DNA of 64,000 nucleotides. Source: Pyronema omphalodes (lineage: Eukaryota > Ascomycota > Pezizomycetes > Pezizales > Pyronemataceae). This document shows positions 1-64,000 of this stretch, one piece after another. The stretch's first letter is position 1; every line of letters starts with the position of its first letter. Location: NCBI GenBank assembly GCA_024516155.1, contig JAJJXM010000106.1:40805-104804 (forward strand). The letters are read 5' to 3'. A program made the translations under genes and the position numbers. The notes beneath the pieces were generated by a model. It was not told where the DNA came from. It made no database searches and saw only the letters and a program-made list of their open reading frames with translations.

Positions 1-1579
1 CATTGGTCGATGGGTCTGGCGGAGAAGAACTCGGTGACTTTTCGTGGTTCGAACAAGACGACGACCTTCGTGCGTTTCAATGTGTTGTAGTCGTTGAGAG
101 AGTTGAGGGTGATCATGACGCTCGACGCCAACTTACCGGCCCGTTTGTCGGGGTGTGATATGTACCACGGTGGTTGGGTTAAGCTGACAGAGTGGTTACG
201 TTCGATCTCGACTTGCAGTTTTTGCATGCCTTCTTCGGAGTCTGGGTAGTACTCGGTTGGTATGCCGTGGACCGCCAGTTTGTACCACTTCTCGTTTATG
301 CGGGGAGGCAGCAACGTAGGGTGTACTGTGCGGGCAGCTTTGAGTATAAGGGGCAGGAGGGGGGTAATATCGGCGGGTGTAGTTTGGGGGGGGGGGGGGG
401 TCAAAATAAGGTTTCCTTTCATGTTCTTCTTCACCATCGAGATGGAGACCTTCTCAGAAACATTTGCTGCGCGCAAGGCGTCGTTGACGGCTGTTCCGAT
501 TGCTACCTTTGAGCTCTCTGGGAAGGAACGGGGGTCCGGGCATGGGATAATAATGTCGGTGGGGGGGGGGGATTCTTTCTTTTGGGCCTTCACGGGTTTG
601 GTGGTCTGTTTAGGAGGTGTAGGGGTAGCAGCGGGGAATAACTTCTTCGTTGCGGGTATTTCTTCTTGCCATGGGGTGGAGGGGTTCTGATCGGGGCGTG
701 GGGCGTGGACGGGGAGGGGGATCTTGTGTTTCTTCAGCTCGTTCTCGGCATCAAGACAGCGCTTCTTCCAGTAGGCAAGTTCCTTACGGGAGGGGGCAGC
801 GGGGGTGGGGGCGTGGATAGAGGGGAGATCGTTGGATTCGGGGGTGGGTGAGGCGGGGGTAGTGGGGTTCTCGGGGGTGGAGGAGGATTCGACGGGGGAA
901 AGGAGGGCTGAGATGTCTTCGTTGGGGAGTATGACGGGGGCAATACGGGACAGGAGGTCATGGACAGCACGGATTGTAGACTGGTATTTGTGGATGGATC
1001 AGAACGCTTGGGTGACTCTGTCTTCGTGGCTTTGTCGGCGTGTCGAAACATGTCCGTGGCGGTGTTGAGATTGTCGTTGAGTTGGTCGATGGACGTTGCG
1101 AGGCTGTCCGTGGCAGGGTTGGTAGACAGGGGGTTGTCGGTGTCACGGCGGAGGCGTTGGACTCCAGCGGGAACGGGGGTGGAGTCGGCGGCGATGTGGG
1201 TGATGGAGTGGGCGGTGGAGGCAGCTGGGCGTTTCTTCGATTTGTCGGTTTGGCGTTGAACGGTGTATTTGGGGTCGGGGTTGGTCAATACGTCGGGGGT
1301 GTCATTGTTGTCAGGTAGGGTTTTCTTATTGTGGGGGGTTTTGGGGGGAGCGTTATTGGTGTTGCGCGCGACGGGGGTGGGGGAGCTTTCGCGGGAAGAC
1401 GCGTCTTCGTCGCTAGAGTCGTCGCTGACGTCAGAGCACGTGTCTACGTGCATTTCCGTGTCGGACGCGTCGGACCCTTGCGGCTCTGCGTTAGCGCGTT
1501 TTTCTTTCGCGAGCGCTCGAGGGGGCGCTTTGTCGGGGGGGAGGGGCTGTTTCTCAACAGCGGAGGATCGAGTGGGCAT
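1..1579 (-). pseudogene. LINE-A ORF1 (A1), frameshifted and cut by window edge
   Basis: ORF1 is the nucleic-acid-binding, gag-like protein of the LINE. The start MPTRSSAVEK at 1579 is shared with the full-length copy. About 185 residues in, a one-base deletion near 1023 (gtctt where the other copies have gtcgtt) throws the frame. The rest can be followed in other frames through proline-rich and G-homopolymer tracts (about 388-398 and 559-569) to the first zinc-knuckle region at the window edge. Compared with A2 it also differs in homopolymer lengths. It is a dead copy, and the C-terminal zinc knuckles are outside the window. Confidence 0.85.
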
Positions 1580-1880
1580 CGGAAGTTCGGAGTAAGTTGT
1601 TTCTGCGGTAGCGACAAGGGATCCGCGATTGAAATGATGGTTTGTGATGTGGGTGGGAGGTGGTGTTGATGGAACCGGTTCGCGGGGCTTTTCTCAGGGG
1701 CATGAAAACTCTTTTTTCGATGAAAACTCAACGAAAAAGAGAGGGCCTGATCTGGAAATGCTGCGAATAGGCAATTCGGGGCTGCCGAACAATAATCCGC
1801 GATAAAATCTTGCGATTTTGGCGTGGTTGTTGAAAAGGCAGGGGGGGTCGCTCTTTGCTGGGTGGTGTGTAGAATCGCCG
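1..1880 (-). mobile_element. LINE-A copy A1, 5' portion
   Basis: This is the 5' end and ORF1 of a LINE-A non-LTR retrotransposon, cut by the window start. It matches the full-length copy at 12283-19345 closely. Reading on the minus strand it starts near 1880 with the family's 5' terminus (CACCCAGCAAAGAGCGACC, then a C-run), followed by a 5' UTR and ORF1 from 1579. It is inserted into the RT domain of LINE-B copy B1: LINE-B sequence resumes at about 1884 after the residues RRCPTSFP. The other insertion boundary is outside the window, so no target duplication can be checked. Confidence 0.85.
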
Positions 1881-4608
1881 TTGGGGAAGGATGTGGGACA
1901 CCGGCGTGCGATCGGATGTGTCGGAGGGAGAGTGAGGACGCGAAGTGCGTATTGGCATTGCTTGTGGTCCAGGCGTATCGGTACCGGAGGTAGCGCGGTC
2001 TCGTTATGGAGCGCCAGTGTGGGAGTCGAGTTAAAGGCGTTGAGTATGCGGCGTAGGGCTGAATTTTGTTGGGTTTGTAGTTTCGAGGCAAGGTCTCTCT
2101 GTCGTGTCCACCATATCTCCGCGCCGAAGTCCGCACGGGTTTGGACGCATGCCTGGAAAATTAGTCGGGTCGTGAGGGGAGACAGACCAGTTTCATATCT
2201 TGCTAATCGGCATAGCGCGTTGAGCGTTCTTTGTGCGGCGGCTGTTTTTCTACGTACATGTGCTTTAAAGGTAAGGCGTCTGTCTAGGTACATACCAATC
2301 CATCGTACAACATCTTCTTCTCCTCCCTGCGTCCCAGGGCTCACTATCGTACCGTTCGGTAGTTTTACTTTTTCATTGTCTGTGATTGTATCTGACCTCG
2401 CCCAGTGGAAATGAAGGAGTTCCGTCTTTGAGTCGTCAAAGGCCACAGCGTTGGAAGCTGCCCAAGTGAATGCTGTTTTGGTGACTTTTTCCAGGAGGCG
2501 CGCGTTTTCTTTTCGGGTTCGACTCTGTAAGACGATTGCGACGTCATCCATGTAACTGGGGGTCCACACGAACGGGTGTTCCTGCATTAGTGCGTCGAAG
2601 AGCGGTCTTAAGTACAGGAGGAACAGGATCGGTGATGCTGGGGAACCCTGGGGGATTCCCGTTTTAATTGGGCGTTGGCGATCTGTTTGTCCGTCGAAGG
2701 ATAGAGCGGTCGTCCTTTCGGCGAGGAAGGTTTCGCACCATGTTCGGATTTGTCGGGGGCAGCCTAGCTGGTGTAGTGTCTGCTGAAGGCGATCGGTGGA
2801 GACATTGTCGAAAGCTCCGCGTACGTCCAGGAAAAGTGCTGTGGTGATAAGTTTCTGTTGTTTACCCATTTCAATGTCGTGGAGAGCGCCATTGCGGCGT
2901 CGATGGCGGATCGCTGCGGGCGGCCTCCTATTTGGTCTCGGTGTAACAGTTCCCGCGTCTCCGCGAGTTGTCCGAGCCGAGTTGCCATTAATTTCTCTAA
3001 CGTTTTTCCAAGGCAGTTCAGCAGGGCGATTGGGCGGTATGCCTTTGGATTTGCGTAGTCGGGTTTGTTAGGTTTTGGTATAATTACCCTCGTGGCCTCT
3101 CTCCACCCGCGGGGATGGTACCCTACAGTGCCCAGCGTCGAGTATAGATTGGTTAGGTATGTGGGGACGGCGAGACACACTTGGCGGAGACAACCAAAGG
3201 TTATCCCGTCGGGTCCTGGGGCTTTCGAGGGGGAAGAGGTAAAGATGGCTTGTTTGACCTCCGACGGCGAGAAGGTCGTCCACGCTGTCTCTCTGCGACA
3301 GGGGAGGGTGGATGAGGGGGGCGGGGGAGGTGGTGGGGGGAATAACATCTGAAATGCCTCTACTTTCCTGTCGAACGAACTGCAGAGTTCCTCCCTACCG
3401 TTGATTGTGGCGCGGATATTCGGAGTGAGTTGGGCACGGCGCGGGTTTGTGTATTTGAAGGCCCGCCAGACGTCCGGTCCTTCTGCCTGAGCCAGATACT
3501 CTTTCCACATCGCAGCCTTGGCATGTCTTATCTGACGGTGATACATGTTTCGTAGGCGGCGGTAAATGGTGTGGTTAGTGTCTGAGCCCGTTGATTTCCA
3601 CCTTCTTTTTGTGCGGGTCATATCCTTTCTGGCGGTGGTGACTTCCACCGTCCACCAACGTCTCGATCGGGGGGTGACTTGTAGTACGGGGGTGGAGGCG
3701 CGAGCTGCATCGAAGATATGTTCTCTCGCGTGGCGCGCCCAGGCGTCGAGGTTTTCGGGTGTGGGGTTGGAGGCGTATTGACTCCACTGTGTTGTCGATG
3801 CGGAGATGGATGCTTGGAGGGTCGTGGAGAACAAGGCCCAGTCTGTTTTCCGCCAGTTGAGACGTTCCGGTGGGGGGGCAGGTTCTATGTCTGGGTGCAC
3901 AGTTTGGATGTCGAAGCGAATTACTTCGTGGTCCGACCCGGTGGCTAATTCATCGTCTATGGCCCAGTTTCCTACCTCTTCCATCATGGCTGGCGAGGCC
4001 AGGGTCAAGTCGATAACGGAGGATCTAGTCCTCTGTTGGTAGTAGTGTGTCGGGGTGTCTGGGACTGAAACCAATCTCCAATTTTCCTGTTCTATAAGGT
4101 GTGCCAGTTCACTGGCACGTTTGGGTGTGCGTGTTGCGGAGTTCCATAGAGCGTGGTGAGCGTTGAGGTCACCTGTTATAACGCATCTGCGTCGGAGGGA
4201 AAGGGGTGATAGGGAGCGGTGAATTGTGTAGGTTTGGGTTTCGGGGTCACGTTCATTATAAATATTTAAAAGGAAAAACACGGGGATGAGATCTGTACCT
4301 ACCTCGAGGACCTGGAGGTCCGGGTCTGTACATATGTCTGTGCGTTGTGATACTTTCAGGTAAGGGTTTGTGCGATTGATATACGCCGCTGTCCTGTTGG
4401 AGGCTCTGTCACCGCGGGGGGGCAGGACCAACGTGAAGGCGGGGTGGGTGGTGGCGAAGGTGGGGTCGGTCATGTTGATTTCCTGTAGGAGGATGATGTC
4501 TGCTGTTGTGCAGGCGCTGTTTAGGAGGGAGTCGAGGGCTGGGCGTTGGCGATTCATATTATGGGAAACTATTCGGATCGTCGTTGCCAATTGGTTGTAA
4601 TTAGACAT
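1881..4608 (-). pseudogene. LINE-B ORF2 (endonuclease-RT), truncated and frameshifted
   Basis: ORF2 is the replicase of the element. The apurinic-type endonuclease begins at 4608 (MSNYNQLATTIRIVSHNMNR). It shows the expected motifs LLQEINM (catalytic E), TGDLNAHH, DLTLASPAMM and GSDHEVIRF. A proline-rich hinge near 3320-3345 leads to the RT, with KPNKPDYANPKAYRPIALLN, DVRGAFDNVS, GIPQGSPASPILFLLYL and YMDDVAIV, so the catalytic Asp pair is present. A one-base deletion near 2883, compared with the B2 copy, breaks the frame between palm motifs. LINE-A A1 removes the region after RRCPTSFP, so the RNase H is not in this piece. It starts by overlapping ORF1 by 8 nt. Confidence 0.88.
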
Positions 4609-5410
4609 GTTGGATCATGTCGGTGTCTTTGTCTGTAGGGTTGGGTGAGGTAGAGGCGGCGGGTTGGGTTGCCTCTCTGGCTTCCTTGTGGATGCGGAGG
4701 CGAGTCGGGCATTGTTTGTGAAAGGCGGGATGGTCATGTTCGGGGATGCCAGCCTCGACGCAGTTTCTGCATTCGTACTTAGTGTGTGAGCACGACTTAC
4801 CGTTTCTCGTCGGGCATTCGGTGCAGTTGTGGTTCTCCGTGGGGTGTTCTGTTCCACAGAGGGCGCAGATCGGTCCGGGGGGTCCAGTGCAGGTTGCGTG
4901 GTGGTGGCCGTACAGTTGGCACCGTCGACATTGATCGGTTTTCCTCGCGGTGAAGTATTCGGTCACCCTTCGCGCTTTGAAGAGGACCAGCACCTTACGG
5001 CGTTTGAGGAGGGCCAACTCGTCGGGCGTCCGCACTGCAATTACTACACTGGAGGCCGTCTTGCCAGCGCGCTTTTCTGCCGTCGTCATGTACCGCGGAG
5101 TCTGGGCCAGGGTGACCGGTTTGTTGCTCCGTTCGATTTCTTCCCGGAGGAGGCGCATTCCTTCCTCAGTGTCGGGGTAGATATCCGTGGGGATGCCGTG
5201 GACGGCGAGTTTATACCATCCTTCGTTGATGCGAGGGCTGTCGAGAGAGGGGTGTACGGTTTGGGCAGCGCGTTGAATTGTTTCTAAGTGTGCGGTTAGC
5301 TCTTCGGCAGTGGTAGCAGGGTTCAGTGTCAAGATGATATTTCCCGCTTGGTTTTTGCGGACCGTAGTGACTCCCATGTGAGAGGGTGCTTTGGCCTCCA
5401 GCAGTGCTTT
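4601..5410 (-). pseudogene. LINE-B ORF1, C-terminal half (right of the Copia break)
   Basis: This is the second half of LINE-B ORF1, directly after the Copia-1 insertion. It carries the RNA-binding-like block (NIILTLNPATTAEELTAHLE, then RINEGWYKLAVHGIPTDIYP) that aligns with LINE-A ORF1 (KGNLIL and RINEKWYKLAVHGIPTE). It ends with three CCHC-type zinc knuckles: CRRCQLYGHHHATC, CALCGTEHPTENHNC and a CPTRNGKSC/CRNCVEAG cluster. The stop at 4601 overlaps the ORF2 start by 8 nt (ATGTCTAA). The N-terminal half is at 10855-11735. Without the Copia the frame reads across the junction. Confidence 0.87.
5406..5410. repeat. Target-site duplication of Copia-1, left copy (gcttt)
   Basis: The five bases gcttt precede the 5' LTR and recur at 10855-10859 after the 3' LTR. 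A 5-bp duplication is usual for Copia integrases. It marks the insertion point in LINE-B ORF1. Confidence 0.93.
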
Positions 5411-5571
5411 TGTTGAAGTGCGCCTAAGGCCCTAGTGCTTAGGTGGAGGTGGACCACTCTCTATGTATAGGCACTCGCTTGCCCGTCTATGTCTGACTCT
5501 TTACGCTCGTTAATACATCCGGTTGCCACCTCCACTTTCTTCTTCTTCTCGTGCCTGTGAGACCTTCGACA
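5411..5571 (+). repeat. Copia-1 5' LTR
   Basis: This 161-bp LTR begins TGTTGAAGTGCG and ends GACCTTCGACA, so it has the TG...CA termini. It is the same as the LTR at 10694-10854 as far as I can compare by eye. A TATA-like stretch (tatgtatagg) lies about 55 bp in and may direct transcription. Confidence 0.95.
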
Positions 5572-5587
5572 GGTTATGAGCCCTTGC
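5572..5587 (+). other. Primer-binding site, complementary to the anticodon region of initiator tRNA-Met
   Basis: Directly after the LTR, GGTTATGAGCCCTTGC is the complement of a GGGCTCATAACC-type sequence. That is the anticodon stem-loop of eukaryotic initiator tRNA-Met (CAT anticodon), not a tRNA 3' end. Drosophila copia primes from the 5' half of tRNA-iMet in this way. The same 16 bases occur in Copia-2. The sequence match is seen; the priming mechanism is inferred. Confidence 0.75.
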
Positions 5588-5675
5588 GTAACCGCTACTC
5601 TTACCGTTATCCTTTATTAGTCATAACTTATATTATTTCTTCACTTTCCCACTAATTTTAATTACTCTCTCCGAC

Positions 5676-6590
5676 ATGTCCGACGAGGTCCAAGAACCCA
5701 CTGCTTTGAAGTGCCCAATCCTTACGGTCGCCAATTATGCGCAGTGGAAGGACCCCATCCACTTTATCCTGGCCGGGAAAAGCGCCTGGAATATTGTGAA
5801 CGGAAAGGAGACGCGCCCTGCTGGCGGCACCAGCCAACAAGCTCAGAGGGATCTCCAATACTTCGATGAGAGGGCGGCCAGAGCTACCCAGATCATCTTT
5901 GACCACTGCGACATCACCTGCCGCAGAGTCATCACCGGACTCGACAATCCACGGGAGATGTGGCTAAAACTCGAAGCCCGGTTTGATAACTCGAAAACAA
6001 ACTCTGGACGAAGGAACCTCGGGATTAAGTTCTGGAGATCCAAGCCTAACCCCGGGCAGTCCATGTCGAAATGGATAACCGATCTCCTCAATATTCAGGC
6101 TCCCCTCACCGGTACAGTTTTAGATATCAGCGACACTGCGCTGGTTAATTATGTTATTGCAAATCTCCTCGACTCCTACGGAGTTACGAAACACGAGCTC
6201 GCGAAACTTGACAATATTGCAGTTGACGAGCTCCAGAAGATCTTGCACGACCACGAGCACATGTGGGAAGCCACCCTAGGATCCCCGAAGGGCGAGGCGC
6301 ATGCTACGACGACCAAGTGGTGCGACCACTGCAAACGATCTAGCCATAACACGAAGCAATGCTACGCAAATCGCAACAACAACAAACGCGCAGCATCCTC
6401 AAGCGCCGGACCGTCCAGACCTACTAAAACTTCGAAAAAGGAGGATGTCCAGTGCCACTACTGTACAAAGAAAGGGCATGTTGCGACAGAGTGCAAGCTC
6501 AGATCTTCAGCTACCGCCATACGCGAGCGGTACAAGCTTCGCTCCAGTGCGAAAATTGCCGAGTTAGACAACACTGATCTCGGTATTTGA
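5676..6590 (+). CDS. gag: Copia-1 Gag (capsid/nucleocapsid precursor)
   Basis: The 304-residue Gag starts MSDEVQEPTALKCPIL at the first ATG after the leader. Residues about 20-190 resemble the alpha-helical capsid region typical of Copia Gags (YAQWKDPIHFIL, then MWLKLEARFD). Two CX2CX4HX4C zinc knuckles follow: CDHCKRSSHNTKQC near residue 218 and CHYCTKKGHVATEC near 260. Their role is packaging the genomic RNA. The frame ends at an in-frame TGA (6588-6590) that is also present in Copia-2, and the protease frame continues in register after it. Confidence 0.93.
   Translation: MSDEVQEPTALKCPILTVANYAQWKDPIHFILAGKSAWNIVNGKETRPAGGTSQQAQRDLQYFDERAARATQIIFDHCDITCRRVITGLDNPREMWLKLEARFDNSKTNSGRRNLGIKFWRSKPNPGQSMSKWITDLLNIQAPLTGTVLDISDTALVNYVIANLLDSYGVTKHELAKLDNIAVDELQKILHDHEHMWEATLGSPKGEAHATTTKWCDHCKRSSHNTKQCYANRNNNKRAASSSAGPSRPTKTSKKEDVQCHYCTKKGHVATECKLRSSATAIRERYKLRSSAKIAELDNTDLGI
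6588..6590 (+). promoter_or_regulatory. Candidate readthrough stop codon between gag and pol
   Basis: The codon TGA, followed by CTC, separates Gag from protease in the same frame. The same TGA CTC is in Copia-2 (32091-32093). UGA followed by C is the leakiest stop context known in eukaryotes, and a gag stop suppressed by readthrough is used by murine gammaretroviruses. It would make Gag far more abundant than Gag-Pol. This is inference from conservation and frame. It could also be an inherited defect. Confidence 0.55.
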
Positions 6591-8208
6591 CTCGGGAACT
6601 CCAGCACCTCCCTAACAGCGCAAGTCTTGATCGCAACAGACTCGTCCGCTGAGACACATACATGGGTGCTCGACTCTGGTGCAACGCACCATTTTTGTAA
6701 TGATAAATCTGCTTTTCTTATTGATTCTTTAGCTACTTGCAAGTCCATCAACATTCGCTTAGGTGACAATAGTACAGTCACGACCAACACCTACGGAAAA
6801 ATCATACTCAACAATCTCTTTCAAATCTCTGCACTATACGTTCCCACGTTTCGACTCTCCCTTTTCTCCCTGCCTCTCTTTGATAAAAGGGGGTGCAAAA
6901 TTACTATGGCGGACGGTACTTGTACTGTGAAAGACAAGACCTCCAAAACAATCATTGTCGCTCGCATGAAGGACAATCTTTACAGATGGACAGCAGAGGC
7001 CATTAAGGAGGACCACGACGCCCTGATAACCACTCGTTCTGGTGCAGGCGTTGACATTAACTCCATCCCCTCCTCGACCCGAACAATATCATCGAATGAA
7101 CGAACAAGTGCAGATGTTGACTTTACGCGTCCAAGCGACAAAGAACTTCGAACAGCACATAGACAGTCCTTCCGCCTTGAACCAACAAGCAATTTCGAGA
7201 TGTGGCACAGGAGACTGGCCCACCTCAATACCGAGTCCTTGTCTAAAATCATTAATTCGACTGATAAAACTACAACATCAGATCATCTCCAGTCCTGCAC
7301 AACGTGCATACAGGCCAAAAACCGACAGTCTTTTATCCGATTACCAACCGAACGTGCGAGCAAGCCTTTCGAACTTGTCCACTCGGATGTCTGCGGCCCG
7401 ATGTCGACTCCGTCGATCAGCCAACGACGATATTATATCATCTATATTGATGACTTTAGTCGTTTCGCCAAAGTTTACTTTCTAAAATCAAAATCCACAG
7501 ATGCCGTACTACCTGTATTCCAAGAATACAAAGCGTGGATTGAGTCTCAAGGACATAAGATTCTTCGGTTCAGGTGTGATAATGGCACAGGGGAGTTTAA
7601 CAATCAACAGTTCCGTTCTTTCCTGGCGAAAAACGGTATCTCGTTCGAACCCTCACCACCCTTCACACAGCATAAAAACGGAACTGCCGAGAGATTCATT
7701 CAGACAATCAACGGCAAAGCACGTTCCATGCTGCTAGACGCCCAAGTTCCTCATCGCTTCTGGACTGACACTGTCAACACGGCGGTGTACCTACACTCAT
7801 TATCTCCGACTAGGACGCTCAAAGGCTGGCTAAGTCCTCATGAGGCCCTGTTTCACAGGCCGCCTCAGCTGCTACACCTTCGAAGATTCGGTTGCACGGT
7901 CTTCAAGCATATACCGAAGGAGCAGAGGACAGACAAGAACTGGAGTGCACGCGCGTCACACAGCATGATGGTTGGATACACAGAGTCGTCAAAGATTTGG
8001 CGCATCTATGACTTCAATTCACGTTCTGTCGTGCGCGCTTCCAACGTCGTCTTCTTAGAGGACAATAATGCCTTCGATTCTGAAGGACGTCCGAATACAT
8101 CAGAGGAAATCATCAAGGCAATATCTGACTGTTTCCCTGATATCATTGAAGGAGGTGATGAGAATGCGTCAGCGCTCATATCACATGAGATAGACGCCCT
8201 CATTCAGA
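6591..8208 (+). CDS. pol: Copia-1 Pol exon 1: protease and integrase
   Basis: This continues in the Gag frame after the TGA. The aspartic protease active site is WVLDSGATHHF (about 6660-6695). The GAG-pre-integrase zinc site follows (MWHRRLAHLN, then CTTCIQAKN). The integrase core has the DDE triad in HSDVCGP (about 7382), FRCDNGTGEF (about 7570) and NGTAERF (about 7680). Unspliced, the frame stops at 8222. A GTATGT donor at 8209 allows splicing to the RT exon at 8603. The first ATG after the stop (6627) is probably not used as an independent start, because the protease frame is already open before it. Confidence 0.92.
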
Positions 8209-8602
8209 GTATGTACAAATGATCACCCCAACCTTTTCCATGTCACCGCTGTAGGACCTTTTCACGGCCACACGGTATAGTCTCTTTCACGTTATCTTCG
8301 AGTCGGATCAGCCTTCATGCTGCCTCACTCTGATTATACATTGACAATTCCGTCTTGAATGTCACTGTCCCGATCAGCCTTCATGCTGTCCGGACTACTC
8401 TTGCTAGGCGAATATGCCACACACTGATTATCATCAGTTCAAGGATACTTATCCTGAAAATTTTACCCGATTAACACTCCGCTGTGCATCTCCTCACGAG
8501 ATTCTGCCACGTAATCCCTGTCTACTGCTTTCCCTTGTTTCTCAAATTTCTTTCTCTACTGCTCAGATATTCACTTCTTTGAACTAACATCCTAATTCTC
8601 AG
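8209..8602 (+). other. Candidate spliceosomal intron inside Copia-1 pol
   Basis: The 394-bp segment begins GTATGT and ends TTCTCAG, with a CTAAC branch site at 8584-8588, 14 nt before the AG. Removal joins ATT CAG A to AT GCT TCT AAT GAC ATG, which fuses integrase to RT in frame (phase 1). Copia-2 has an intron of exactly the same length with the same signals. Inside is a near-perfect direct repeat of GATCAGCCTTCATGCTG (around 8318 and 8372). Without splicing, integrase stops 14 nt into the intron and RT lies in another frame. Confidence 0.8.
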
Positions 8603-10446
8603 ATGCTTCTAATGACATGAATTCACTGTCCCTACGCGACGAGCGACTGAAGGCCAACAAACTAAACAAGTCCCGCTACGAAGACATTGATGTTGACGAC
8701 GCCCTGGCCTCGGCCTTTCTCGCCGAAGCAACTATAGACGATCCCGACCAGGCCATAGGTCCTGATCTACTTGACGGCGACCCGACCTCTTACACCGCAG
8801 CAATGAAGAACGCTGACCGGGACAACTGGAGAACTGCGATGCAAGAAGAATGGAACTCTTTACTGATAAACGAAACCTTCCAGGCCTTCAAATCAAGTGA
8901 CAATGCAGAACCTCTCCGACCAGTGTCATTGCCTGATGCATTCGACAATCAAACATCCTACAGCGGCATCACTGTTCCCTTTGGATGCAAGCCTTTGAAG
9001 TGCCGATGGATTTACAAAACCAAACGCAACATTGACGGCAGCACAAAGTTCAAGGCCCGACTGGTTATAAAGGGTTATGAACAAGTTCCGGGAATTGATT
9101 ATGGTGAGACATATGCACCTGTCTCCAAGCTAAGTACTCTACGTTACCTGCTAAGCTTATCTGCAACCAGGGGGTGGTCAGTCGACCAAATGGATGTCGT
9201 CACGGCCTTCCTCAACCCAGCCATTGACAACGAAAGGACTTTCATGTCCATGCCTCCCGGTATCGAATGGCTCGATAAACGTCTATCAAAAACATCGACG
9301 GTTCGCCTGCTGAAAGCCCTGTACTGCCTAAAACAGGCACCCCGATTATGGTGGGCCCAGATTAATGACTTCCTCATGAAGCAAGGTTTCCGACAAGCAC
9401 ACGCCGACTCCAACCTCTACCTCATGAAGGACGCATTTCTGCTTTTATATGTCGACGATATCTTGATCTTCAATCTGACAAAACAGAGAATGGGCGACAA
9501 CATCAAGAAGGCCCTCCGTGCTCGCTTCGAAATGACAGATCTCGGAAAAGCGACTCGTTTTCTCGGCCTCGAACTCGAATACTTGCCTCACGGAAGTATT
9601 GCCATCTCGCAGAAGCATTGCATTGAGGGGGTGATTGCCAGATACGGTCTTCTTGAGGCCGCACCCACCTCTTCCCCGATGGACATTCATGTTGATCTTG
9701 AGAATACTGACTGCGAAGACAAGACCACTGATGAACAGCAAAAACGCCTGTATCTATCAATGGTCGGATCACTAATGTACGCAGCAATCGGAACTCGTCC
9801 TGACATCGCCTTCGCCGTGACTGCCCTCAGCCGATACAATCAGTCGCCTCTAGCAATGTACATGACCGCTGCCAAAAGGGTTATCCGATACTTGAAAGGT
9901 ACGAAAAATTTGTCGATTATCTACAAGCGTAACCACGACATACCGCAGGACTGTTTGCGACTCTTCTCCGACAGCGACTGGGCCGGCAGTACAGCCGATC
10001 GGAAAAGCGTCAGGGGGTGCGTAGTCCTTGCGCCAGGAGCGGACGGGCCGATCCACTGGAGCTCAAAGAAGCAGTCTGTCATCGCCCTTTCTACTCTTGA
10101 AGCCGAGTACATTGCATGCAGCAATGCGACCCGTGAAGCGATCTGGTTCCGCCTATTGATGGACGACACCGAAGCCTGGGATAACAAAATGCCGACCTCG
10201 GTCCGTTGCGACAACATGGGAGCACTTCGCCTCCTCCAGACCGGCGTCATCAAGGCGAAAACAAAACACATCGATGTGAAGTTTCACCACTCGATCGACG
10301 AAGCTAGAAAGGGAACGGTATCGTTCGAATACATTGCGTCCAAAGAAAATGTCGCAGATATCCTCACTAAACCGCTCCCTGGACCAACACACGCGTTGGC
10401 CGTGAAACTCTTAGGAATGGAAACGCTGAATGGTAATAATGATTAA
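8603..10446 (+). CDS. pol: Copia-1 Pol exon 2: reverse transcriptase and RNase H
   Basis: The open frame from 8603 includes a possible own start at 8617 (MNSLSLRDERLK). The RT has KARLVIKGYEQVPGIDY, VDQMDVVTAFLN (first catalytic Asp) and YVDDILIF (Asp pair). The RNase H has SDSDWAGS, STLEAEYIA and RCDNMGALRLL with IDVKFHH, so all four acidic and His positions look present. It ends with the usual Copia tail ENVADILTKPLPG. Two positions are unlike Copia-2 and the family: YCLKQAPR and IDYGETYAP. The usual Copia layout has no break between integrase and RT, so the separation here is unusual. Confidence 0.93.
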
Positions 10447-10693
10447 TGGGTTTGATTTGAATGAATAAGTGTGTGTTTGTGATTGAAGTATGGCTGCTGA
10501 TTGCTGATAATGATGATGATTGAATTGTGTTGTTTTTTATTTGGGTTGTTCTTCTTATGGGTTTTCACTTCTTCTTTTATGGGTAATTGGGTATTTTCTT
10601 TTTCTATGGTATTGTTCTTGTTTTTCTGTTATGATGGATTGTTACTTCTTCTTATTATTATGTTTGTAGCACCCGTCCTTAGACGAGGGGGTG
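10447..10693 (+). other. Copia-1 3' leader with polypurine tract
   Basis: This is a T-rich non-coding stretch after the RT stop. It ends in agacgagggggtg directly before the 3' LTR. The purine run at about 10681-10691 is the likely plus-strand primer. Confidence 0.75.
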
Positions 10694-10854
10694 TGTTGAA
10701 GTGCGCCTAAGGCCCTAGTGCTTAGGTGGAGGTGGACCACTCTCTATGTATAGGCACTCGCTTGCCCGTCTATGTCTGACTCTTTACGCTCGTTAATACA
10801 TCCGGTTGCCACCTCCACTTTCTTCTTCTTCTCGTGCCTGTGAGACCTTCGACA
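10694..10854 (+). repeat. Copia-1 3' LTR
   Basis: This 161-bp LTR appears identical to the 5' LTR by eye. It is followed by the gcttt duplication at 10855-10859, after which LINE-B ORF1 resumes. Confidence 0.95.
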
Positions 10855-11735
10855 GCTTTGTTCACTGCGAAGCCCACTTCTACTCTCGCGTGGACCGGGA
10901 GGACACTGGGGTTGGAGCCGGGCAGAACGATTTCCTGGGGGCTGGTTCCGGGCTGTCGTTTGACGACGGGGCGAGTAGTGGCGGGTGTGGGGTTGGTGGG
11001 GGGGTTGGCTTTGAAGCGAGTTTTCGTCTTGGAGGGGTCCGCCCACGGCGTCAAGGGTGCGTTGGAGGGGCGGGTTGCAGTCCGGGGTGCGTCGAGGGGG
11101 ATGGCGATGTTGTTGCTGCGTAAGACTTCTTCGAGTATGTGGCATCTCGCTATCCAATGGTGTACGTCGTTGGTGATGGGCTTGGTGGCCGGTGCGGTGT
11201 CGGGGGCGGTCGGGGGGTTGTCGGCGAGGTGGTTGGTTCGGGGCTGGGTGTTGGTTCGGTGTAGTTTGTCGATGCGTTTGGTCACAGTTTCGAGGCGTTG
11301 ATTCATTGGGCGGAGGAGATCCATGATGTTCGTCTTGATCAATTCGGATAAGGTCGCGAGGGTGACGCCGGATGTAGTTACTGCGTGCTGGCTGTCGTTG
11401 AGGTCCAGGTCAGAGTCGGAGTCGGAGTCGGTGTCGGGGTAGTTGTCGGTGTCCATAGCGGTCGGCATTGTTTTGACGGGGGTCCCATCAAGGTTCACGG
11501 GGGTGTTTGTTTTCGGTTGGGTGGCATTTTTGCGAAGGAGGTCAATTCTAGAGTCGGATTTTTTGGTGGAGCGTTTGATGAATTTTGCGGTGACGGTCGT
11601 TGATTTCTTAGAGGTCGCGATGGCGGAGGAGCCAGCGTGCGGGGCGTTGATTCGGGAAAGCTCGTCGTGGCTAACAATATTCTCGGGTACCTGCATACGC
11701 GAGGGCGTGGCAGGGATGGGTGCGTTAGCGTCCAT
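10855..11735 (-). pseudogene. LINE-B ORF1, N-terminal half (left of the Copia break)
   Basis: ORF1 starts at 11735 (MDANAPIPATPSRMQVPENI). The N-terminal region is basic and low in complexity, with an acidic TDSDSDSDLDLNDS stretch. A predicted helical segment follows (LATLSELIKTNIMDLLRPMN, then LETVTKRIDKLHR). The conserved EIVLPGSNPSVLP...VEVGFAVNKA block corresponds to IIIPCPDPRSFP...IAIGTAVNDA in LINE-A. At A|V the Copia begins; the protein resumes at 5410. This shows that the pieces at 4601-5410 and 10855-11735 are one gene. Confidence 0.86.
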
Positions 11736-12157
11736 CGCTTAACCGGTGGTACGGTAAACGATGGCGAGGAGTCACGTGAGGAGGCTCTTGCTAAGCGAGC
11801 ATGAAAATTTCTCGCGAGGAAAGGGGTCCGAAAGGGGGGAAATTTGGGGTATCACCACAACCAGTGCTGCTGGTGGGGGGGGGGGATTTCGGTATGCCGA
11901 AACCGAAAATAAGGTCGGTTTGATGATTGGAGGGCGGGTGGGTGAGCGGCGTTGATGAAAGTGCCCGGAATCCGGCCCGGAGGTCCAGGAATCGCGTTTT
12001 TCCGCTGAATCTCAACGGTAAACGGTAGCTGGTTCCGAAAATCGAGATTCGGGGTAATTCCGAGGTAAGAAATCCATTACCGATTCGAAAATCGGGGAAA
12101 TTGTTGTTGTTGTCGAAAATTCAGGGGGGGGTCAGCGGTTGCTGTGTGGTGTATGCC
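11736..12157 (-). other. LINE-B 5' UTR and 5' terminus
   Basis: This is about 420 bp of non-coding sequence before ORF1. It contains short inverted pieces (gattcgaaaatc, aaaatcgagattcg) and a G/C homopolymer near 11876-11886. The 5' terminus reads ACACCACACAGCAACCGCTGACCCCCCCC on the minus strand in two parts (ACACCACACAGCAACC, GCTGACCCCCCCC). This is the same kind of start as LINE-A and HL. An internal promoter is expected for a LINE but I cannot point to one. Confidence 0.7.
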
Positions 12158-12282
12158 CTGGTCGTCTGGCTGTGAGCAAACCGCACCAATGGCGTAGTCC
12201 GATGCATCTGTCTCCAGGGTTAAGGGTTTTGTGGGGTCGAAATGTCGTAAGATTGGTTCAGAAATCATTGCCCGTTTCAGTT
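12158..12282 (-). pseudogene. Gypsy-1 RT/RNase H junction fragment
   Basis: The residues [17 protein letters not shown] and [17 protein letters not shown] are the connection and first catalytic Asp of a Gypsy RNase H. The frame joins to AFEQLKR at 19346 once LINE-A A2 is removed. The fragment ends at SQPDDQG where LINE-B B1 was inserted. Confidence 0.87.
12271..12282. repeat. Target-site duplication of LINE-A A2, left copy
   Basis: The bases cccgtttcagtt precede the (TTTA)n tail and recur at 19346-19357 after the 5' end of A2. The last two t may belong to the tail. The Gypsy frame is restored by deleting A2 plus one copy. Confidence 0.9.
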
Positions 12283-13032
12283 TATTTATTTATTTATTTA
12301 TTTATTCATACACGCATCCAACCGTAAGGTTATGGCGGTATCTACAAATTAAGTACAATATTGAGAACCTGGGGGTGATGCCAGGTTCCCACTGGGTAAG
12401 CCCCAGAGCTGTCTATGTGGGTGGGAGTGTAGTCTCCCAAGTCTCGTCATGCAGTTTTTCATCTCGCGTCGTCGGATCCAAGGAGCCCTGTGCGCTCGGA
12501 GGCCACCTCGCCGGGTCGTTCCCCCATTTCCTCCACCCTTCCCCTCCCATATTTAACCATTTTCCCGCCTTTATTCCCTCCACAAATCAGAAACAGAACG
12601 AAAAAAGAAAAATTAACTCCTCCGGGCCACCGCCCCCGCGCCTCCCCTCTCTCCCCTCTCTCTATCCGTATCCTCAACTCCTCTGCGCTCCCTCTCTCAT
12701 CCCTCTCCGCTGCTCCCGCCGTCCGCGCCTCTGCCCCATCTCTATCGCCCCGCATCATCGCCTCTCACTCGCCACCGTCTCCTATCGCCTTTCCCGCGCG
12801 CCTCGCATCTTCGCCTTCCCTCCCATCTCACGTCCCTCTTGACCTTCCCCAAAGAAACAAAAGAAAAACAGGAAAAAGTAATCCTCCTCGTCCCCTCGTT
12901 GCTCCTCCTGCCCCTTCTGCCTCGCTCCTCGTCCCCCGTGTCTCCTCCTTCTCTCCTGCCCTTCCTCCTGTCGTCATTCCTATCATTTGTTTATATTTAT
13001 TATTATTTATTTTTTTTTTTTTTTTTTTTTTG
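12283..13032 (-). other. LINE-A 3' module: internal poly(A), purine-rich 3' UTR, (AAAT)n tail
   Basis: Directly after the ORF2 stop (13035) comes a run of about 23 A on the sense strand (13010-13032). It is followed by about 700 bp of purine-rich sequence and a (TAAA)n tail at about 12283-12305. The last 300 bp match the 3' ends of HL1 and HL7 (for example GGAGGCCACCTCGCCGGG on the plus strand and cataaccttacggttg on the sense strand). A LINE normally ends at its poly(A); the extra module behind it suggests that a terminal unit was added later. Confidence 0.75.
12320..12331 (-). promoter_or_regulatory. 3' hairpin AACC-TTAC-GGTT near the tail
   Basis: The sense strand reads AACCTTACGGTT, a 4-bp stem with a 4-nt loop about 15 nt before the tail. 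Equivalent hairpins are at 36996-37007 (TTAC), 59238-59249 (TTAC), 62676-62687 (TTAC), 48185-48196 (TTCG), 34530-34541 (TTCG, one G-T pair), 53304-53315 (TTTG) and 51156-51168 (AATAA). The stem is kept while loops differ. In eel and zebrafish L2-type LINEs a 3' stem-loop is the RT recognition site; the same role here is inferred. Confidence 0.6.
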
Positions 13033-13034
13033 CA

Positions 13035-16000
13035 TTAGTTTTCGTGGGTTTCTGCGTGCTCGTCCGTTAGGTCCAGCAGCGTCCCCCAGCCTGTCGTCAG
13101 TGAACGAGGGGTGTCCTCCTCTGCGGGGTGGGTACTCAACTTCGCGTGTGCCCATTCGGCGGTCGCCACCTTGGTGTCCGAGATCATGGTAGACAGAGCT
13201 TTTGTGCCGGCGGTCGTATACAAGATCGTGGGGAGAGTCAGTTGGCGTCGTCGGGGGATTCGTAATGTACGTCGTAGTTCAGTCCGCTGTGTGTTGAAGT
13301 TCGGGCATGAGAGGATTAGGTGTTTGGGGGTCTGTGGGGGGTGTAGTGGGCAGTGGCATGAGCGGGAGGGGTATTTGGCAGTGGGGGGGTGTGCTAGGCA
13401 GTCCAAGAAATATCCATGGCCTGTACGAAGTCCCAATATAGCTGTCGATATCTTACGCGGGACGGTGGTGTATGCGTTGTCGAGTCTTTTGCGGTGGGGG
13501 GCAGTGTACGTCTTGGGCTTCGGTGACGAAGAGTCCCAATCTACCCAGTCGGTGATATACTGCTCGCGTACCTGGCGTCTAACCCAGGAGAGGGAGATCG
13601 GGGGAGGAGCGGTTGGATTGAGGGAGGTAGCTGTTTTTGCAAGGAGGTCGGCTGTGTCGTGCCCGGGGATGTCTGTGTGTCCGGGGACCCAATGTAGAGT
13701 GACGGATGCTCCGGATCGGCTAGGAGCGGACACCGTCGTGCGAATCGAGAGGGCCAGTTCTTGGCCGGGGCCGTAGGAGGAGCGGGAGGCGCGAAGGATT
13801 GCTGCTTGATTGTCCGTGAAAATGTGTATTTTTCGGCGGGTGTGTCTGTTGAGGGTGATGATCCTTTGGCAAGTGGCGAGGCAGTCGTGTATAGCTCTGA
13901 GCTCTGCGTCGAAGACTTCGGTTGTGTCGCCCATTGGGATGGATTCTTCCACCCGGTGAGGTAAGCCGTCGGTGATGCAGTATCCCGCTCCGGTTCTTCC
14001 GTTCAATTGTGAACCGTCGGTATATGCAATGATGTTGCGGGGGTCTGCGCGGAGGGTCTGGAGCAACGCTACGTGTGTCGTGGCCGCCTCTGATTTCGGT
14101 AGGGGGGTGATGTTGATTTTGAGGCGGGGGCGCTCCCATGGGGTGGGGTTGGGCTGTGCTGTGTTTTCGATGGTGTCGTCAGGCAGTACCCACTTGCTGA
14201 CGGAGCGGAGCATGGTGACGAGATGGGAGGGGGCTGTGCCGGGTGACTGCCATTGGTGGTCATACTCGTGTGGGCTGCAGATGGAGGAGTGAAAGTGATC
14301 GGGGGTGGGGAAGGAGGAGGGGGCTGTGCCGGGTGACTGCCATTGGTGGTCATACTCGTGTGGGCTGCAGATGGAGGAGTGAAAGTGATCGGGAACGGGG
14401 AAGGAGGAGGGGCAGCGTCTAACTACGGGGTGATTGGGGGGGAGAGAGAGGAGGCGGAGAACGTATTTGCGGGTGCGGTGGTGTAGGCGGACTGAAACCG
14501 GGGGGATAGCTGCTTCGTTGTGGAGGGCTAAGATTGGCGTCGAGGTGAATGCGTTCAGAATTCGGCGGAGGGCGGAGTTTTGTTGCGTTTGTAGTAAGTT
14601 GGCGAGGCTTTTTTGCCCTGTCCACCAGATCTCGGAGCCAAAGTCGGACCTAGATAGCACACACGCGATGTAAAGGGTTCTCGTCGCAGACGGGGACAGA
14701 CCTGTTTCGTGGCGAGCGAGGCTTCGGAGGGCGTTGAGGGACCTGGCGGCGGCCGTCAGTCTTGTTTTCACATGATAAGAGAAGGAGAGTTTTCTATCAA
14801 AAAATATTCCAATCCACCGAACCACGTCCGTCCGTCCTCCTTTCGTTCCTGGGGTGATGATTGTTCCGTTGGGCAAGCGTACGCTGACTGCATCGGTGAT
14901 CGTGTCTGTGCGGGAGCTGTGGAAGTGCAGCAGCTCCGATTTCGAGTTATCGAATGCTACGGCATTCGTTCGGGCCCATGCGAAGGCGGTGCGAGCCGCG
15001 GCTTCCAGTTCTCGGGCATTTTCTTCTCTGGTACGCCCGTGTGCGACGAGAGCTACGTTGTGCATGTAGCTTGGGGTCCATAGCGTGGGGTGAGTTGTCT
15101 GTAGTTTGTCGAATAGTGGGCGTAGGTAGATGAGGAAGAGGATGGGGGACGCCGGGGAACCTTGGGGGATGCCCGTCCTGATGGGTCGCTGTATGTCTGT
15201 TCGTCCGTCGAACGAGAGGGCCGTTGTTCTGTTGCTTAGGAAGGTCGAACACCAGGAAACAACTGCGGTCGGGCATCCCAGTGCGCGCATTGTCGTGAGG
15301 AGGCGCGCGGAGGAGACATTATCGAAGGCTCCTCGTACATCTAAAAATAGCGCGGAGGTCACCATGCGGCGTCCCGCATTCGCTTCGACCTCGTGCGTTA
15401 GGGCCATTGCAGCGTCGATAGCCGAGCGTTTAGGGCGCCCGCCTATCTGGTCTGCATGTAGTATGTCGTGTGACTCCGCCATGAGGCTGAGCCGAGTCGC
15501 CATAAGTTTTTCTAGAATTTTTCCCATGCAGTTCAGCAACGCAATGGGACGATAGGCCTTAATTGTGCTGTAGTCAGGTTTGTTCGGTTTCGGGATAACC
15601 ACCGTCGTTGCTTCACGCCAGCACCTTGGGTGGTATCCTTTGTCACCTAGCCTTGCGTACAGCGCATCGAATACCTTGGGGATTGCGTCATGGGCTCTCC
15701 TTAGGCATGCGAATGTTATCATGTCGGGACCGGGGGCTTTCTTGGGGGAGGAGGAGTAAATGGCGTGACGTATTTCTTCGGGGGTAAATGTGTGCCAGGG
15801 GATAATGGGGTGTGTGGGGGGGGTTTGAGTCTGGGGGGCAGCGGGGGGGGGGGGGGGGGGGGTGGGAAGAGAGCCTGAAAGGCGTTTACTTTGCCTTCGA
15901 AGTCAACATGTACCTTGTCTATCCCACCTACCTGGGTCTTCATTGGGGGGGTCAGCTGGGCGCGCCGGGGGTTTGTATATCTGAACGCGGCCCAGACATC

Positions 16001-17137
16001 GGGACCTTCTGCGGCAGCCAGGTATTCTTTCCACAGGGAGTCTTTCGCATGTCGCACTCTTCGGTAGTGGGTGTTCCGGAGGCGTTTGTATTCCGCATGA
16101 TGCGCTGGGAGGCGGGTAGTTTTCCATCTCTTTCGCGCGCTCTGCATGTTCCGTCGAGTTGTGTTAAGTTCCTCCGTCCACCACCTCTTCAAGCGAGGAG
16201 TCGGGGAGAGGGTGGGTGTCGCTTTTTGAGCAGCTGCCTGAATGGAGTCCCGAATGAGAGCGGCCCATTCGTCCAGATTACTTGCGGACGGGTTTGCGCG
16301 GAGGTGTGTCCAGTATGGGTGACTGGCCTCGGCGAGGGTTTGTAGCTCCCTGGTAAAGGTCTCCCAGTCCGTTTTTCGCCAGTTAAGTGGTGGGGCGGTA
16401 GGGGTGGCGGTGTCATGATATGGGTGGAGGGACGTTAGTTGAAAGCGGATGACCTCGTGGTCTGAACCTGTGGCTAGGTCGTCGTCGACTGCCCAGTTTG
16501 TGATTTCCCTTGTCATCGCGGGGGATGTCAGGGTCAGGTCCAGAACCGACGAGCCCGAGCCGTCCTTGTACTGGTGGGTCGGGACGTCGGGGACGTTCGC
16601 CAGATTCCAGTGGTGAGTCTCGATCAATTCCACAATCTCTTCAGCTCGGGCTGTCCTGCGAGTGTTGGAATCCCACAACGGGTGGTGTGCGTTGAGGTCT
16701 CCCGTGATGACACATCGGCGAGGGAGGACGAGGGGGGTGAGGGCTCGGGGTAGGGTGTATAGTTTGGAAAGTGGGTCGCGTTCATTATAGCTGTTAAGCA
16801 AAAAGAAGGGGGGTATTAGGGGTGTGCGGACCTCGAGGACTTGTAGGTCTGGGTCTGCGGTGACATCTGGTCGAGGGGTGACGCTGATGTGGGGGTTCAA
16901 ACGAGAGACGTAGGCGGCGGTCCGGTTGACCTTGTGATAACCGCGGGGGGGAAGCAAAAGAATGAAGTTGGGGTGGGTTATAGCGAATTTGGGGTCCTTG
17001 ACGTTTACCTCTTGGACAAGAATGATGTCGGTGGTAGCGCTTGCTGTATTTAGCAGCGTCGTGAGGGCGGTGGTGCTGCGATTCGTGTTGTGGGACACGA
17101 TGCGGAGGGTCGCCGCTGATGAATGTTGTCTATTCAT
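13035..17137 (-). pseudogene. LINE-A ORF2 (A2): endonuclease, RT, RNase H, inactivated
   Basis: The endonuclease half starts at 17137 (MNRQHSSAATLRIVSHNTNR) with VQEVNVKD, TGDLNAHHPLW and GSDHEVIRF. It leaves frame in a C20 homopolymer (15843-15862). The RT half is open from 15722 to 13035: KPNKPDYSTIKAYRPIALLN, DVRGAFDNVSS, GIPQGSPASPILFL. The catalytic motif is YMHN (about 15060), where A3 has YMDD, so the enzyme should be dead. RNase H follows with AYTDGSQLN, FDAELRAIHDCL, IFTDNQAA and HWVPGHTDIPGHDTAD. A 30-residue tandem duplication lies before the RNase H (14231-14410). The C-terminus has a zinc-like CHCPLHPPQTPKHLILSC. Confidence 0.9.
14231..14410 (-). repeat. Two tandem 90-bp units inside LINE-A A2 ORF2
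   Basis: The units at 14231-14320 and 14321-14410 are nearly identical and in frame. They duplicate 30 residues (FHSSICSPHEYDHQWQSPGT and neighbours) between the RT thumb region and the RNase H. The other LINE-A copies in the window do not cover this site fully, so I cannot tell whether it is specific to A2. Confidence 0.85.
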
Positions 17138-19049
17138 CGGCGGTCATGGTGGTATCGGTAATGGGGTCGGTTTCGGCGGGGATGTTGTCGTAGGTGGTGT
17201 CTGGGCGGGTTTTGAGCCATGCCTCTCGCACAATTCCTATTTTCACTGGGCATTCAGTGCTGTATGCTGCGTGTTGAGTGTCAGCATGTCCTGCGGCTAC
17301 GCAGTTCGAGCATCTGTAAACGGTGTGGATGCACTTCCTGCCCTTCTGTTTGGGGCATTCTCCACAGAAGTGGTATTCCGTTGGGTGTACGGCGGCGCAT
17401 ATGGCGCAGGTAGGTCCGTTGTCGGCGGCGCACGTTGCGTGGTGGTGGCCAAACTTCTGGCACCTACGACATTGGTCGATGGGCCTGGCGGAGAAGAACT
17501 CGGTGACTTTTCGTGGTTCGAACAGGACGACGACCTTCGTGCGTTTCAATGTGTTGTAGTCGTTGAGAGAGTTGAGGGCGATCATGACGCTCGACGCCGA
17601 CTTACCGGCCCGTTTGTCGGGGTGAGATATGTATCGCTGTGGTTGGGTTAAGCTGACGGAGTGGTTTCGCTCGATCTCGGCTTGCAGTTTTTGCATGCCT
17701 TCTTCGGAGTCTGGGTAGTACTCGGTTGGTATGCCGTGGACCGCCAGTTTGTACCACTTCTCGTTTATGCGGGGGGGCAGCAACGTAGGGGTGTACTGTG
17801 CGGGCGGCTTCGAGTATAAGGGGCAGGAGGGGGGTAATATCGGCGGGTGCAGTTTGGGGGGGGGGGGGGTCAAAATAAGGTTTCCTTTCACATTCTTCTT
17901 CACCATCGAGATGGAGACCTTCTCAGAAACATTTGCTGCGCGCAAGGCGTCGTTGACGGCTGTTCCGATTGCTATCTTGGAGCTCTCTGGGAAGGAACGG
18001 GGATCCGGGCATGGGATAATAATGTTGGTGGGGGGGGGGGATTCTTTCTTTTGGGCCTTGGCGGGTTTGGTGGTTTGTTTAGGAGGTGTAGGGGTAGCAG
18101 CGGGGAATAACTTCTTCGTTGCGGGTACTTCTTCTTGCCATGGGGTGGAGGGGTTCTGATCGGGGCGTGGGGCGTGGACGGGGAGGGGGATCTTGTGTTT
18201 CTTGAGCTCGTTCTCGGCATCAAGACAGCGCTTCTTCCAGTAGGCAAGTTCCTTAGGGGAGGGGGCAGCGGGGGTGGGGGCGTGAATAGAGGGGAGATCG
18301 TTGGATTCGGGGGAGGGTGAGGCGGGGGTAGTGGGGTTCTCGGGGGTGGAGGATGATTCGACGGGGGAGAGGAGGGCGGAGATGTCTTCGTTGGGGAGTA
18401 TGACGGGGGCAATGCGGGACAGGAGGTCATGGACAGCACGGATTGTAGACTGGTATTTGTGGATGGATCGGAACGCTTGGGTGACTCTGTCGTTCGTGGC
18501 TTTGTCGGCGTGTCGAAACATGTCCGTGGCGGTGTTGAGATTGTCGTTGAGTTGGTCGATGGATGTTGCGAGGCTGTCGGTGGCAGGGTTGGTAGTCAGG
18601 GGGTTGTCGGTGTCACGGCGGAGGCGTTGGACTCCAGCGGGAACGGGGGTGGAGTCGGCGGCGATGTGGGTGATGGAGTGGGCGGTGGAGGCAGCTGGGC
18701 GTTTCTTCGATTTGTCGGCTTGGCGTTGAACGGTGTACTTGGGGTCGGGGTTGGTCAATACGTCGGGGGTGTCATTGTTGTCAGGTAGGGTTTTCTTATT
18801 GTGGGGGGTTTTGGGGGGAGCGTTATTGGTGTTGCGCGCGACGGGGGTGGGGGAGCTTTCGCGGGAAGACGCGTCTTCGTCGCTAGAGTCATCGCTGACG
18901 TCAGAGCACGTGTCTACGTGCATTTCCGTGTCGGACGCGTCGGACCCTTGCGGCTCTGCGTTAGCGCGTTTTTCCTTCCCGAGTGCTCGAGGGGGCGCTT
19001 TGTCGGGGGGGAGGGGCTGTTTCTCAACAGCGGAGGATCGGGTGGGCAT
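17130..19049 (-). CDS. LINE-A ORF1 (A2), open, 639 residues
   Basis: ORF1 binds the element RNA. It starts MPTRSSAVEKQPLPPDK, has a basic and acidic low-complexity N-terminus, and a helical block (SLATSIDQLNDNLNTATDMF). A proline-rich region leads to IAIGTAVNDALRAAN and KWYKLAVHGIPTE. Three zinc knuckles close the protein: CRRCQKFGHHHATC, CAICAAVHPTEYHFC, CSNCVAAGHADTQHAAYSTEC. Between two C-rich sites (about 17861-17873 and 17787-17790) the frame differs from the conserved one (QTTPADITPHLPLILKAART in A5), so a pair of compensating indels garbles about 30 residues. The frame is open but probably not wild type. Confidence 0.88.
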   Translation of the reverse strand: MPTRSSAVEKQPLPPDKAPPRALGKEKRANAEPQGSDASDTEMHVDTCSDVSDDSSDEDASSRESSPTPVARNTNNAPPKTPHNKKTLPDNNDTPDVLTNPDPKYTVQRQADKSKKRPAASTAHSITHIAADSTPVPAGVQRLRRDTDNPLTTNPATDSLATSIDQLNDNLNTATDMFRHADKATNDRVTQAFRSIHKYQSTIRAVHDLLSRIAPVILPNEDISALLSPVESSSTPENPTTPASPSPESNDLPSIHAPTPAAPSPKELAYWKKRCLDAENELKKHKIPLPVHAPRPDQNPSTPWQEEVPATKKLFPAATPTPPKQTTKPAKAQKKESPPPTNIIIPCPDPRSFPESSKIAIGTAVNDALRAANVSEKVSISMVKKNVKGNLILTPPPPKLHPPILPPSCPLYSKPPAQYTPTLLPPRINEKWYKLAVHGIPTEYYPDSEEGMQKLQAEIERNHSVSLTQPQRYISHPDKRAGKSASSVMIALNSLNDYNTLKRTKVVVLFEPRKVTEFFSARPIDQCRRCQKFGHHHATCAADNGPTCAICAAVHPTEYHFCGECPKQKGRKCIHTVYRCSNCVAAGHADTQHAAYSTECPVKIGIVREAWLKTRPDTTYDNIPAETDPITDTTMTADE

Positions 19050-19345
19050 CGGAAGTTCGGAATAAGTTGTTTCTGCGGTAGCGACAAGGAATCCGCGATT
19101 GAGATGATGATTTTTGATGTGGGTGGAGGGTGGTGTTGATGGGACCGGTTTGCGGGGCTTTTCTCAGGGGCCCGAAAACTCCCTTTCGATGAAAACTCAA
19201 CGAAAAAGAGAGGGCCTGATCTGGAAAGGCTGCGAATAGGTAATTCGGGGCTGCCGAACAATAATCCGCGATAAAATCTTGCGATTTCGGCGTGGTTGTT
19301 GAAAAGGCAGGGGGGGGTCGCTCTTTGCTGGGTGGTGGTGTCCAC
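19050..19345 (-). other. LINE-A 5' UTR and 5' terminus
   Basis: This is about 295 bp before ORF1, conserved in A1, A3 and A5. The 5' terminus after the duplication is TGGACACCACCACCCAGC, then AAAGAGCGACCCCCCC. A repeated motif gagttttcatcga occurs near 19180-19200. No TATA box is obvious, as expected for an internal-promoter LINE. Confidence 0.78.
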
Positions 19346-20462
19346 CCCGTTTCAGTTGTTCGAATGCTGATTTAGCCGCGTCGTCCCATTTCCATGTTAC
19401 ATCCTTTCTCGTCAGTTTTGTAAGAGGCGCCGTTATTTTGCTAAAATCCCGGATAAACCTCCTATAGAAGTTGGCAAACCCTATGAAACTCTGGATTCCC
19501 TTCATGTTTGTTGGTTCCCTCCATTCTGCCACTGCTTTTACCTTTTCCGGATCCATCCGTATCCCCGTTGGTGATATGATATATCCCAAATACTCCGTCT
19601 CCGTGTTGTGAAACTCGCGTTCTGAGGCCTTGAGCCTCAGCTTTACCTTATCCACCCATTCCAAAACCTTCCTTACATGTTGTTGGTGTTGATGCAGATC
19701 ATCCGAGTAGATGAGGATGTCGTCAAGATATGCCAGACAGAAGATGTCTAGATAGTCGCAGAGGACCTCGTTCATCCACCTCTGGAAGGATGCTGGAGCG
19801 TTGGTAAGACCGAATGGCATGACCAAATACTCGAGAAGACCGTATTTCGTCCGAAAAGCAGTCTTCCATTCGTCCCCCTTCGCAATTCGCAGGTTATCAT
19901 AGGCATCGCGCACGTCGAGTTTCGTGTATATTTTTCCATTGGATAGGCGATCCAATGTTTCCCCTATCAACGGGAGAGGTGTTCTATCCTTCACTGTGAT
20001 TTCCTTGAGTCCCCGATAGTCCACACAGAGTCTCAGTGTGCCATCCTTCTTTTTTACAAAATGTATCGGGGCCCCCGCCGGTGATGTTGAGCGGCGTATC
20101 CATCCCTTCTCCAGACTAGTGTCCAAGTATTCCTTCAACGTCCTCAGCCTTCCCTCGTCCAATGCTCGAAGGGGTTCGAATGGCGGAACCCCTCCCTTCA
20201 CCAACGGAATCCGATGGTTGTGATGGCGGTGTGGGGGTCGTCCCGACAGCTCTTCCTTATCGAATACATGCAAGAAGTCATGATATTCGACTGGAACAAT
20301 ATCACTGTCTGAGCGCGGGGTCGGTTCCTGCCGTTGAGAGTTGGCTGAACCCGGGGATAAGGGCACCTGAACGGAGTTATACTGAACGTCCTGTGGCGAT
20401 CCCATGGCGGCGTAAGCGATCCAGTCGAAGGTTCCTCCCCGTTCCTCGTCATCTTCCTCCTC
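19346..20462 (-). pseudogene. Gypsy-1 reverse transcriptase
   Basis: The protein reads from EYHDFLHVFDKEELSGRPPH through the RT: GWIRRSTSPAGAPIHFVKKK, LRLCVDYRGLKEITVKDRTP, YTKLDVRDAYDNLRI (first Asp), YLVMPFGLTNAPASFQRWMN and CLAYLDDILIYSDD (Asp pair), then GFANFYRRFIRDFSKITAPL. It ends at AFEQLKR, where LINE-A A2 was inserted. Upstream it is cut by the hAT element at 20463. The sequence fits the Ty3/Gypsy chromovirus type common in fungi. All catalytic residues of the RT are present, but the gene is in four pieces. Confidence 0.93.
20455..20462. repeat. Target-site duplication of hAT, left copy (tcctcctc)
   Basis: The 8 bp tcctcctc precede the left terminus and recur at 25317-25324. An 8-bp duplication is diagnostic of hAT insertion. 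Confidence 0.9.
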
Positions 20463-20700
20463 CAAAGCTCCCCACGGTCCGTCCGGTCCAGTCCTGGCTG
20501 CGGACTGGACTGGACTACATATCACAGTCCGGTCCGGCGCTTGGACTGGGACTGGCAGTCATTTCCAAACTGTGGACCGGACCGCCTGTGGGTGACTATA
20601 GGTGACCGCCGGAGCACAACCTATCACTCGCAGGTGACCGTGGGTGACTGCAGGTGACTGCATGTCAGGTTTTGCCCACGCAAAAAATTGCAACAGCAAT
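20463..20700. repeat. hAT left terminal inverted repeat and subterminal motif cluster
   Basis: The first 20-odd bases form the inverted repeat. Up to about 20670 there are repeated ggactggact and ggtgactgcaggtgactg motifs in both orientations. The right end (25150-25316) is the counterpart. Such clusters in hAT elements are transposase-binding sites. The 20700-20857 stretch is AT-rich without other features. Confidence 0.8.
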
Positions 20701-20857
20701 GTGGGTAATATCTAGTGCTATGAACTTTCTTGATGATGATTTTACAGCAGATAAGCAAAATATCACTAAGTTTACAAATTTTCTATGCCTATTTCTGTGA
20801 ATTTTTCGATATTTTCCCTAATATTTCCCATCCATTTCACAACAAAAAATTGCTTCG

Positions 20858-21643
20858 TTATGTAGCTATCGTTGTCTTCGACAGCGCCGAGAGCATATCA
20901 TCGAGGTCACTTAACTGAGTTGATGCTGCGGTAATAAGACCATTTCTTGACCAACTTTTCAGGCATTCCAAAGCACTGATAGCGTCATCACTGAGGCTGC
21001 AGCGGCGGTCGCTAATAGTAAGTTTAGCACCGCTGAAAACACGCTCTGGCTCAGCAGACATCGCCGGTATGGTTAAATATTCCAGCGCCATACGTGCTAG
21101 GTCCTTCCAACGTGCTTCTGAACGCTTAGAAACCCAGTATTGAATGACACTGTTTCCCAAATGATCTTCAAGAGGAGGCTCCCGTTGAAAAGCATCCATA
21201 GCATCCCGAGACTGACTGTCAGAAGACTGTAGCCAGCGCCGTCTGCGTCTCCAACGGGGAAGAGCTGGGTCATCATCATCATCCCCAGCATCCTGCTCAG
21301 CTTGAATTCCTCCCCCTTGCCCTCTATATGATGTCCTCCAAATCTGATTCACCGTGAATTCTGCCCGCTCAATCCAGTCCGGCTTATCTTCCCATTCTTG
21401 TTGAAACCATGCAAGTTTCATTGTAGGATCGAGGGCAACAGCTACTACGTATGCAGGACATCTATCTGTGAGTCCATAATATCTAGTTAAAGTTCCATAA
21501 GTTAGCCCACAAATAACAGAGAAAAGTCTTGCATGAGGGAACAAACTTATCAAGAATATCCCAGGCATTGTTGATCATCGTGATCAGGTGTCCGCTGTTC
21601 CCCTCTACAGAATAGAGTCTCTTCGCATTCTCCAAGTCTGTCA
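20858..21643 (-). pseudogene. hAT transposase, C-terminal part with dimerisation domain
   Basis: Reading from 21643 the protein continues TDLENAKRLYSVEG from the exon before the solo LTR. An intron of 64 bp at 21483-21546 (GTTTGT donor, GCTAAC branch, TAG acceptor) joins AWDILDK to YYGLTDRCPAYVVAVALDP. The hAT dimerisation domain follows: ARMALEYLTIPAMSAEPERV, FSGAKLTISDRRCSL, DAISALECLKSW. The Glu in SAEPERVFSG is the third catalytic residue. The stop is at 20858. The gene is broken by the LTR and by a homopolymer frameshift upstream. Confidence 0.88.
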
Positions 21644-22765
21644 ATAGCTGTCACACCCTAAAATGTGTGAGGATAGAATTGGTATCATATATAACGCAAT
21701 GGAGAATATGGCAAACTCGACAGAGAATGAATAGTCAGATTAGTATCCCGGGCCGGAACCCCCAGAGGAGCTCCGACAAGCCACGTCACGTGATTCGTGA
21801 CTTTCCGATAGGACCTCACGAGGATCCCGGCCCGAGGCGTCGTAACTATTATTCAATGTCAGTTTGGGAGGATTCAGAAGAGAAGAGATTGGGGAACACT
21901 TACCTCATGGGTGTCGACTTACCCTTGAGCAACTACGAACGACGCTGATGGAGAACGAAGACGAAGACGAAAGGACACCTCCTTATACTCGAGGAGTGTC
22001 CGGAAGTTCACGGCTACAAAGGGGTCTGCATCGGAAGAGAGTTCCAAGGATGTGCAGAGCGGTGCGACGAAATCATCCGGTGTTACTTAGTTGGGTGAAT
22101 GGTCAGCCAGGAAGACAAGGCAGAGTCTAGTCGGCAAACAGGAGTGGGGCTATGGACAAGGGTCAAGATTGCTAAGGCATGAGACGACGTCCATAAGCAT
22201 GCAACCCTCTCAAGGAAACTGTTTGGTGGAACCGATATGACGCGCCCTTAGGCTATCGACTACCAACCAAGGAACAGCTCGGCGTTTGCATCCACACCAG
22301 GGTGTGGCTGCGCGCAAGTCCGCGCAGGTGGAGCCATAATGACATCACACAGGAATGTGTCAGAGTGATCCACTCTGGTAGGGCATGGATGCCTTATGAT
22401 GTCAGATTCCTCCATTCGCAATCGAGATTCTCTAGGGAGATCTATGATAGCACGACTCACAAGATAAATGACTCACATGTTATTTGTCAGAGGAGTTCAT
22501 GCATTATGCAGTCAAGCGGGGTTGCCCTCCCATATGACTCATAACCCTGACACCTGATTGGAAGGTGTGGTAGTACAGAGAGGAATGTCAAGGATTAGTC
22601 TGACGATAGCAAGCATCATGCAAGCAAGTAATCAATATGATTACGCACTTCGTATGATGCAATCTATCAGCAGATGCGTCTCAGAAATGACTCTTGTCTT
22701 ATCTCCTAGGCTCAGTTTGGAAATGGGTTCCCTAGGAAGTCTGGGCGAACTTGTAGACGAAAGTC

Positions 22766-22773
22766 TATAAAAG
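22766..22773 (+). promoter_or_regulatory. TATA box of the solo LTR
   Basis: TATAAAAG is followed about 20 bp later by a pyrimidine-rich tract (cttccctctctctcctcc) and a CATCATCAACC region, a typical fungal core promoter layout. It would mark the U3/R boundary about 1.1 kb into the LTR. Confidence 0.65.
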
Positions 22774-22929
22774 AGCCTTTGTCTTCCCTCTCTCTCCTCC
22801 ATCATCAACCACTTGATCCTCTACGCGACGATACCTATTTACACCAACGAATACCTCCGAAGACAACCCTTAAGTTTATTCCGCCTGTGATCGATTAATT
22901 CTCTTCCTAGCTTTATCTTTGGATAAGCT

Positions 22930-23010
22930 CTATTAGTTCTTGGGAACGAAGTGTCTGTCTGTTCTTGGGAACGAAGTGTCTGTCAACACTGAGAACGAAG
23001 CACTAGAGAT
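22930..23010 (+). repeat. Short tandem repeats near the end of the solo LTR
   Basis: The phrase gttcttgggaacgaagtgtc occurs twice in tandem with a ctgt spacer, followed by a weaker third unit (ctgagaacgaagc). They lie in the probable U5 part. Confidence 0.75.
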
Positions 23011-23062
23011 ACAATCGGAAAAGCCTCTGCATAGACGAAGCTGTGCCCAGGTTCACAATAGC

Positions 23063-24900
23063 TCATCCATTGCAGGCAAAATATCTGCAACGTAACCATT
23101 GCAATACTTCTTCTGCAGACGATTTGTCCACATTTTGAATGGCCCCAGTAGTTCCATAACACACCCAATTACCTCCCAATCATCCGGTCTCAATTCGTCA
23201 TGTTGAAGTGCTGCGGCTGACCCATTTCCTTCCCCATTCTCATTCATCCGGATAGCTGTCGCTACAAAATCTTCAATAGCTTCTCTGAGTCGAAAGGCTC
23301 TTTTGATAGCCTCATGATCACTAGACCAGCGAGTTATGTTGCCAACAAACAGGGTGAAAACTGTCTCATTAGGGTCAACTTGCTTAACAAGCCTAGCAAA
23401 GCGTTCCCTCCGCTGTGGGGTTTTCCTGATGTAGTTGCAAATATTATGTAGTTTTCCCAATGGACCCTTCGCCCTCCATTCCAACAACCTTGCTATATTC
23501 TCTGCAGCATCACTGCTTTCCTCATCTGGATGACCCCCGTGTATTTGTGTTTCGAATGCCTCAACATTCTTACCCCAGAGAAATGCCTTTACAGCCAGAT
23601 TCAAGACATGTCCAAAACATCTCAGTCGGTCTTGAACTGGATCAAAGGAGGGATATCCTGCGTCACTAAGCCTCCGTGATGTCTCCCTTAATGCTGTATC
23701 ATTGTTACTAGCATTATCCACATTGAATTTTCCTACAACATGATGGATCTCATATTCATCCAATGTAGTCCAGAAATGTTCGGCTTGATTGATACCACTA
23801 TGTTCACCTTGGAAACGATGAAGGGATAGGAGGGCTGTGTGTAGAGTTCCTTGAGGGTCAAGCCAATGAGCCACAATTGCCTGATAAGCATTGTGGTTGG
23901 GTCCACTCCACATATCAAAGCTGAAATGGATATTGACCTCAGATTTTCTGAGTGTAGCCTTCACCTCAGCCTTCATATGGTTGTAGAGGGTGAGAATATA
24001 TCGTTGGATGGTATCACCGCTTCGGGCTAGGGTTCCTTCGATTGCAGTATAATCCTCTTTCTAATTCAAATTATCCATTAGTCCACAGTATAATCATTAA
24101 GGATTGAGTGGAAACTAGATTGGATATTATGATGGTATAGATGGCAGGAGTTCACTCACGATTGCAGCGCAATATGTCGACAACCTGCTAAATGAACGAG
24201 TCTCACAGGCCCGGAAGCTGATATTTTCCTCATAAACCCAGGTTGCTAGACATAGTTGAAATATGTCTGCATTGAATTGCAATTTCGGTTTTTTTTTCCC
24301 CAAAGGCAGCAGCAATTGTCTGTTGATGATGAGAAGATGATTTAGGACGGACAGGACCATCAGGCCCAATACGATGGGTTTCAAGCAGGTGAAGGTGTGG
24401 AGTTTTGGTAGAAGTTATTGCAAATGTTACTGCAGTTTTTTCATTGGGGCCTATATTTTGTCAGCGGAAGGGAGATATGCTGAGGGAATAAAATAACCTA
24501 CAACGATTACAACGCCATCTGGATTGCCCTGCAACTTGTACCTCACAACCATTCTGTGGCAGCAAATATGGCTCTTCTGTGACTTTCTCTTCCTGAGGAA
24601 AATATTTGGGACCCTGACTTCCTCACTACAATCCACTTCAACCGGATTGCTGTCGACAGTGGGGGTGAATAGATTGCTATCGAGTGTTGAGAGTCCAGAG
24701 GAGAGAGTGCTAGGAATTGTTGAGAGACCGGAGGAGACTGTGCTTTGGCTTTCACAGACATCTTGCTCACTAGCTAAAGACACCTGCGAGGACGAGAAAT
24801 ATTGGGAGCTGGGAATATCTATGTTTGCAGAATGATAGATGTAGCAAGAGGTGCTGTCAGTAAAAAAGGACAACTGCAAGGAGGTTTAAATAGGGAGATT
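23063..24900 (-). pseudogene. hAT transposase, zinc-finger and catalytic exons
   Basis: The exon ending at 24502 gives a BED-like WRCNRC. An intron at 24451-24501 (GTAGGT, GCTGAC, TATAG) joins it to PNEKTAVTFA. Next comes QFNADIFQLCLATWVYEENI. An A9 run (about 24294-24302) puts this exon out of frame by one base. A second intron at 24061-24159 (GTGAGT...TTAG) joins STYCAAI to KEDYTAIEGT. The catalytic part has FSFDMWSGPNHNAYQAIVAH (first Asp), GKFNVDNASNND (second Asp), RLRCFGHVLNLAV (C-x2-H) and TRWSSDHEAI (RW motif). It ends at PAMDELL where the LTR inserts. The N-terminal start is unclear. Confidence 0.85.
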
Positions 24901-25139
24901 TTCACCGTACCGGACAAAGAGGGAAAATAGTAAGCGGTTGTAGTCGGAGGAATGATTGCAAAAACTTTCCTTGTGGAGGTCTGGAGGATCGGGTGGCCTA
25001 CCGAGCGTGGCGGAACATCTGCCAGGAGAAACAAATTTTTTCGGTGGAGGGAGGTGGCTCCACCATTGAGCGGCAAGCGGCAATTCTGTGGCTCAGCTTG
25101 CTTTATGAGCGTTCCCTCCTTGTTTTGATTCACTAGTGC

Positions 25140-25316
25140 CTGGCTTTAAGCGAAAACCCGCGGTCCGGCAGTCACCTGCGGTCCGGTCCAGTCTTTTTTT
25201 CCTTGAGACCTGGACTGGACTACATAGCCGCAGTCCTTGAAAACATTGGACTGGACTGGACTACACTACGTAGTCCGGTCCAGTCCGCAGTCCTGGACGG
25301 ACCGTGGGGAGCTCTG
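25140..25316. repeat. hAT right terminal inverted repeat and subterminal motifs
   Basis: This contains gtccggtccag and ttggactggactggactac motifs and ends in the inverted repeat accgtggggagctctg. It mirrors the left end and is followed by tcctcctc at 25317-25324. The stretch 24900-25140 before it shows no gene I can support. Confidence 0.85.
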
Positions 25317-25324
25317 TCCTCCTC

Positions 25325-25690
25325 TTCCTCGTCTCCATAGGCCTGCATTCGAAAAGGATCCTTTTCTGCACCATCCCGGATCCGTTTTCGTTCCTCCTTT
25401 TCTTCTTCCCCTCCTTCGGGCTGCATTCGAAAAGGATCATCTTGTGCAGCATCCCGGAACTCTTTCGGTTCCTCCTCTTTTCCATTCTTTCCCTCGGTCT
25501 GCATTCGAAAAGGATCATTTTGTTCGTTGATGTGGATCTCTTTTCCTTCCTCCTCCTCCTGGTCCTTCACGACACTCATTCGAAAAGGATCATTTTGTCT
25601 GTCTTCCCAGGTCCCTTGTAGCTCCTCTTCCTCTTCGTCCCTTCCCATGTCCTCCTCAAACCCCCTTCGAAAAGGATCATCTTGTGCTCT
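25325..25690 (-). repeat. Imperfect tandem repeats encoding DPFRM units in the Gypsy-1 linker
   Basis: Five units of about 78-85 bp each contain attcgaaaaggatca/c (around 25347, 25428, 25503, 25578, 25664). On the sense strand they encode acidic spacers that each end in NDPFRM, DDPFRM or KDPFRM. The motif resembles the Gag N-terminus of the same element (DPFRLQEL at about 27497). The array lies between protease and RT. I know no Gypsy family with such a repeat, and the function is unknown. Confidence 0.75.
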
Positions 25691-25902
25691 GTCTTGGACC
25701 CTTCCTTGTTGCTCCTCTTCCCCCTCTTTTTCCTGGTTCCTTTTGATCCTTCTTCGCCACAGATCAGCTTCTCGTTTCTTTTTTCTCGTTCGATCGCCCC
25801 AGGTTTCGTTCCTTTCTTCCCATCTTGCTTCGCATATTCTTTCTTCCCTGGCTGCGGCCTGCGCAGCGTCCAGTTGATATTATTGAATAGCGTCGTCTTC
25901 CG
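25691..25902 (-). other. Gypsy-1 linker between protease and DPFRM repeats
   Basis: This is coding-like on the minus strand (charged, Arg- and Glu-rich, with a cluster of Arg codons). It has no recognisable domain. It connects the protease end to the repeat array. Confidence 0.5.
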
Positions 25903-26420
25903 TTACCATGGTCGCGTGGCTGACGTCAAGGTCCCTAGGCACCTCTTGGCGCAACGCGTCGAGTCGAACATAACTCTTCCCTCGTTCCAGTCGATACTGG
26001 GGTTGTGCGTCCGGAGCCATGGAAGCCCCACAATGATAGGTGAGTTTCCGATCATGATACAATGCAGTCGGATATCCTCCTGATGGTTGTTGATCTGTAA
26101 TCTCACCATAGCTTCGTGGGTGACTGGTCCACTAGCTATCTCTCGTCCGTCCACTACCAACACCCTTTGTGGGACGTCCTTCTTCTTCAACGGAATCCCC
26201 ACCCTTGCCGCATATTCTTTATCGATGAAGTTCCCCGTCGCTCCACAGTCCACCATGGCCGTCGTGGTGTGTTCTCGGTTATCTTTTCCTTCTATTACTA
26301 CTTGAATATGATCTATGCATCTCGTCGGTATGGCCCTACGCTCGACATCATGTAGGCTGGTTCCGGATTTTCTGGTTCGGCGGAACTCTGCGTCCCCAGG
26401 AGTCCATCTTGTTGTTTTAC
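25903..26420 (-). pseudogene. Gypsy-1 aspartic protease
   Basis: The retropepsin active site is AMVDCGATGNFIDKEYAARV, where DCGA replaces the usual DSGA. Flap and C-terminal motifs follow (VLVVDGREIASGPV, MIGNSPIIVGLPWL). The frame differs from that of Gag, which ends at 26417, so expression would need a frameshift, or an indel has occurred. The stop is at 25903. DCGA is found in some active fungal Gypsy elements, so the Cys alone is not proof of inactivity. Confidence 0.85.
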
Positions 26421-27499
26421 TCCTGGGGATCCTCTTTTCCCGTTCTTTCTTCGACTTGTTCCGCGTCAATGTTGGCTTCTGCCGCCCGGTACGTTCTTCG
26501 TTCCCCCATTGGTTTCTTGTGGGGACATTTTGCGGCGTAGTGGCCCGTTTTTCCGCAGTTGAAGCATTCATTGTTTTTGCGTCGTATATCTTCCTCGGTC
26601 CTATCCCTAGGCCTGCCCCTCTGAGTGGCATCCAGCTCCATTGGCTCGGATTCCGAGAAAGTCGATCCCTGGTGGCCGTTCTTCGGATGGAAATTCTGGT
26701 ACTGGGGCTCAAATCGTCTTCGCAGAGTCCGGAAATTGAACAGCCGGTTGTCCAACCGAATTGCTTTATTTGCGAAGTCGATTATCTTCGTTGGACGGGT
26801 CTCGAGGATGGCGAGTTGTCTTTGCACGTCCACATGAAGTCCATCGCTGAACTGATCAATATAGATTTCGTCGTTATAACGCCGGTCCGCGATAATTCTC
26901 TGGAACTCGGCCCAGTACGCTGCAGCGGACCGATTTCCCTGACGGACATTCTTGAATTTCCTCCTCGCCACTTCCCTTGAGTCCGCCTCTCCAAATGCTC
27001 TCGAGACGGCAGTCTTGAATGCCTCCCAGGAGGTATACGTGCTTCCTTCCTTCTCGATGGAGGGCTCAATCCATGACCATGCATTTCCCCGACACCGCGA
27101 ACTGGCGTAATGAACCCTCTTAATGTCGCTGTCAGACCGGTTCCGTGCACAGTTGAACTTCAGCTCGCACTGAGTCCGGAAAGCCCGAAGCTTCGTCCTC
27201 TCGCCGTGATATAGTTCGGAGTCCTCGACCTTGGGATTACTGGTCGGGGAGGGCCGATAGGTGAGTTGTTAGAACAGTTGTTGGAGCTGTTCCTGCGTCA
27301 TCACGACCGAGGGTGGTGTCATACCACTCGTTCCTTGTTGGGAGGCCATTAGTGATGCTAGGTCCTCGGGGATCTGTGCTGGTCCCGGTGAATCCGGAGT
27401 CTGCGGGCGGAATCGGTGCTTGGGGGTTACTGGGCTCACTGGACCGGTGGCTTCCCTTTCGATGACCCCGCTCAGCTCCTGCAATCGGAACGGATCCAC
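26417..27499 (-). pseudogene. Gypsy-1 Gag
   Basis: The N-terminus reads DPFRLQELSGVIEREATG and begins with GTG in the context ACCGTGG, probably a mutated ACCATGG start. After about 75 residues the frame stops (27269). The capsid core continues in another frame with KFKNVRQGNRSAAAYWAEFQ, IADRRYNDEIYIDQFSDGLH and ILETRPTKIIDFANKAIRLD. It is followed by a zinc knuckle CFNCGKTGHYAAKC and the stop at 26417. The retrotransposon-Gag fold and single CCHC fit Ty3/Gypsy. The gene is frameshifted. Confidence 0.83.
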
Positions 27500-27824
27500 G
27501 GTACTGGTTGTTTCTTATTTGTTTTCTTGGTTACGTTTGAAGCCCTTCGTGCTTCCTTTAGTTGTATCGGCTGTCGTTCGGAGGACGCAATCACATGTCA
27601 GAATCCGGCTACACACAGTCGACAGGCGATACAACGGTCAGATTGCTATGCAATCGGGTTCGGCTTTGGACTTCTAGGTGAGTTAGTCACGGGCTCAGGC
27701 AGTACTTACCTCGTACACAGGATGTCCCTGCAGCGTTGCCTTTGGTATAATCGTCGAGGGTTGGTCTTGGTGGGAGAATAGATGAGTATTCGGGATGGGT
27801 AAGTAGGTTGGGATGGGCTGGGTT
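27500..27824 (-). other. Gypsy-1 leader region
   Basis: This is non-coding sequence between Gag and the Copia-2 insertion. I could not identify a convincing primer-binding site or LTR end. A gtaagt at 27689-27694 (minus) could be a donor site but has no supported partner. Confidence 0.5.
27820..27824. repeat. Target-site duplication of Copia-2, left copy (gggtt)
   Basis: The bases gggtt precede the left LTR and recur at 33271-33275. Confidence 0.92.
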
Positions 27825-27985
27825 TGTCGAAGGTCTCACAGGCACGAGAAGAAGAAGAAAGTGGAGGTGGGAACCGGATGTATTAACGAGCGTGAAGAGT
27901 CAGACATAGACGGGCAAGCGAGTGCCTATACATAGAGAGTGGTCCACCTCCACCTAAGCACTAGGGCCTTAGGCGCACTTCAACA
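27825..27985 (-). repeat. Copia-2 3' LTR
   Basis: This 161-bp LTR is on the minus strand, with the TG...CA termini. It is preceded on the sense strand by the purine tract at about 27988-27998. Confidence 0.95.
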
Positions 27986-28231
27986 CACCCCCTCGTCTAA
28001 GGACGGGTGCTACAAACATAATAATAAGAAGAAATAACAATCCATCATAACAGAAAACAAGAACAATACCATAGAAAAAGAAAATACCCAATTACCCATA
28101 AAAGAAGAAGTGAAGAAACCCATAAGAAGAACAACCCAAATAAAAACAACACAATTCAATCATCATCATAATCAGCAATCAGCAGCCATACTTCAATCAC
28201 AACACACACTTATTCATTCAAATCAAACCCA

Positions 28232-30075
28232 TTAATCATTATTACCATTCAACGTTTCCATCCCTAAGAGTTTCACGGCCAACGCGTGTGTTGGTCCAGG
28301 GAGCGGTTTAGTGAGGATATCTGCGACATTCTCTTTGGACGCAATGTATTCGAACGATACCGTTCCCTTTCTAGCTTCGTCGATCGAGTGGTGAAACTTC
28401 ACATCGATGTGTTTTGTTTTCGCCTTGATGACGCCGGTCTGGAGGAGGCGAAGTGCTCCCATGTTGTCGCAACGGACCGAGGTCGGCACTTTGTTATCCC
28501 AGGCTTCGGTGTCGTCCATCAATAGGCGGAACCAGATCGCTTCACGGGTCGCATTGCTGCATGCAATGTACTCGGCTTCAAGAGTGGAAAGGGCGATGAC
28601 GGACTGCTTCTTTGAGCTCCAGTGAATCGGCCCGTCCGCTCCTGGCGCAAGGACTACGCACCCCCCGACGCTTTTCCGATCGGCCGTACTGCCGGCCCAG
28701 TCGCTGTCGGAGAAGAGTCGCAAACAGTCCTGCGGTATGTCGTGGTTACGTCTGTAGATAATCGACAAATGTTTCGTACCTTTCAAGTATCGGATAACCC
28801 TTTTGGCAGCGGTCATGTGCATTGCTAGAGGCGACTGATTGTATCGGCTGAGGGCAGTCACGGCGAAGGCGATGTCAGGACGAGTTCCGATTGCTGCGTA
28901 CATCAGTGATCCGACCATTGATAGATACAGGCGTTTTTGCTGTTCATCAGTGGTCTTGTCTTCGCAGTCAGTATTCTCAAGATCAACGTGGATATCCATC
29001 GGGGAAGAGGTGGGTGCGGCCTCAAGAAGACCGTATCTGGCAATCACCCCCTCAATGTAATCCCTCTGCGAGATGGCAATACTTCCGTCAGGCAAATATT
29101 CGAGTTCGAGGCCGAGAAAACGAGTCGCTTTTCCGAGATCTGTCATTTTGAAGCGAGCACTGAGGGCCTTCTTGATGTTGTCGCCCATCCTCTGTTTTGT
29201 CAGATTGAAGATCAAGATATCGTCGACATATAAAAGCAGAAATGCGTCCTTCATGAGGTAGAGGTTGGAGTCGGCGTGTGCTTGTCGGAAACCTTGCGTC
29301 ATGAGGAAGTCATTAATCTGGGCCCACCATAATCGGGGTGCCTGTTTTAGGCCGTACAGGGCTTTCAGCAGGCGAACCGTCGATGTTTTTGATAGGCGTT
29401 TATCGAGCCATTCGATACCGGGAGGCATGGACATGAAAGTCCTGTCGTTGTCAATGGCTGGATTGAGGAAGGCCGTGACGACATCCATTTGGTCGACTGA
29501 CCACCCCCTGGTTGCAGATAAGCTTAGCAGGTAACGTAGAGTACTTAGCTTGGAGACAGGTGCATATGTCTCATCATAATCAATTCCCGGAACTTGTTCA
29601 TAACCCTTTATAACCAGTCGGGCCTTGAACTTTGTGCTGCCGTCAATGTTGCGTTTGGTTTTGTAAATCCATCGACACTTCAAGGGCTTGCATCCAAAGG
29701 GGACAGTGATGCCGCTGTAGGATGTTCGATTGTCGAATGCATCAGGCAATGACACTGGTCGGAGAGGTTCTGCATTGTCACTTGATTTGAAGGCCTGGAA
29801 GGTTTCGTTTATCAGTAAAGAGTTCCATTCTTCTTGCATCGCAGTTCTCCAGTTGTCCCGGTCAGCGTTCTTCATTGCTGCGGTGTAAGAGGTCGGGTCG
29901 CCGTCAAGTAGATCAGGACCTATGGCCTCGTCGGGATCGTCTATAGTTGCTTTGGCGAGAAAGGCCGAGGCCAGGGCGTCGTCAATATCAATGTCTTCGT
30001 AGCGGGACTTGTTTAGTCTGTTGGCCTTCAGTCGCTCGTCGCGTAGGGACAGTGAATTCATGGCATTGGAGGCAT
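28232..30075 (-). CDS. pol: Copia-2 Pol exon 2: reverse transcriptase and RNase H
   Basis: This is open from the acceptor at 30075 to 28232, with a possible internal start at 30061. The RT motifs are KARLVIKGYEQVPGIDYDET, VDQMDVVTAFLN, ALYGLKQAPRLWW and YVDDILIF. The RNase H has SDSDWAGS, STLEAEYIA and RCDNMGALRLL, and the chain ends in ADILTKPLPG. All catalytic residues and the conserved YGLKQAPR are intact. Splicing of 30076-30469 would fuse it to integrase. Confidence 0.94.
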
Positions 30076-30469
30076 CTGAGAATTAGGATGTTAGTTCAAA
30101 GAAGCGAATATCTGAGAAGTAGAGAGAGAAATTTGAGAAACAGGAAAAACAGTAGACAGGGATTCCGTGGCAGGATCTCCTGAGGAGATGCACAGCGGAG
30201 TGTTAATCGGATGAAGTTTCAGGATAAGTATCCTTGAACTGATGATAATCAGTGTGTGGCATATTCGCCTAGCAAGAGTAGTCCGGACAGCATGAAGGCT
30301 GATCGGGACAGTGACATTCAAGACAGAATTGTCAATGAATAGTTAGAGTGAGGCAGCATGAAGGCTGGTCCGACTCAAAGATAACGAGAAAGAGACTACA
30401 CCGTGTGGCCGTGAAAGGTCCTACAGCGGTGACATGGAAAAAAGGGTTGGGGTGATTATTTGTACATAC
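30076..30469 (-). other. Candidate spliceosomal intron inside Copia-2 pol
   Basis: The intron is 394 bp, the same length as in Copia-1. It begins GTATGT (30469-30464) and ends TTCTCAG (30076), with an ACTAAC branch site just upstream. Removal joins ATT CAG A to AT GCC TCC AAT GCC ATG in frame. The unspliced integrase frame ends in TAA here and TGA in Copia-1, so the intron has diverged while splice signals and length are kept. Confidence 0.8.
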
Positions 30470-32090
30470 TCTGAATGAGGGCGTCTATCTCATGTGATAT
30501 GAGCGCTGACGCATTCTCATCACCTCCTTCAATGATATCAGGGAAACAGTCAGATATTGCCTTGATGATTTCCTCTGATGTATTTGGACGTCCTTCAGAA
30601 TCGAAGGCATTATTTTCCTCTAAGAAGACGACGTTGGAAGCGCGCACGACAGAACGTGAATTGAAGTCATAGATGCGCCAAATCTTTGACGATTCTGTGT
30701 ACCCAACCATCATACTGTGTGACGCGCGTGCGCTCCAGTTCTTGTCTGTCCTCTGCTCCTTCGGTATATGCTTGAAGACAGTGCAACCGAATCTTCGAAG
30801 GTGTAGCAGCTGAGGCGGCCTGTGAAACAGGGCCTCATGAGGACTTATCCAGCCTTTGAGCGTCCTAGTCGGAGATATCGAGTGTAGGTAGACCGCCGTG
30901 TTGACAGCCTCAGCCCAGAAGCGATGAGGAACTTGGGCGTCTAGTAGCATGGAACGTGCTTTGCCGTTGATTGTCTGAATGAATCTCTCGGCAGTTCCGT
31001 TTTTATGCTGTGTGAAGGGTGGTGAGGGTTCGAACGAGATACCGTTTTTCGCCAGGAAAGAACGGAACTGTTGATTGTTAAATTCCCCTGTGCCATTATC
31101 ACACCTGAACCGAAGCATCTTATGTCCTTGAGATTCAATCCACGCTTTGTATTCTTGGAATACCGGTAGCACCGCGTCTGTGGATTTTGATTTCAGGAAG
31201 TAAACTTTGGCAAAACGACTGAAGTCATCAATATATATGATATAATACCGTCGTTGGCTGATCGACGGAGTCGACATCGGGCCGCAGACATCCGAGTGGA
31301 CAAGTTCGAAGGGCTTGTTCGCACGTTCGGTCGGTAATCTGATAAAGGACTGTCGGTTTTTGGCTCGTATGCACGTTGTGCAGGACTGGAGATGATCTAA
31401 TGATGTGGTCTTATCAGTCGAGTTAATGATCTTAGACAAGGACTCGGTATTGAGGTGGGCCAGTCTCCTGTGCCACATCTCGAAATTGCTTGTAGGTTCA
31501 AGGCGGAAAGACTGTCTATGTGCCGTTCGAAGGTCTTTGTCACTGGGACGTGTAAAGTCGATCTCTGCACTTGTTTGTTCATTCGATGATATCGTTGTTC
31601 GAGTCGAGGAGGGGATGGAGTTAATGTCAACGCCTGCACCAGAACGAGTGGTTATCAGGGCGTCGTGGTCCTCCTTAATGGCCTCTGCTGTCCATCTGTA
31701 AAGATTGTCCTTCATCCGAGCGACAATGATTGTTTTGGAGGTCTTGTCTTTCACAGTACAAGTACCGTCCGCCATAGTAATTTTCCACCCCCTTTTATCA
31801 AAGAGAGGCAGGGAGAAAAGGGAGAGTCGAAACGTGGGAACGTATAGTGCAGAAATTTGAAAGAGATTGTTGAGTATGATTTTTCCGTAGGTGTTGGTCG
31901 TGACTGTACTATTGTCACCTAAGCGAATGTTGATGGACTTGCAAGTAGCTAAAGAATCAATAAGAAAAGCAGATTTATCATTACAAAAATGGTGCGTTGC
32001 ACCAGAGTCGAGCACCCATGTATGTGTCTCAGCGGACGAGTCTGTTGCGATCAAGACTTGCGCTGTTAGGGAGGTGCTGGAGTTCCCGAG
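30470..32090 (-). CDS. pol: Copia-2 Pol exon 1: protease and integrase
   Basis: This follows the Gag TGA in frame. The protease is WVLDSGATHHF. The zinc site is MWHRRLAHLN with CTTCIRAKN. The integrase triad is in HSDVCGP, FRCDNGTGEF and NGTAERF. The unspliced frame ends at 30456. It is nearly identical to Copia-1 with a scatter of substitutions (for example HRFWAEAVNTA for HRFWTDTVNTA). Confidence 0.92.
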
Positions 32091-33005
32091 TCAAATGCCG
32101 AGATCAGTGTTGTCTAACTCGGCAATTTTCGCACTGGAGCGAAGCTTGTACCGCTCGCGTATGGCGGTAGCTGAAGACCTGAGCTTGCACTCTGTCGCAA
32201 CGTGCCCTTTCTTCGTACAGTAGTGGCACTGAACATCCTCCTTTCTCGAAGTTTTAGTATGCCTGGACGGTCCGGCGCTTGAGGACGCTGCGCGCTTGTT
32301 GTTGTTGCGATTTGCGTAGCATTCCTTGGTGTTATGGCTAGATCGTTTACAGTGGTCGCACCACTTGGTCGTCGTAGCATGCGCCTCGCCTTTCGGGGAT
32401 CCTAGAGTGGCTTCCCACATATGCTCGTGGTCATGCAGGATTTTCTGAAGTTCGTCAACTGCAATATTGTCAAGTTTGGCGAGCTCGTGTTTCGTAACTC
32501 CGTAGGAGTCGGGGAGATTCGCAATAACATAATTGACCAGCGCAGTGTCGCTGATATCTAAAACTGTACCGGTGAGGGGAGCCTGAATATTGAGGAGATC
32601 AGTTATCCATTTCGACATGGACTGCCCGGGGTTAGGCTTGGATCTCCAGAACTTGATCCAGAGGTTCCTTCGTCCAGAGTTTGTTATCGAGTTATCAAAC
32701 CTGGCTTCGAGTTTTAGCCACATCTCCCGTGGATTATCGAGTCCGGTGATGACTCTGCGGCAGGTAATGTCGCAGTGGTCAAAGATGATCTGGGTAGCTC
32801 TGGCTGCCCTCTCATCGAAGTATTGGAGATCCCTCTGAGCTTGTTGGCTGGTGCCGCCAGCAGGGCGCGTCTCCTTTCCGTTCACAATATTCCAGGCGCT
32901 CTTTCCGGCCAGGATAAAATGGATGGGGTCTTTCCACTGCGCATACTTGGCGACCGTAAGGATTGGGCACTTCAAAGCAGTGGGTTCTTGGACCTCGTCG
33001 GACAT
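32091..33005 (-). CDS. gag: Copia-2 Gag
   Basis: The protein has 304 residues, starting MSDEVQEPTALKCPIL, with the same capsid region and two zinc knuckles (CDHCKRSSHNTKEC, CHYCTKKGHVATEC). It stops at TGA (32091-32093) followed by CTC, as in Copia-1. The codon before the stop region differs silently (GGC ATT TGA versus GGT ATT TGA), which rules out a conserved GT splice donor at this place. Confidence 0.93.
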   Translation of the reverse strand: MSDEVQEPTALKCPILTVAKYAQWKDPIHFILAGKSAWNIVNGKETRPAGGTSQQAQRDLQYFDERAARATQIIFDHCDITCRRVITGLDNPREMWLKLEARFDNSITNSGRRNLWIKFWRSKPNPGQSMSKWITDLLNIQAPLTGTVLDISDTALVNYVIANLPDSYGVTKHELAKLDNIAVDELQKILHDHEHMWEATLGSPKGEAHATTTKWCDHCKRSSHNTKECYANRNNNKRAASSSAGPSRHTKTSRKEDVQCHYCTKKGHVATECKLRSSATAIRERYKLRSSAKIAELDNTDLGI

Positions 33006-33093
33006 GTTGGATAGAGTAATTAAAATTAGTGGGAAAGTGAAGAAATAATATAAGTTATGACTAATAAGGAATAACTGTAAGAGTAGCGGATTC

Positions 33094-33109
33094 GCAAGGG
33101 CTCATAACC
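33094..33109 (-). other. Copia-2 primer-binding site
   Basis: The sense sequence GGTTATGAGCCCTTGC directly follows the 5' LTR. It is identical to the Copia-1 site and complementary to an initiator tRNA-Met anticodon region. Confidence 0.72.
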
Positions 33110-33270
33110 TGTCGAAGGTCTCACAGGCACGAGAAGAAGAAGAAAGTGGAGGTGGGAACCGGATGTATTAACGAGCGTGAAGAGTCAGACATAGACGGGC
33201 AAGCGAGTGCCTATACATAGAGAGTGGTCCACCTCCACCTAAGCACTAGGGCCTTAGGCGCACTTCAACA
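33110..33270 (-). repeat. Copia-2 5' LTR
   Basis: This 161-bp LTR is followed at 33271-33275 by gggtt. Transcription would run leftwards. Confidence 0.95.
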
Positions 33271-33487
33271 GGGTTTGTGGTCACGGTTAGATGATAGAAC
33301 TTCAGTGTGTAGATAGGATTGTGTAGGTAGATAATTGATTGCGTACTAAACTCATGAAATACAAATGTCCCCTTATATACCTTCGTTCCTGTGCTCATGT
33401 GATTTCCCAACTTATCTGTCCCGCAGATATTCCATCCATCATGAGACACCTTTCGCTGCACCGTGACTCCCAAACCTAACTAAAACA
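33271..33487 (-). other. Gypsy-1 LTR or leader remnant with TATA box
   Basis: This continues Gypsy-1 to the right of Copia-2. The minus strand has TATATAAGG (33371-33379), a plausible LTR promoter. The LTR may begin at TGTTTTAGTTAGG (about 33487), but I could not find its pair inside the window, so the border is tentative. Confidence 0.45.
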
Positions 33488-33575
33488 TAAACAAAACACA
33501 ATACAAAACATAAACAGAACACAATACAAAACATAATCAAAACATCATACGAAACATAAGCAAAACACAATACAA
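33482..33575. repeat. Minisatellite, four 23-bp units
   Basis: Four imperfect copies of aaaacataaacaaaacac plus aatac follow each other (23-bp period) with single-base changes. The stretch 33576-33787 after it holds no gene; it has three CCCTAA-like words (33646, 33667, 33691). Confidence 0.85.
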
Positions 33576-33787
33576 AACCGTATTCCAAACCCCGAGGAAA
33601 CCCTCCTCGTTCCATCCCGCACTTACCCCCTTGTCCTTCGCCTAAACCCTAACTCTTCTCACCTAGCCCTAGCTCCACCTCTTTGCTTAAACCCTAACCG
33701 TGACGTACGCCATCCCCAGCGTCACACCCACGAACCACAGCCCGGCTGTGGTTACAATTCCCCCCAGAAGCATATCTTTAGCGGTTC

Positions 33788-34487
33788 GTGACAGAGCTGA
33801 ACCGTGCGCGCCGACAACTCACCGCTACCCCTGCACCCCACATGCCACCCGGCAACCCCACCGCAAGGGGAAGCTCCACCACTCGGGCCCCCACTTCAGC
33901 CGCCCCCAAACCACAGAAACCACCCACAGGCAACCTTACCTGCGCTGAATGCGTCTCCGCATCAGTTGAAGGCAAGGATCAACAATTCAGAACCGTGTCG
34001 CGCAAAAAGAAGACGCAAACCCCGGCCCCTATCATCCCGAAAGCCCTTCCCCGCGTCGAAAGGGAACTTATCATCACACAAGACAACACAAAAACCACCA
34101 CCAGTCGATAAGAGGTCGCCACTATGATGCTATCCCATATCAATGATACCCTCATCCAATCCAAGGCCATCCCTCTCCTGCCCTTCATTCTAGCCAGGTT
34201 CAATGATCACAATAAATTTGTGTTGACAACCAATCCTTCTACCCCTGCCTCTGCATACGCGCCATACATGCAGATACTCCTCACAGAAATCCATTACATG
34301 AATCCCGTCTCCGGAACCACCAATAGCCGCTGGACAAAATTCCTTGTCCACAACATTCCAACCGGCACCATGGGCCCAGCCGTGAAACGGCTTATCGAAG
34401 CGACCTACCCCACCCTGCAACTTATGCAAGAGCCCCGCTGGCTAGTTCCAGCAGACTGCTGCCTCCACAAACAAGCCTCAACAATGG
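33788..34487 (+). pseudogene. LINE-E ORF1 relic (third LINE family)
   Basis: The frame begins at 33788 and has one in-frame TAA (34109-34111), after which it continues as MMLSHINDTLIQSKAIPLLP. The blocks FVLTTNPSTPASAYAPYMQI and SRWTKFLVHNIPTGTM, then LMQEPRWLVP and ASTMVIVS, match the RNA-binding region of LINE-A and LINE-B ORF1 (KWYKLAVHGIPTE and SASSVMIAL). The sequence is too diverged to be either family. It is cut at 34488 by a 3'-module insertion, so the zinc knuckles are missing. It runs opposite to the left-hand elements. Confidence 0.7.
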
Positions 34488-35070
34488 TGATTGTTTCTTT
34501 GTTTGTTTGTTTATTCATTACTTGTTTGCAACCCGAAGGTCATGACAAGAGACAGATAAATACAAAGAAAGAAAGAAAAGGACACGCAAAAGCAAAAACC
34601 CCTGTCTCCACCTCTGCCCTATTCCTCCTCCCTGCGCTGTATTGTTGTGGGGTCTGTCCCCACTTGGACTGATGGGGGTTTGTTGTCCGAACGCGTCAAA
34701 AATAGTTCCGGGCGACTTGTCTGCGCAGAGGCCACCTGGCCGGGTTCCTCTCTTTCCCCCTCCCTTTCCCTTCCATTTTTATCCGTTTTTCCACCTTTCT
34801 GTCCCCCGCTTACAAAAGAAAAAGATAACGTCCGCCGGCCTTCTCTGCCCCTTCCCCGCGCGCCTCTCTCCCGTTTGGTATCTCCGTCACTCCGCTGCCT
34901 CCCAATTCAAACAAAGGAAATCTACTCAGCCCCCCGAAAACAAAAGAAATAAAAGAAAGGACAAAACAAACAACAAAAGCAACCGTCTCCTGTTGCTCAT
35001 ACTCGCCGTTCCCGCCTTCTTCGCTGTTCCTTCCTTTTCCGTTCCTCCTGCCTTACCACAATACTTTTCT
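34488..35070 (-). mobile_element. 5'-truncated LINE/HL 3' end with (AAAC)n tail
   Basis: On the minus strand it ends in a (TTTG)n-type tail at about 34490-34513, preceded by the hairpin GACC-TTCG-GGTT (34530-34541). The body is purine-rich on the sense strand and contains the GGCCACCTGGCCGGG-like block of the 3' module. There is no coding sequence. It is inserted in LINE-E ORF1. The right border with HL1 is estimated. Confidence 0.6.
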
Positions 35071-37022
35071 GCACGGCAACGGCAACCCCGCCCCTGCATT
35101 CTCAACGACGAGCACCGGAACCCCCGGTTTTCTCATCGGATTCGGATTCGCAGCACTCTGTTACGTTATTCTCTGAATTCTCAGGGAATTCTACGTTGTT
35201 TTTGTTGACTTCTGTAGCAAAATTACAGTTTTCACGAGTTTTGGCTTACCCCACCTCACGAAATGTCGCCAAAACAAAGACAGAACAACGCCCAACGACC
35301 GAAACGGCCCGAGAACGCGTACAATGTCCTAGCCGACCTTCCTCACGATGCATCTACTCCTACTTTGGATGGAAGAGACGGAAAAGTTGATGAAGTTGAT
35401 GGAAACTTCGCTGGAAAGCCCTTCCAGAGCGTGGTCTTGGCAGGATCACCAGTTCCTTCGGCTTCAACATTGCAGCAACAGGCGACAACTGAACATAGCC
35501 GGTTCAGTAACTACCGTCGCTTGTGTGTATCTGCGATTAATGAGCCAGTCGCAGTTGATGACAACTATGTCACTCTAGATCAACTGTTTAGAGACAGCTA
35601 CGTCGAACTCACTGGAGCCAGCTTCCTGGGGATACAAGAGATCCATCAGGACACACAGCGACGCTTCAATACACTCGGAGAATCCATACGCAACAACAAC
35701 GATGCGATACACGGCAGATTCGACGTCATGCTGCCCAAATTCAACGATCTGCTCTTCGAAAACGCGACGCCGCGCGAAGCATACGACTGTACACAGGGAG
35801 AAACAACAGCTCTCAAGGCTGCTGTGGACGCCCTGACGAAGAAAATCAAGGAACAGCAACAGATCATTTCGTCGCCCCCTTCACCGAACCTCACGGCCTC
35901 TTCCTCAGCGATGGAAGAGATGACTATGCAACTGTCCGTCGTACACCATGACATCCAGGATGTCCTGTGTGCAGTTCGCGACTCTCCTGGCAAGAGAAAG
36001 CGAAGGGGAAGCGACTAGAACACCGAACCCACCTCGCCAATGACCAGAGTACCGGTCAACCACAAACCGAGAGCTGCATCACTGGTGGGAAGCCTGATGC
36101 ACTCGAAGCACGCAACCACCACCGCCCAGGACAAACTTGATGCCCTCAAGTTAAAGTCCCCCCTACTCCTCCTTGCAATCACCTCGACTGAAGCGACACC
36201 GGAACCTCAGCCTGACAGTTCCTCTGGTCAGGACACACCTCTACCCGACGCCCCAAGCACTGCCCCTGCTGAGACCCACGGAAGGAAGACTGTGGAGGCG
36301 AACGCTACACAGAAGAAGAAGATCACAGCGAAGGAGACGACAGCTACAGCAGCGATACCCAAACAGACCCCTACAACGAAGAATGGTGGAAGGGGAAAGA
36401 ATAACCACCAACCCAGACAAACAACCCCATCCGCAAAGAAGACTTGGGCAGAGGTCGTCAAGAGCGGAGGCATCAACGTCCAGATTGTGCTTGGGAATGG
36501 CAATCTTGGACTTACGACACCACCGACAAGCAGGGGAGAGAGGCGAGGCGGGGCAGCGAGAAGGCTGAGGAAGAAGGAGGGAGAAGGGGAGAGAGAGGAG
36601 GAGAAGAGGGGCAGGGCTGGCCCGGTTGTCTCAAAGGGCAAAGAGTCAGGAGACACCAGCGGAGGAGTTGAGAGAGGTGAGGAGAGCGGGGGCGCAGGTG
36701 GCCTGGCGGCTGTTTAACTTTGCTTTGGTGTTGTTTTTGCTTTGTGGAGGAAATCAAGGCGGAAAAATGGTTAAAAATGGGAGGGGAAGGGTGGAGGAAA
36801 TGGGGGATCGACCCGGCGAGGTGGCCTCCGAGCGCACAGGTCTCCTTGGATCTGACAACGCTAGATGAAGAACTGCACGGCGAGACTTGGGAGACTACAC
36901 TCCCACCCATATCGACAGCTCTGGGGCTTACCCAGTGGGGACCTGGCATCACCCCCAGGTTCTTAACATTGTATTTAAATTGTAGATTCCGCCATAACCT
37001 TACGGTTGAATGGGGGTATGAA

Positions 37023-37053
<31 letters not shown>

Positions 37054-37054
37054 C
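35071..37054 (+). mobile_element. HL1, non-autonomous half-LINE
   Basis: This is an HL element of about 1.98 kb: 5' terminus CACGGCAACGGCAACCCC, a 5' UTR, one ORF1-like reading frame, the shared 3' module, a hairpin AACC-TTAC-GGTT (36996-37007) and an (AAAT)n tail (37020-37054). There is no endonuclease or RT. No target duplication is visible, because the right flank is a broken LINE-A, so a later rearrangement at the tail is likely. Confidence 0.82.
35263..36717 (+). pseudogene. HL1 ORF1-like protein with premature stop
   Basis: The frame starts MSPKQRQNNAQRPKRPENAY at an ATG in good context and stops at TAG (36016-36018), where other copies have CAG. It then continues in frame to 36717. 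Features: a variable segment (residues about 85-125), GASFLGIQ, a coiled coil (DTQRRFNTLGESIRNNNDAI onwards), a KRKRRGSD basic motif, and TWAEVVKSGGINVQIVLGNG at the end of the conserved part. No zinc knuckle or RNA-recognition block is present. Confidence 0.82.
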
Positions 37055-39484
37055 CTGTTTCGTGACGTACGAGGCTGCGGAGGGCGTTGAGGGACCTAGC
37101 GGCGGCCGTGAGTCTTGTTTTTACGTGATATGACAAGGAGAGTTTTCTGTCAAAATATATTCCAATCCACCGAACTACGTCCGTCCGTCCTCCTTTCGTC
37201 CCTGGAATAATGATGGTTCCGTTTGGCAAGCGTACGTTTATGGCGTCGGTGAGTGTGTCAGTGCGGGAGCGGTGAAAATGCAGCAGCTCCGATTTCGAAT
37301 CATCGAATGCTACAGCATTCTCTTGGGCCCAGTCGAAGGCGGTGCGAGCCGCGGCTTCCAGTTCGCGGGCATTCTCTTCTCTGGTACGACCGTGTGCGAC
37401 GAGAGCTACGTCGTCCATGTAGCTCGGGGTCTATAACGTGAAGTGAGTCGTTTGTAGTTTGTCAAATAGAGGGCGTAGGTAGATGAGGAATAGAATGGAC
37501 GACGCCGGGGAACCTTGGGGGATGCCCGTCCTAATAGGTCGCTGTATATCTGTTCGTCCGTCGAATGATAGGGCTGATGTCCTATCACTTAGGAAAGTCG
37601 AGCATCAGGAGATAACTGCGGTTGGGCAGCCCAGTGTGCGCATTGTCGTGAGGAGGCCCGCGGAGGAGATATTGTCGAAGGCTCTTCGCACATCGAAAAA
37701 TACTGCGGAGGTTACCATGCGGCGCCCCGCATTCGCTTCGACCTCGTGCGTTAGGGCCATTGCAGCGTCGATAGCCGAGCGTTTAGGGGGCCCGCCTATC
37801 TGGTCTGCATGTAATATGTTGTGTGACTCCGCCATAAGGCTGAGCCGGGTCGCCATAAGTTTTTCTAAGATTTTTCCTATGCAGTTCAGCAACGCGATGG
37901 GTCGATAGGCCTTAACTGCGCTCTAGTCGGGTTCATTCGGTTTCGGGATAACCACCGTCGTTGCTTCGCGCCAGCATCTCGGGTGGTATCCCTTGACACC
38001 TAACCTTGCATACAGCGCATCGAACACCTTGGGGATTGCATCATAGGCTCTCCTTAGGCATGCGAACGTTATCATGTCGGGACCGGGGGCTTGCTTGGGG
38101 GAGGAGGAGTAAATAGCGTGGCGTATTTCTTCGGGGGTGAAGGTGTGCCAGGGGATAATGGGGTGCGTGGGGGGGATTTGTGTCGGAGGGGCAGCGGGGG
38201 GGGGGGGGGTGGGAAAACCGCCTGAAAGGCGTTTACTTTGCTTTCGAAATCAACATGTACCTTGTCTATCCCACCTACCTGGGTCTTCATTGGGGGGGTC
38301 AGCTGGGCGCGCCGGGGGTTTGTATATCTGAACGCGGCCCAGACATCGTGACCTTCTGCGGCAGCCAGGTATTCTTTCCACAGGGAGTCTTTCGCATGTC
38401 GCACTCTTCGGTAGTGGGTGTTCCGGAGGCGTTTGTATTCCGCATGATGGGCTGGGAGGCGGGTAGTTTTCCATCTCTTTCGCGCGCTCTGCATGTTCCG
38501 TCGAGTTGTGTTAAGTTCCTCCGTCCACCACCTCTTCGAGCGAGGAGTCGGGGAGAGGGTGGGTGTCGCTTTTTGAGCAGCTGCCTGAATGGAGTCCCGA
38601 ATGAGAGCGGCCCATTCGTCCAGATTACTTGCGGACGGGTTTGCGCGGAGGTGTGTCCAGTATGGGTGACTGGCCTCGGCGAGGGTTTGTAGCTCCCTGG
38701 TAAAGGTCTCCCAGTCCGTTTTTCGCCAGTTAAGTGGTGGGGCGGTAGGGGTGGCGGTGTCATGATCTGGGTGGAGGGACGTTAGTTGAAAGCGGATGAC
38801 CTCGTGGTCTGAACCTGTGGCTAGGTCGTCGTCGACTGCCCAGTTTGTGAGTTCCCTTGTCATCGCGGGGGATGTCAGGGTCAGGTCCAGAACCGACAAG
38901 CCCGAGCCGTCCTTGTACTGGTGGGTCGGGACGTCGGGGACGTTCGCCAGATTCCAGTGGTGAGTCTCGATCAATTCCACAATCTCTTCCGCTCGGGCTG
39001 TCCTGCGAGTGTTGGAATCTCACAACGGGTGGTGTGTGTTGAGGTCTCCGGTGATGACACATCGGCGAGGGAGGACGAGGGGGGTGAGGGCTCGGGGTAG
39101 GGTGTATAGTTTGGAAAGTGGGTCGCGTTCATTATAGCTGTTAAGCAAAAAGAAGGGGGGTATTAGGGGTGTGCGGACCTCGAGGACTTGTAGGTCTGGG
39201 TCTGCGGTGACATCTGGTCGAGGAGTGACGCTGATGTGGGGGTTTAAACGAGAGACGTAAGCGGCGGTCCGGTTGACTTTGTGGTAGCCGCGGGGGGCGA
39301 GCAAAAGAATGAAGTTGGGGTGGGTTATAGCAAATTTGGGGTCCTTGACGTTTACCTCTTGGACAAGAATGATGTCGGTGGAAGCGCTTGCTGTGTTCAG
39401 CAGCGTCGTGAGGGCGGTGGTGCTGCGATTCGTGTTGTGGGACACGATGCGGAGGGTCCCCGCTGATGAATGTTTCGTATTCAT
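37055..39484 (-). pseudogene. LINE-A ORF2 (A3), multiply broken
   Basis: The start at 39484 reads MNTKHSSAGTLRIVSHNTNR. The endonuclease stops at 39020-39022 (TGA for the Trp in HHPLW). Downstream frames restore DLTLTSPAM and GSDHEVIRF. A C14 run in the hinge (about 38196-38209) and further indels break the RT. The catalytic motif YMDDVALV is intact here (about 37405-37420), unlike in A2. The RNase H is missing. Confidence 0.85.
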
Positions 39485-41391
39485 CGGCGGTCATGGTGAT
39501 ATCAGCGATGGGGTTGGTTTCGGCAGGAATGTTGTCGTAGGTGGTGTCCGGGCGGGTTTTCTGCCATGCCTCTCTCACTATTCCTACCTTTACTGGGCAT
39601 TTCGTGCTGTACGCGGCGTGTTGGGTGTCAGCATGGCCTGCGGCTACGCAGTTCGAGCATCTCTAAACGGTGTGGATGCACTTCCTGCCCTTCGGTTTGG
39701 GGCATTGTCCACAGAAGTGGTATTCAGTTGGGTGTACGGCGGCGCATATAGCGCAGGTAGATCCATTGTCAGCCGCGCACGTTGCGTGGTGATGGCCAAA
39801 CTTCTGGCACCTACGGCACTGGTCGATGGGCCTGGCGGAGAAGAACTCGGTGACCTTCCGTGGTTCGAATAGGACGACGACTTTCGTGCGCTTCAATGTG
39901 TTGTAGTCGTTGATGGAGCTGAGGGCGATCATGACGCTGGACGCCGACTCACCGGCCCGTTTGTCGGGGTGAGATATGTATCGCGGTGGTTGGGTTAATC
40001 GGACGGAGTGGTTACGTTCGATTTCGGCTTGCAGGCTTTGCATGCCTTCCTCGGAGTCTGGGTAGTAATCAGTTGGTACTACGTGGACTGCCAGTTTGTA
40101 CCATTTCTCATTTATGCGGGGCACAGCAACACAGGGTGCATTTTGCGGGCGGCTTCGAGTATGAGGGGCAGATGGGCGGTGATATCAGCGGGTGTAGTCT
40201 GGGGGGGGGGGATCAGAATAAGATTTCCTTTCACGTTCTTCTTCACCATTGAGATAGAAACGCTCTCGGGGGCATTTGCTTTGCGCAAGGCGTCATTGAC
40301 GGCGACTCCGATTGCTATTTTGGAGCTCTCTGGGAAGGAACGGGGGTCTGGGCATGGGATAATAATGTCGTTGGGGGGGGGGGGGGATTCTTTCTTCTGG
40401 GCTTTGGCAGGCTTAGGGGTCTGTTTAGAAGGCGTAGGGACAGCAGCGGGGAATAACCTTTTTGTTGCGGGTCCTTCTTCTTGCCATGGGGTGGAGGGGT
40501 TCGGATCGGGGCCGGGGGCATGGACGGGGAGGGGGATCTGGTGTTTCTTGAGCTCGTTTCGGCTTCGAGACAGCGTTTTTTCCAGTAGGCAAGTTCCCTG
40601 GGGGAGGGGGCAGCGGGGGAGGGTGCATGAATCGAGGGTAGGTCCTTGGATTCGGGGGGGGGTGGAGCGGGGATAGTTGAGTTCTCGGGGGTGGAGGATT
40701 CGACGGGGAAAAGGAGAGCTGAGATGTCTTCGTTGGGGAGTATGACGGGGGCAATGCGGGACAGAAGATCGTGAACGGCACGGATTGTGGACTGGTATTT
40801 GTGGATAGATCGGAACGCCTGAGAGACTCTGTCGTTCGTGGCTCTGTCTGCGTGTCGCAACATGTCCGTGGCGGTGTTGAGGTTGTCGTTAAGTTGATCG
40901 ATGGATGTTGCGAGACTGTCGGTGGTGAGGGCGGTAGATAGGGGGTTGTCGGTGTCACGGCGGAGGCGTTGGACTGCAGCGGGGACTGGGGTGGAGTCGG
41001 CGGCGATGTGTGTGATAGTGTGGGCGGTGGAGGCAGCGGGGCGTTTTTTCGATTTTTCGGTGTTGCGTTGAACGGTGTACTTGGGGTCGGGGTTGGTCAA
41101 TACGTCGGGGGTTTCGTTGTTATCAGGGAGGGTTTTCTTATTGTGGGGGGTCTTGGGGGGAGCGTTGCTGGTGTTGCGCGCGACGGGGGTGGGGGACCTC
41201 TCGCGGGAAGACGCGTCTTCGTCGCTAGAGTCGTCGCTGACGTCAGAGCACGTGTCTACGAGCATTTCCGTGTCAGACGCGTCGGACCCTTGCGACGCTG
41301 CGTTAGCGCGTTTTTCTTTCGCGCGCGCTCGAGGGGGTGCTTTGTCGGGGGGGAGGGGCTGTTTCTCAACTGCGGAGGATCGGGTAGGCAT
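39477..41391 (-). pseudogene. LINE-A ORF1 (A3), broken
   Basis: ORF1 starts at 41391 (MPTRSSAVEK). It is broken by a small deletion near 40558, by frame changes around the G-runs at 40201-40210 and 40376-40387, and by a TAC-to-TAG stop in the zinc-knuckle region (39663-39665). The usual TAG terminator before ORF2 is TAC here, so the frame would read on into ORF2 sequence. Zinc knuckles CRRCQKFGHHHATC and CAICAAVHPTEYHFC are recognisable. Confidence 0.84.
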
Positions 41392-41440
41392 CATAAGCTC
41401 GGAATAAGTTGTTTTTGCCGTAGCGACAAGGAATCCGCGA

Positions 41441-42844
41441 TTAAAATGATGGTTTTTGATGTGGGTGGGGGGCGGTGTCGATGGAACCGGTTCGCGGGGC
41501 TTTTCTCAGGGGCCCGAAAACTCTTTTTCGATGAAAACTCAACGAAAAAGAGAGAGCCTGATCTGGAAAGGCTGCGAATAGGTAATTCGGGGCTGCCGAA
41601 CAATAATCCGCGATAAAATCTTGCGATATCGGCGTGGTTGTTGAAAAGGCAGGGGGGGGTCGCTCTTTGCTGGGTGTTTTGGTTGTCTGTCTGGGTTGGT
41701 GGGTATTCTTTCCCCTTCCACCATTCTTTGTTGTGGGGGTCTTGCTGGGTGTCGCTGCCGTAGATGTCATCTCCTTCGCTTTCATCTTCTTCTTCTGTGT
41801 AGCCTTCGCCTCCACAGTCTTCCATCCATTGGTCTCAGCAGGGTCAGTGCTTGGGGCGTTGGGTAGAGGTGTGTCCTGACCAGAGAAACTGTCAGGCTGA
41901 GGTTCCGGTGTCGCTTCAGTCGAGGTGATTGCAAGGAGGGGTAGGGGGGACTTTAACTTGAGGGCATCAAGCTTGTCCTGGGCGGCGGTGGTTGCGTGCT
42001 TCGAGTGCATCAGGCTTCGCACCGGTGATGCAGCTCTCGGTTTGTGGTTGACCGGTACTCTGGTCGTTGGTGAGGTGGGTTCGGTGTTCTGGTCGCTTCC
42101 CCTTCGCTTTCTCTTGACAGGAGGGTTGCGGAAAGCGTCCAGGACATCCTGAATGTCATGTTGGACGACGGACAGTTGCATAGTCATCTCTTCCATCGCT
42201 GAGGAAGAGGCCGTGAGGTTCGGTGAGGGGGGCGCCGAAATGACTTGTTGCTGTTCGTCGATTTTCTTCGTCAGGGCGTCCACAGCAGCCTTGAGAGCTG
42301 CTGTTTCTGCCTGTGTAGAGTCGTATGCTGCGCGCAGCTTCGTGTTTTCGCCGAGCAGATCGTTGAATTTGGTCATCATGACGTCGAATCTGCTGTGTAT
42401 CGCATCGCTGTTGTTGCGTATGGATTCATCGAGGGTATTGAAGCGTCGCTGTGTGTCCTGATGGATCTGTTGTATCCCCAGGAAGCTGGCTCCAGTGACT
42501 TCGGGGTAGCTGTTATAAAACAGTTGCTCAAGGGAGGCATAATTGTCATCAACCAGGGCTGCCTGATTAATGGCAGATACAATATTGCGACGGTATGTAC
42601 TGAACCGGCTTTGGTCAGTTGTCGCTTGTTGCTGGTGTGTTGAAGCCGAAGGAACTGGTGATCCTGCCAAGACCACGCTCTGGAAGGGTGTTCCAGCGAA
42701 GTTTCCATCAACTTCATCAACTTTTCCATCTCTTCCATCGAAAGTAGGATTAGATCCATCATGAGGAAGGTCGGCTAAAACGTTATACGCGTTTCCGGAC
42801 CGTTTCGATCGTTGGGCATTGTTCTGTCGTTGTTTTGGCGACAT
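41441..42844 (-). pseudogene. HL2 ORF1-like protein fused to LINE-A 5' UTR
   Basis: The start is at 42844 (MSPKQRQNNAQRSKRSGNAY). It has the coiled coil and the KRKRRGSD motif. After THQPRQTT (41683) the frame runs into the A3 5' UTR and ends at 41441. The variable segment reads STYRRNIVSAINQAALVDDN, unlike the other copies. The C-terminal TWAEVV block is lost. Confidence 0.8.
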
Positions 42845-43045
42845 TTCGTGAGGTGGGGTAAGCCAAAACTCGTGAAAACTCTGATTTTGCGACAAGAGTC
42901 AACAAAAACAACGTAGAATTCCCTGAAAATTCAGAGAATAACGTAACAGAGTGCTGCGAATCCGAATCCGATGAGAAAACCGGGGGTTTCGGTGCTCGTT
43001 GTTGAGAATGCAGGGGGGGGGGGTCGCCGTTGCCGTGTGGTGTCA
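41683..43045 (-). mobile_element. HL2, half-LINE cut by LINE-A A3
   Basis: The 5' end is at about 43045 (ACACCACACGGCAACGGCGA on the minus strand). The body is intact to THQPRQTT, where the 5' end of LINE-A A3 begins. The 3' module of this copy is not found on the far side of A3, in line with the rearrangement noted there. Confidence 0.8.
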
Positions 43046-43985
43046 CCTTGCGGGAGGCGGGGGTCTCGCTAAGGTCGTTCAGGATGTTCAGTCCGCTCTG
43101 TGTTGAAGTTCGGGCATGAGAGGATTAGGTGTTTGGGGGTCTGTGGGGGGGTGTAGTGGGCAGTGACATGAGCGGGAGGGGTATTTGGCGGTGGGGGGGG
43201 TGTGCTAGGCAGTCCAAGAAATATCCATGGCCTGTACGAAGTCCCGATATAGCCGTCGATATCTTAAGCGGGACGGTGGTGTATTTGTACGTCCTGGGCT
43301 TCCGTGACGAAGAGTACCAGTCTACCCAGTTGGTGATATACTGCTCGCGTACCTGGCGTCTAACCCAGGAGAGGGAGATTGGGGGAGGCGCGGTTGGATT
43401 GAGGGAGGTAGCTGTTTTGGCTAGGAGGTCGGCTGTGTCGTTCCCGGGGATGTCTGTGTGTCCGGGGACCCAATGTAGAGTGACGGATGATCCGGATCGG
43501 CTAAGAGCGGACACCGTCGTGAGGATCGAGAGGGCCAGTTCTTGGCCGGGGCCGTAGGAGGAGCGGGAGGCGCGAAGGATTGCTGCTTGATTGTCCGTGA
43601 AAATGTGTACTTTACGGCGGGTGTGTCTGTTGAGGGTGATGATCCTTTGGCAAGTGGTGAGGCAGTCGTGTATAGCTCTGAGCTCTGCATCGAAGACTTC
43701 GGTTGTGTTGCCCATTGGGATGGATTCTTCCACCCGGCGAGGTAAGCCGTCGGTGATGCAGTATCCCGCTCCGGTTCTTCCGTTCAGTTGTGAACCGTCG
43801 GTATATGCAATGATGTTGCGGGGGTCTGCGCGGAGGGTCTGGAGTAAAGCTACGTGTGTCGTGGCCGCCTCTGATTTCGGGAGGGAGGTGATGTTGATTC
43901 TGAGGCGGGGGCGCTCCCATGGGGTGGGGTTGGGCTGTGATGTGTTTTCGATGGTGTCGTCAGGCAGTACCCACTTGCTGACGGC
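43046..43985 (-). pseudogene. LINE-A copy A4, RNase H fragment
   Basis: This matches A2 from about 13275 to 14205. The frame 43733-43125 contains FDAELRAIHDCLTTCQ, IFTDNQAAILRASRSSYGPG, HWVPGHTDIPGNDTAD and GLRTGHGYFLDCLAHPP. A deletion of about 30 bp near 43285 removes the linker before KYTTVPLKIS. Both ends are cut by HL elements (HL2 left, HL3 right). It has no tail or 3' module. Confidence 0.85.
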
Positions 43986-45416
43986 AGTGTCACATCATCG
44001 AAGAAAAACGGCAACGGCGACCCCCCCCCCTGCATTCTCAACAACGAGCACCGAAACCCCCGGTTTTCTCATTGGATTCGGATTCGCAGCACTCTGTTAC
44101 GTTATTCTCTGAATTTTCAGGGAATTCTACGTTGTTTTTGTTGACTTTTGTCGCAAAATCAGAGTTTTCACGAGTTTTGGCTTACCCCACCTCACGAAAT
44201 GTCGCCAAAACAACGACAGAACAACGCCCGACGATCGAAACGGTCCGAAAACGCGTACAATGTTCTGGCCGACCTTACTCATGATGGATCTAATCCTACA
44301 TTTGATGAAAGAGATGGAAAAGTTGATGAAGTTGATGGAAACCTCGCTGGAAAGCCCTTCCAGAGCGTGGTCTTGGCAGGATCACCAGTTCCTTCGGCTT
44401 CAACACACCAGCAGCAAGCGACACCTGAGCACAACCGATTCAGAGAATTTCGCCGCGATCTGGTTATTGCTATGCGAGACGCTATCGAAAAAGACGACAG
44501 CGATAGCAGCTTGAGCGCCCTGTTCTGTGAACATGAACCGCTTTTCACAGGAGCAAGCTTCCTGGGGATACAACAGATCCACCGGGACACACAGCGTCGC
44601 TTCAATACGCTCGATGACACCATACGCAACAACAGCGATGAGATGCGCCACAGATTCGATGTCATGATGACGAAATTCAACGTTCTGCTCGGCGAAAACA
44701 CAAAGCGGCGCGCAGCATACAACTCTACACAGAAAGAAACAGCAGCTCTCAAGGCTGCTGTGGATGCCCTGACGACGAAAATCGACGAACAGCACCAAGT
44801 CATTTCGGCGCCCCCCTCACCGAACCTCACGGCCTCTTCCTCAGCGATGGAAGAGATGACTATGCAACTGTCCGTCGTCCAACATGACATTCAGGATGTC
44901 CTGGACGCTGTTCGCAACCCTCCTGGCAAGAGAAAGCGAAGGGGTAGCGACCAGAACACCGAACCCACCTCACCGACAAACAGAAGACCGGTGAACCACA
45001 AACCGAGAGCGGCATCACCGGTGCGAAGCCTGATGCACTCGAAACATGCGACTACCGCCGCCCAGGACAAGCTTGATGCCCTCAAGCCTATGTCCCCCCT
45101 ACCTCTCCTCGCGATCACGTCGACCGAAGCGACACCGGAACCTCACCCTGACAGTTCATCTGTTCAGGACACACCTCTACCCGACGCCCCAAGCACTGCC
45201 CCTGCTGAGATGAACGGATGGAAGACTGTGGAGGCGAAGGCTACACAGAGGAAGAAGCAGAAAGCGAAGGAGACGACACCTACGGCAGCGCCACCCAGCA
45301 AGACCCCTACAACAAAGAATGGTGGCCGGGGAAAGAATACCCACCAACCCAGAACGACAAACTCCTCTGCAAAGAAGACTTGGGCAGAAGTCGTCAAGAG
45401 CGGAGGCATCAACGTC
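43986..45416 (+). mobile_element. HL3, half-LINE, 3'-truncated (left arm)
   Basis: After about 20 bp of filler (cagtgtcacatcatcgaag) the 5' terminus ACGGCAACGGCGACCCCCC begins at about 44011. The copy is complete to GGINV (45416), then switches to antisense LINE-A. From 44102 it is the outer part of the left palindrome arm, and HL6 is its mirror. Confidence 0.82.
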
Positions 45417-45713
45417 ACAACTGCGGTCGGGCATCCCAGTGCGCGCATTGTCGTGAGGAGGCCCGCGGAGGAGATATTGTCGAAGGCTCTTCGCACATCG
45501 AAAAATACTGCGGAGGTTACCATGCGGCGCCCCGCATTCGCTTCGACCTCGTGCGTTAGGGCCATTGCAGCGTCGATAGCCGAGCGTTTAGGGCGCCCGC
45601 CTATCTGGTCTGCATGCAGTATGTCGTGTGACTCCGCCATGAGGCTGACCCGAGTCGCCATAAGTTTTTCTAGAATTTTTCCCATGCAGTTCAGCAACGC
45701 GATGGGACGATAG
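44199..45713 (+). CDS. HL3 ORF1-like protein fused to antisense LINE-A sequence
   Basis: This is open for 504 residues from the ATG (MSPKQRQNNARRSKRSENAY). Residues 1 to about 405 are the HL protein: variable segment FRRDLVIAMRDAIEKDDSDS, coiled coil, KRKRRGSD, TWAEVVKSGGINV. From 45417 on the frame translates the antisense of the LINE-A RT, ending SFSRIFPMQFSNAMGR. The tail is accidental sequence by origin. HL6 in the right arm has the same fusion, as expected for a duplicate. Confidence 0.75.
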   Translation: MSPKQRQNNARRSKRSENAYNVLADLTHDGSNPTFDERDGKVDEVDGNLAGKPFQSVVLAGSPVPSASTHQQQATPEHNRFREFRRDLVIAMRDAIEKDDSDSSLSALFCEHEPLFTGASFLGIQQIHRDTQRRFNTLDDTIRNNSDEMRHRFDVMMTKFNVLLGENTKRRAAYNSTQKETAALKAAVDALTTKIDEQHQVISAPPSPNLTASSSAMEEMTMQLSVVQHDIQDVLDAVRNPPGKRKRRGSDQNTEPTSPTNRRPVNHKPRAASPVRSLMHSKHATTAAQDKLDALKPMSPLPLLAITSTEATPEPHPDSSSVQDTPLPDAPSTAPAEMNGWKTVEAKATQRKKQKAKETTPTAAPPSKTPTTKNGGRGKNTHQPRTTNSSAKKTWAEVVKSGGINVTTAVGHPSARIVVRRPAEEILSKALRTSKNTAEVTMRRPAFASTSCVRAIAASIAERLGRPPIWSACSMSCDSAMRLTRVAISFSRIFPMQFSNAMGR

Positions 45714-47283
45714 GCCTTAACTGCGCTGTAGTCAGGTTTGTTCGGTTTCGGGATAACCACCGTCGTTGCTTCACGCCAGCACCTCGGGTGTATCCTTTGT
45801 CACCTAGCCTTGCGTACAGCGCATCGAACACCTTGGGGATTGCGTCATAGGCTCTCCTTAGGCATGCGAACGTTATCATGTCTGGACCGGGGGCTTTCTT
45901 GGGGGAGGAGTAGTAGATTGCGTGGCGTACTTCTTCGGGGGTGAATGTGTGCCAGGGGATAATGGGGTGTGTGGGGGGGGTTTGGGTCTGAGGGGCAGCG
46001 CGGGGGGGTGAGAAGAGAGCCTGAAAGGCGTCTACTTTGCCTTCGAAATCAACATGTACCTTATCAATCCCACCTACCTGGGTCTTTATTGGGGGGGTCA
46101 GTTGGGCGCGCCGGGGGTTTGTATATCTGAAAGCGGCCCAGACATCGGGACCTTCTGCGGCTGCCAGGTATTCTTTCCATAGGGAGTCCTTCGCGTGTCG
46201 TACTCTGCGGTAGTGGGTGTTCCGGAGGCGTTGGTATTCCGCATGATGGGCTGGGAGGCGAGTAGTTTTCCATCTCTTTCACGCACTCTGCATCTTTCGT
46301 CGAGTCGTGTTTAGTTCCTCCGTCCACCACCTCTTCGAGCGAGGAGTCGGGGAGAGGGTCGGTGTCGCTTTTTGGGCAGCTGCCTGGATGGAGTCACGAA
46401 TGAGAGCGGCCCATTCGTCCAGGTTACTTGCGGACGGGTTTGCGCGGAGGTGTGTCCAGTATGGGTGACTGGCCTCAGCGAGGGTTTGTAGTTCCCTGGT
46501 AAAGGTCTCCCAATCCGTTTTCTGCCAGTTAAGTCGTGGGGCGGTAGGGGTGGCGGTATCATGGTCTGGGTGGAGGGACGTTAGTTGAAAGCGGATGACC
46601 TCGTGGTCTGAACCTGTGGCTAGGTCGTCGTCGACTGCCCAGTTTGTGAGTTCCCTTGTCATCGCGGGGGATGTCAGGGTCAGGTCCAGAACCGACGAGC
46701 CAGATCCGTCCTTGTACTGGTGGGTCGGGACGTCGGGGACGTTCGCCAGATTCCAGTGGTGGGTTTCGATCAACTCCACGATCTCTTCAGCTCGGGCTCT
46801 CCTGCGAGTGTTGGAATCCCACAAGGGGTGGTGTGCGTTGAGGTCTCCCGTGATGACACATCGGCGAGGGAGGACGAGGGGGGTGAGGGCTCGGGGTGGG
46901 GTGTATGGTTTAGAGAGTGGGTCACGTTCATTAAAGATGTTAAGTAAAAAGAAGGGGGGTATTAGGGGTGTGCGGACCTCGAGGACTTGTAGGTCTGGGT
47001 CTGCGGTGACATCTGGTCGAGGTGTGACAGTGATGTGGGGGTTCAAACGAGAGACGTAGGCGGCGGTCCGGTTGACCTTGTGATAACCGCGGGGGGGAAG
47101 CAAAAGAATGAAGTTGGGGTGGGTTATAGCAAATTTGGGGTCCTTGACGTTTACCTCTTGGACAAGAATGATGTCGGTGGTAGCGCTTGCTGTATTTAGC
47201 AGCGTCGTGAGGGCGGTGGTGCTTCGATTCGTGTTGTGGGACACGATGCGGAGGGTCGCCGCTGATGAATGTTGTCTATTCAT
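45417..47283 (-). pseudogene. LINE-A ORF2 (A5), endonuclease and partial RT
   Basis: The endonuclease is open from 47283 (MNRQHSSAATLRIVSHNTNR) to 46279, where CGA has become TGA (after RRKMQSA). All endonuclease motifs are present (VQEVNVKD, TGDLNAHHPLW, GSDHEVIRF). The RT N-terminus follows with indels (C-run near 46003-46009, a lost base near 45789). It ends at DVRRAFDNISS and GCPTAVV. The right-arm copy at 54214-56080 has the same stop. Confidence 0.86.
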
Positions 47284-48148
47284 CGGCGGTCATGGTGGTA
47301 TCGGTAATGGGGTCGGTTTCGGCGGGGATGTTGTCGTAGGTGGTGTCTGGGCGGGTTTTGAGCCATGCCTCTCTCACAATTCCTATTTTCACTGGGCATT
47401 TAGTGCTGTATGCTGCGTGTTGGGTGTCAGCATGTCCAGCGGCTACACAGTTTGAGCATCTGTAAACGGTGTGAATGCACTTCCTGCCCTTCTGTTTGGG
47501 GCATTCTCCACAGAAGTGGTATTCCGTTGGGTGTACGGCCGCGCATATGGCGCAGGTAGGTCCGTTGTCGGCGGCGCACGTTGCGTGGTGGTGGCCAAAC
47601 TTCTGGCACCTACGACATTGGTCGATGGGCCTGGCGGAGAAGAACTCGGTGACTTTTCGTGGTTCGAACAGGACGACGACCTTCGTGCGTTTCAATGTGT
47701 TGTAGTCGTTGAGAGAGTTGAGGGCGATCATGACGCTCGACGCCGACTTACCGGCCCGTTTCTCGGGGTGTGATATGTACCGCGGTGGTTGGGTTAAGCT
47801 GACGGAGTGGTTTCCCTCGATCTCGACTTGCAGTTTTTGCATGCCTTCTTCGGAGTCTGGGTAGTATTCGATTGGTACGCCGTGGACCGCCAGTTTGTAC
47901 CACTTCTCGTTTATGCGGGGGGGGTAGCAACGTAGGGTGTACTGTGCGGGCGGCTTTGAGTATAAGGGGCAGGTGGGGGGTAATATCGGCGGGTGTAGTT
48001 TGGGGGGGGGGGGGGGTCAAAATAAGGTTTCCTTTCACGTTCTTCTTTACCATCGAGATGGAGACCTTCTCAGTAACATGTGCTGCGCGCAAGGCGTCGT
48101 TGACGGCAGTTCCAATTGCTATCTTGGAGCTCTCGGGGAAGGAACGGG
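47276..48148 (-). pseudogene. LINE-A ORF1 (A5), C-terminal part
   Basis: This has IAIGTAVNDALRAAHVTEKV, then LILTPPPPQTTPADITPHLP, the frame that agrees with LINE-B, so A5 preserves the original reading here. The RNA-binding block and three zinc knuckles follow in another frame after a G-run (47914-47922). The stop at 47276 overlaps ORF2 by 8 nt. HL4 separates it from the N-terminal part. Confidence 0.85.
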
Positions 48149-49735
48149 TTTGTTTGTTTGTTTGTTCTCTCATTACTTGTTTGCAACCCGAAGGTTATGA
48201 CAAGGGACAGATAAATACAAAAGAGAAGAAGAAAGAAATGTAAAAGCAAAAACCCAGTCTCCACCTCTACCAGTCTCCTCCTCTTGATCGTTGTGGTTGT
48301 GGGGTCTGTCCCCACTGTTACTACGGGGGTTTCTTGTCCAAGCGCGTCTGCTGTTCCAGTGCCCTGCTTGCACAGAGGCCGCCTCGCCGGGCTCCTCCCT
48401 TTCCTCCTCCCTTCCCCTCCCATTTTTAACCATTTTCCCTCCTTTATTTCCTCCACAAAGCAAAAACAAAACCAAAGCAAAGTTAAACAGCCGCCGGGCC
48501 ACCTGCGCCCCCACTCTCCTCTCCTCTCTCACCTCCTCCGCCGGTGTCTCCTGACTCTCTGCCCTTTGAGACACCCGGGCCCGCCCTGCCCCCCCTCTCC
48601 TCCCCCTCTCTCCCCTTCTCCTTCCTTCTTCCTCAGCCTTCTTGCTGCTCCCCCTCGCCTCTCTCCCCTTCTTGTCGGTGGTGCTGTTAGTCCAAGATTG
48701 CCATTCCCAAGCACAATCTGGACGTTGATGCCTCCGCTCTTGACGACTTCTGCCCAAGTCTTCTTTGCAGAGGAGGTTGTCGTTCTGGGTTGGTGGGTAT
48801 TCTTTCCCCGGCCACCATTCTTTGTTGTAGGGGTCTTGCTGGGTGGCGCTGCCGTAGGTGTCGTCTCCTTCGCTTTCTGCTTCTTCCTCTGTGTAGCCTT
48901 CGCCTCCACAGTCTTCCATCCGTTCGTCTCAGCAGGGGCAGTGCTTGGGGCGTCGGGTAGAGGTGTGTCCTGAACAGATGAACTGTCAGGGTGAGGTTCC
49001 GGTGTCGCTTCGGTCGACGTGATCGCGAGGAGAGGTAGGGGGGACATAGGCTTGAGGGCATCAAGCTTGTCCTGGGCGGCGGTAGTCGCATGTTTCGAGT
49101 GCATCAGGCTTCGCACCGGTGATGCCGCTCTCGGTTTGTGGTTCACGGGTCTTCTGTTTGTCGGTGAGGTGGGTTCGGTGTTCTGGTCGCTACCCCTTCG
49201 CTTTCTCTTGCCAGGAGGGTTGCAAACAGCGTCCAGGACATCCTGAATGTCATGTTGGACGACGGACAGTTGCATAGTCATCTCTTACATCGCTGAGGAA
49301 GAGGCCGTGAGGTTCGGTAAGGGGGGCGCCGAAATGACTTGTTGCTGTTCTTCGATTTTCGTCGTCAGGGCGTCCACAGCAGCCTTGAGAGCTGCTGTTT
49401 CTTTCTGTGTAGAGTTGTATGCTGCGCGCAGCTTCGTGTTTTCGCCGAGCAGAACGTTGAATTTCGTCATCATGACGTCGAATCTGTGGCGCATCTCATC
49501 GCTGTTGTTGCGTATGGTGTCATCGAGCGTATTGAAGCGACGCTGTGTGTCTCGGTGGATCTGTTGTATCCCCAGGAAGTTTGCTCCTGTGAAAAGCGGT
49601 TCATGTTCACAGAACAGGGCGCTCAAGCTGCTATCGCTGTCGTCTTTTTCGATAGCGTCTCGCATAGCAATAACCAGATCGCGGCGAAATTCTCTGAAAC
49701 GGTTGTGCTCAGGTGTCGCTTGCTGCTGGTGTGTT
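48149..49735 (-). mobile_element. HL4, 5'-truncated half-LINE with target duplication
   Basis: This 1,587-bp insertion in LINE-A ORF1 is flanked by ggggaaggaacggg (48135-48148 and 49736-49749). The tail is (TTTG)n on the plus strand (48149-48163) with the hairpin AACC-TTCG-GGTT (48185-48196). The 5' end starts inside the ORF (caccagcagcaagc). A 5' truncation, a tail and a duplication together are the hallmarks of target-primed reverse transcription. Confidence 0.9.
48529..49665 (-). pseudogene. HL4 ORF1-like fragment
   Basis: It contains the variable segment (AMRDAIEKDDSDSSLSALFC), coiled coil, KRKRRGSD and TWAEVVKSGGINVQIVLGNG. It lacks the N-terminus because of 5' truncation. A GAA-to-TAA change (49282-49284) stops the frame in SSSAMEEMTMQ. 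Confidence 0.82.
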
Positions 49736-50799
49736 GGGGAAGGAACGGGGGTCTGGGCATGGGATAATAATGTCGGTGGGGGGGGGGGGGGGATTCTTTC
49801 TTTTGGGCTTCGGCGGGTTTGGTGGTTTGTTTAGGAGGTGTGGGGGCAGCGGCGGGGAATAACTTCTTCGTTGCGGGTACTTCTTCGTGCCATGGAGTGG
49901 AGGGGTTCTGATCGGGGCGTGGGGCATGAACGGGGAGGGGGATCTTGTGTTTCTTGAGCTCGTTCTCGGCATCAAGACAACGTTTCTTCCAGTAGGCAAG
50001 TTCCTTAGGGGAGGGGGCAGCGGGGGTGGGGGCGTGAATCGAGGGTAGGTCGTTGGATTCGGGGGGGGGTGGAGCGGGGATAGTTGAGTTCTCGGGGGTG
50101 GAGGATTCGACGGGGAAAAGGAGAGCTGAGATGTCTTCGTTGGGGAGTATGACGGGGGCAATGCGGGACAGAAGATCGTGAACGGCACGGATTGTGGACT
50201 GGTATTTGTGGATGGATCGGAACGCTTGGGTGACTCTGTCGTTCGTTGCTTTGTCGGCGTGTCGAAACATGTCCGTGGCGGTGTTGAGATTGTCGTTGAG
50301 TTGGTCGATGGATGTTGCGAGGCTGTTGGTGGCAGGGTTGGTAGACAGGGGGTTGTCGGTGTCACGGCGGAGGCGTTGGACTCCAGCGGGAACGGGGGTG
50401 GAGTCGGCGGCGATGTGGGTGATGGAGTGGGCGGTGGAGGCAGCTGGGCGTTTCTTCCATTTGTCGGTTTGGCGTTGAACGGTGTATTTGGGGTCGGGGT
50501 TGGTCAATACGTCGGGGGTGTCATTCTTGTCAGGTAGGGTTTTCTTATTGTGGGGGGTTTTGGGGGGGGGCGTTATTGGTGTTGCGCGCGACGGGGGTGG
50601 GGGAGCTTTCGCGGGAAGACGCGTCTTCTTCGCTAGAGTCATCGCTGACGTGAGAGCACGTGTCTACGTGCATTTCCGTGTCGGACGCGTCGGACCCTTG
50701 CGGCTCTGCGTTAGCGCGTTTTTCTTTCGCGAGCGCTCGAGGGGGCGCTTTGTCGGGGCGGAGGGGCTGTTTCTCAACAGCGGAGGATCGGGTGGGCAT
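49736..50799 (-). pseudogene. LINE-A ORF1 (A5), N-terminal part
   Basis: The start is at 50799 (MPTRSSAVEKQPLRPDK). A one-base insertion in the G-run at about 50562-50570 shifts the frame. The remaining part is open to the HL4 border, with SLATSIDQLNDNLNTATDMF and PPNTPSP-like proline-rich sequence. The C-run near 49780 (14 bases) precedes the HL4 junction. Confidence 0.83.
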
Positions 50800-51085
50800 C
50801 GGAAGTTCGGAATAAGTTGTTTCTGCGGTAGCGACAAGGAATCCGCGATTGAGATGATGGTTTTTGATGTGGGTGGAGGGTGATGTTGATGGAACCGGTT
50901 CGCGGGGCTTTTCTCAGGGGCCCGAAAACTCTTTTTCGATGAAAACTCAACGAAAAAGAGAGGGCCTGATCTGGAAATGCTGCGAATAGGTAATTCGGGA
51001 CTGCCGAACAATAATCCGCGATAAAATCTTGCGATTTCGGCGTGGTTGTTGAAAAGGCAGGGGGGGGGTCGCTCTTTGCTGGGTG
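50800..51085 (-). other. LINE-A 5' UTR (A5)
   Basis: This is the same 5' UTR as at 19050-19345, with the terminus ACCACCCAGCAAAGAGCGAC on the minus strand. It lies in the palindrome spacer. Confidence 0.8.
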
Positions 51086-51116
51086 GTTGATTTCATCGGC
51101 GGTCATGGTGGTATCA
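51086..51116 (-). other. Short LINE-A ORF1 3'-end filler
   Basis: The sequence tcatcggcggtcatggtggt is the end of LINE-A ORF1 (MTADE). It lies between the A5 5' end and a truncated HL tail. It suggests that A5 inserted into, or recombined with, another LINE-A copy. Confidence 0.6.
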
Positions 51117-51360
51117 TTTGCTGTTTGTTTGTTTGTTTATTCATTACTCGTATGCAACCTTATTGGTTATGACGAGGGTACAGGTTTATAGTACATGGAA
51201 AGTCAAAAGCAAAAACCAAACAAAGTCCCGTCTCTACCTCCGCTGATCCTCCCTTAGGCTGTGATTTTGTGGTCCTGTCCCCACTATTACTTCATTGGTC
51301 CTGTTGTCCAACCGCGTCTGCTGTTCCAGTGCCCTGTTCGCACAGAGGCCACCGCGCCGG
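51117..51360 (-). mobile_element. Severely 5'-truncated HL/LINE 3' end
   Basis: About 240 bp with an (AAAC)n tail (51122-51139 on the plus strand as gtttgtttg), the hairpin AACC-AATAA-GGTT (51156-51168) and the cagaggccaccgcgccgg block. There is no coding sequence. It abuts the 5' end of HL5. Confidence 0.72.
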
Positions 51361-53351
51361 GTGTCACCTCACACGTCAACGGCGACCCCCCCCCCTGCAT
51401 TCTCAACAACGAGCACCGAAACCCCCGGTTTTCTCATCGGATTCGGATTCGCAGCACTCTATTACGTTATTCTCTGAATTTTCAGGGAATTCTACGTTGT
51501 TTTTGTTGACTTTTGTCGCAAAATCAGAGTTTTCACGAGTTTTGGCTTACCCCACCTCACGAAATGTCGCCAAAACAACGACAGAACAACGCCCGACGAT
51601 CGAAACGGTCCGAAAACGCGTACAATGTTCTAGCCGACCTTCCTCATGATGGATCTACTCCTACTCTGGATGGAAGAGATGGAAAAGTTGATGAAGTTGA
51701 TGGAAACTTCGCTGGAAAGCCCTTCCAGAGCGTGGTCTTGGCACGATCACCAGTTCCTTCGGCTTCAACATTGCAGCAACAGGCGACAACTGAACACAGC
51801 CGGTTTAGTGACTACCGTCGCATAATGGTATCTGCAATTAATGAGGCAGTCGCAGTTGACGACAACTATGCCACCCTAGATCAACTGTTTATAGACAACT
51901 ACGCCGGATTCACTGGAGCCAGCTTCCTGGGGATACAACAGGTCCCCCAGGACACACAGCGACGCTTCAATACCCTCGATGACACCATACGCCACAACAG
52001 CGATGAGATGCGCCACAGATTCGACGTCATGATGACGAAATTCAACGTTCTGCTCGGCGAAAACACGAAGCTGCGCGCAGCATACAACACGACACAGAAA
52101 GAAACAGCAGCTCTCAAGGCTGCTGTGGATGCCCTGACGACGAAAATCGACGAACAGCACCAAGTCATTTCAGCGCCCCCCTCACCGAACCTCACGGCCT
52201 CTTCCTCAGCGATGGAAGAGATGACTATGCAACTGTCCGTCGTCCAACATGACATTCAGGATGTCCTGGACGCTGTTCGCAACCCTCCTGGCAAGAGAAA
52301 GCGAAGGGGTAGCGACCAGAACACCGAACCCACCTCACCGACAAACAGAAGACCGGTGAACCACAAACCGAGAGCGGCATCACCGGTGCGAAGCCTGATG
52401 CACTCGAAACATGTGACTACCGCCGCCCAGGACAAGCTTGATGCCCTCAAGCCTATGTCCCCCCTACCTCTCCTCGCGATCACGTCGACCGAAGCGACAC
52501 CGGAACCTCACCCTGACAGTTCATCTGTTCAGGACACACCTCTACCCGACGCCCCAAGCACTGCCCCTGCTGAGACGAACGGATGGAAGACTGTGGAGGC
52601 GAAGGCTACACAGAGGAAGAAGCAGAAAGCGAAGGAGACGACACCTACGGCAGCGCCACCCAGCAAGACCCCTACAACAAAGAATGGTGGCCGGGGAAAG
52701 AATACCCACCAACCCAGAACGACAACCTCCTCTGCAAAGAAGACTTGGGCAGAAGTCGTCAAGAGCGGAGGCATCAACGTCCAAATTGTGCTTGGGAATG
52801 GCAATCTTGGACTGACAACACCACCGACAAGAAGGGGATGAGGCGAGGGGGAGCAGCGAGAAGGATGAGGAAGAAGGAAGGAGAAGGGGAGAGAGGGGAG
52901 GAGAAGAGGGGCAGGGCGGGCCCGGGTGTCTCAAAGGGCAAAGAGTCAGGAGACACCGGCGGAGGAGGTGAGAGAGGAGAGGAGAGTGGGGGCACGGGTG
53001 GCCCGGCAGATGTTTAACTTTGCTTTGGTTTCGTTTTTGCTTTGTGGAGGAAATAAAGGAGGCAAAATTGTTAAAAATGGGAGGGGAAGGGAGGAGGAAA
53101 GGGAGGAGCCCGGCGAGGCGGCCTCTGTGCAAGCAGGGCACTGGAACAGCAGACGCGCTTGGACAAGAAACCCCCGTAGTAACAGTGGGGACAGACCCCA
53201 CAACCACAACGATCAAGAGGAGGAGACTGGTAGAGGTGGAGACTGGGTTTTTGCTTTTACATTTCTTTCTTCTTCTCTTTTGTATTTATCTGTCCCTTGT
53301 CATAACCTTTGGGTTGCAAACAAGTAATGAGAGAACAAACAAACAAACAAA
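51361..53351 (+). mobile_element. HL5, full-length half-LINE (right arm)
   Basis: This copy is about 1.99 kb with a 5' terminus (CAACGGCGACCCCCCCC), an intact ORF, 3' module, hairpin AACC-TTTG-GGTT (53304-53315) and (AAAC)n tail. After the tail stands cccgttccttcccc (53352-53365), the mirror of the HL4 duplication. The left side lacks this word. Hence its 3' half is the mirror of HL4, while its 5' half (to about 51970) comes from another HL copy. Confidence 0.85.
51564..52841 (+). CDS. HL5 ORF1-like protein, intact
   Basis: This intact 425-residue protein starts at ATG 51564 (acgaaATGTCGCC). Residues about 1-85 are basic then polar. About 85-125 is the variable segment (SDYRRIMVSAINEAVAVDDN). 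About 125-195 is a predicted coiled coil (RRFNTLDDTIRHNSDEMRHR and LKAAVDALTTKIDEQ). Later come KRKRRGSD, a basic, Thr/Pro-rich stretch, GWKTVEAK and TWAEVVKSGG, as in the N-termini of LINE ORF1 proteins. There is no zinc knuckle. The likely role is coating the element RNA in trans or cis. This is inference. Confidence 0.8.
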   Translation: MSPKQRQNNARRSKRSENAYNVLADLPHDGSTPTLDGRDGKVDEVDGNFAGKPFQSVVLARSPVPSASTLQQQATTEHSRFSDYRRIMVSAINEAVAVDDNYATLDQLFIDNYAGFTGASFLGIQQVPQDTQRRFNTLDDTIRHNSDEMRHRFDVMMTKFNVLLGENTKLRAAYNTTQKETAALKAAVDALTTKIDEQHQVISAPPSPNLTASSSAMEEMTMQLSVVQHDIQDVLDAVRNPPGKRKRRGSDQNTEPTSPTNRRPVNHKPRAASPVRSLMHSKHVTTAAQDKLDALKPMSPLPLLAITSTEATPEPHPDSSSVQDTPLPDAPSTAPAETNGWKTVEAKATQRKKQKAKETTPTAAPPSKTPTTKNGGRGKNTHQPRTTTSSAKKTWAEVVKSGGINVQIVLGNGNLGLTTPPTRRG

Positions 53352-54221
53352 CCCGTTCCTTCCCCGAGAGCTCCAAGATAGCAATTGGAACTGCCGTCAA
53401 CGACGCCTTGCGCGCAGCAAATGTTACTGAGAAGGTCTCCATCTCGATGGTAAAGAAGAACGTGAAAGGAAACCTTATTTTGACCCCCCCCCCCCCAAAC
53501 TACACCCGCCGATATTACCCCCCACCTGCCCCTTATACTCAAAGCCGCCCGCACAGTACACCCTACGTTGCTACCCCCCCGCATAAACGAGAAGTGGTAC
53601 AAACTGGCGGTCCACGGCGTACCAATCGAATACTACCCAGACTCCGAAGAAGGCATGCAAAAACTGCAAGTCGAGATCGAGCGAAACCACTCCGTCAGCT
53701 TAACCCAACCACCGCGGTACATATCACACCCCGAGAAACGGGCCGGTAAGTCGGCGTCGAGCGTCATGATCGCCCTCAACTCTCTCAACGACTACAACAC
53801 ATTGAAACGCACGAAGGTCGTCGTCCTGTTCGAACCACGAAAAGTCACCGAGTTCTTCTCCGCCAGGCCCATCGACCAATGTCGTAGGTGCCAGAAGTTT
53901 GGCCACCACCACGCAACGTGCGCCGCCGACAACGGACCTACCTGCGCCATATGCGCCGCCGTACACCCAACGGAATACCACTTCTGTGGAGAATGCCCCA
54001 AACAGAAGGGCAGGAAGTGCATTCACACCGTTTACAGATGCTCAAACTGTGTAGCCGCTGGACATGCTGACACCCAACACGCAGCATACAGCACTAAATG
54101 CCCAGTGAAAATAGGAATTGTGAGAGAGGCATGGCTCAAAACCCGCCCAGACACCACCTACGACAACATCCCCGCCGAAACCGACCCCATTACCGATACC
54201 ACCATGACCGCCGATGAATAG
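53352..54221 (+). pseudogene. LINE-A ORF1 (A6), C-terminal part
   Basis: The mirror of 47276-48148. It has IAIGTAVNDALRAANVTEKV, then a frame change after the C-run at 53487-53496, and from 53568 the open block RINEKWYKLAVHGVPIEYYP with all zinc knuckles to the stop at 54221. The N-terminal part of ORF1 is absent. Confidence 0.85.
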
Positions 54222-56080
54222 ACAACATTCATCAGCGGCGACCCTCCGCATCGTGTCCCACAACACGAATCGAAGCACCACCGCCCTCACGACGCTGCTA
54301 AATACAGCAAGCGCTACCACCGACATCATTCTTGTCCAAGAGGTAAACGTCAAGGACCCCAAATTTGCTATAACCCACCCCAACTTCATTCTTTTGCTTC
54401 CCCCCCGCGGTTATCACAAGGTCAACCGGACCGCCGCCTACGTCTCTCGTTTGAACCCCCACATCACTGTCACACCTCGACCAGATGTCACCGCAGACCC
54501 AGACCTACAAGTCCTCGAGGTCCGCACACCCCTAATACCCCCCTTCTTTTTACTTAACATCTTTAATGAACGTGACCCACTCTCTAAACCATACACCCCA
54601 CCCCGAGCCCTCACCCCCCTCGTCCTCCCTCGCCGATGTGTCATCACGGGAGACCTCAACGCACACCACCCGTTGTGGGATTCCAACACTCGCAGGAGAG
54701 CCCGAGCTGAAGAGATCGTGGAGTTGATCGAAACCCACCACTGGAATCTGGCGAACGTCCCCGACGTCCCGACCCACCAGTACAAGGACGGCTCTGGCTC
54801 GTCGGTTCTGGACCTGACCCTGACATCCCCCGCGATGACAAGGGAACTCACAAACTGGGCAGTCGACGACGACCTAGCCACAGGTTCAGACCACGAGGTC
54901 ATCCGCTTTCAACTAACGTCCCTCCACCCAGACCATGATACCGCCACCCCTACCGCCCCACGACTTAACTGGCAGAAAACGGATTGGGAGACCTTTACCA
55001 GGGAACTACAAACCCTCGCTGAGGCCAGTCACCCATACTGGACACACCTCCGCGCAAACCCGTCCGCAAGTAACCTGGACGAATGGGCCGCTCTCATTCG
55101 TGACTCCATCCAGGCAGCTGCCCAAAAAGCGACACCGACCCTCTCCCCGACTCCTCGCTCGAAGAGGTGGTGGACGGAGGAACTAAACACGACTCGACGA
55201 AAGATGCAGAGTGCGTGAAAGAGATGGAAAACTACTCGCCTCCCAGCCCATCATGCGGAATACCAACGCCTCCGGAACACCCACTACCGCAGAGTACGAC
55301 ACGCGAAGGACTCCCTATGGAAAGAATACCTGGCAGCCGCAGAAGGTCCCGATGTCTGGGCCGCTTTCAGATATACAAACCCCCGGCGCGCCCAACTGAC
55401 CCCCCCAATAAAGACCCAGGTAGGTGGGATTGATAAGGTACATGTTGATTTCGAAGGCAAAGTAGACGCCTTTCAGGCTCTCTTCCCACCCCCCCGCGCT
55501 GCCCCTCAGACCCAAACCCCCCCCACACACCCCATTATCCCCTGGCACACATTCACCCCCGAAGAAGTACGCCACGCAATCTACTACTCCTCCCCCAAGA
55601 AAGCCCCCGGTCCAGACATGATAACGTTCGCATGCCTAAGGAGAGCCTATGACGCAATCCCCAAGGTGTTCGATGCGCTGTACGCAAGGCTAGGTGACAA
55701 AGGATACACCCGAGGTGCTGGCGTGAAGCAACGACGGTGGTTATCCCGAAACCGAACAAACCTGACTACAGCGCAGTTAAGGCCTATCGTCCCATCGCGT
55801 TGCTGAACTGCATGGGAAAAATTCTAGAAAAACTTATGGCGACTCGGGTCAGCCTCATGGCGGAGTCACACGACATACTGCATGCAGACCAGATGGGCGG
55901 GCGCCCTAAACGCTCGGCTATCGACGCTGCAATGGCCCTAACGCACGAGGTCGAAGCGAATGCGGGGCGCCGCATGGTAACCTCCGCAGTATTTTTCGAT
56001 GTGCGAAGAGCCTTCGACAATATCTCCTCCGCGGGCCTCCTCACGACAATGCGCGCACTGGGATGCCCGACCGCAGTTGT
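54214..56080 (+). pseudogene. LINE-A ORF2 (A6), endonuclease and partial RT
   Basis: The mirror of 45417-47283. The endonuclease is open from 54214 to the TGA at 55216-55218. The hinge and RT N-terminus follow in other frames (APGPDMITFACLRRAYDAIP, then PIALLNCMGKILEKLMATRV, DVRRAFDNISS). It ends at the HL6 junction (56080/56081). Confidence 0.85.
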
Positions 56081-57298
56081 GACGTTGATGCCTCCGCTCT
56101 TGACGACTTCTGCCCAAGTCTTCTTTGCAGAGGAGGTTGTCGTTCTGGGTTGGTGGGTATTCTTTCCCCGGCCACCATTCTTTGTTGTAGGGGTCTTGCT
56201 GGGTGGCGCTGCCGTAGGTGTCGTCTCCTTCGCTTTCTGCTTCTTCCTCTGTGTAGCCTTCGCCTCCACAGTCTTCCATCCGTTCATCTCAGCAGGGGCA
56301 GTGCTTGGGGCGTCGGGTAGAGGTGTGTCCTGAACAGATGAACTGTCAGGGTGAGGTTCCGGTGTCGCTTCGGTCGACGTGATCGCGAGGAGAGGTAGGG
56401 GGGACATAGGCTTGAGGGCATCAAGCTTGTCCTGGGCGGCGGTAGTCGCATGTTTCGAGTGCATCAGGCTTCGCACCGGTGATGCCGCTCTCGGTTTGTG
56501 GTTCACCGGTCTTCTGTTTGTCGGTGAGGTGGGTTCGGTGTTCTGGTCGCTACCCCTTCGCTTTCTCTTGCCAGGAGGGTTGCGAACAGCGTCCAGGACA
56601 TCCTGAATGTCATGTTGGACGACGGACAGTTGCATAGTCATCTCTTCCATCGCTGAGGAAGAGGCCGTGAGGTTCGGTGAGGGGGGCGCCGAAATGACTT
56701 GGTGCTGTTCGTCGATTTTCGTCGTCAGGGCGTCCACAGCAGCCTTGAGAGCTGCTGTTTCTTTCTGTGTAGAGTTGTATGCTGCGCGCAGCTTCGTGTT
56801 TTCGCCGAGCAGAACGTTGAATTTCGTCATCATGACGTCGAATCTGTGGTGCATCTCATCGCTGTTGTTGCGTATGGTGTCATCGAGCGTATTGAAGCGA
56901 CGCTGTGTGTCTCGGTGGATCTGTTGTATCCCCAGGAAGCTTGCTCCTGTGAAAAGCGGTTCATGTTCACAGAACAGGGCGCTCAAGCTGCTATCGCTGT
57001 CGTCTTTTTCGATAGCGTCTCGCATAGCAAGAACCAGATCGCGGCGAAATTCTCTGAATCGGTTGTGCTCAGGTGTCGCTTGCTGCTGGTGTGTTGAAGC
57101 CGAAGGAACTGGTGATCCTGCCAAGACCACGCTCTGGAAGGGCTTTCCAGCGAGGTTTCCATCAACTTCATCAACTTTTCCATCTCTTTCATCAAATGTA
57201 GGATTAGATCCATCATGAGTAAGGTCGGCCAGAACATTGTACGCGTTTTGGGACCGTTTCGATCGTCGGGCGTTGTTCTGTCGTTGTTTTGGCGACAT
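55784..57298 (-). CDS. HL6 ORF1-like protein fused to antisense LINE-A sequence
   Basis: This open frame of 504 residues is the mirror of the HL3 fusion, starting MSPKQRQNNARRSKRSQNAY. The HL part ends at GGINV (56081); the rest is LINE-A antisense (TTAVGHPSARIVVRRPAEEI onwards). It differs from HL3 at only a few residues (for example LVLAMRD for LVIAMRD, DEMHHRF for DEMRHRF). Confidence 0.75.
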   Translation of the reverse strand: MSPKQRQNNARRSKRSQNAYNVLADLTHDGSNPTFDERDGKVDEVDGNLAGKPFQSVVLAGSPVPSASTHQQQATPEHNRFREFRRDLVLAMRDAIEKDDSDSSLSALFCEHEPLFTGASFLGIQQIHRDTQRRFNTLDDTIRNNSDEMHHRFDVMMTKFNVLLGENTKLRAAYNSTQKETAALKAAVDALTTKIDEQHQVISAPPSPNLTASSSAMEEMTMQLSVVQHDIQDVLDAVRNPPGKRKRRGSDQNTEPTSPTNRRPVNHKPRAASPVRSLMHSKHATTAAQDKLDALKPMSPLPLLAITSTEATPEPHPDSSSVQDTPLPDAPSTAPAEMNGWKTVEAKATQRKKQKAKETTPTAAPPSKTPTTKNGGRGKNTHQPRTTTSSAKKTWAEVVKSGGINVTTAVGHPSARIVVRRPAEEILSKALRTSKNTAEVTMRRPAFASTSCVRAIAASIAERLGRPPIWSACSMSCDSAMRLTRVAISFSRIFPMQFSNAMGR

Positions 57299-57395
57299 TT
57301 CGTGAGGTGGGGTAAGCCAAAACTCGTGAAAACTCTGATTTTGCGACAAAAGTCAACAAAAACAACGTAGAATTCCCTGAAAATTCAGAGAATAA
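56081..57395 (-). mobile_element. HL6, half-LINE, truncated at both ends (right arm)
   Basis: The mirror of HL3. The 3' end is lost at the LINE-A junction and the 5' UTR is cut at 57395, where it joins the end of LINE-B B2. There is no tail or target duplication, so this is a product of the inversion and not of an insertion. Confidence 0.83.
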
Positions 57396-59200
57396 CTCTG
57401 AGGGGTGTGCAGCGGGCAGCTACAATGTCGCGATGGGTAGGAGTCTGTCGGCAAGTGTGCCAGGCAGTCTAGAAAGTATCCGTGTCCTGTACGAAGGCCA
57501 AGGATCGCGGTAGAGAGCCACCGGGGGTTGTCGACGTAGATGGGATCCATGCGTCTCCGATGCGGGGCAGAGTATGTGTGTGGTCGATCGGAGGAGGAGT
57601 ACCAGTGCGTCCACTCGGCAGCGGTCTTTTCGCGTGCTTTCTTGCGCAACCGGGTGAGCGTAATGGGTAGATTCGCACGGGGGAGGGATTCGGTGGCTTG
57701 TTTAGCCAGGCGGTCTGCGGCATCGCTGCCAGGTATGTCGGAGTGACCGGGGATCCAGTGGAGGGTGACTGTGACGTCGTGTTGTAGTAGGGCTTCGGCT
57801 GTCTCGTGTATAGTGTGGGCTGTTTCCTGGCCGGGGCCGCGTCGGAGGTGTGAGGCACGTTGGATCGCTGCTTTGCTGTCACTAAAGATGTGTAGTCGAC
57901 GGTTGTGGAGGTTGAGGCGAGCGATGTACTTCAAGCACGTTAAGAGGCATTCATGAATTGCGCGCACCTCTGCATCGAACACTTCAGCTGTGTCTCCCAT
58001 AGGTACGATGGCGTTGATGGTGGTGGGTAGTCCGGAGGTGATGGTGTATCCGGCGCCGGTGCCAGACGCGGTCTGCGACCCGTCCGTGTAGGCGACGATG
58101 GCATTGCGGCGTCGTCTGAGGTTGTCGAGGAGTAGGAGGTGGTCGTGTGCTGTCTCGGGTTTCGGGGTTGTGGGGATGTCGACGGTTAAGAGGTTTTCGT
58201 CGGCGTCGAGCGGAACGGGGAGGGAGGTGTCTTCGACCGGTGCGTTGAGAGGGAGCCAAGGCGAGAGAGAGTGTAGAGCGCTGAGGAGGCGCGTGGGTTG
58301 TCGTGTGGTGTTGTGCCACGGGTGGTCGTACTCGTTTGCGATCTCAATAGCGGCGGATTGTAGGCTCGGTATGGGGAAGGATGTGGGGCACCGGCGTGCG
58401 ATCGGATGTGTCGGAGGGAGAGTGAGGACGCGAAGTGCGTATTGGCGTTGCTTGTGGTCCAGGCGTATCGGTATCGGAGGTAGCGCAGTCCCGTTATGGA
58501 GCGCCAGTGTGGGAGTCGAGTTGAAGGCGTTGAGTATGCGGCGTAGGGCTGAATTTTGTTGGGTTTGTAGTTTCGAGGCAAGGTCTCTCTGTCGTGTCCA
58601 CCATATCTCCGCGCCAAAGTCCGCACGGGTTTGGACGCATGCCTGGAAAATTAGTCGGGTCGTAAGGGGAGACAGACCAGTTTCATATCGTGCTAATCGG
58701 CAGAGCGCGTTGAGCGTTCTTTGTGCGGCGGCTGTTTTTCTATGTACATGTGCTTTAAAGTTAAGGCGTCTGTCTAGGTACATACCAATCCACCGTACTA
58801 CATCTTTTTCTCCTCCCTGCGTCCCAGGGCTCACTATCGTACCGTTTGGTAGTTTCACTCTTTCGTTGTCTGTGATTGTATCTGACCTCGCCCAGTGGAA
58901 GTGGAGGAGTTCCGTCTTTGAGTCGTCAAAGGCCACAGCGTTGGAAGCTGCCCAAGTGAACGCTGTTTTGGTGACTTTTTCCAGGAGGCGTGCGTTTTCT
59001 TTCCGGGTTCGACTCTGTACGACGATTGCGACGTCATCCATGTAACTGGGGGTCCACGCGAATGGGTGTTCCTGCATTAGTGCGTCGAAGAGCGGTCTTA
59101 AGTACAGGAGGAACAGGATCGGTGATGCTGGGGAACCCTGGGGGATTCCTGTTTTAATTGGGCGTTGGCGATCTGTTTGTCCGTCGAAGGATAGAGCGGT
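57396..59200 (-). pseudogene. LINE-B ORF2 (B2): end of RT and RNase H
   Basis: This is open from the HL7 border. The RT active site is YMDDVAIV (intact). The thumb region is FQACVQTRADFGAEIWWTRQ. The RNase H shows IVAYTDGSQTASGTGAGYTI, FDAEVRAIHECLLTCL, HIFSDSKAAIQRAS and HWIPGHSDIPGSDAADRLAK, so the catalytic D, E, D and D are present. It ends in GLRTGHGYFLDCLAHLP and a zinc-like CSCPLHTPQS cut by the HL6 border. This is the only LINE-B RNase H in the window. Confidence 0.9.
59186..59200. repeat. Target-site duplication of HL7, left copy (15 bp)
   Basis: The 15 bases gaaggatagagcggt precede the tail and recur at 61185-61199. The uninterrupted site is seen once in LINE-B B1 (about 2696-2710). 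Confidence 0.95.
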
Positions 59201-61184
59201 TATTTATTTATTTATTTATTAACTCATACACGCATCCAACCGTAAGGTTATGGCGGAATCTACAGTAAATACAAAATTAAGAAACCCGGGTGTTAGGCCA
59301 AGCTCTCACTGGGTATGCCCCAGAGCTTGTCGTTAGGGTGTGGGGTTGTAGACCCCCAAATCTCGTTGTGCCTTTGTTCGTCAAGCGTCGTCTGTTCCAG
59401 GAGCCCTGTACGCTCGGAGGCCACCTCGCCGGGTCGTTCCCCCATTTCCTCCACCCTTCCCCTCCCATTTTTAACCATTCTTCCGCCTTTATTTCCCCCA
59501 CAAAGCAAAAACAAAACCAAAGCAAAGTTAAACAGCCGCCGGGCCACCTACGCCCCTACTCTCCTCCCCTCTCTCAACTCCTCCGCCGGTGTCTCCTGAC
59601 TCTTTGCCCTTCGGGACACCCGGGCCCGCCCTGCCCCTCTTCTCCTCCCCTCTCTCCCCTTCTCCCTCCTTCTTCCTCAGCCTTCTCGCTGCCCCGCCTC
59701 GCCTCTCTCCCCTTCTTGTCGGTGGTGTTGTAAGTCCAAGATTGCCATTCCCAAGCACAATCTGGACGTTGATGCCTCCGCTCTTGACGACTTCTGCCCA
59801 AGTCTTCTTTGCGGAGGGGGTTGTCTGTCTGGGTTGGTGGGTATTCTTTCCCCTTCCACCATTCTTCGTTGTAGGGGTCTTGCTGGGTGTCGCTGCCGTA
59901 GGTCTCGTCTCCTGCGCTTTCATCTTCTTCTTCTGCGTAGCCTTCGCCTCCACAGTCTTCCATCCGTTCGTCTCAGCAGGGGCAGTGCTTGGGGCGTCGG
60001 GTAGAGGTGTGTCCTGAGCAGATGAACTGTCAGGGTGAGGTTCCGGTGTCGCATCGGTTGACGTGATCGCGAGGAGAGGTAGGGGGGACATAGGCTTGAG
60101 GGCATCAAGCTTGTCCTGGGCGGCGGTAGTCGCATGTTTCGAGTGCATCAGGCTTCGCACCGGTGATGCAGCTCTCGGTTCGTGGTTGACCGGTGCTCTG
60201 GTCGTTGGTGAGGTGGGTTCGGTGTTCTGGTCGCTTCCCCTTCGCTTTCTCTTGCCAGGAGGGTTGCGGAAAGCGTCCAGGACATCCTGAATGTCATGTT
60301 GGACGACGGACAGTTGCATAGTCATCTCTTCCATCGCTGAGGAAGAGGCCGTGAGGTTCGGTGAGGGGGGCGCCGAAATGACTTGTTGCTGTTCGTCGAT
60401 TTTCTTCGTCAGGGCGTCCACAGCAGCCTTGAGAGCTGCTGTTTCTGCCTGTGTAGAGTCGTATGCTTTGCGCAGCGTCGCGTTTTCGAAGAGCAGATCG
60501 TTGAATTTCTTCATCATGACGTCGAATCTGCCGTGTATCACATCGTTGTTGTTGCGTATGGATTCCTCGAGTGTATTGAAGCGTCGCTGTGTGTCCCGGT
60601 GGATCTGTTGTATCCCCAGGAAGCTGGCTCCATTGAGTTCGGCGTAGTTGTCATGGAACAGCTGATCCAGGGTGGCATAGGTGTCATCAGCTGCAACTGC
60701 CTCATTGGTCGCGGATACACACAAGCGGCGGTAGGTACTGAACCGGCTGTGTTCAGTTGTCGCTTGTAGCTGGTGTGTTGAAGCCGAAGGAACTGGTGAT
60801 CCTGCCAAGACCACGCTCTGGAAGGGTTTTCCAGCGAAGTTTCCATCAACTTCATCAAGTATTCCATCTCCTCCATCAAAAAGAGGGTTGGGTCCATCAT
60901 GAGGAGGGTCGGCTAGAACATTGTACGCGTTTTCGGACCGTTTCGATCGTCGGGCGTTGTTCTGTCGTTGTTTTGGCGACATTTCGTGAGGTGGGGTAAG
61001 CCAAAACTCGTGAAAACTCTGATTTTGCGACAAAAGTCAACAAAAACAACGTAGAATTCCCTGAAAATTCAGAGAATAACGTAACAGAGTGCTGCGAATC
61101 CGAATCCGATGAGAAAACCGGGGGTTTCGGTGCTCGTTGTTGAGAATGCAGGGGGGGGGGGTCGCCGTTGCCGTGTGGTGTGTT
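59201..61184 (-). mobile_element. HL7, full-length half-LINE with target duplication
   Basis: This 1,984-bp element is the best-defined HL copy. The 5' terminus after the duplication is AACACACCACACGGCAACGG. An intact ORF of 484 codons follows, then the 3' module, the hairpin AACC-TTAC-GGTT (59238-59249) and an (AAAT)n tail at the left end. The empty site in B1 proves the exact borders. Confidence 0.94.
59528..60982 (-). CDS. HL7 ORF1-like protein, intact
   Basis: This 484-residue protein starts at the ATG 60982 (MSPKQRQNNARRSKRSENAY). It has the variable segment STYRRLCVSATNEAVAADDT, GASFLGIQQIHRDTQRRFNT, a coiled coil, KRKRRGSD, TWAEVVKSGGINVQIVLGNG. It ends in a longer charged tail (ARRLRKKEGEGERGEEKRGR) that reads into the 3' module; HL5 stops earlier after PPTRRG. 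The frame is intact although the element cannot move on its own, which fits recent mobilisation or selection on the protein. Confidence 0.82.
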   Translation of the reverse strand: MSPKQRQNNARRSKRSENAYNVLADPPHDGPNPLFDGGDGILDEVDGNFAGKPFQSVVLAGSPVPSASTHQLQATTEHSRFSTYRRLCVSATNEAVAADDTYATLDQLFHDNYAELNGASFLGIQQIHRDTQRRFNTLEESIRNNNDVIHGRFDVMMKKFNDLLFENATLRKAYDSTQAETAALKAAVDALTKKIDEQQQVISAPPSPNLTASSSAMEEMTMQLSVVQHDIQDVLDAFRNPPGKRKRRGSDQNTEPTSPTTRAPVNHEPRAASPVRSLMHSKHATTAAQDKLDALKPMSPLPLLAITSTDATPEPHPDSSSAQDTPLPDAPSTAPAETNGWKTVEAKATQKKKMKAQETRPTAATPSKTPTTKNGGRGKNTHQPRQTTPSAKKTWAEVVKSGGINVQIVLGNGNLGLTTPPTRRGERRGGAARRLRKKEGEGERGEEKRGRAGPGVPKGKESGDTGGGVERGEESRGVGGPAAV

Positions 61185-61199
61185 GAAGGATAGAGCGGT

Positions 61200-62632
61200 C
61201 GTCCTTTCGGCGAGGAAGGTTTTGCACCATGTTCGGATTTGTCGGGGGCAGCCTAGCTCGTGTAGTGTCTGCTGAAGGCGGTCGGCGGAGACATTATCGA
61301 AAGCTCCGCGTACGTCTAGGAAAAGTGCTGTGGTGGTAAGTTTCTGGTGCTTACCCATTTCGATGTCGTGGACGAGTGCCATTGCGGCGTCGATGGCGGA
61401 TCGCTGCGGGCGGCCTCCTATTTGGTCTGGGTGTAGCAGTTCCCGGGTCTCCGCGAGTTGTCCGAGCCGAGTCGCCATCAATTCCTCTAACGTTTTTCCA
61501 AGGCAGTTCAACAGGGCGATTGGGCGGTACGCTTTTGGATTTGCGTAGTCGGGTTTGTTAGGTTTTGGTATAATTACCGTCGTGGCCTGTCTCCACCCGC
61601 GGGGATGGTATCCTACAGTGCCCAGCGTCGAGTATAGATTGGTCAGGTATGTGGGGACGGCGAGGTATACTTGGCGGAGACAGCCAAAGGTTATCCCGTC
61701 GGGTCCTGGGGCTTTCGAGGGGGAAGAGGTAAAGATGGCTTGTTTGACTTCCAACGGCGAGAAGGTCTGCCACGCTATCTCTCTGCGACAGGGGAGGGTG
61801 GATGGGGGGGGGTGGGGGAGGTGGTGGGTGGAATAACATCTGAAATGCCTCTACTTTCCTGTCGAATGAACTGCAGAGTTCCTCCCTACCGTTGATTGTG
61901 GCGCGGATATTCGGAGTGAGTTGGGCACGGCGCGGGTTTGTGTATTTGAAGGCCTTCCATACGTCTGGTCCTTCTGCCTGTGCTAAATATTCTTTCCACA
62001 TCGCATCTTTGGCATGTCTTATCTGTCGGTGATACATGTTTCGTAGGCGGCGGTAGATGGTGTGGTTAGTGTCTGAGCCTGTCGATTTCCACCTTCTTTT
62101 CGCGCGGGTCATATCCTTTCTGGCGGTGGTGACTTCCACTGTCCACCAACGTTTTGATCGGGGGGTGACTTGTAGTACGGGGGTGGAGGCGCGGGCTGCG
62201 TCGAGGATATGTTCTCTCGCGTGACGTGCCCAGGCGTCGAGGTTCTCGGGTGTGGGGTTGGAGGCGTACTGACTCCACTGTGTTGTCGTTGCGGAGATGG
62301 ATGCTTGGAGGGTCGTGGAGAACAAGGCCCAGTCTGTTTTCCGCCAGTTGAGACGTTCCGGTGGGGGGGTAGGTTCTATGTCTGGGTGCATAGTTGGGAT
62401 GTCGAAGCGAATCACTTCGTGGTCCGACCCGGTGGCTAGTTCATCGTCTATGGCCCAGGTCCCTACCTCTTCCATCATGGCTGGCGAGGCCAGGGTCAAG
62501 TCTATAACGGAGGATCTAGTCCCCCGTTGGTAGTAGTGTGTCGGGGTGTCTGGGACGGAAACCAGTCTCCAGTTTTCCTGTTCTATTAGGTGTACCAGTT
62601 CGCTGGCACGTTTGGGTGTGCATGTTGTGGAG
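61200..62632 (-). pseudogene. LINE-B ORF2 (B2): endonuclease C-half and RT N-half
   Basis: The endonuclease part has DLTLASPAMMEEVG and GSDHEVIRFDIPTMH. The hinge carries G-runs (about 61804-61812) where the frame changes. The RT begins KAPGPDGITFGCLRQVYLAV, then KPNKPDYANPKAYRPIALLN and DVRGAFDNVSADRLQ, reaching ERTTALSF at the HL7 site. The sequence agrees with B1 and shows that B1 lost one base near 2883. Confidence 0.87.
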
Positions 62633-63418
62633 TTTATTTATTTATTTATTTATTTATTAACTCATACACGCATCCAACCGTAAGGTTATGGCGGAATCTA
62701 CAGTAAATACAAAATTAAGAAACCCGGGTGTCAGGCCAGGCTCTCACTGGGTATGCCCCAGAGCTTGTCGTTAGGGTGTGGGGTTGTAGACCCCCAAGTC
62801 TCGTTGTGCTTTTGTTCGTCAAGCGTCGTCTGTTCCAGGAGCCCTGTACGCTCGGAGGCCACCTCGCCGGGTCGTTCCCCCATTTCCTCCACCCTTCCCC
62901 TCCCTTTTTTAACCGTTTTTCCACCTTTATTTCCTCCACAAAGCAAAAACAAACAAGCAAAAGAAAAGAAAAGAAGATATAACTCCTCCGGGTCAACGCC
63001 CCCCCCACCGCACCTCTCTCCCCTGTGCCACCACCTTGCTCTACGTCCCTCCCCTCGCCCTTCACCACGCTCCTCCCTCTCGGCTCGCCAGCCTTCCATC
63101 GTCCCACTCCGTCCACTTCCCTCCGCGTCACCATCTCGCACTCGCCTCATTCGTGCTCCTCCCGTCCGTCTCTACCGCGTCTCTCCTCTCCCTCGACTCC
63201 TCGCTTCACTTTCATCCCCGTTTCAAAAAGAAAAAACACAATACTCCATTCTCCACAACACCCACCTCTCCGCTCTCCCAGTCTTCCGTCTCCACTCTCC
63301 CCTCGTCATCGTCCGCTTCCTCCATGTCCCCTCTCCCTCGTCTCTCTCTCCGCTCTCGCCTCCCGCTTCTCCCTCCCTCCGTCCTCCTCCGACTTCTGTT
63401 TTTTATTATTATTTTTTT

Positions 63419-63460
<42 letters not shown>

Positions 63461-63467
63461 CTTTCTT
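62633..63467 (-). other. LINE-A' 3' module with internal poly(A)
   Basis: The same architecture as in A2: ORF2 stop, poly(A) tract, about 760 bp of purine-rich sequence (sense strand), hairpin and (AAAT)n tail. The inner 400 bp differ from A2, while the last 300 bp are close to A2, HL1 and HL7. Nothing in it appears to be coding. Confidence 0.75.
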
Positions 63468-64000
63468 TTAATTATTAGAGGTAACCGCGTGCTCGTCCGT
63501 CAGGTCCAGCAGCGTCCCCCAGTCTGTTGTCAGCATAGCAGATGTGTCCTCCTCAGCGGGGAGTTTACTTAACCTTGCGTGAGCCCACTCCGCAGTCGCT
63601 ATCTTGGTCTCTGAGATCATAGCGGACAGTGCTTTGGTTCCGGCGGTGGTGTGTAAGATTGTCGGTAGTGTGAGGTGTCGTCGTCGTGGGATTTTCAGTG
63701 TGCGTCGCAGTTCGGTCCGTTGGGAAGTGAAGTGGGGGGCACGAGAGAATGAGATGTTTGGGGGATTGCGGAGGGTGAAGGGGGCAGGAGCACGAGCGGG
63801 AGGGGTATTGGGCGGTGGGGGGATGAGCAAGGCAGTCCAAGAAATAACCGTGTCCGGTTCGCAATCCCAAGATCGCGGTTGACAGTTTGCGTGGTAGGGC
63901 CGTGTAGGCATGGTCGAGGCGTCGACGGTGTGGGGGCGTCGTATGTTTTAAGTTTCGGCGCGGAGGAGTACCAGGTCGTCCAGTCTTGGAGTACTGATCG
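63468..64000 (-). pseudogene. LINE-A' ORF2 (A7), C-terminal part
   Basis: The C-terminus after the RNase H: GLRTGHGYFLDCLAHPPTAQ, the zinc-like CSCPLHPPQSPKHLILSCP, then RTLKIPRRRHLTLPTILHTT and SNN at the stop. A frame change near 63740-63870 separates two open stretches. Residues differ from A2 at many places (VTSNN versus ETHEN), so this is a separate subfamily. Confidence 0.82.

What the first reader, a model, noticed from the sequence alone, without database searches (positions are those of the whole stretch)
8209..8602. A Copia retrotransposon with a conserved intron between integrase and RT
Both Copia copies have exactly 394 bp with GTATGT at the start, CTAAC near the end and TTCTCAG at the acceptor, and splicing restores one Pol frame (IQ-N-AS). 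Unspliced RNA would stop right after integrase, and RT would be in another frame. Retrotransposons normally lose introns on each cycle, so an intron kept in two insertions with identical LTR pairs implies that unspliced RNA is packaged while spliced RNA, or a separate start at 8617, makes RT. It could set the integrase to RT ratio or license replication.
Basis: partly seen in the sequence, partly recalled or inferred. Interest (0 to 1): 0.88.

Follow-up and report, generated by a model that had tools for sequence, protein, structure and literature searches.

The report
Ancient intron splits Copia retrotransposon polymerase
A family of jumping genes, probably in a fungus, keeps an intron in the middle of its replication gene, so its copying enzyme can apparently be made only from spliced RNA while only unspliced RNA is copied into new insertions, and distant relatives seem to share the arrangement.

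Summary
Both window copies carry a 394-nt segment (GTATGT, CTAAC, CAG) between the integrase (INT) and reverse transcriptase (RT) exons, with identical 161-bp LTR pairs and 5-bp target duplications. It is general: 42 aligned copies keep GTATGT (42/42) and CTAAC (41/41), while length drifts (381-399 nt, all three frames) and the interior evolves near the synonymous rate. Two other Copia families in the genome (RT about 60% and 47% identical) have a phase-1 intron at the same junction (10/10 and 6/6 matched copies). Exact-pattern searches found 58 intron-plus and 0 intron-minus loci. An RT tree puts them in a 62-row clade in which 54 outside rows have RT in an ORF of its own and 3 are one ORF; more distant Copia families in the genome are continuous. 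Best reading: an old spliceosomal intron; spliced RNA yields Gag-Pol with RT, unspliced RNA is the template. A separate RT start is disfavoured. Splicing itself was not seen: no RNA data. Plant Ogre has an analogous, partially spliced pol intron, so this is a new variant of a known kind; ten full-text searches listed no report for fungal Copia.

The parts
5411..5571 (+). copy 1, 5' LTR (161 bp, TG..CA); target duplication GCTTT at 5406-5410 and 10855-10859
5676..6590 (+). copy 1, gag ORF (PF14223), ends in TGA followed by CTC; pol continues in the same frame
6591..8208 (+). copy 1, pol exon 1: Pol_BBD, GAG-pre-integrase, integrase core, SH3-like domain (protease inferred, no Pfam hit)
8209..8602 (+). 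copy 1, intron (394 nt), phase 1; donor GTATGT 8209-8214, branch CTAAC 8584-8588, acceptor CAG 8600-8602
8603..10446 (+). copy 1, pol exon 2: RT (PF07727); RNase H part downstream inferred from Copia order, no Pfam hit
10694..10854 (+). copy 1, 3' LTR, identical to the 5' LTR
33110..33270 (-). copy 2, 5' LTR; target duplication AACCC
32091..33005 (-). copy 2, gag ORF ending in TGA
30470..32090 (-). copy 2, pol exon 1 (integrase)
   Evidence: by likeness to copy 1
30076..30469 (-). copy 2, intron (394 nt), same signals
   Evidence: (L059)
28232..30075 (-). copy 2, pol exon 2 (RT)
   Evidence: by likeness to copy 1
27825..27985 (-). copy 2, 3' LTR, identical to its 5' LTR

Best explanation
The segment is a spliceosomal intron inherited by a clade of Copia elements, placed between the integrase and RT exons of pol. 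Shown: the signals, the shared place and phase in three families, protein-level constraint on both exons, near-neutral drift and frame-breaking indels inside, and no intron-minus locus found. Inferred: the host removes the intron from part of the RNA. Spliced RNA is translated (through the conserved in-frame gag TGA, probably by readthrough) into Gag and Gag-PR-INT-RT-RNase H. Unspliced RNA gives at most Gag and Gag-PR-INT and is the form that is packaged and reverse transcribed, so each new insertion again carries the intron. RT would thus act on an RNA that does not encode it in readable form.
For: Donor 42/42, branch 41/41, acceptor AG 41/41. C family 10/10 GTATGT..CTAAT..TTTAG, 395-413 nt; B family 6/6 GTAAGC..CTAAT..GATAG, 203-230 nt. 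D (L001) versus E (L074): splice positions 0/14 different, interior 85/354, 4-fold sites 28/109 and 44/96. Codon positions 1 and 2 vary less than 3 in both exons among D copies. Intron-plus 34, 16 and 8 loci, intron-minus 0, 0 and 0. Four host introns use the same kind of signals. In the RT tree D/E/C and B lie on opposite sides of a 62-row clade that is mostly split. INT-only relatives show donor-like tails above shuffle level. Eight INT-only/RT-only pairs share exact contig length and source label.
Against: No transcript evidence. 394 nt is long beside the four host introns read (51, 54, 54, 88 nt). Three of 62 clade rows are one ORF (P0015, P0018, P0066), and P0015 is 89% identical to the split P0025, so the intron can be absent; whether P0015 comes from DNA or RNA is unknown. 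RT-only rows may partly reflect contig ends or broken copies. Of 11 GTATGT-type tails only 6 look convincing by position, against a shuffle mean of 3.7; one control offset gave 6 contig-length matches against the 8 observed. Pattern searches need exact exon ends and miss mutated copies. Other splice pairings cannot be excluded.
Confidence: 0.83

Rival explanations
1. RT is translated separately, from its own ATG or a subgenomic RNA, and the segment is a spacer.
For: An ATG starts 15 nt after the acceptor's last base in 38 of 41 copies; many relatives' RT-only ORFs begin with a Met near that place; the plant Copia Bianca has two ORFs about 172 bp apart (PMC6317226, passages).
Against: The ATG is lost in 3 of 41; in E 66 codons and in C 45 codons precede the first Met, and E's first 65 are constrained as protein. 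A spacer would not need donor, branch and acceptor kept in three families.
Confidence: 0.06
2. Splicing is real but the intron's main role is not RT supply: it persists because spliced RNA is never a good template, or because slow splicing affects export or host silencing.
For: Intron retention keeps full-length EVD RNA in the nucleus in Arabidopsis (PMC8892269, passages); poorly spliced introns feed RNAi in Cryptococcus, and siRNA from fission-yeast Tf2 depends on splicing of a cryptic intron (PMC7175516, passages). The intron interior drifts and folds no better than shuffles (z -0.61), so no packaging signal is evident in it.
Against: The exons need the join to give one Pol frame, so RT supply would depend on splicing whatever else the intron does.
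Confidence: 0.3
3. The segment is degenerate or inserted sequence in dead copies, or an assembly error.
For: Some copies carry stops in RT, and 3 of 45 matched loci begin inside the segment (L071-L073).
Against: Over 40 copies on many contigs, constraint on both exons, identical LTR pairs in both window copies, and the same junction in three families.
Confidence: 0.02
4. Ribosomal frameshifting or bypass over the segment joins INT and RT.
For: Gag and pol here are separated by an in-frame TGA, so recoding already occurs or is needed in this element.
Against: Segment length varies through all three frames (16, 10 and 15 of 41) with stops inside.
Confidence: 0.01

Closest known systems
Ogre (plant Ty3/gypsy, Tat lineage)
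   Same: [quoted passage not shown] the primary paper PMC2596294 is not held).
   Different: Ogre is Ty3/gypsy; [quoted passage not shown] Here it is Copia, between INT and RT, probably in a fungus (inference), and seems shared by a wide clade.
BARE1 (barley Copia) and EVD/EVADE (Arabidopsis Copia)
   Same: Copia elements with an intron and distinct RNA pools; unspliced RNA is the template (PMC3735527 and PMC8892269, passages).
   Different: There the spliced RNA encodes Gag only; here splicing would be needed to reach RT.
Drosophila copia
   Same: Spliced and genomic RNAs share the work (mentioned in PMC3735527 passages).
   Different: The spliced RNA there lacks 2.9 kb of Pol and serves Gag.
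Tca2 (Candida Copia)
   Same: In-frame UGA between gag and pol (PMC2194720, abstract and passages).
   Different: No INT-RT intron appears in the passages seen; UGA readthrough was not detected for Tca2 in baker's yeast.
Foamy virus spliced pol RNA
   Same: A splice event controls Pol expression (mentioned in PMC2194720 passages).
   Different: There it makes Pol independent of Gag; here it would join two parts of Pol.

Membership tests
Ty1/Copia LTR retrotransposon | Domain order integrase before RT, RT of the RVT_2 type | tested here: met
   PF00665 and PF25597 in exon 1, PF07727 in exon 2
Ty1/Copia LTR retrotransposon | LTRs TG..CA with short target duplication | tested here: met
   161 bp, identical pairs, 5-bp duplications, two copies
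Ty1/Copia LTR retrotransposon | Primer binding site matching a tRNA | not tested
   GGTTATGAGCCC follows the 5' LTR; its match to an initiator tRNA-Met anticodon arm is recalled, not tested
Spliceosomal intron | Conserved donor, branch point and acceptor | tested here: met
Spliceosomal intron | Removal would join two constrained coding frames | tested here: met
   phase 1 on both sides in three families, by codon arithmetic; exons not joined. Constraint measured for D/E only
Spliceosomal intron | Spliced transcripts exist | not testable with these tools
   no RNA data held
Ogre-type partially spliced pol intron | Both spliced and unspliced RNA forms are made | not testable with these tools
   only inferred, from intron-bearing insertions
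Ogre (Ty3/gypsy) | Ty3/gypsy domain order, RT before integrase | tested here: not met
   it may work like Ogre's intron but the element is not an Ogre

The most novel reading that the evidence does not exclude
A large Copia clade has, since its common ancestor, licensed reverse transcriptase by splicing: RT is encoded only by RNA that cannot be the template, and template RNA cannot encode RT, so every replication cycle needs two RNA forms, and this has kept a spliceosomal intron through an RNA life cycle across many host species.
Probability: 0.45. Interest if true: 0.85.

Novelty: new variant of a known kind. Interest (0 to 1): 0.7.

Why it matters
Intron loss after a trip through RNA is the textbook sign of retrotransposition. 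Here an intron has apparently been kept through many such trips in at least three families, which makes it directly testable how an element sorts its RNA into message and genome. Annotation would also change: elements of this clade look like two broken ORFs and may be counted as dead when they are intact.

Tried and rejected
Mini-intron at the gag-pol TGA: rejected, because window copy 2 has GC where a donor GT would be. Structured packaging signal in the intron: no support in one copy (z -0.61); no Rfam match over 5400-10860. A second CTAA-like branch point nearer the acceptor: not kept (32 of 41). Relatives' DNA in other collections: none found (viral contigs; bacterial and archaeal genome contigs), so other species are known here from proteins only. 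Naming the host: not attempted; it is called a fungus by inference only.

Rows dropped and limits. One search found 45 matched loci; L071, L072 and L073 were left out because their match starts inside the segment (not examined further). L070 lacks the acceptor end, so acceptor, branch, ATG and length counts have n = 41. In one search, 37 loci (35 D, 2 E) of 42 spanned the region; L008, L042, L046, L067 and L070 were too short. One search used 18 fetched gag-pol pieces plus the two window copies, 20 of the 40 places listed; one of them (L084) is not among the intron loci. C family: 10 loci matched; L028 did not. B family: 6 matched; L034, B-like and degenerate, did not. One search scored 8000 candidates, found 1569 and listed 120; one search found 809 and listed 120; one search found 314 and listed 120. 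The tree (quick method, which warned of long branches meeting) holds 102 of 201 alignable rows. admits only proteins of 337-1073 aa and so favours RT-only ORFs; (536-1704 aa) was run to offset this. One search's lines headed 'exon1 last 60 codons' are out of frame and not used. Of the 11 GTATGT-type tails, P0246, P0309, P0310, P0327 and P0353 do not look convincing by position. One search's lists hold 120 and 117 lengths and include the one-ORF rows.

Full report
WHAT IS THERE. The window holds two Copia elements in opposite orientation, copy 1 at 5411-10854 (+) and copy 2 at 27825-33270 (-). Each has 161-bp LTRs identical within the pair and a 5-bp target duplication. Copy 1 has gag (PF14223) at 5676-6590, then pol exon 1 with the integrase domains, and RT (PF07727) in another frame after 8603. 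Between them lie 394 nt that begin GTATGT, have CTAAC at 8584-8588 and end CAG. Exon 1 stops after the first base of a codon and exon 2 begins with the other two, so removal would leave one frame. I checked this by codon arithmetic and did not join the exons.

CONSERVATION WITHIN THE FAMILY. A search with 601 bp scored 40 of 60 candidates in the 60.8-Mb genome, all 40 at 93-100% identity. With two diverged copies (family E, about 80% identical over the 601 bp) 42 loci were aligned. The donor is GTATGT in 42 of 42, the branch CTAAC in 41 of 41, and the acceptor CAG in 40 and TAG in 1 of 41. Length runs 381-399 nt, with 16, 10 and 15 copies at length mod 3 of 0, 1 and 2. Among 35 D copies 1 of 14 splice positions varies, against 132 of 355 interior positions; variable columns at codon positions 1, 2, 3 are 53, 44, 106 in exon 1 (about 263 each) and 55, 43, 87 in exon 2 (about 228 each). 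D (L001) versus E (L074) differ at 0 of 14 splice positions, 85 of 354 interior positions, and 28 of 109 plus 44 of 96 four-fold sites. In that call the five branch positions were taken one base too far 3'; one search gives the branch itself. So the interior drifts close to, or a little below, the four-fold rate while the signals and both exons are kept.

OTHER FAMILIES IN THE SAME GENOME. RVT_2 hits (112 matches) fall into several families. C (RT about 60% identical to D) and B (about 47%) also have INT and RT in separate ORFs. C has GTATGT..CTAAT..TTTAG with 395-413 nt in 10 of 10 matched loci; B has GTAAGC..CTAAT..GATAG with 203-230 nt in 6 of 6. Both introns are phase 1 at the corresponding junction. 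Families A and F (RT 28-34% identical) include continuous frames of up to 1495 and 1351 aa, though some of their copies are shorter or broken.

NO INTRON-MINUS COPIES FOUND. Exon-end patterns with a 0-30 gap gave 0 loci for D/E, C and B. With an intron-sized gap they gave 34, 16 and 8. The D/E pattern finds 34 where one search had 42 loci, so about a fifth are missed. Some contigs look allelic (C35/C188, C166/C173), so fewer than 58 insertions are independent; target duplications were checked for the two window copies only. If each insertion came from RNA, that RNA was unspliced.

SEPARATE RT START. The ATG at 8617 is kept in 38 of 41 but is CTG in both E copies and ATA in L069. The number of full exon-2 codons before the first in-frame Met is 4 in D, 2 in B (L020), 45 in 5 of 5 C copies and 66 in E (L074). 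The first 65 codons of E differ from D (L001) at 10, 4 and 25 first, second and third positions, which is protein-level constraint ahead of any Met. This favours translation from exon 1 by splicing.

RELATIVES ELSEWHERE. No relative's DNA was reachable. Of the 120 listed RT relatives (1569 found) 108 have RVT_2 as their only Pfam domain, and 68 of 120 ORFs start 20-99 residues before the first RT motif, where exon 2 of D starts 60 before it. A tree of 102 rows (rooted on A and F) places 24 one-ORF rows outside a 75-row group; within that, 13 rows are mixed (8 RT alone, 5 one ORF) and the remaining 62 rows (SH-aLRT 99) are 54 RT-alone, the 5 intron rows and 3 one-ORF rows; D/E/C and B lie on its two sides, the B side with support 83. 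Over the whole tree the split/one-ORF label needs 8 changes. The simplest reading is an intron in the ancestor of the 62-row clade, with rare loss. The only named row in it is from Morchella importuna (P0013). Integrase-only relatives (120 listed of 314) give the mirror image: P0236 (97% identical, a separate ENA contig) ends SMYK as D does, and P0237 runs into the same intron start as C. Over 70 integrase tails, residues expected from a phase-1 GTATGT occur in 11 (shuffled mean 3.7, maximum 10; only 6 of the 11 look convincing by position) and from GTAAGT in 24 (mean 7.8, maximum 16; many from one subgroup, so not independent). In 41 one-ORF linkers the same motifs are below the shuffle mean (2 against 5.7, 8 against 9.3). 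Eight INT-only and RT-only pairs share an exact contig length, against 1.3 on average and 6 at most for offsets of 1-200; all eight share the source label, and one pair lies on contigs of 167,283 bases. These lines support a split pol in relatives; they do not prove an intron in each.

HOST SIGNALS. In two HSP70 genes and one tubulin gene, four introns picked by eye from a pattern list are 51, 54, 88 and 54 nt with GTATGT or GTAAGT, CTAAC or CTGAT, and YAG (the exon motifs that guided the choice are recalled). The element's intron uses the same kind of signals but is much longer, which may make splicing partial; that is inference.

GAG-POL STOP. gag ends in TGA followed by CTC in the same frame as pol, in 20 of 20 D pieces and in the single C and B pieces read. 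Readthrough is the likely route but is untested; in Tca2 a similar UGA was not read through in baker's yeast (PMC2194720, abstract and passages). Two gates in series are therefore likely: readthrough for Pol, splicing for RT.

MECHANISM. Inferred: spliced RNA is exported and translated to full Gag-Pol; unspliced RNA is held back or packaged and copied. EVD in Arabidopsis shows nuclear enrichment of the unspliced full-length RNA (PMC8892269, passages), and BARE shows separate RNA pools (PMC3735527, abstract and passages). No packaging signal was found in the intron.

NOVELTY. Ogre is the closest precedent (PMC6317226, passages). Two fungal surveys do not use the word intron: PMC5445492 (abstract, section 6 and passages seen; 'intron' 0 in the listing) and PMC3248453 (passages seen; 'intron' 0). 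My searches were made, all limited to openly licensed PMC papers, and most listed papers were seen as listing only; repeat-database reports are not covered. Other papers seen in passages: PMC7175516, PMC10085805, PMC12786077, PMC3411680.

Noticed in passing
window 6588-6593 and 32091-32093 (minus): gag and pol are separated by an in-frame TGA CTC, kept in 20 of 20 pieces of this family and present in one piece each of two other families.
   Followed up: partly
window 44101-47923 and 53574-57396: A 3823-nt inverted repeat with 100% complementarity in a repeat-rich cluster; very recent duplication or an assembly artefact.
   Followed up: no
window 4601-5377 and 10770-11735 (minus): Copy 1 sits within what looks like a LINE ORF1 with zinc knuckles (not tested with a family search), with target duplication GCTTT.
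   Followed up: partly
L047 (G000:C163:605100-608298): The intron is D-like but the neighbouring RT match is 711 nt, as in family E, not 723, which might mean recombination between subfamilies.
   Followed up: no
G000 contigs C35/C188, C166/C173, C28/C226: Matching sets of hits suggest allelic or duplicated contigs in the assembly.
   Followed up: no
P0236 (ENA contig of 1848 bases): A 97% identical integrase in an independent assembly: nearly the same element occurs in another sample.
   Followed up: no
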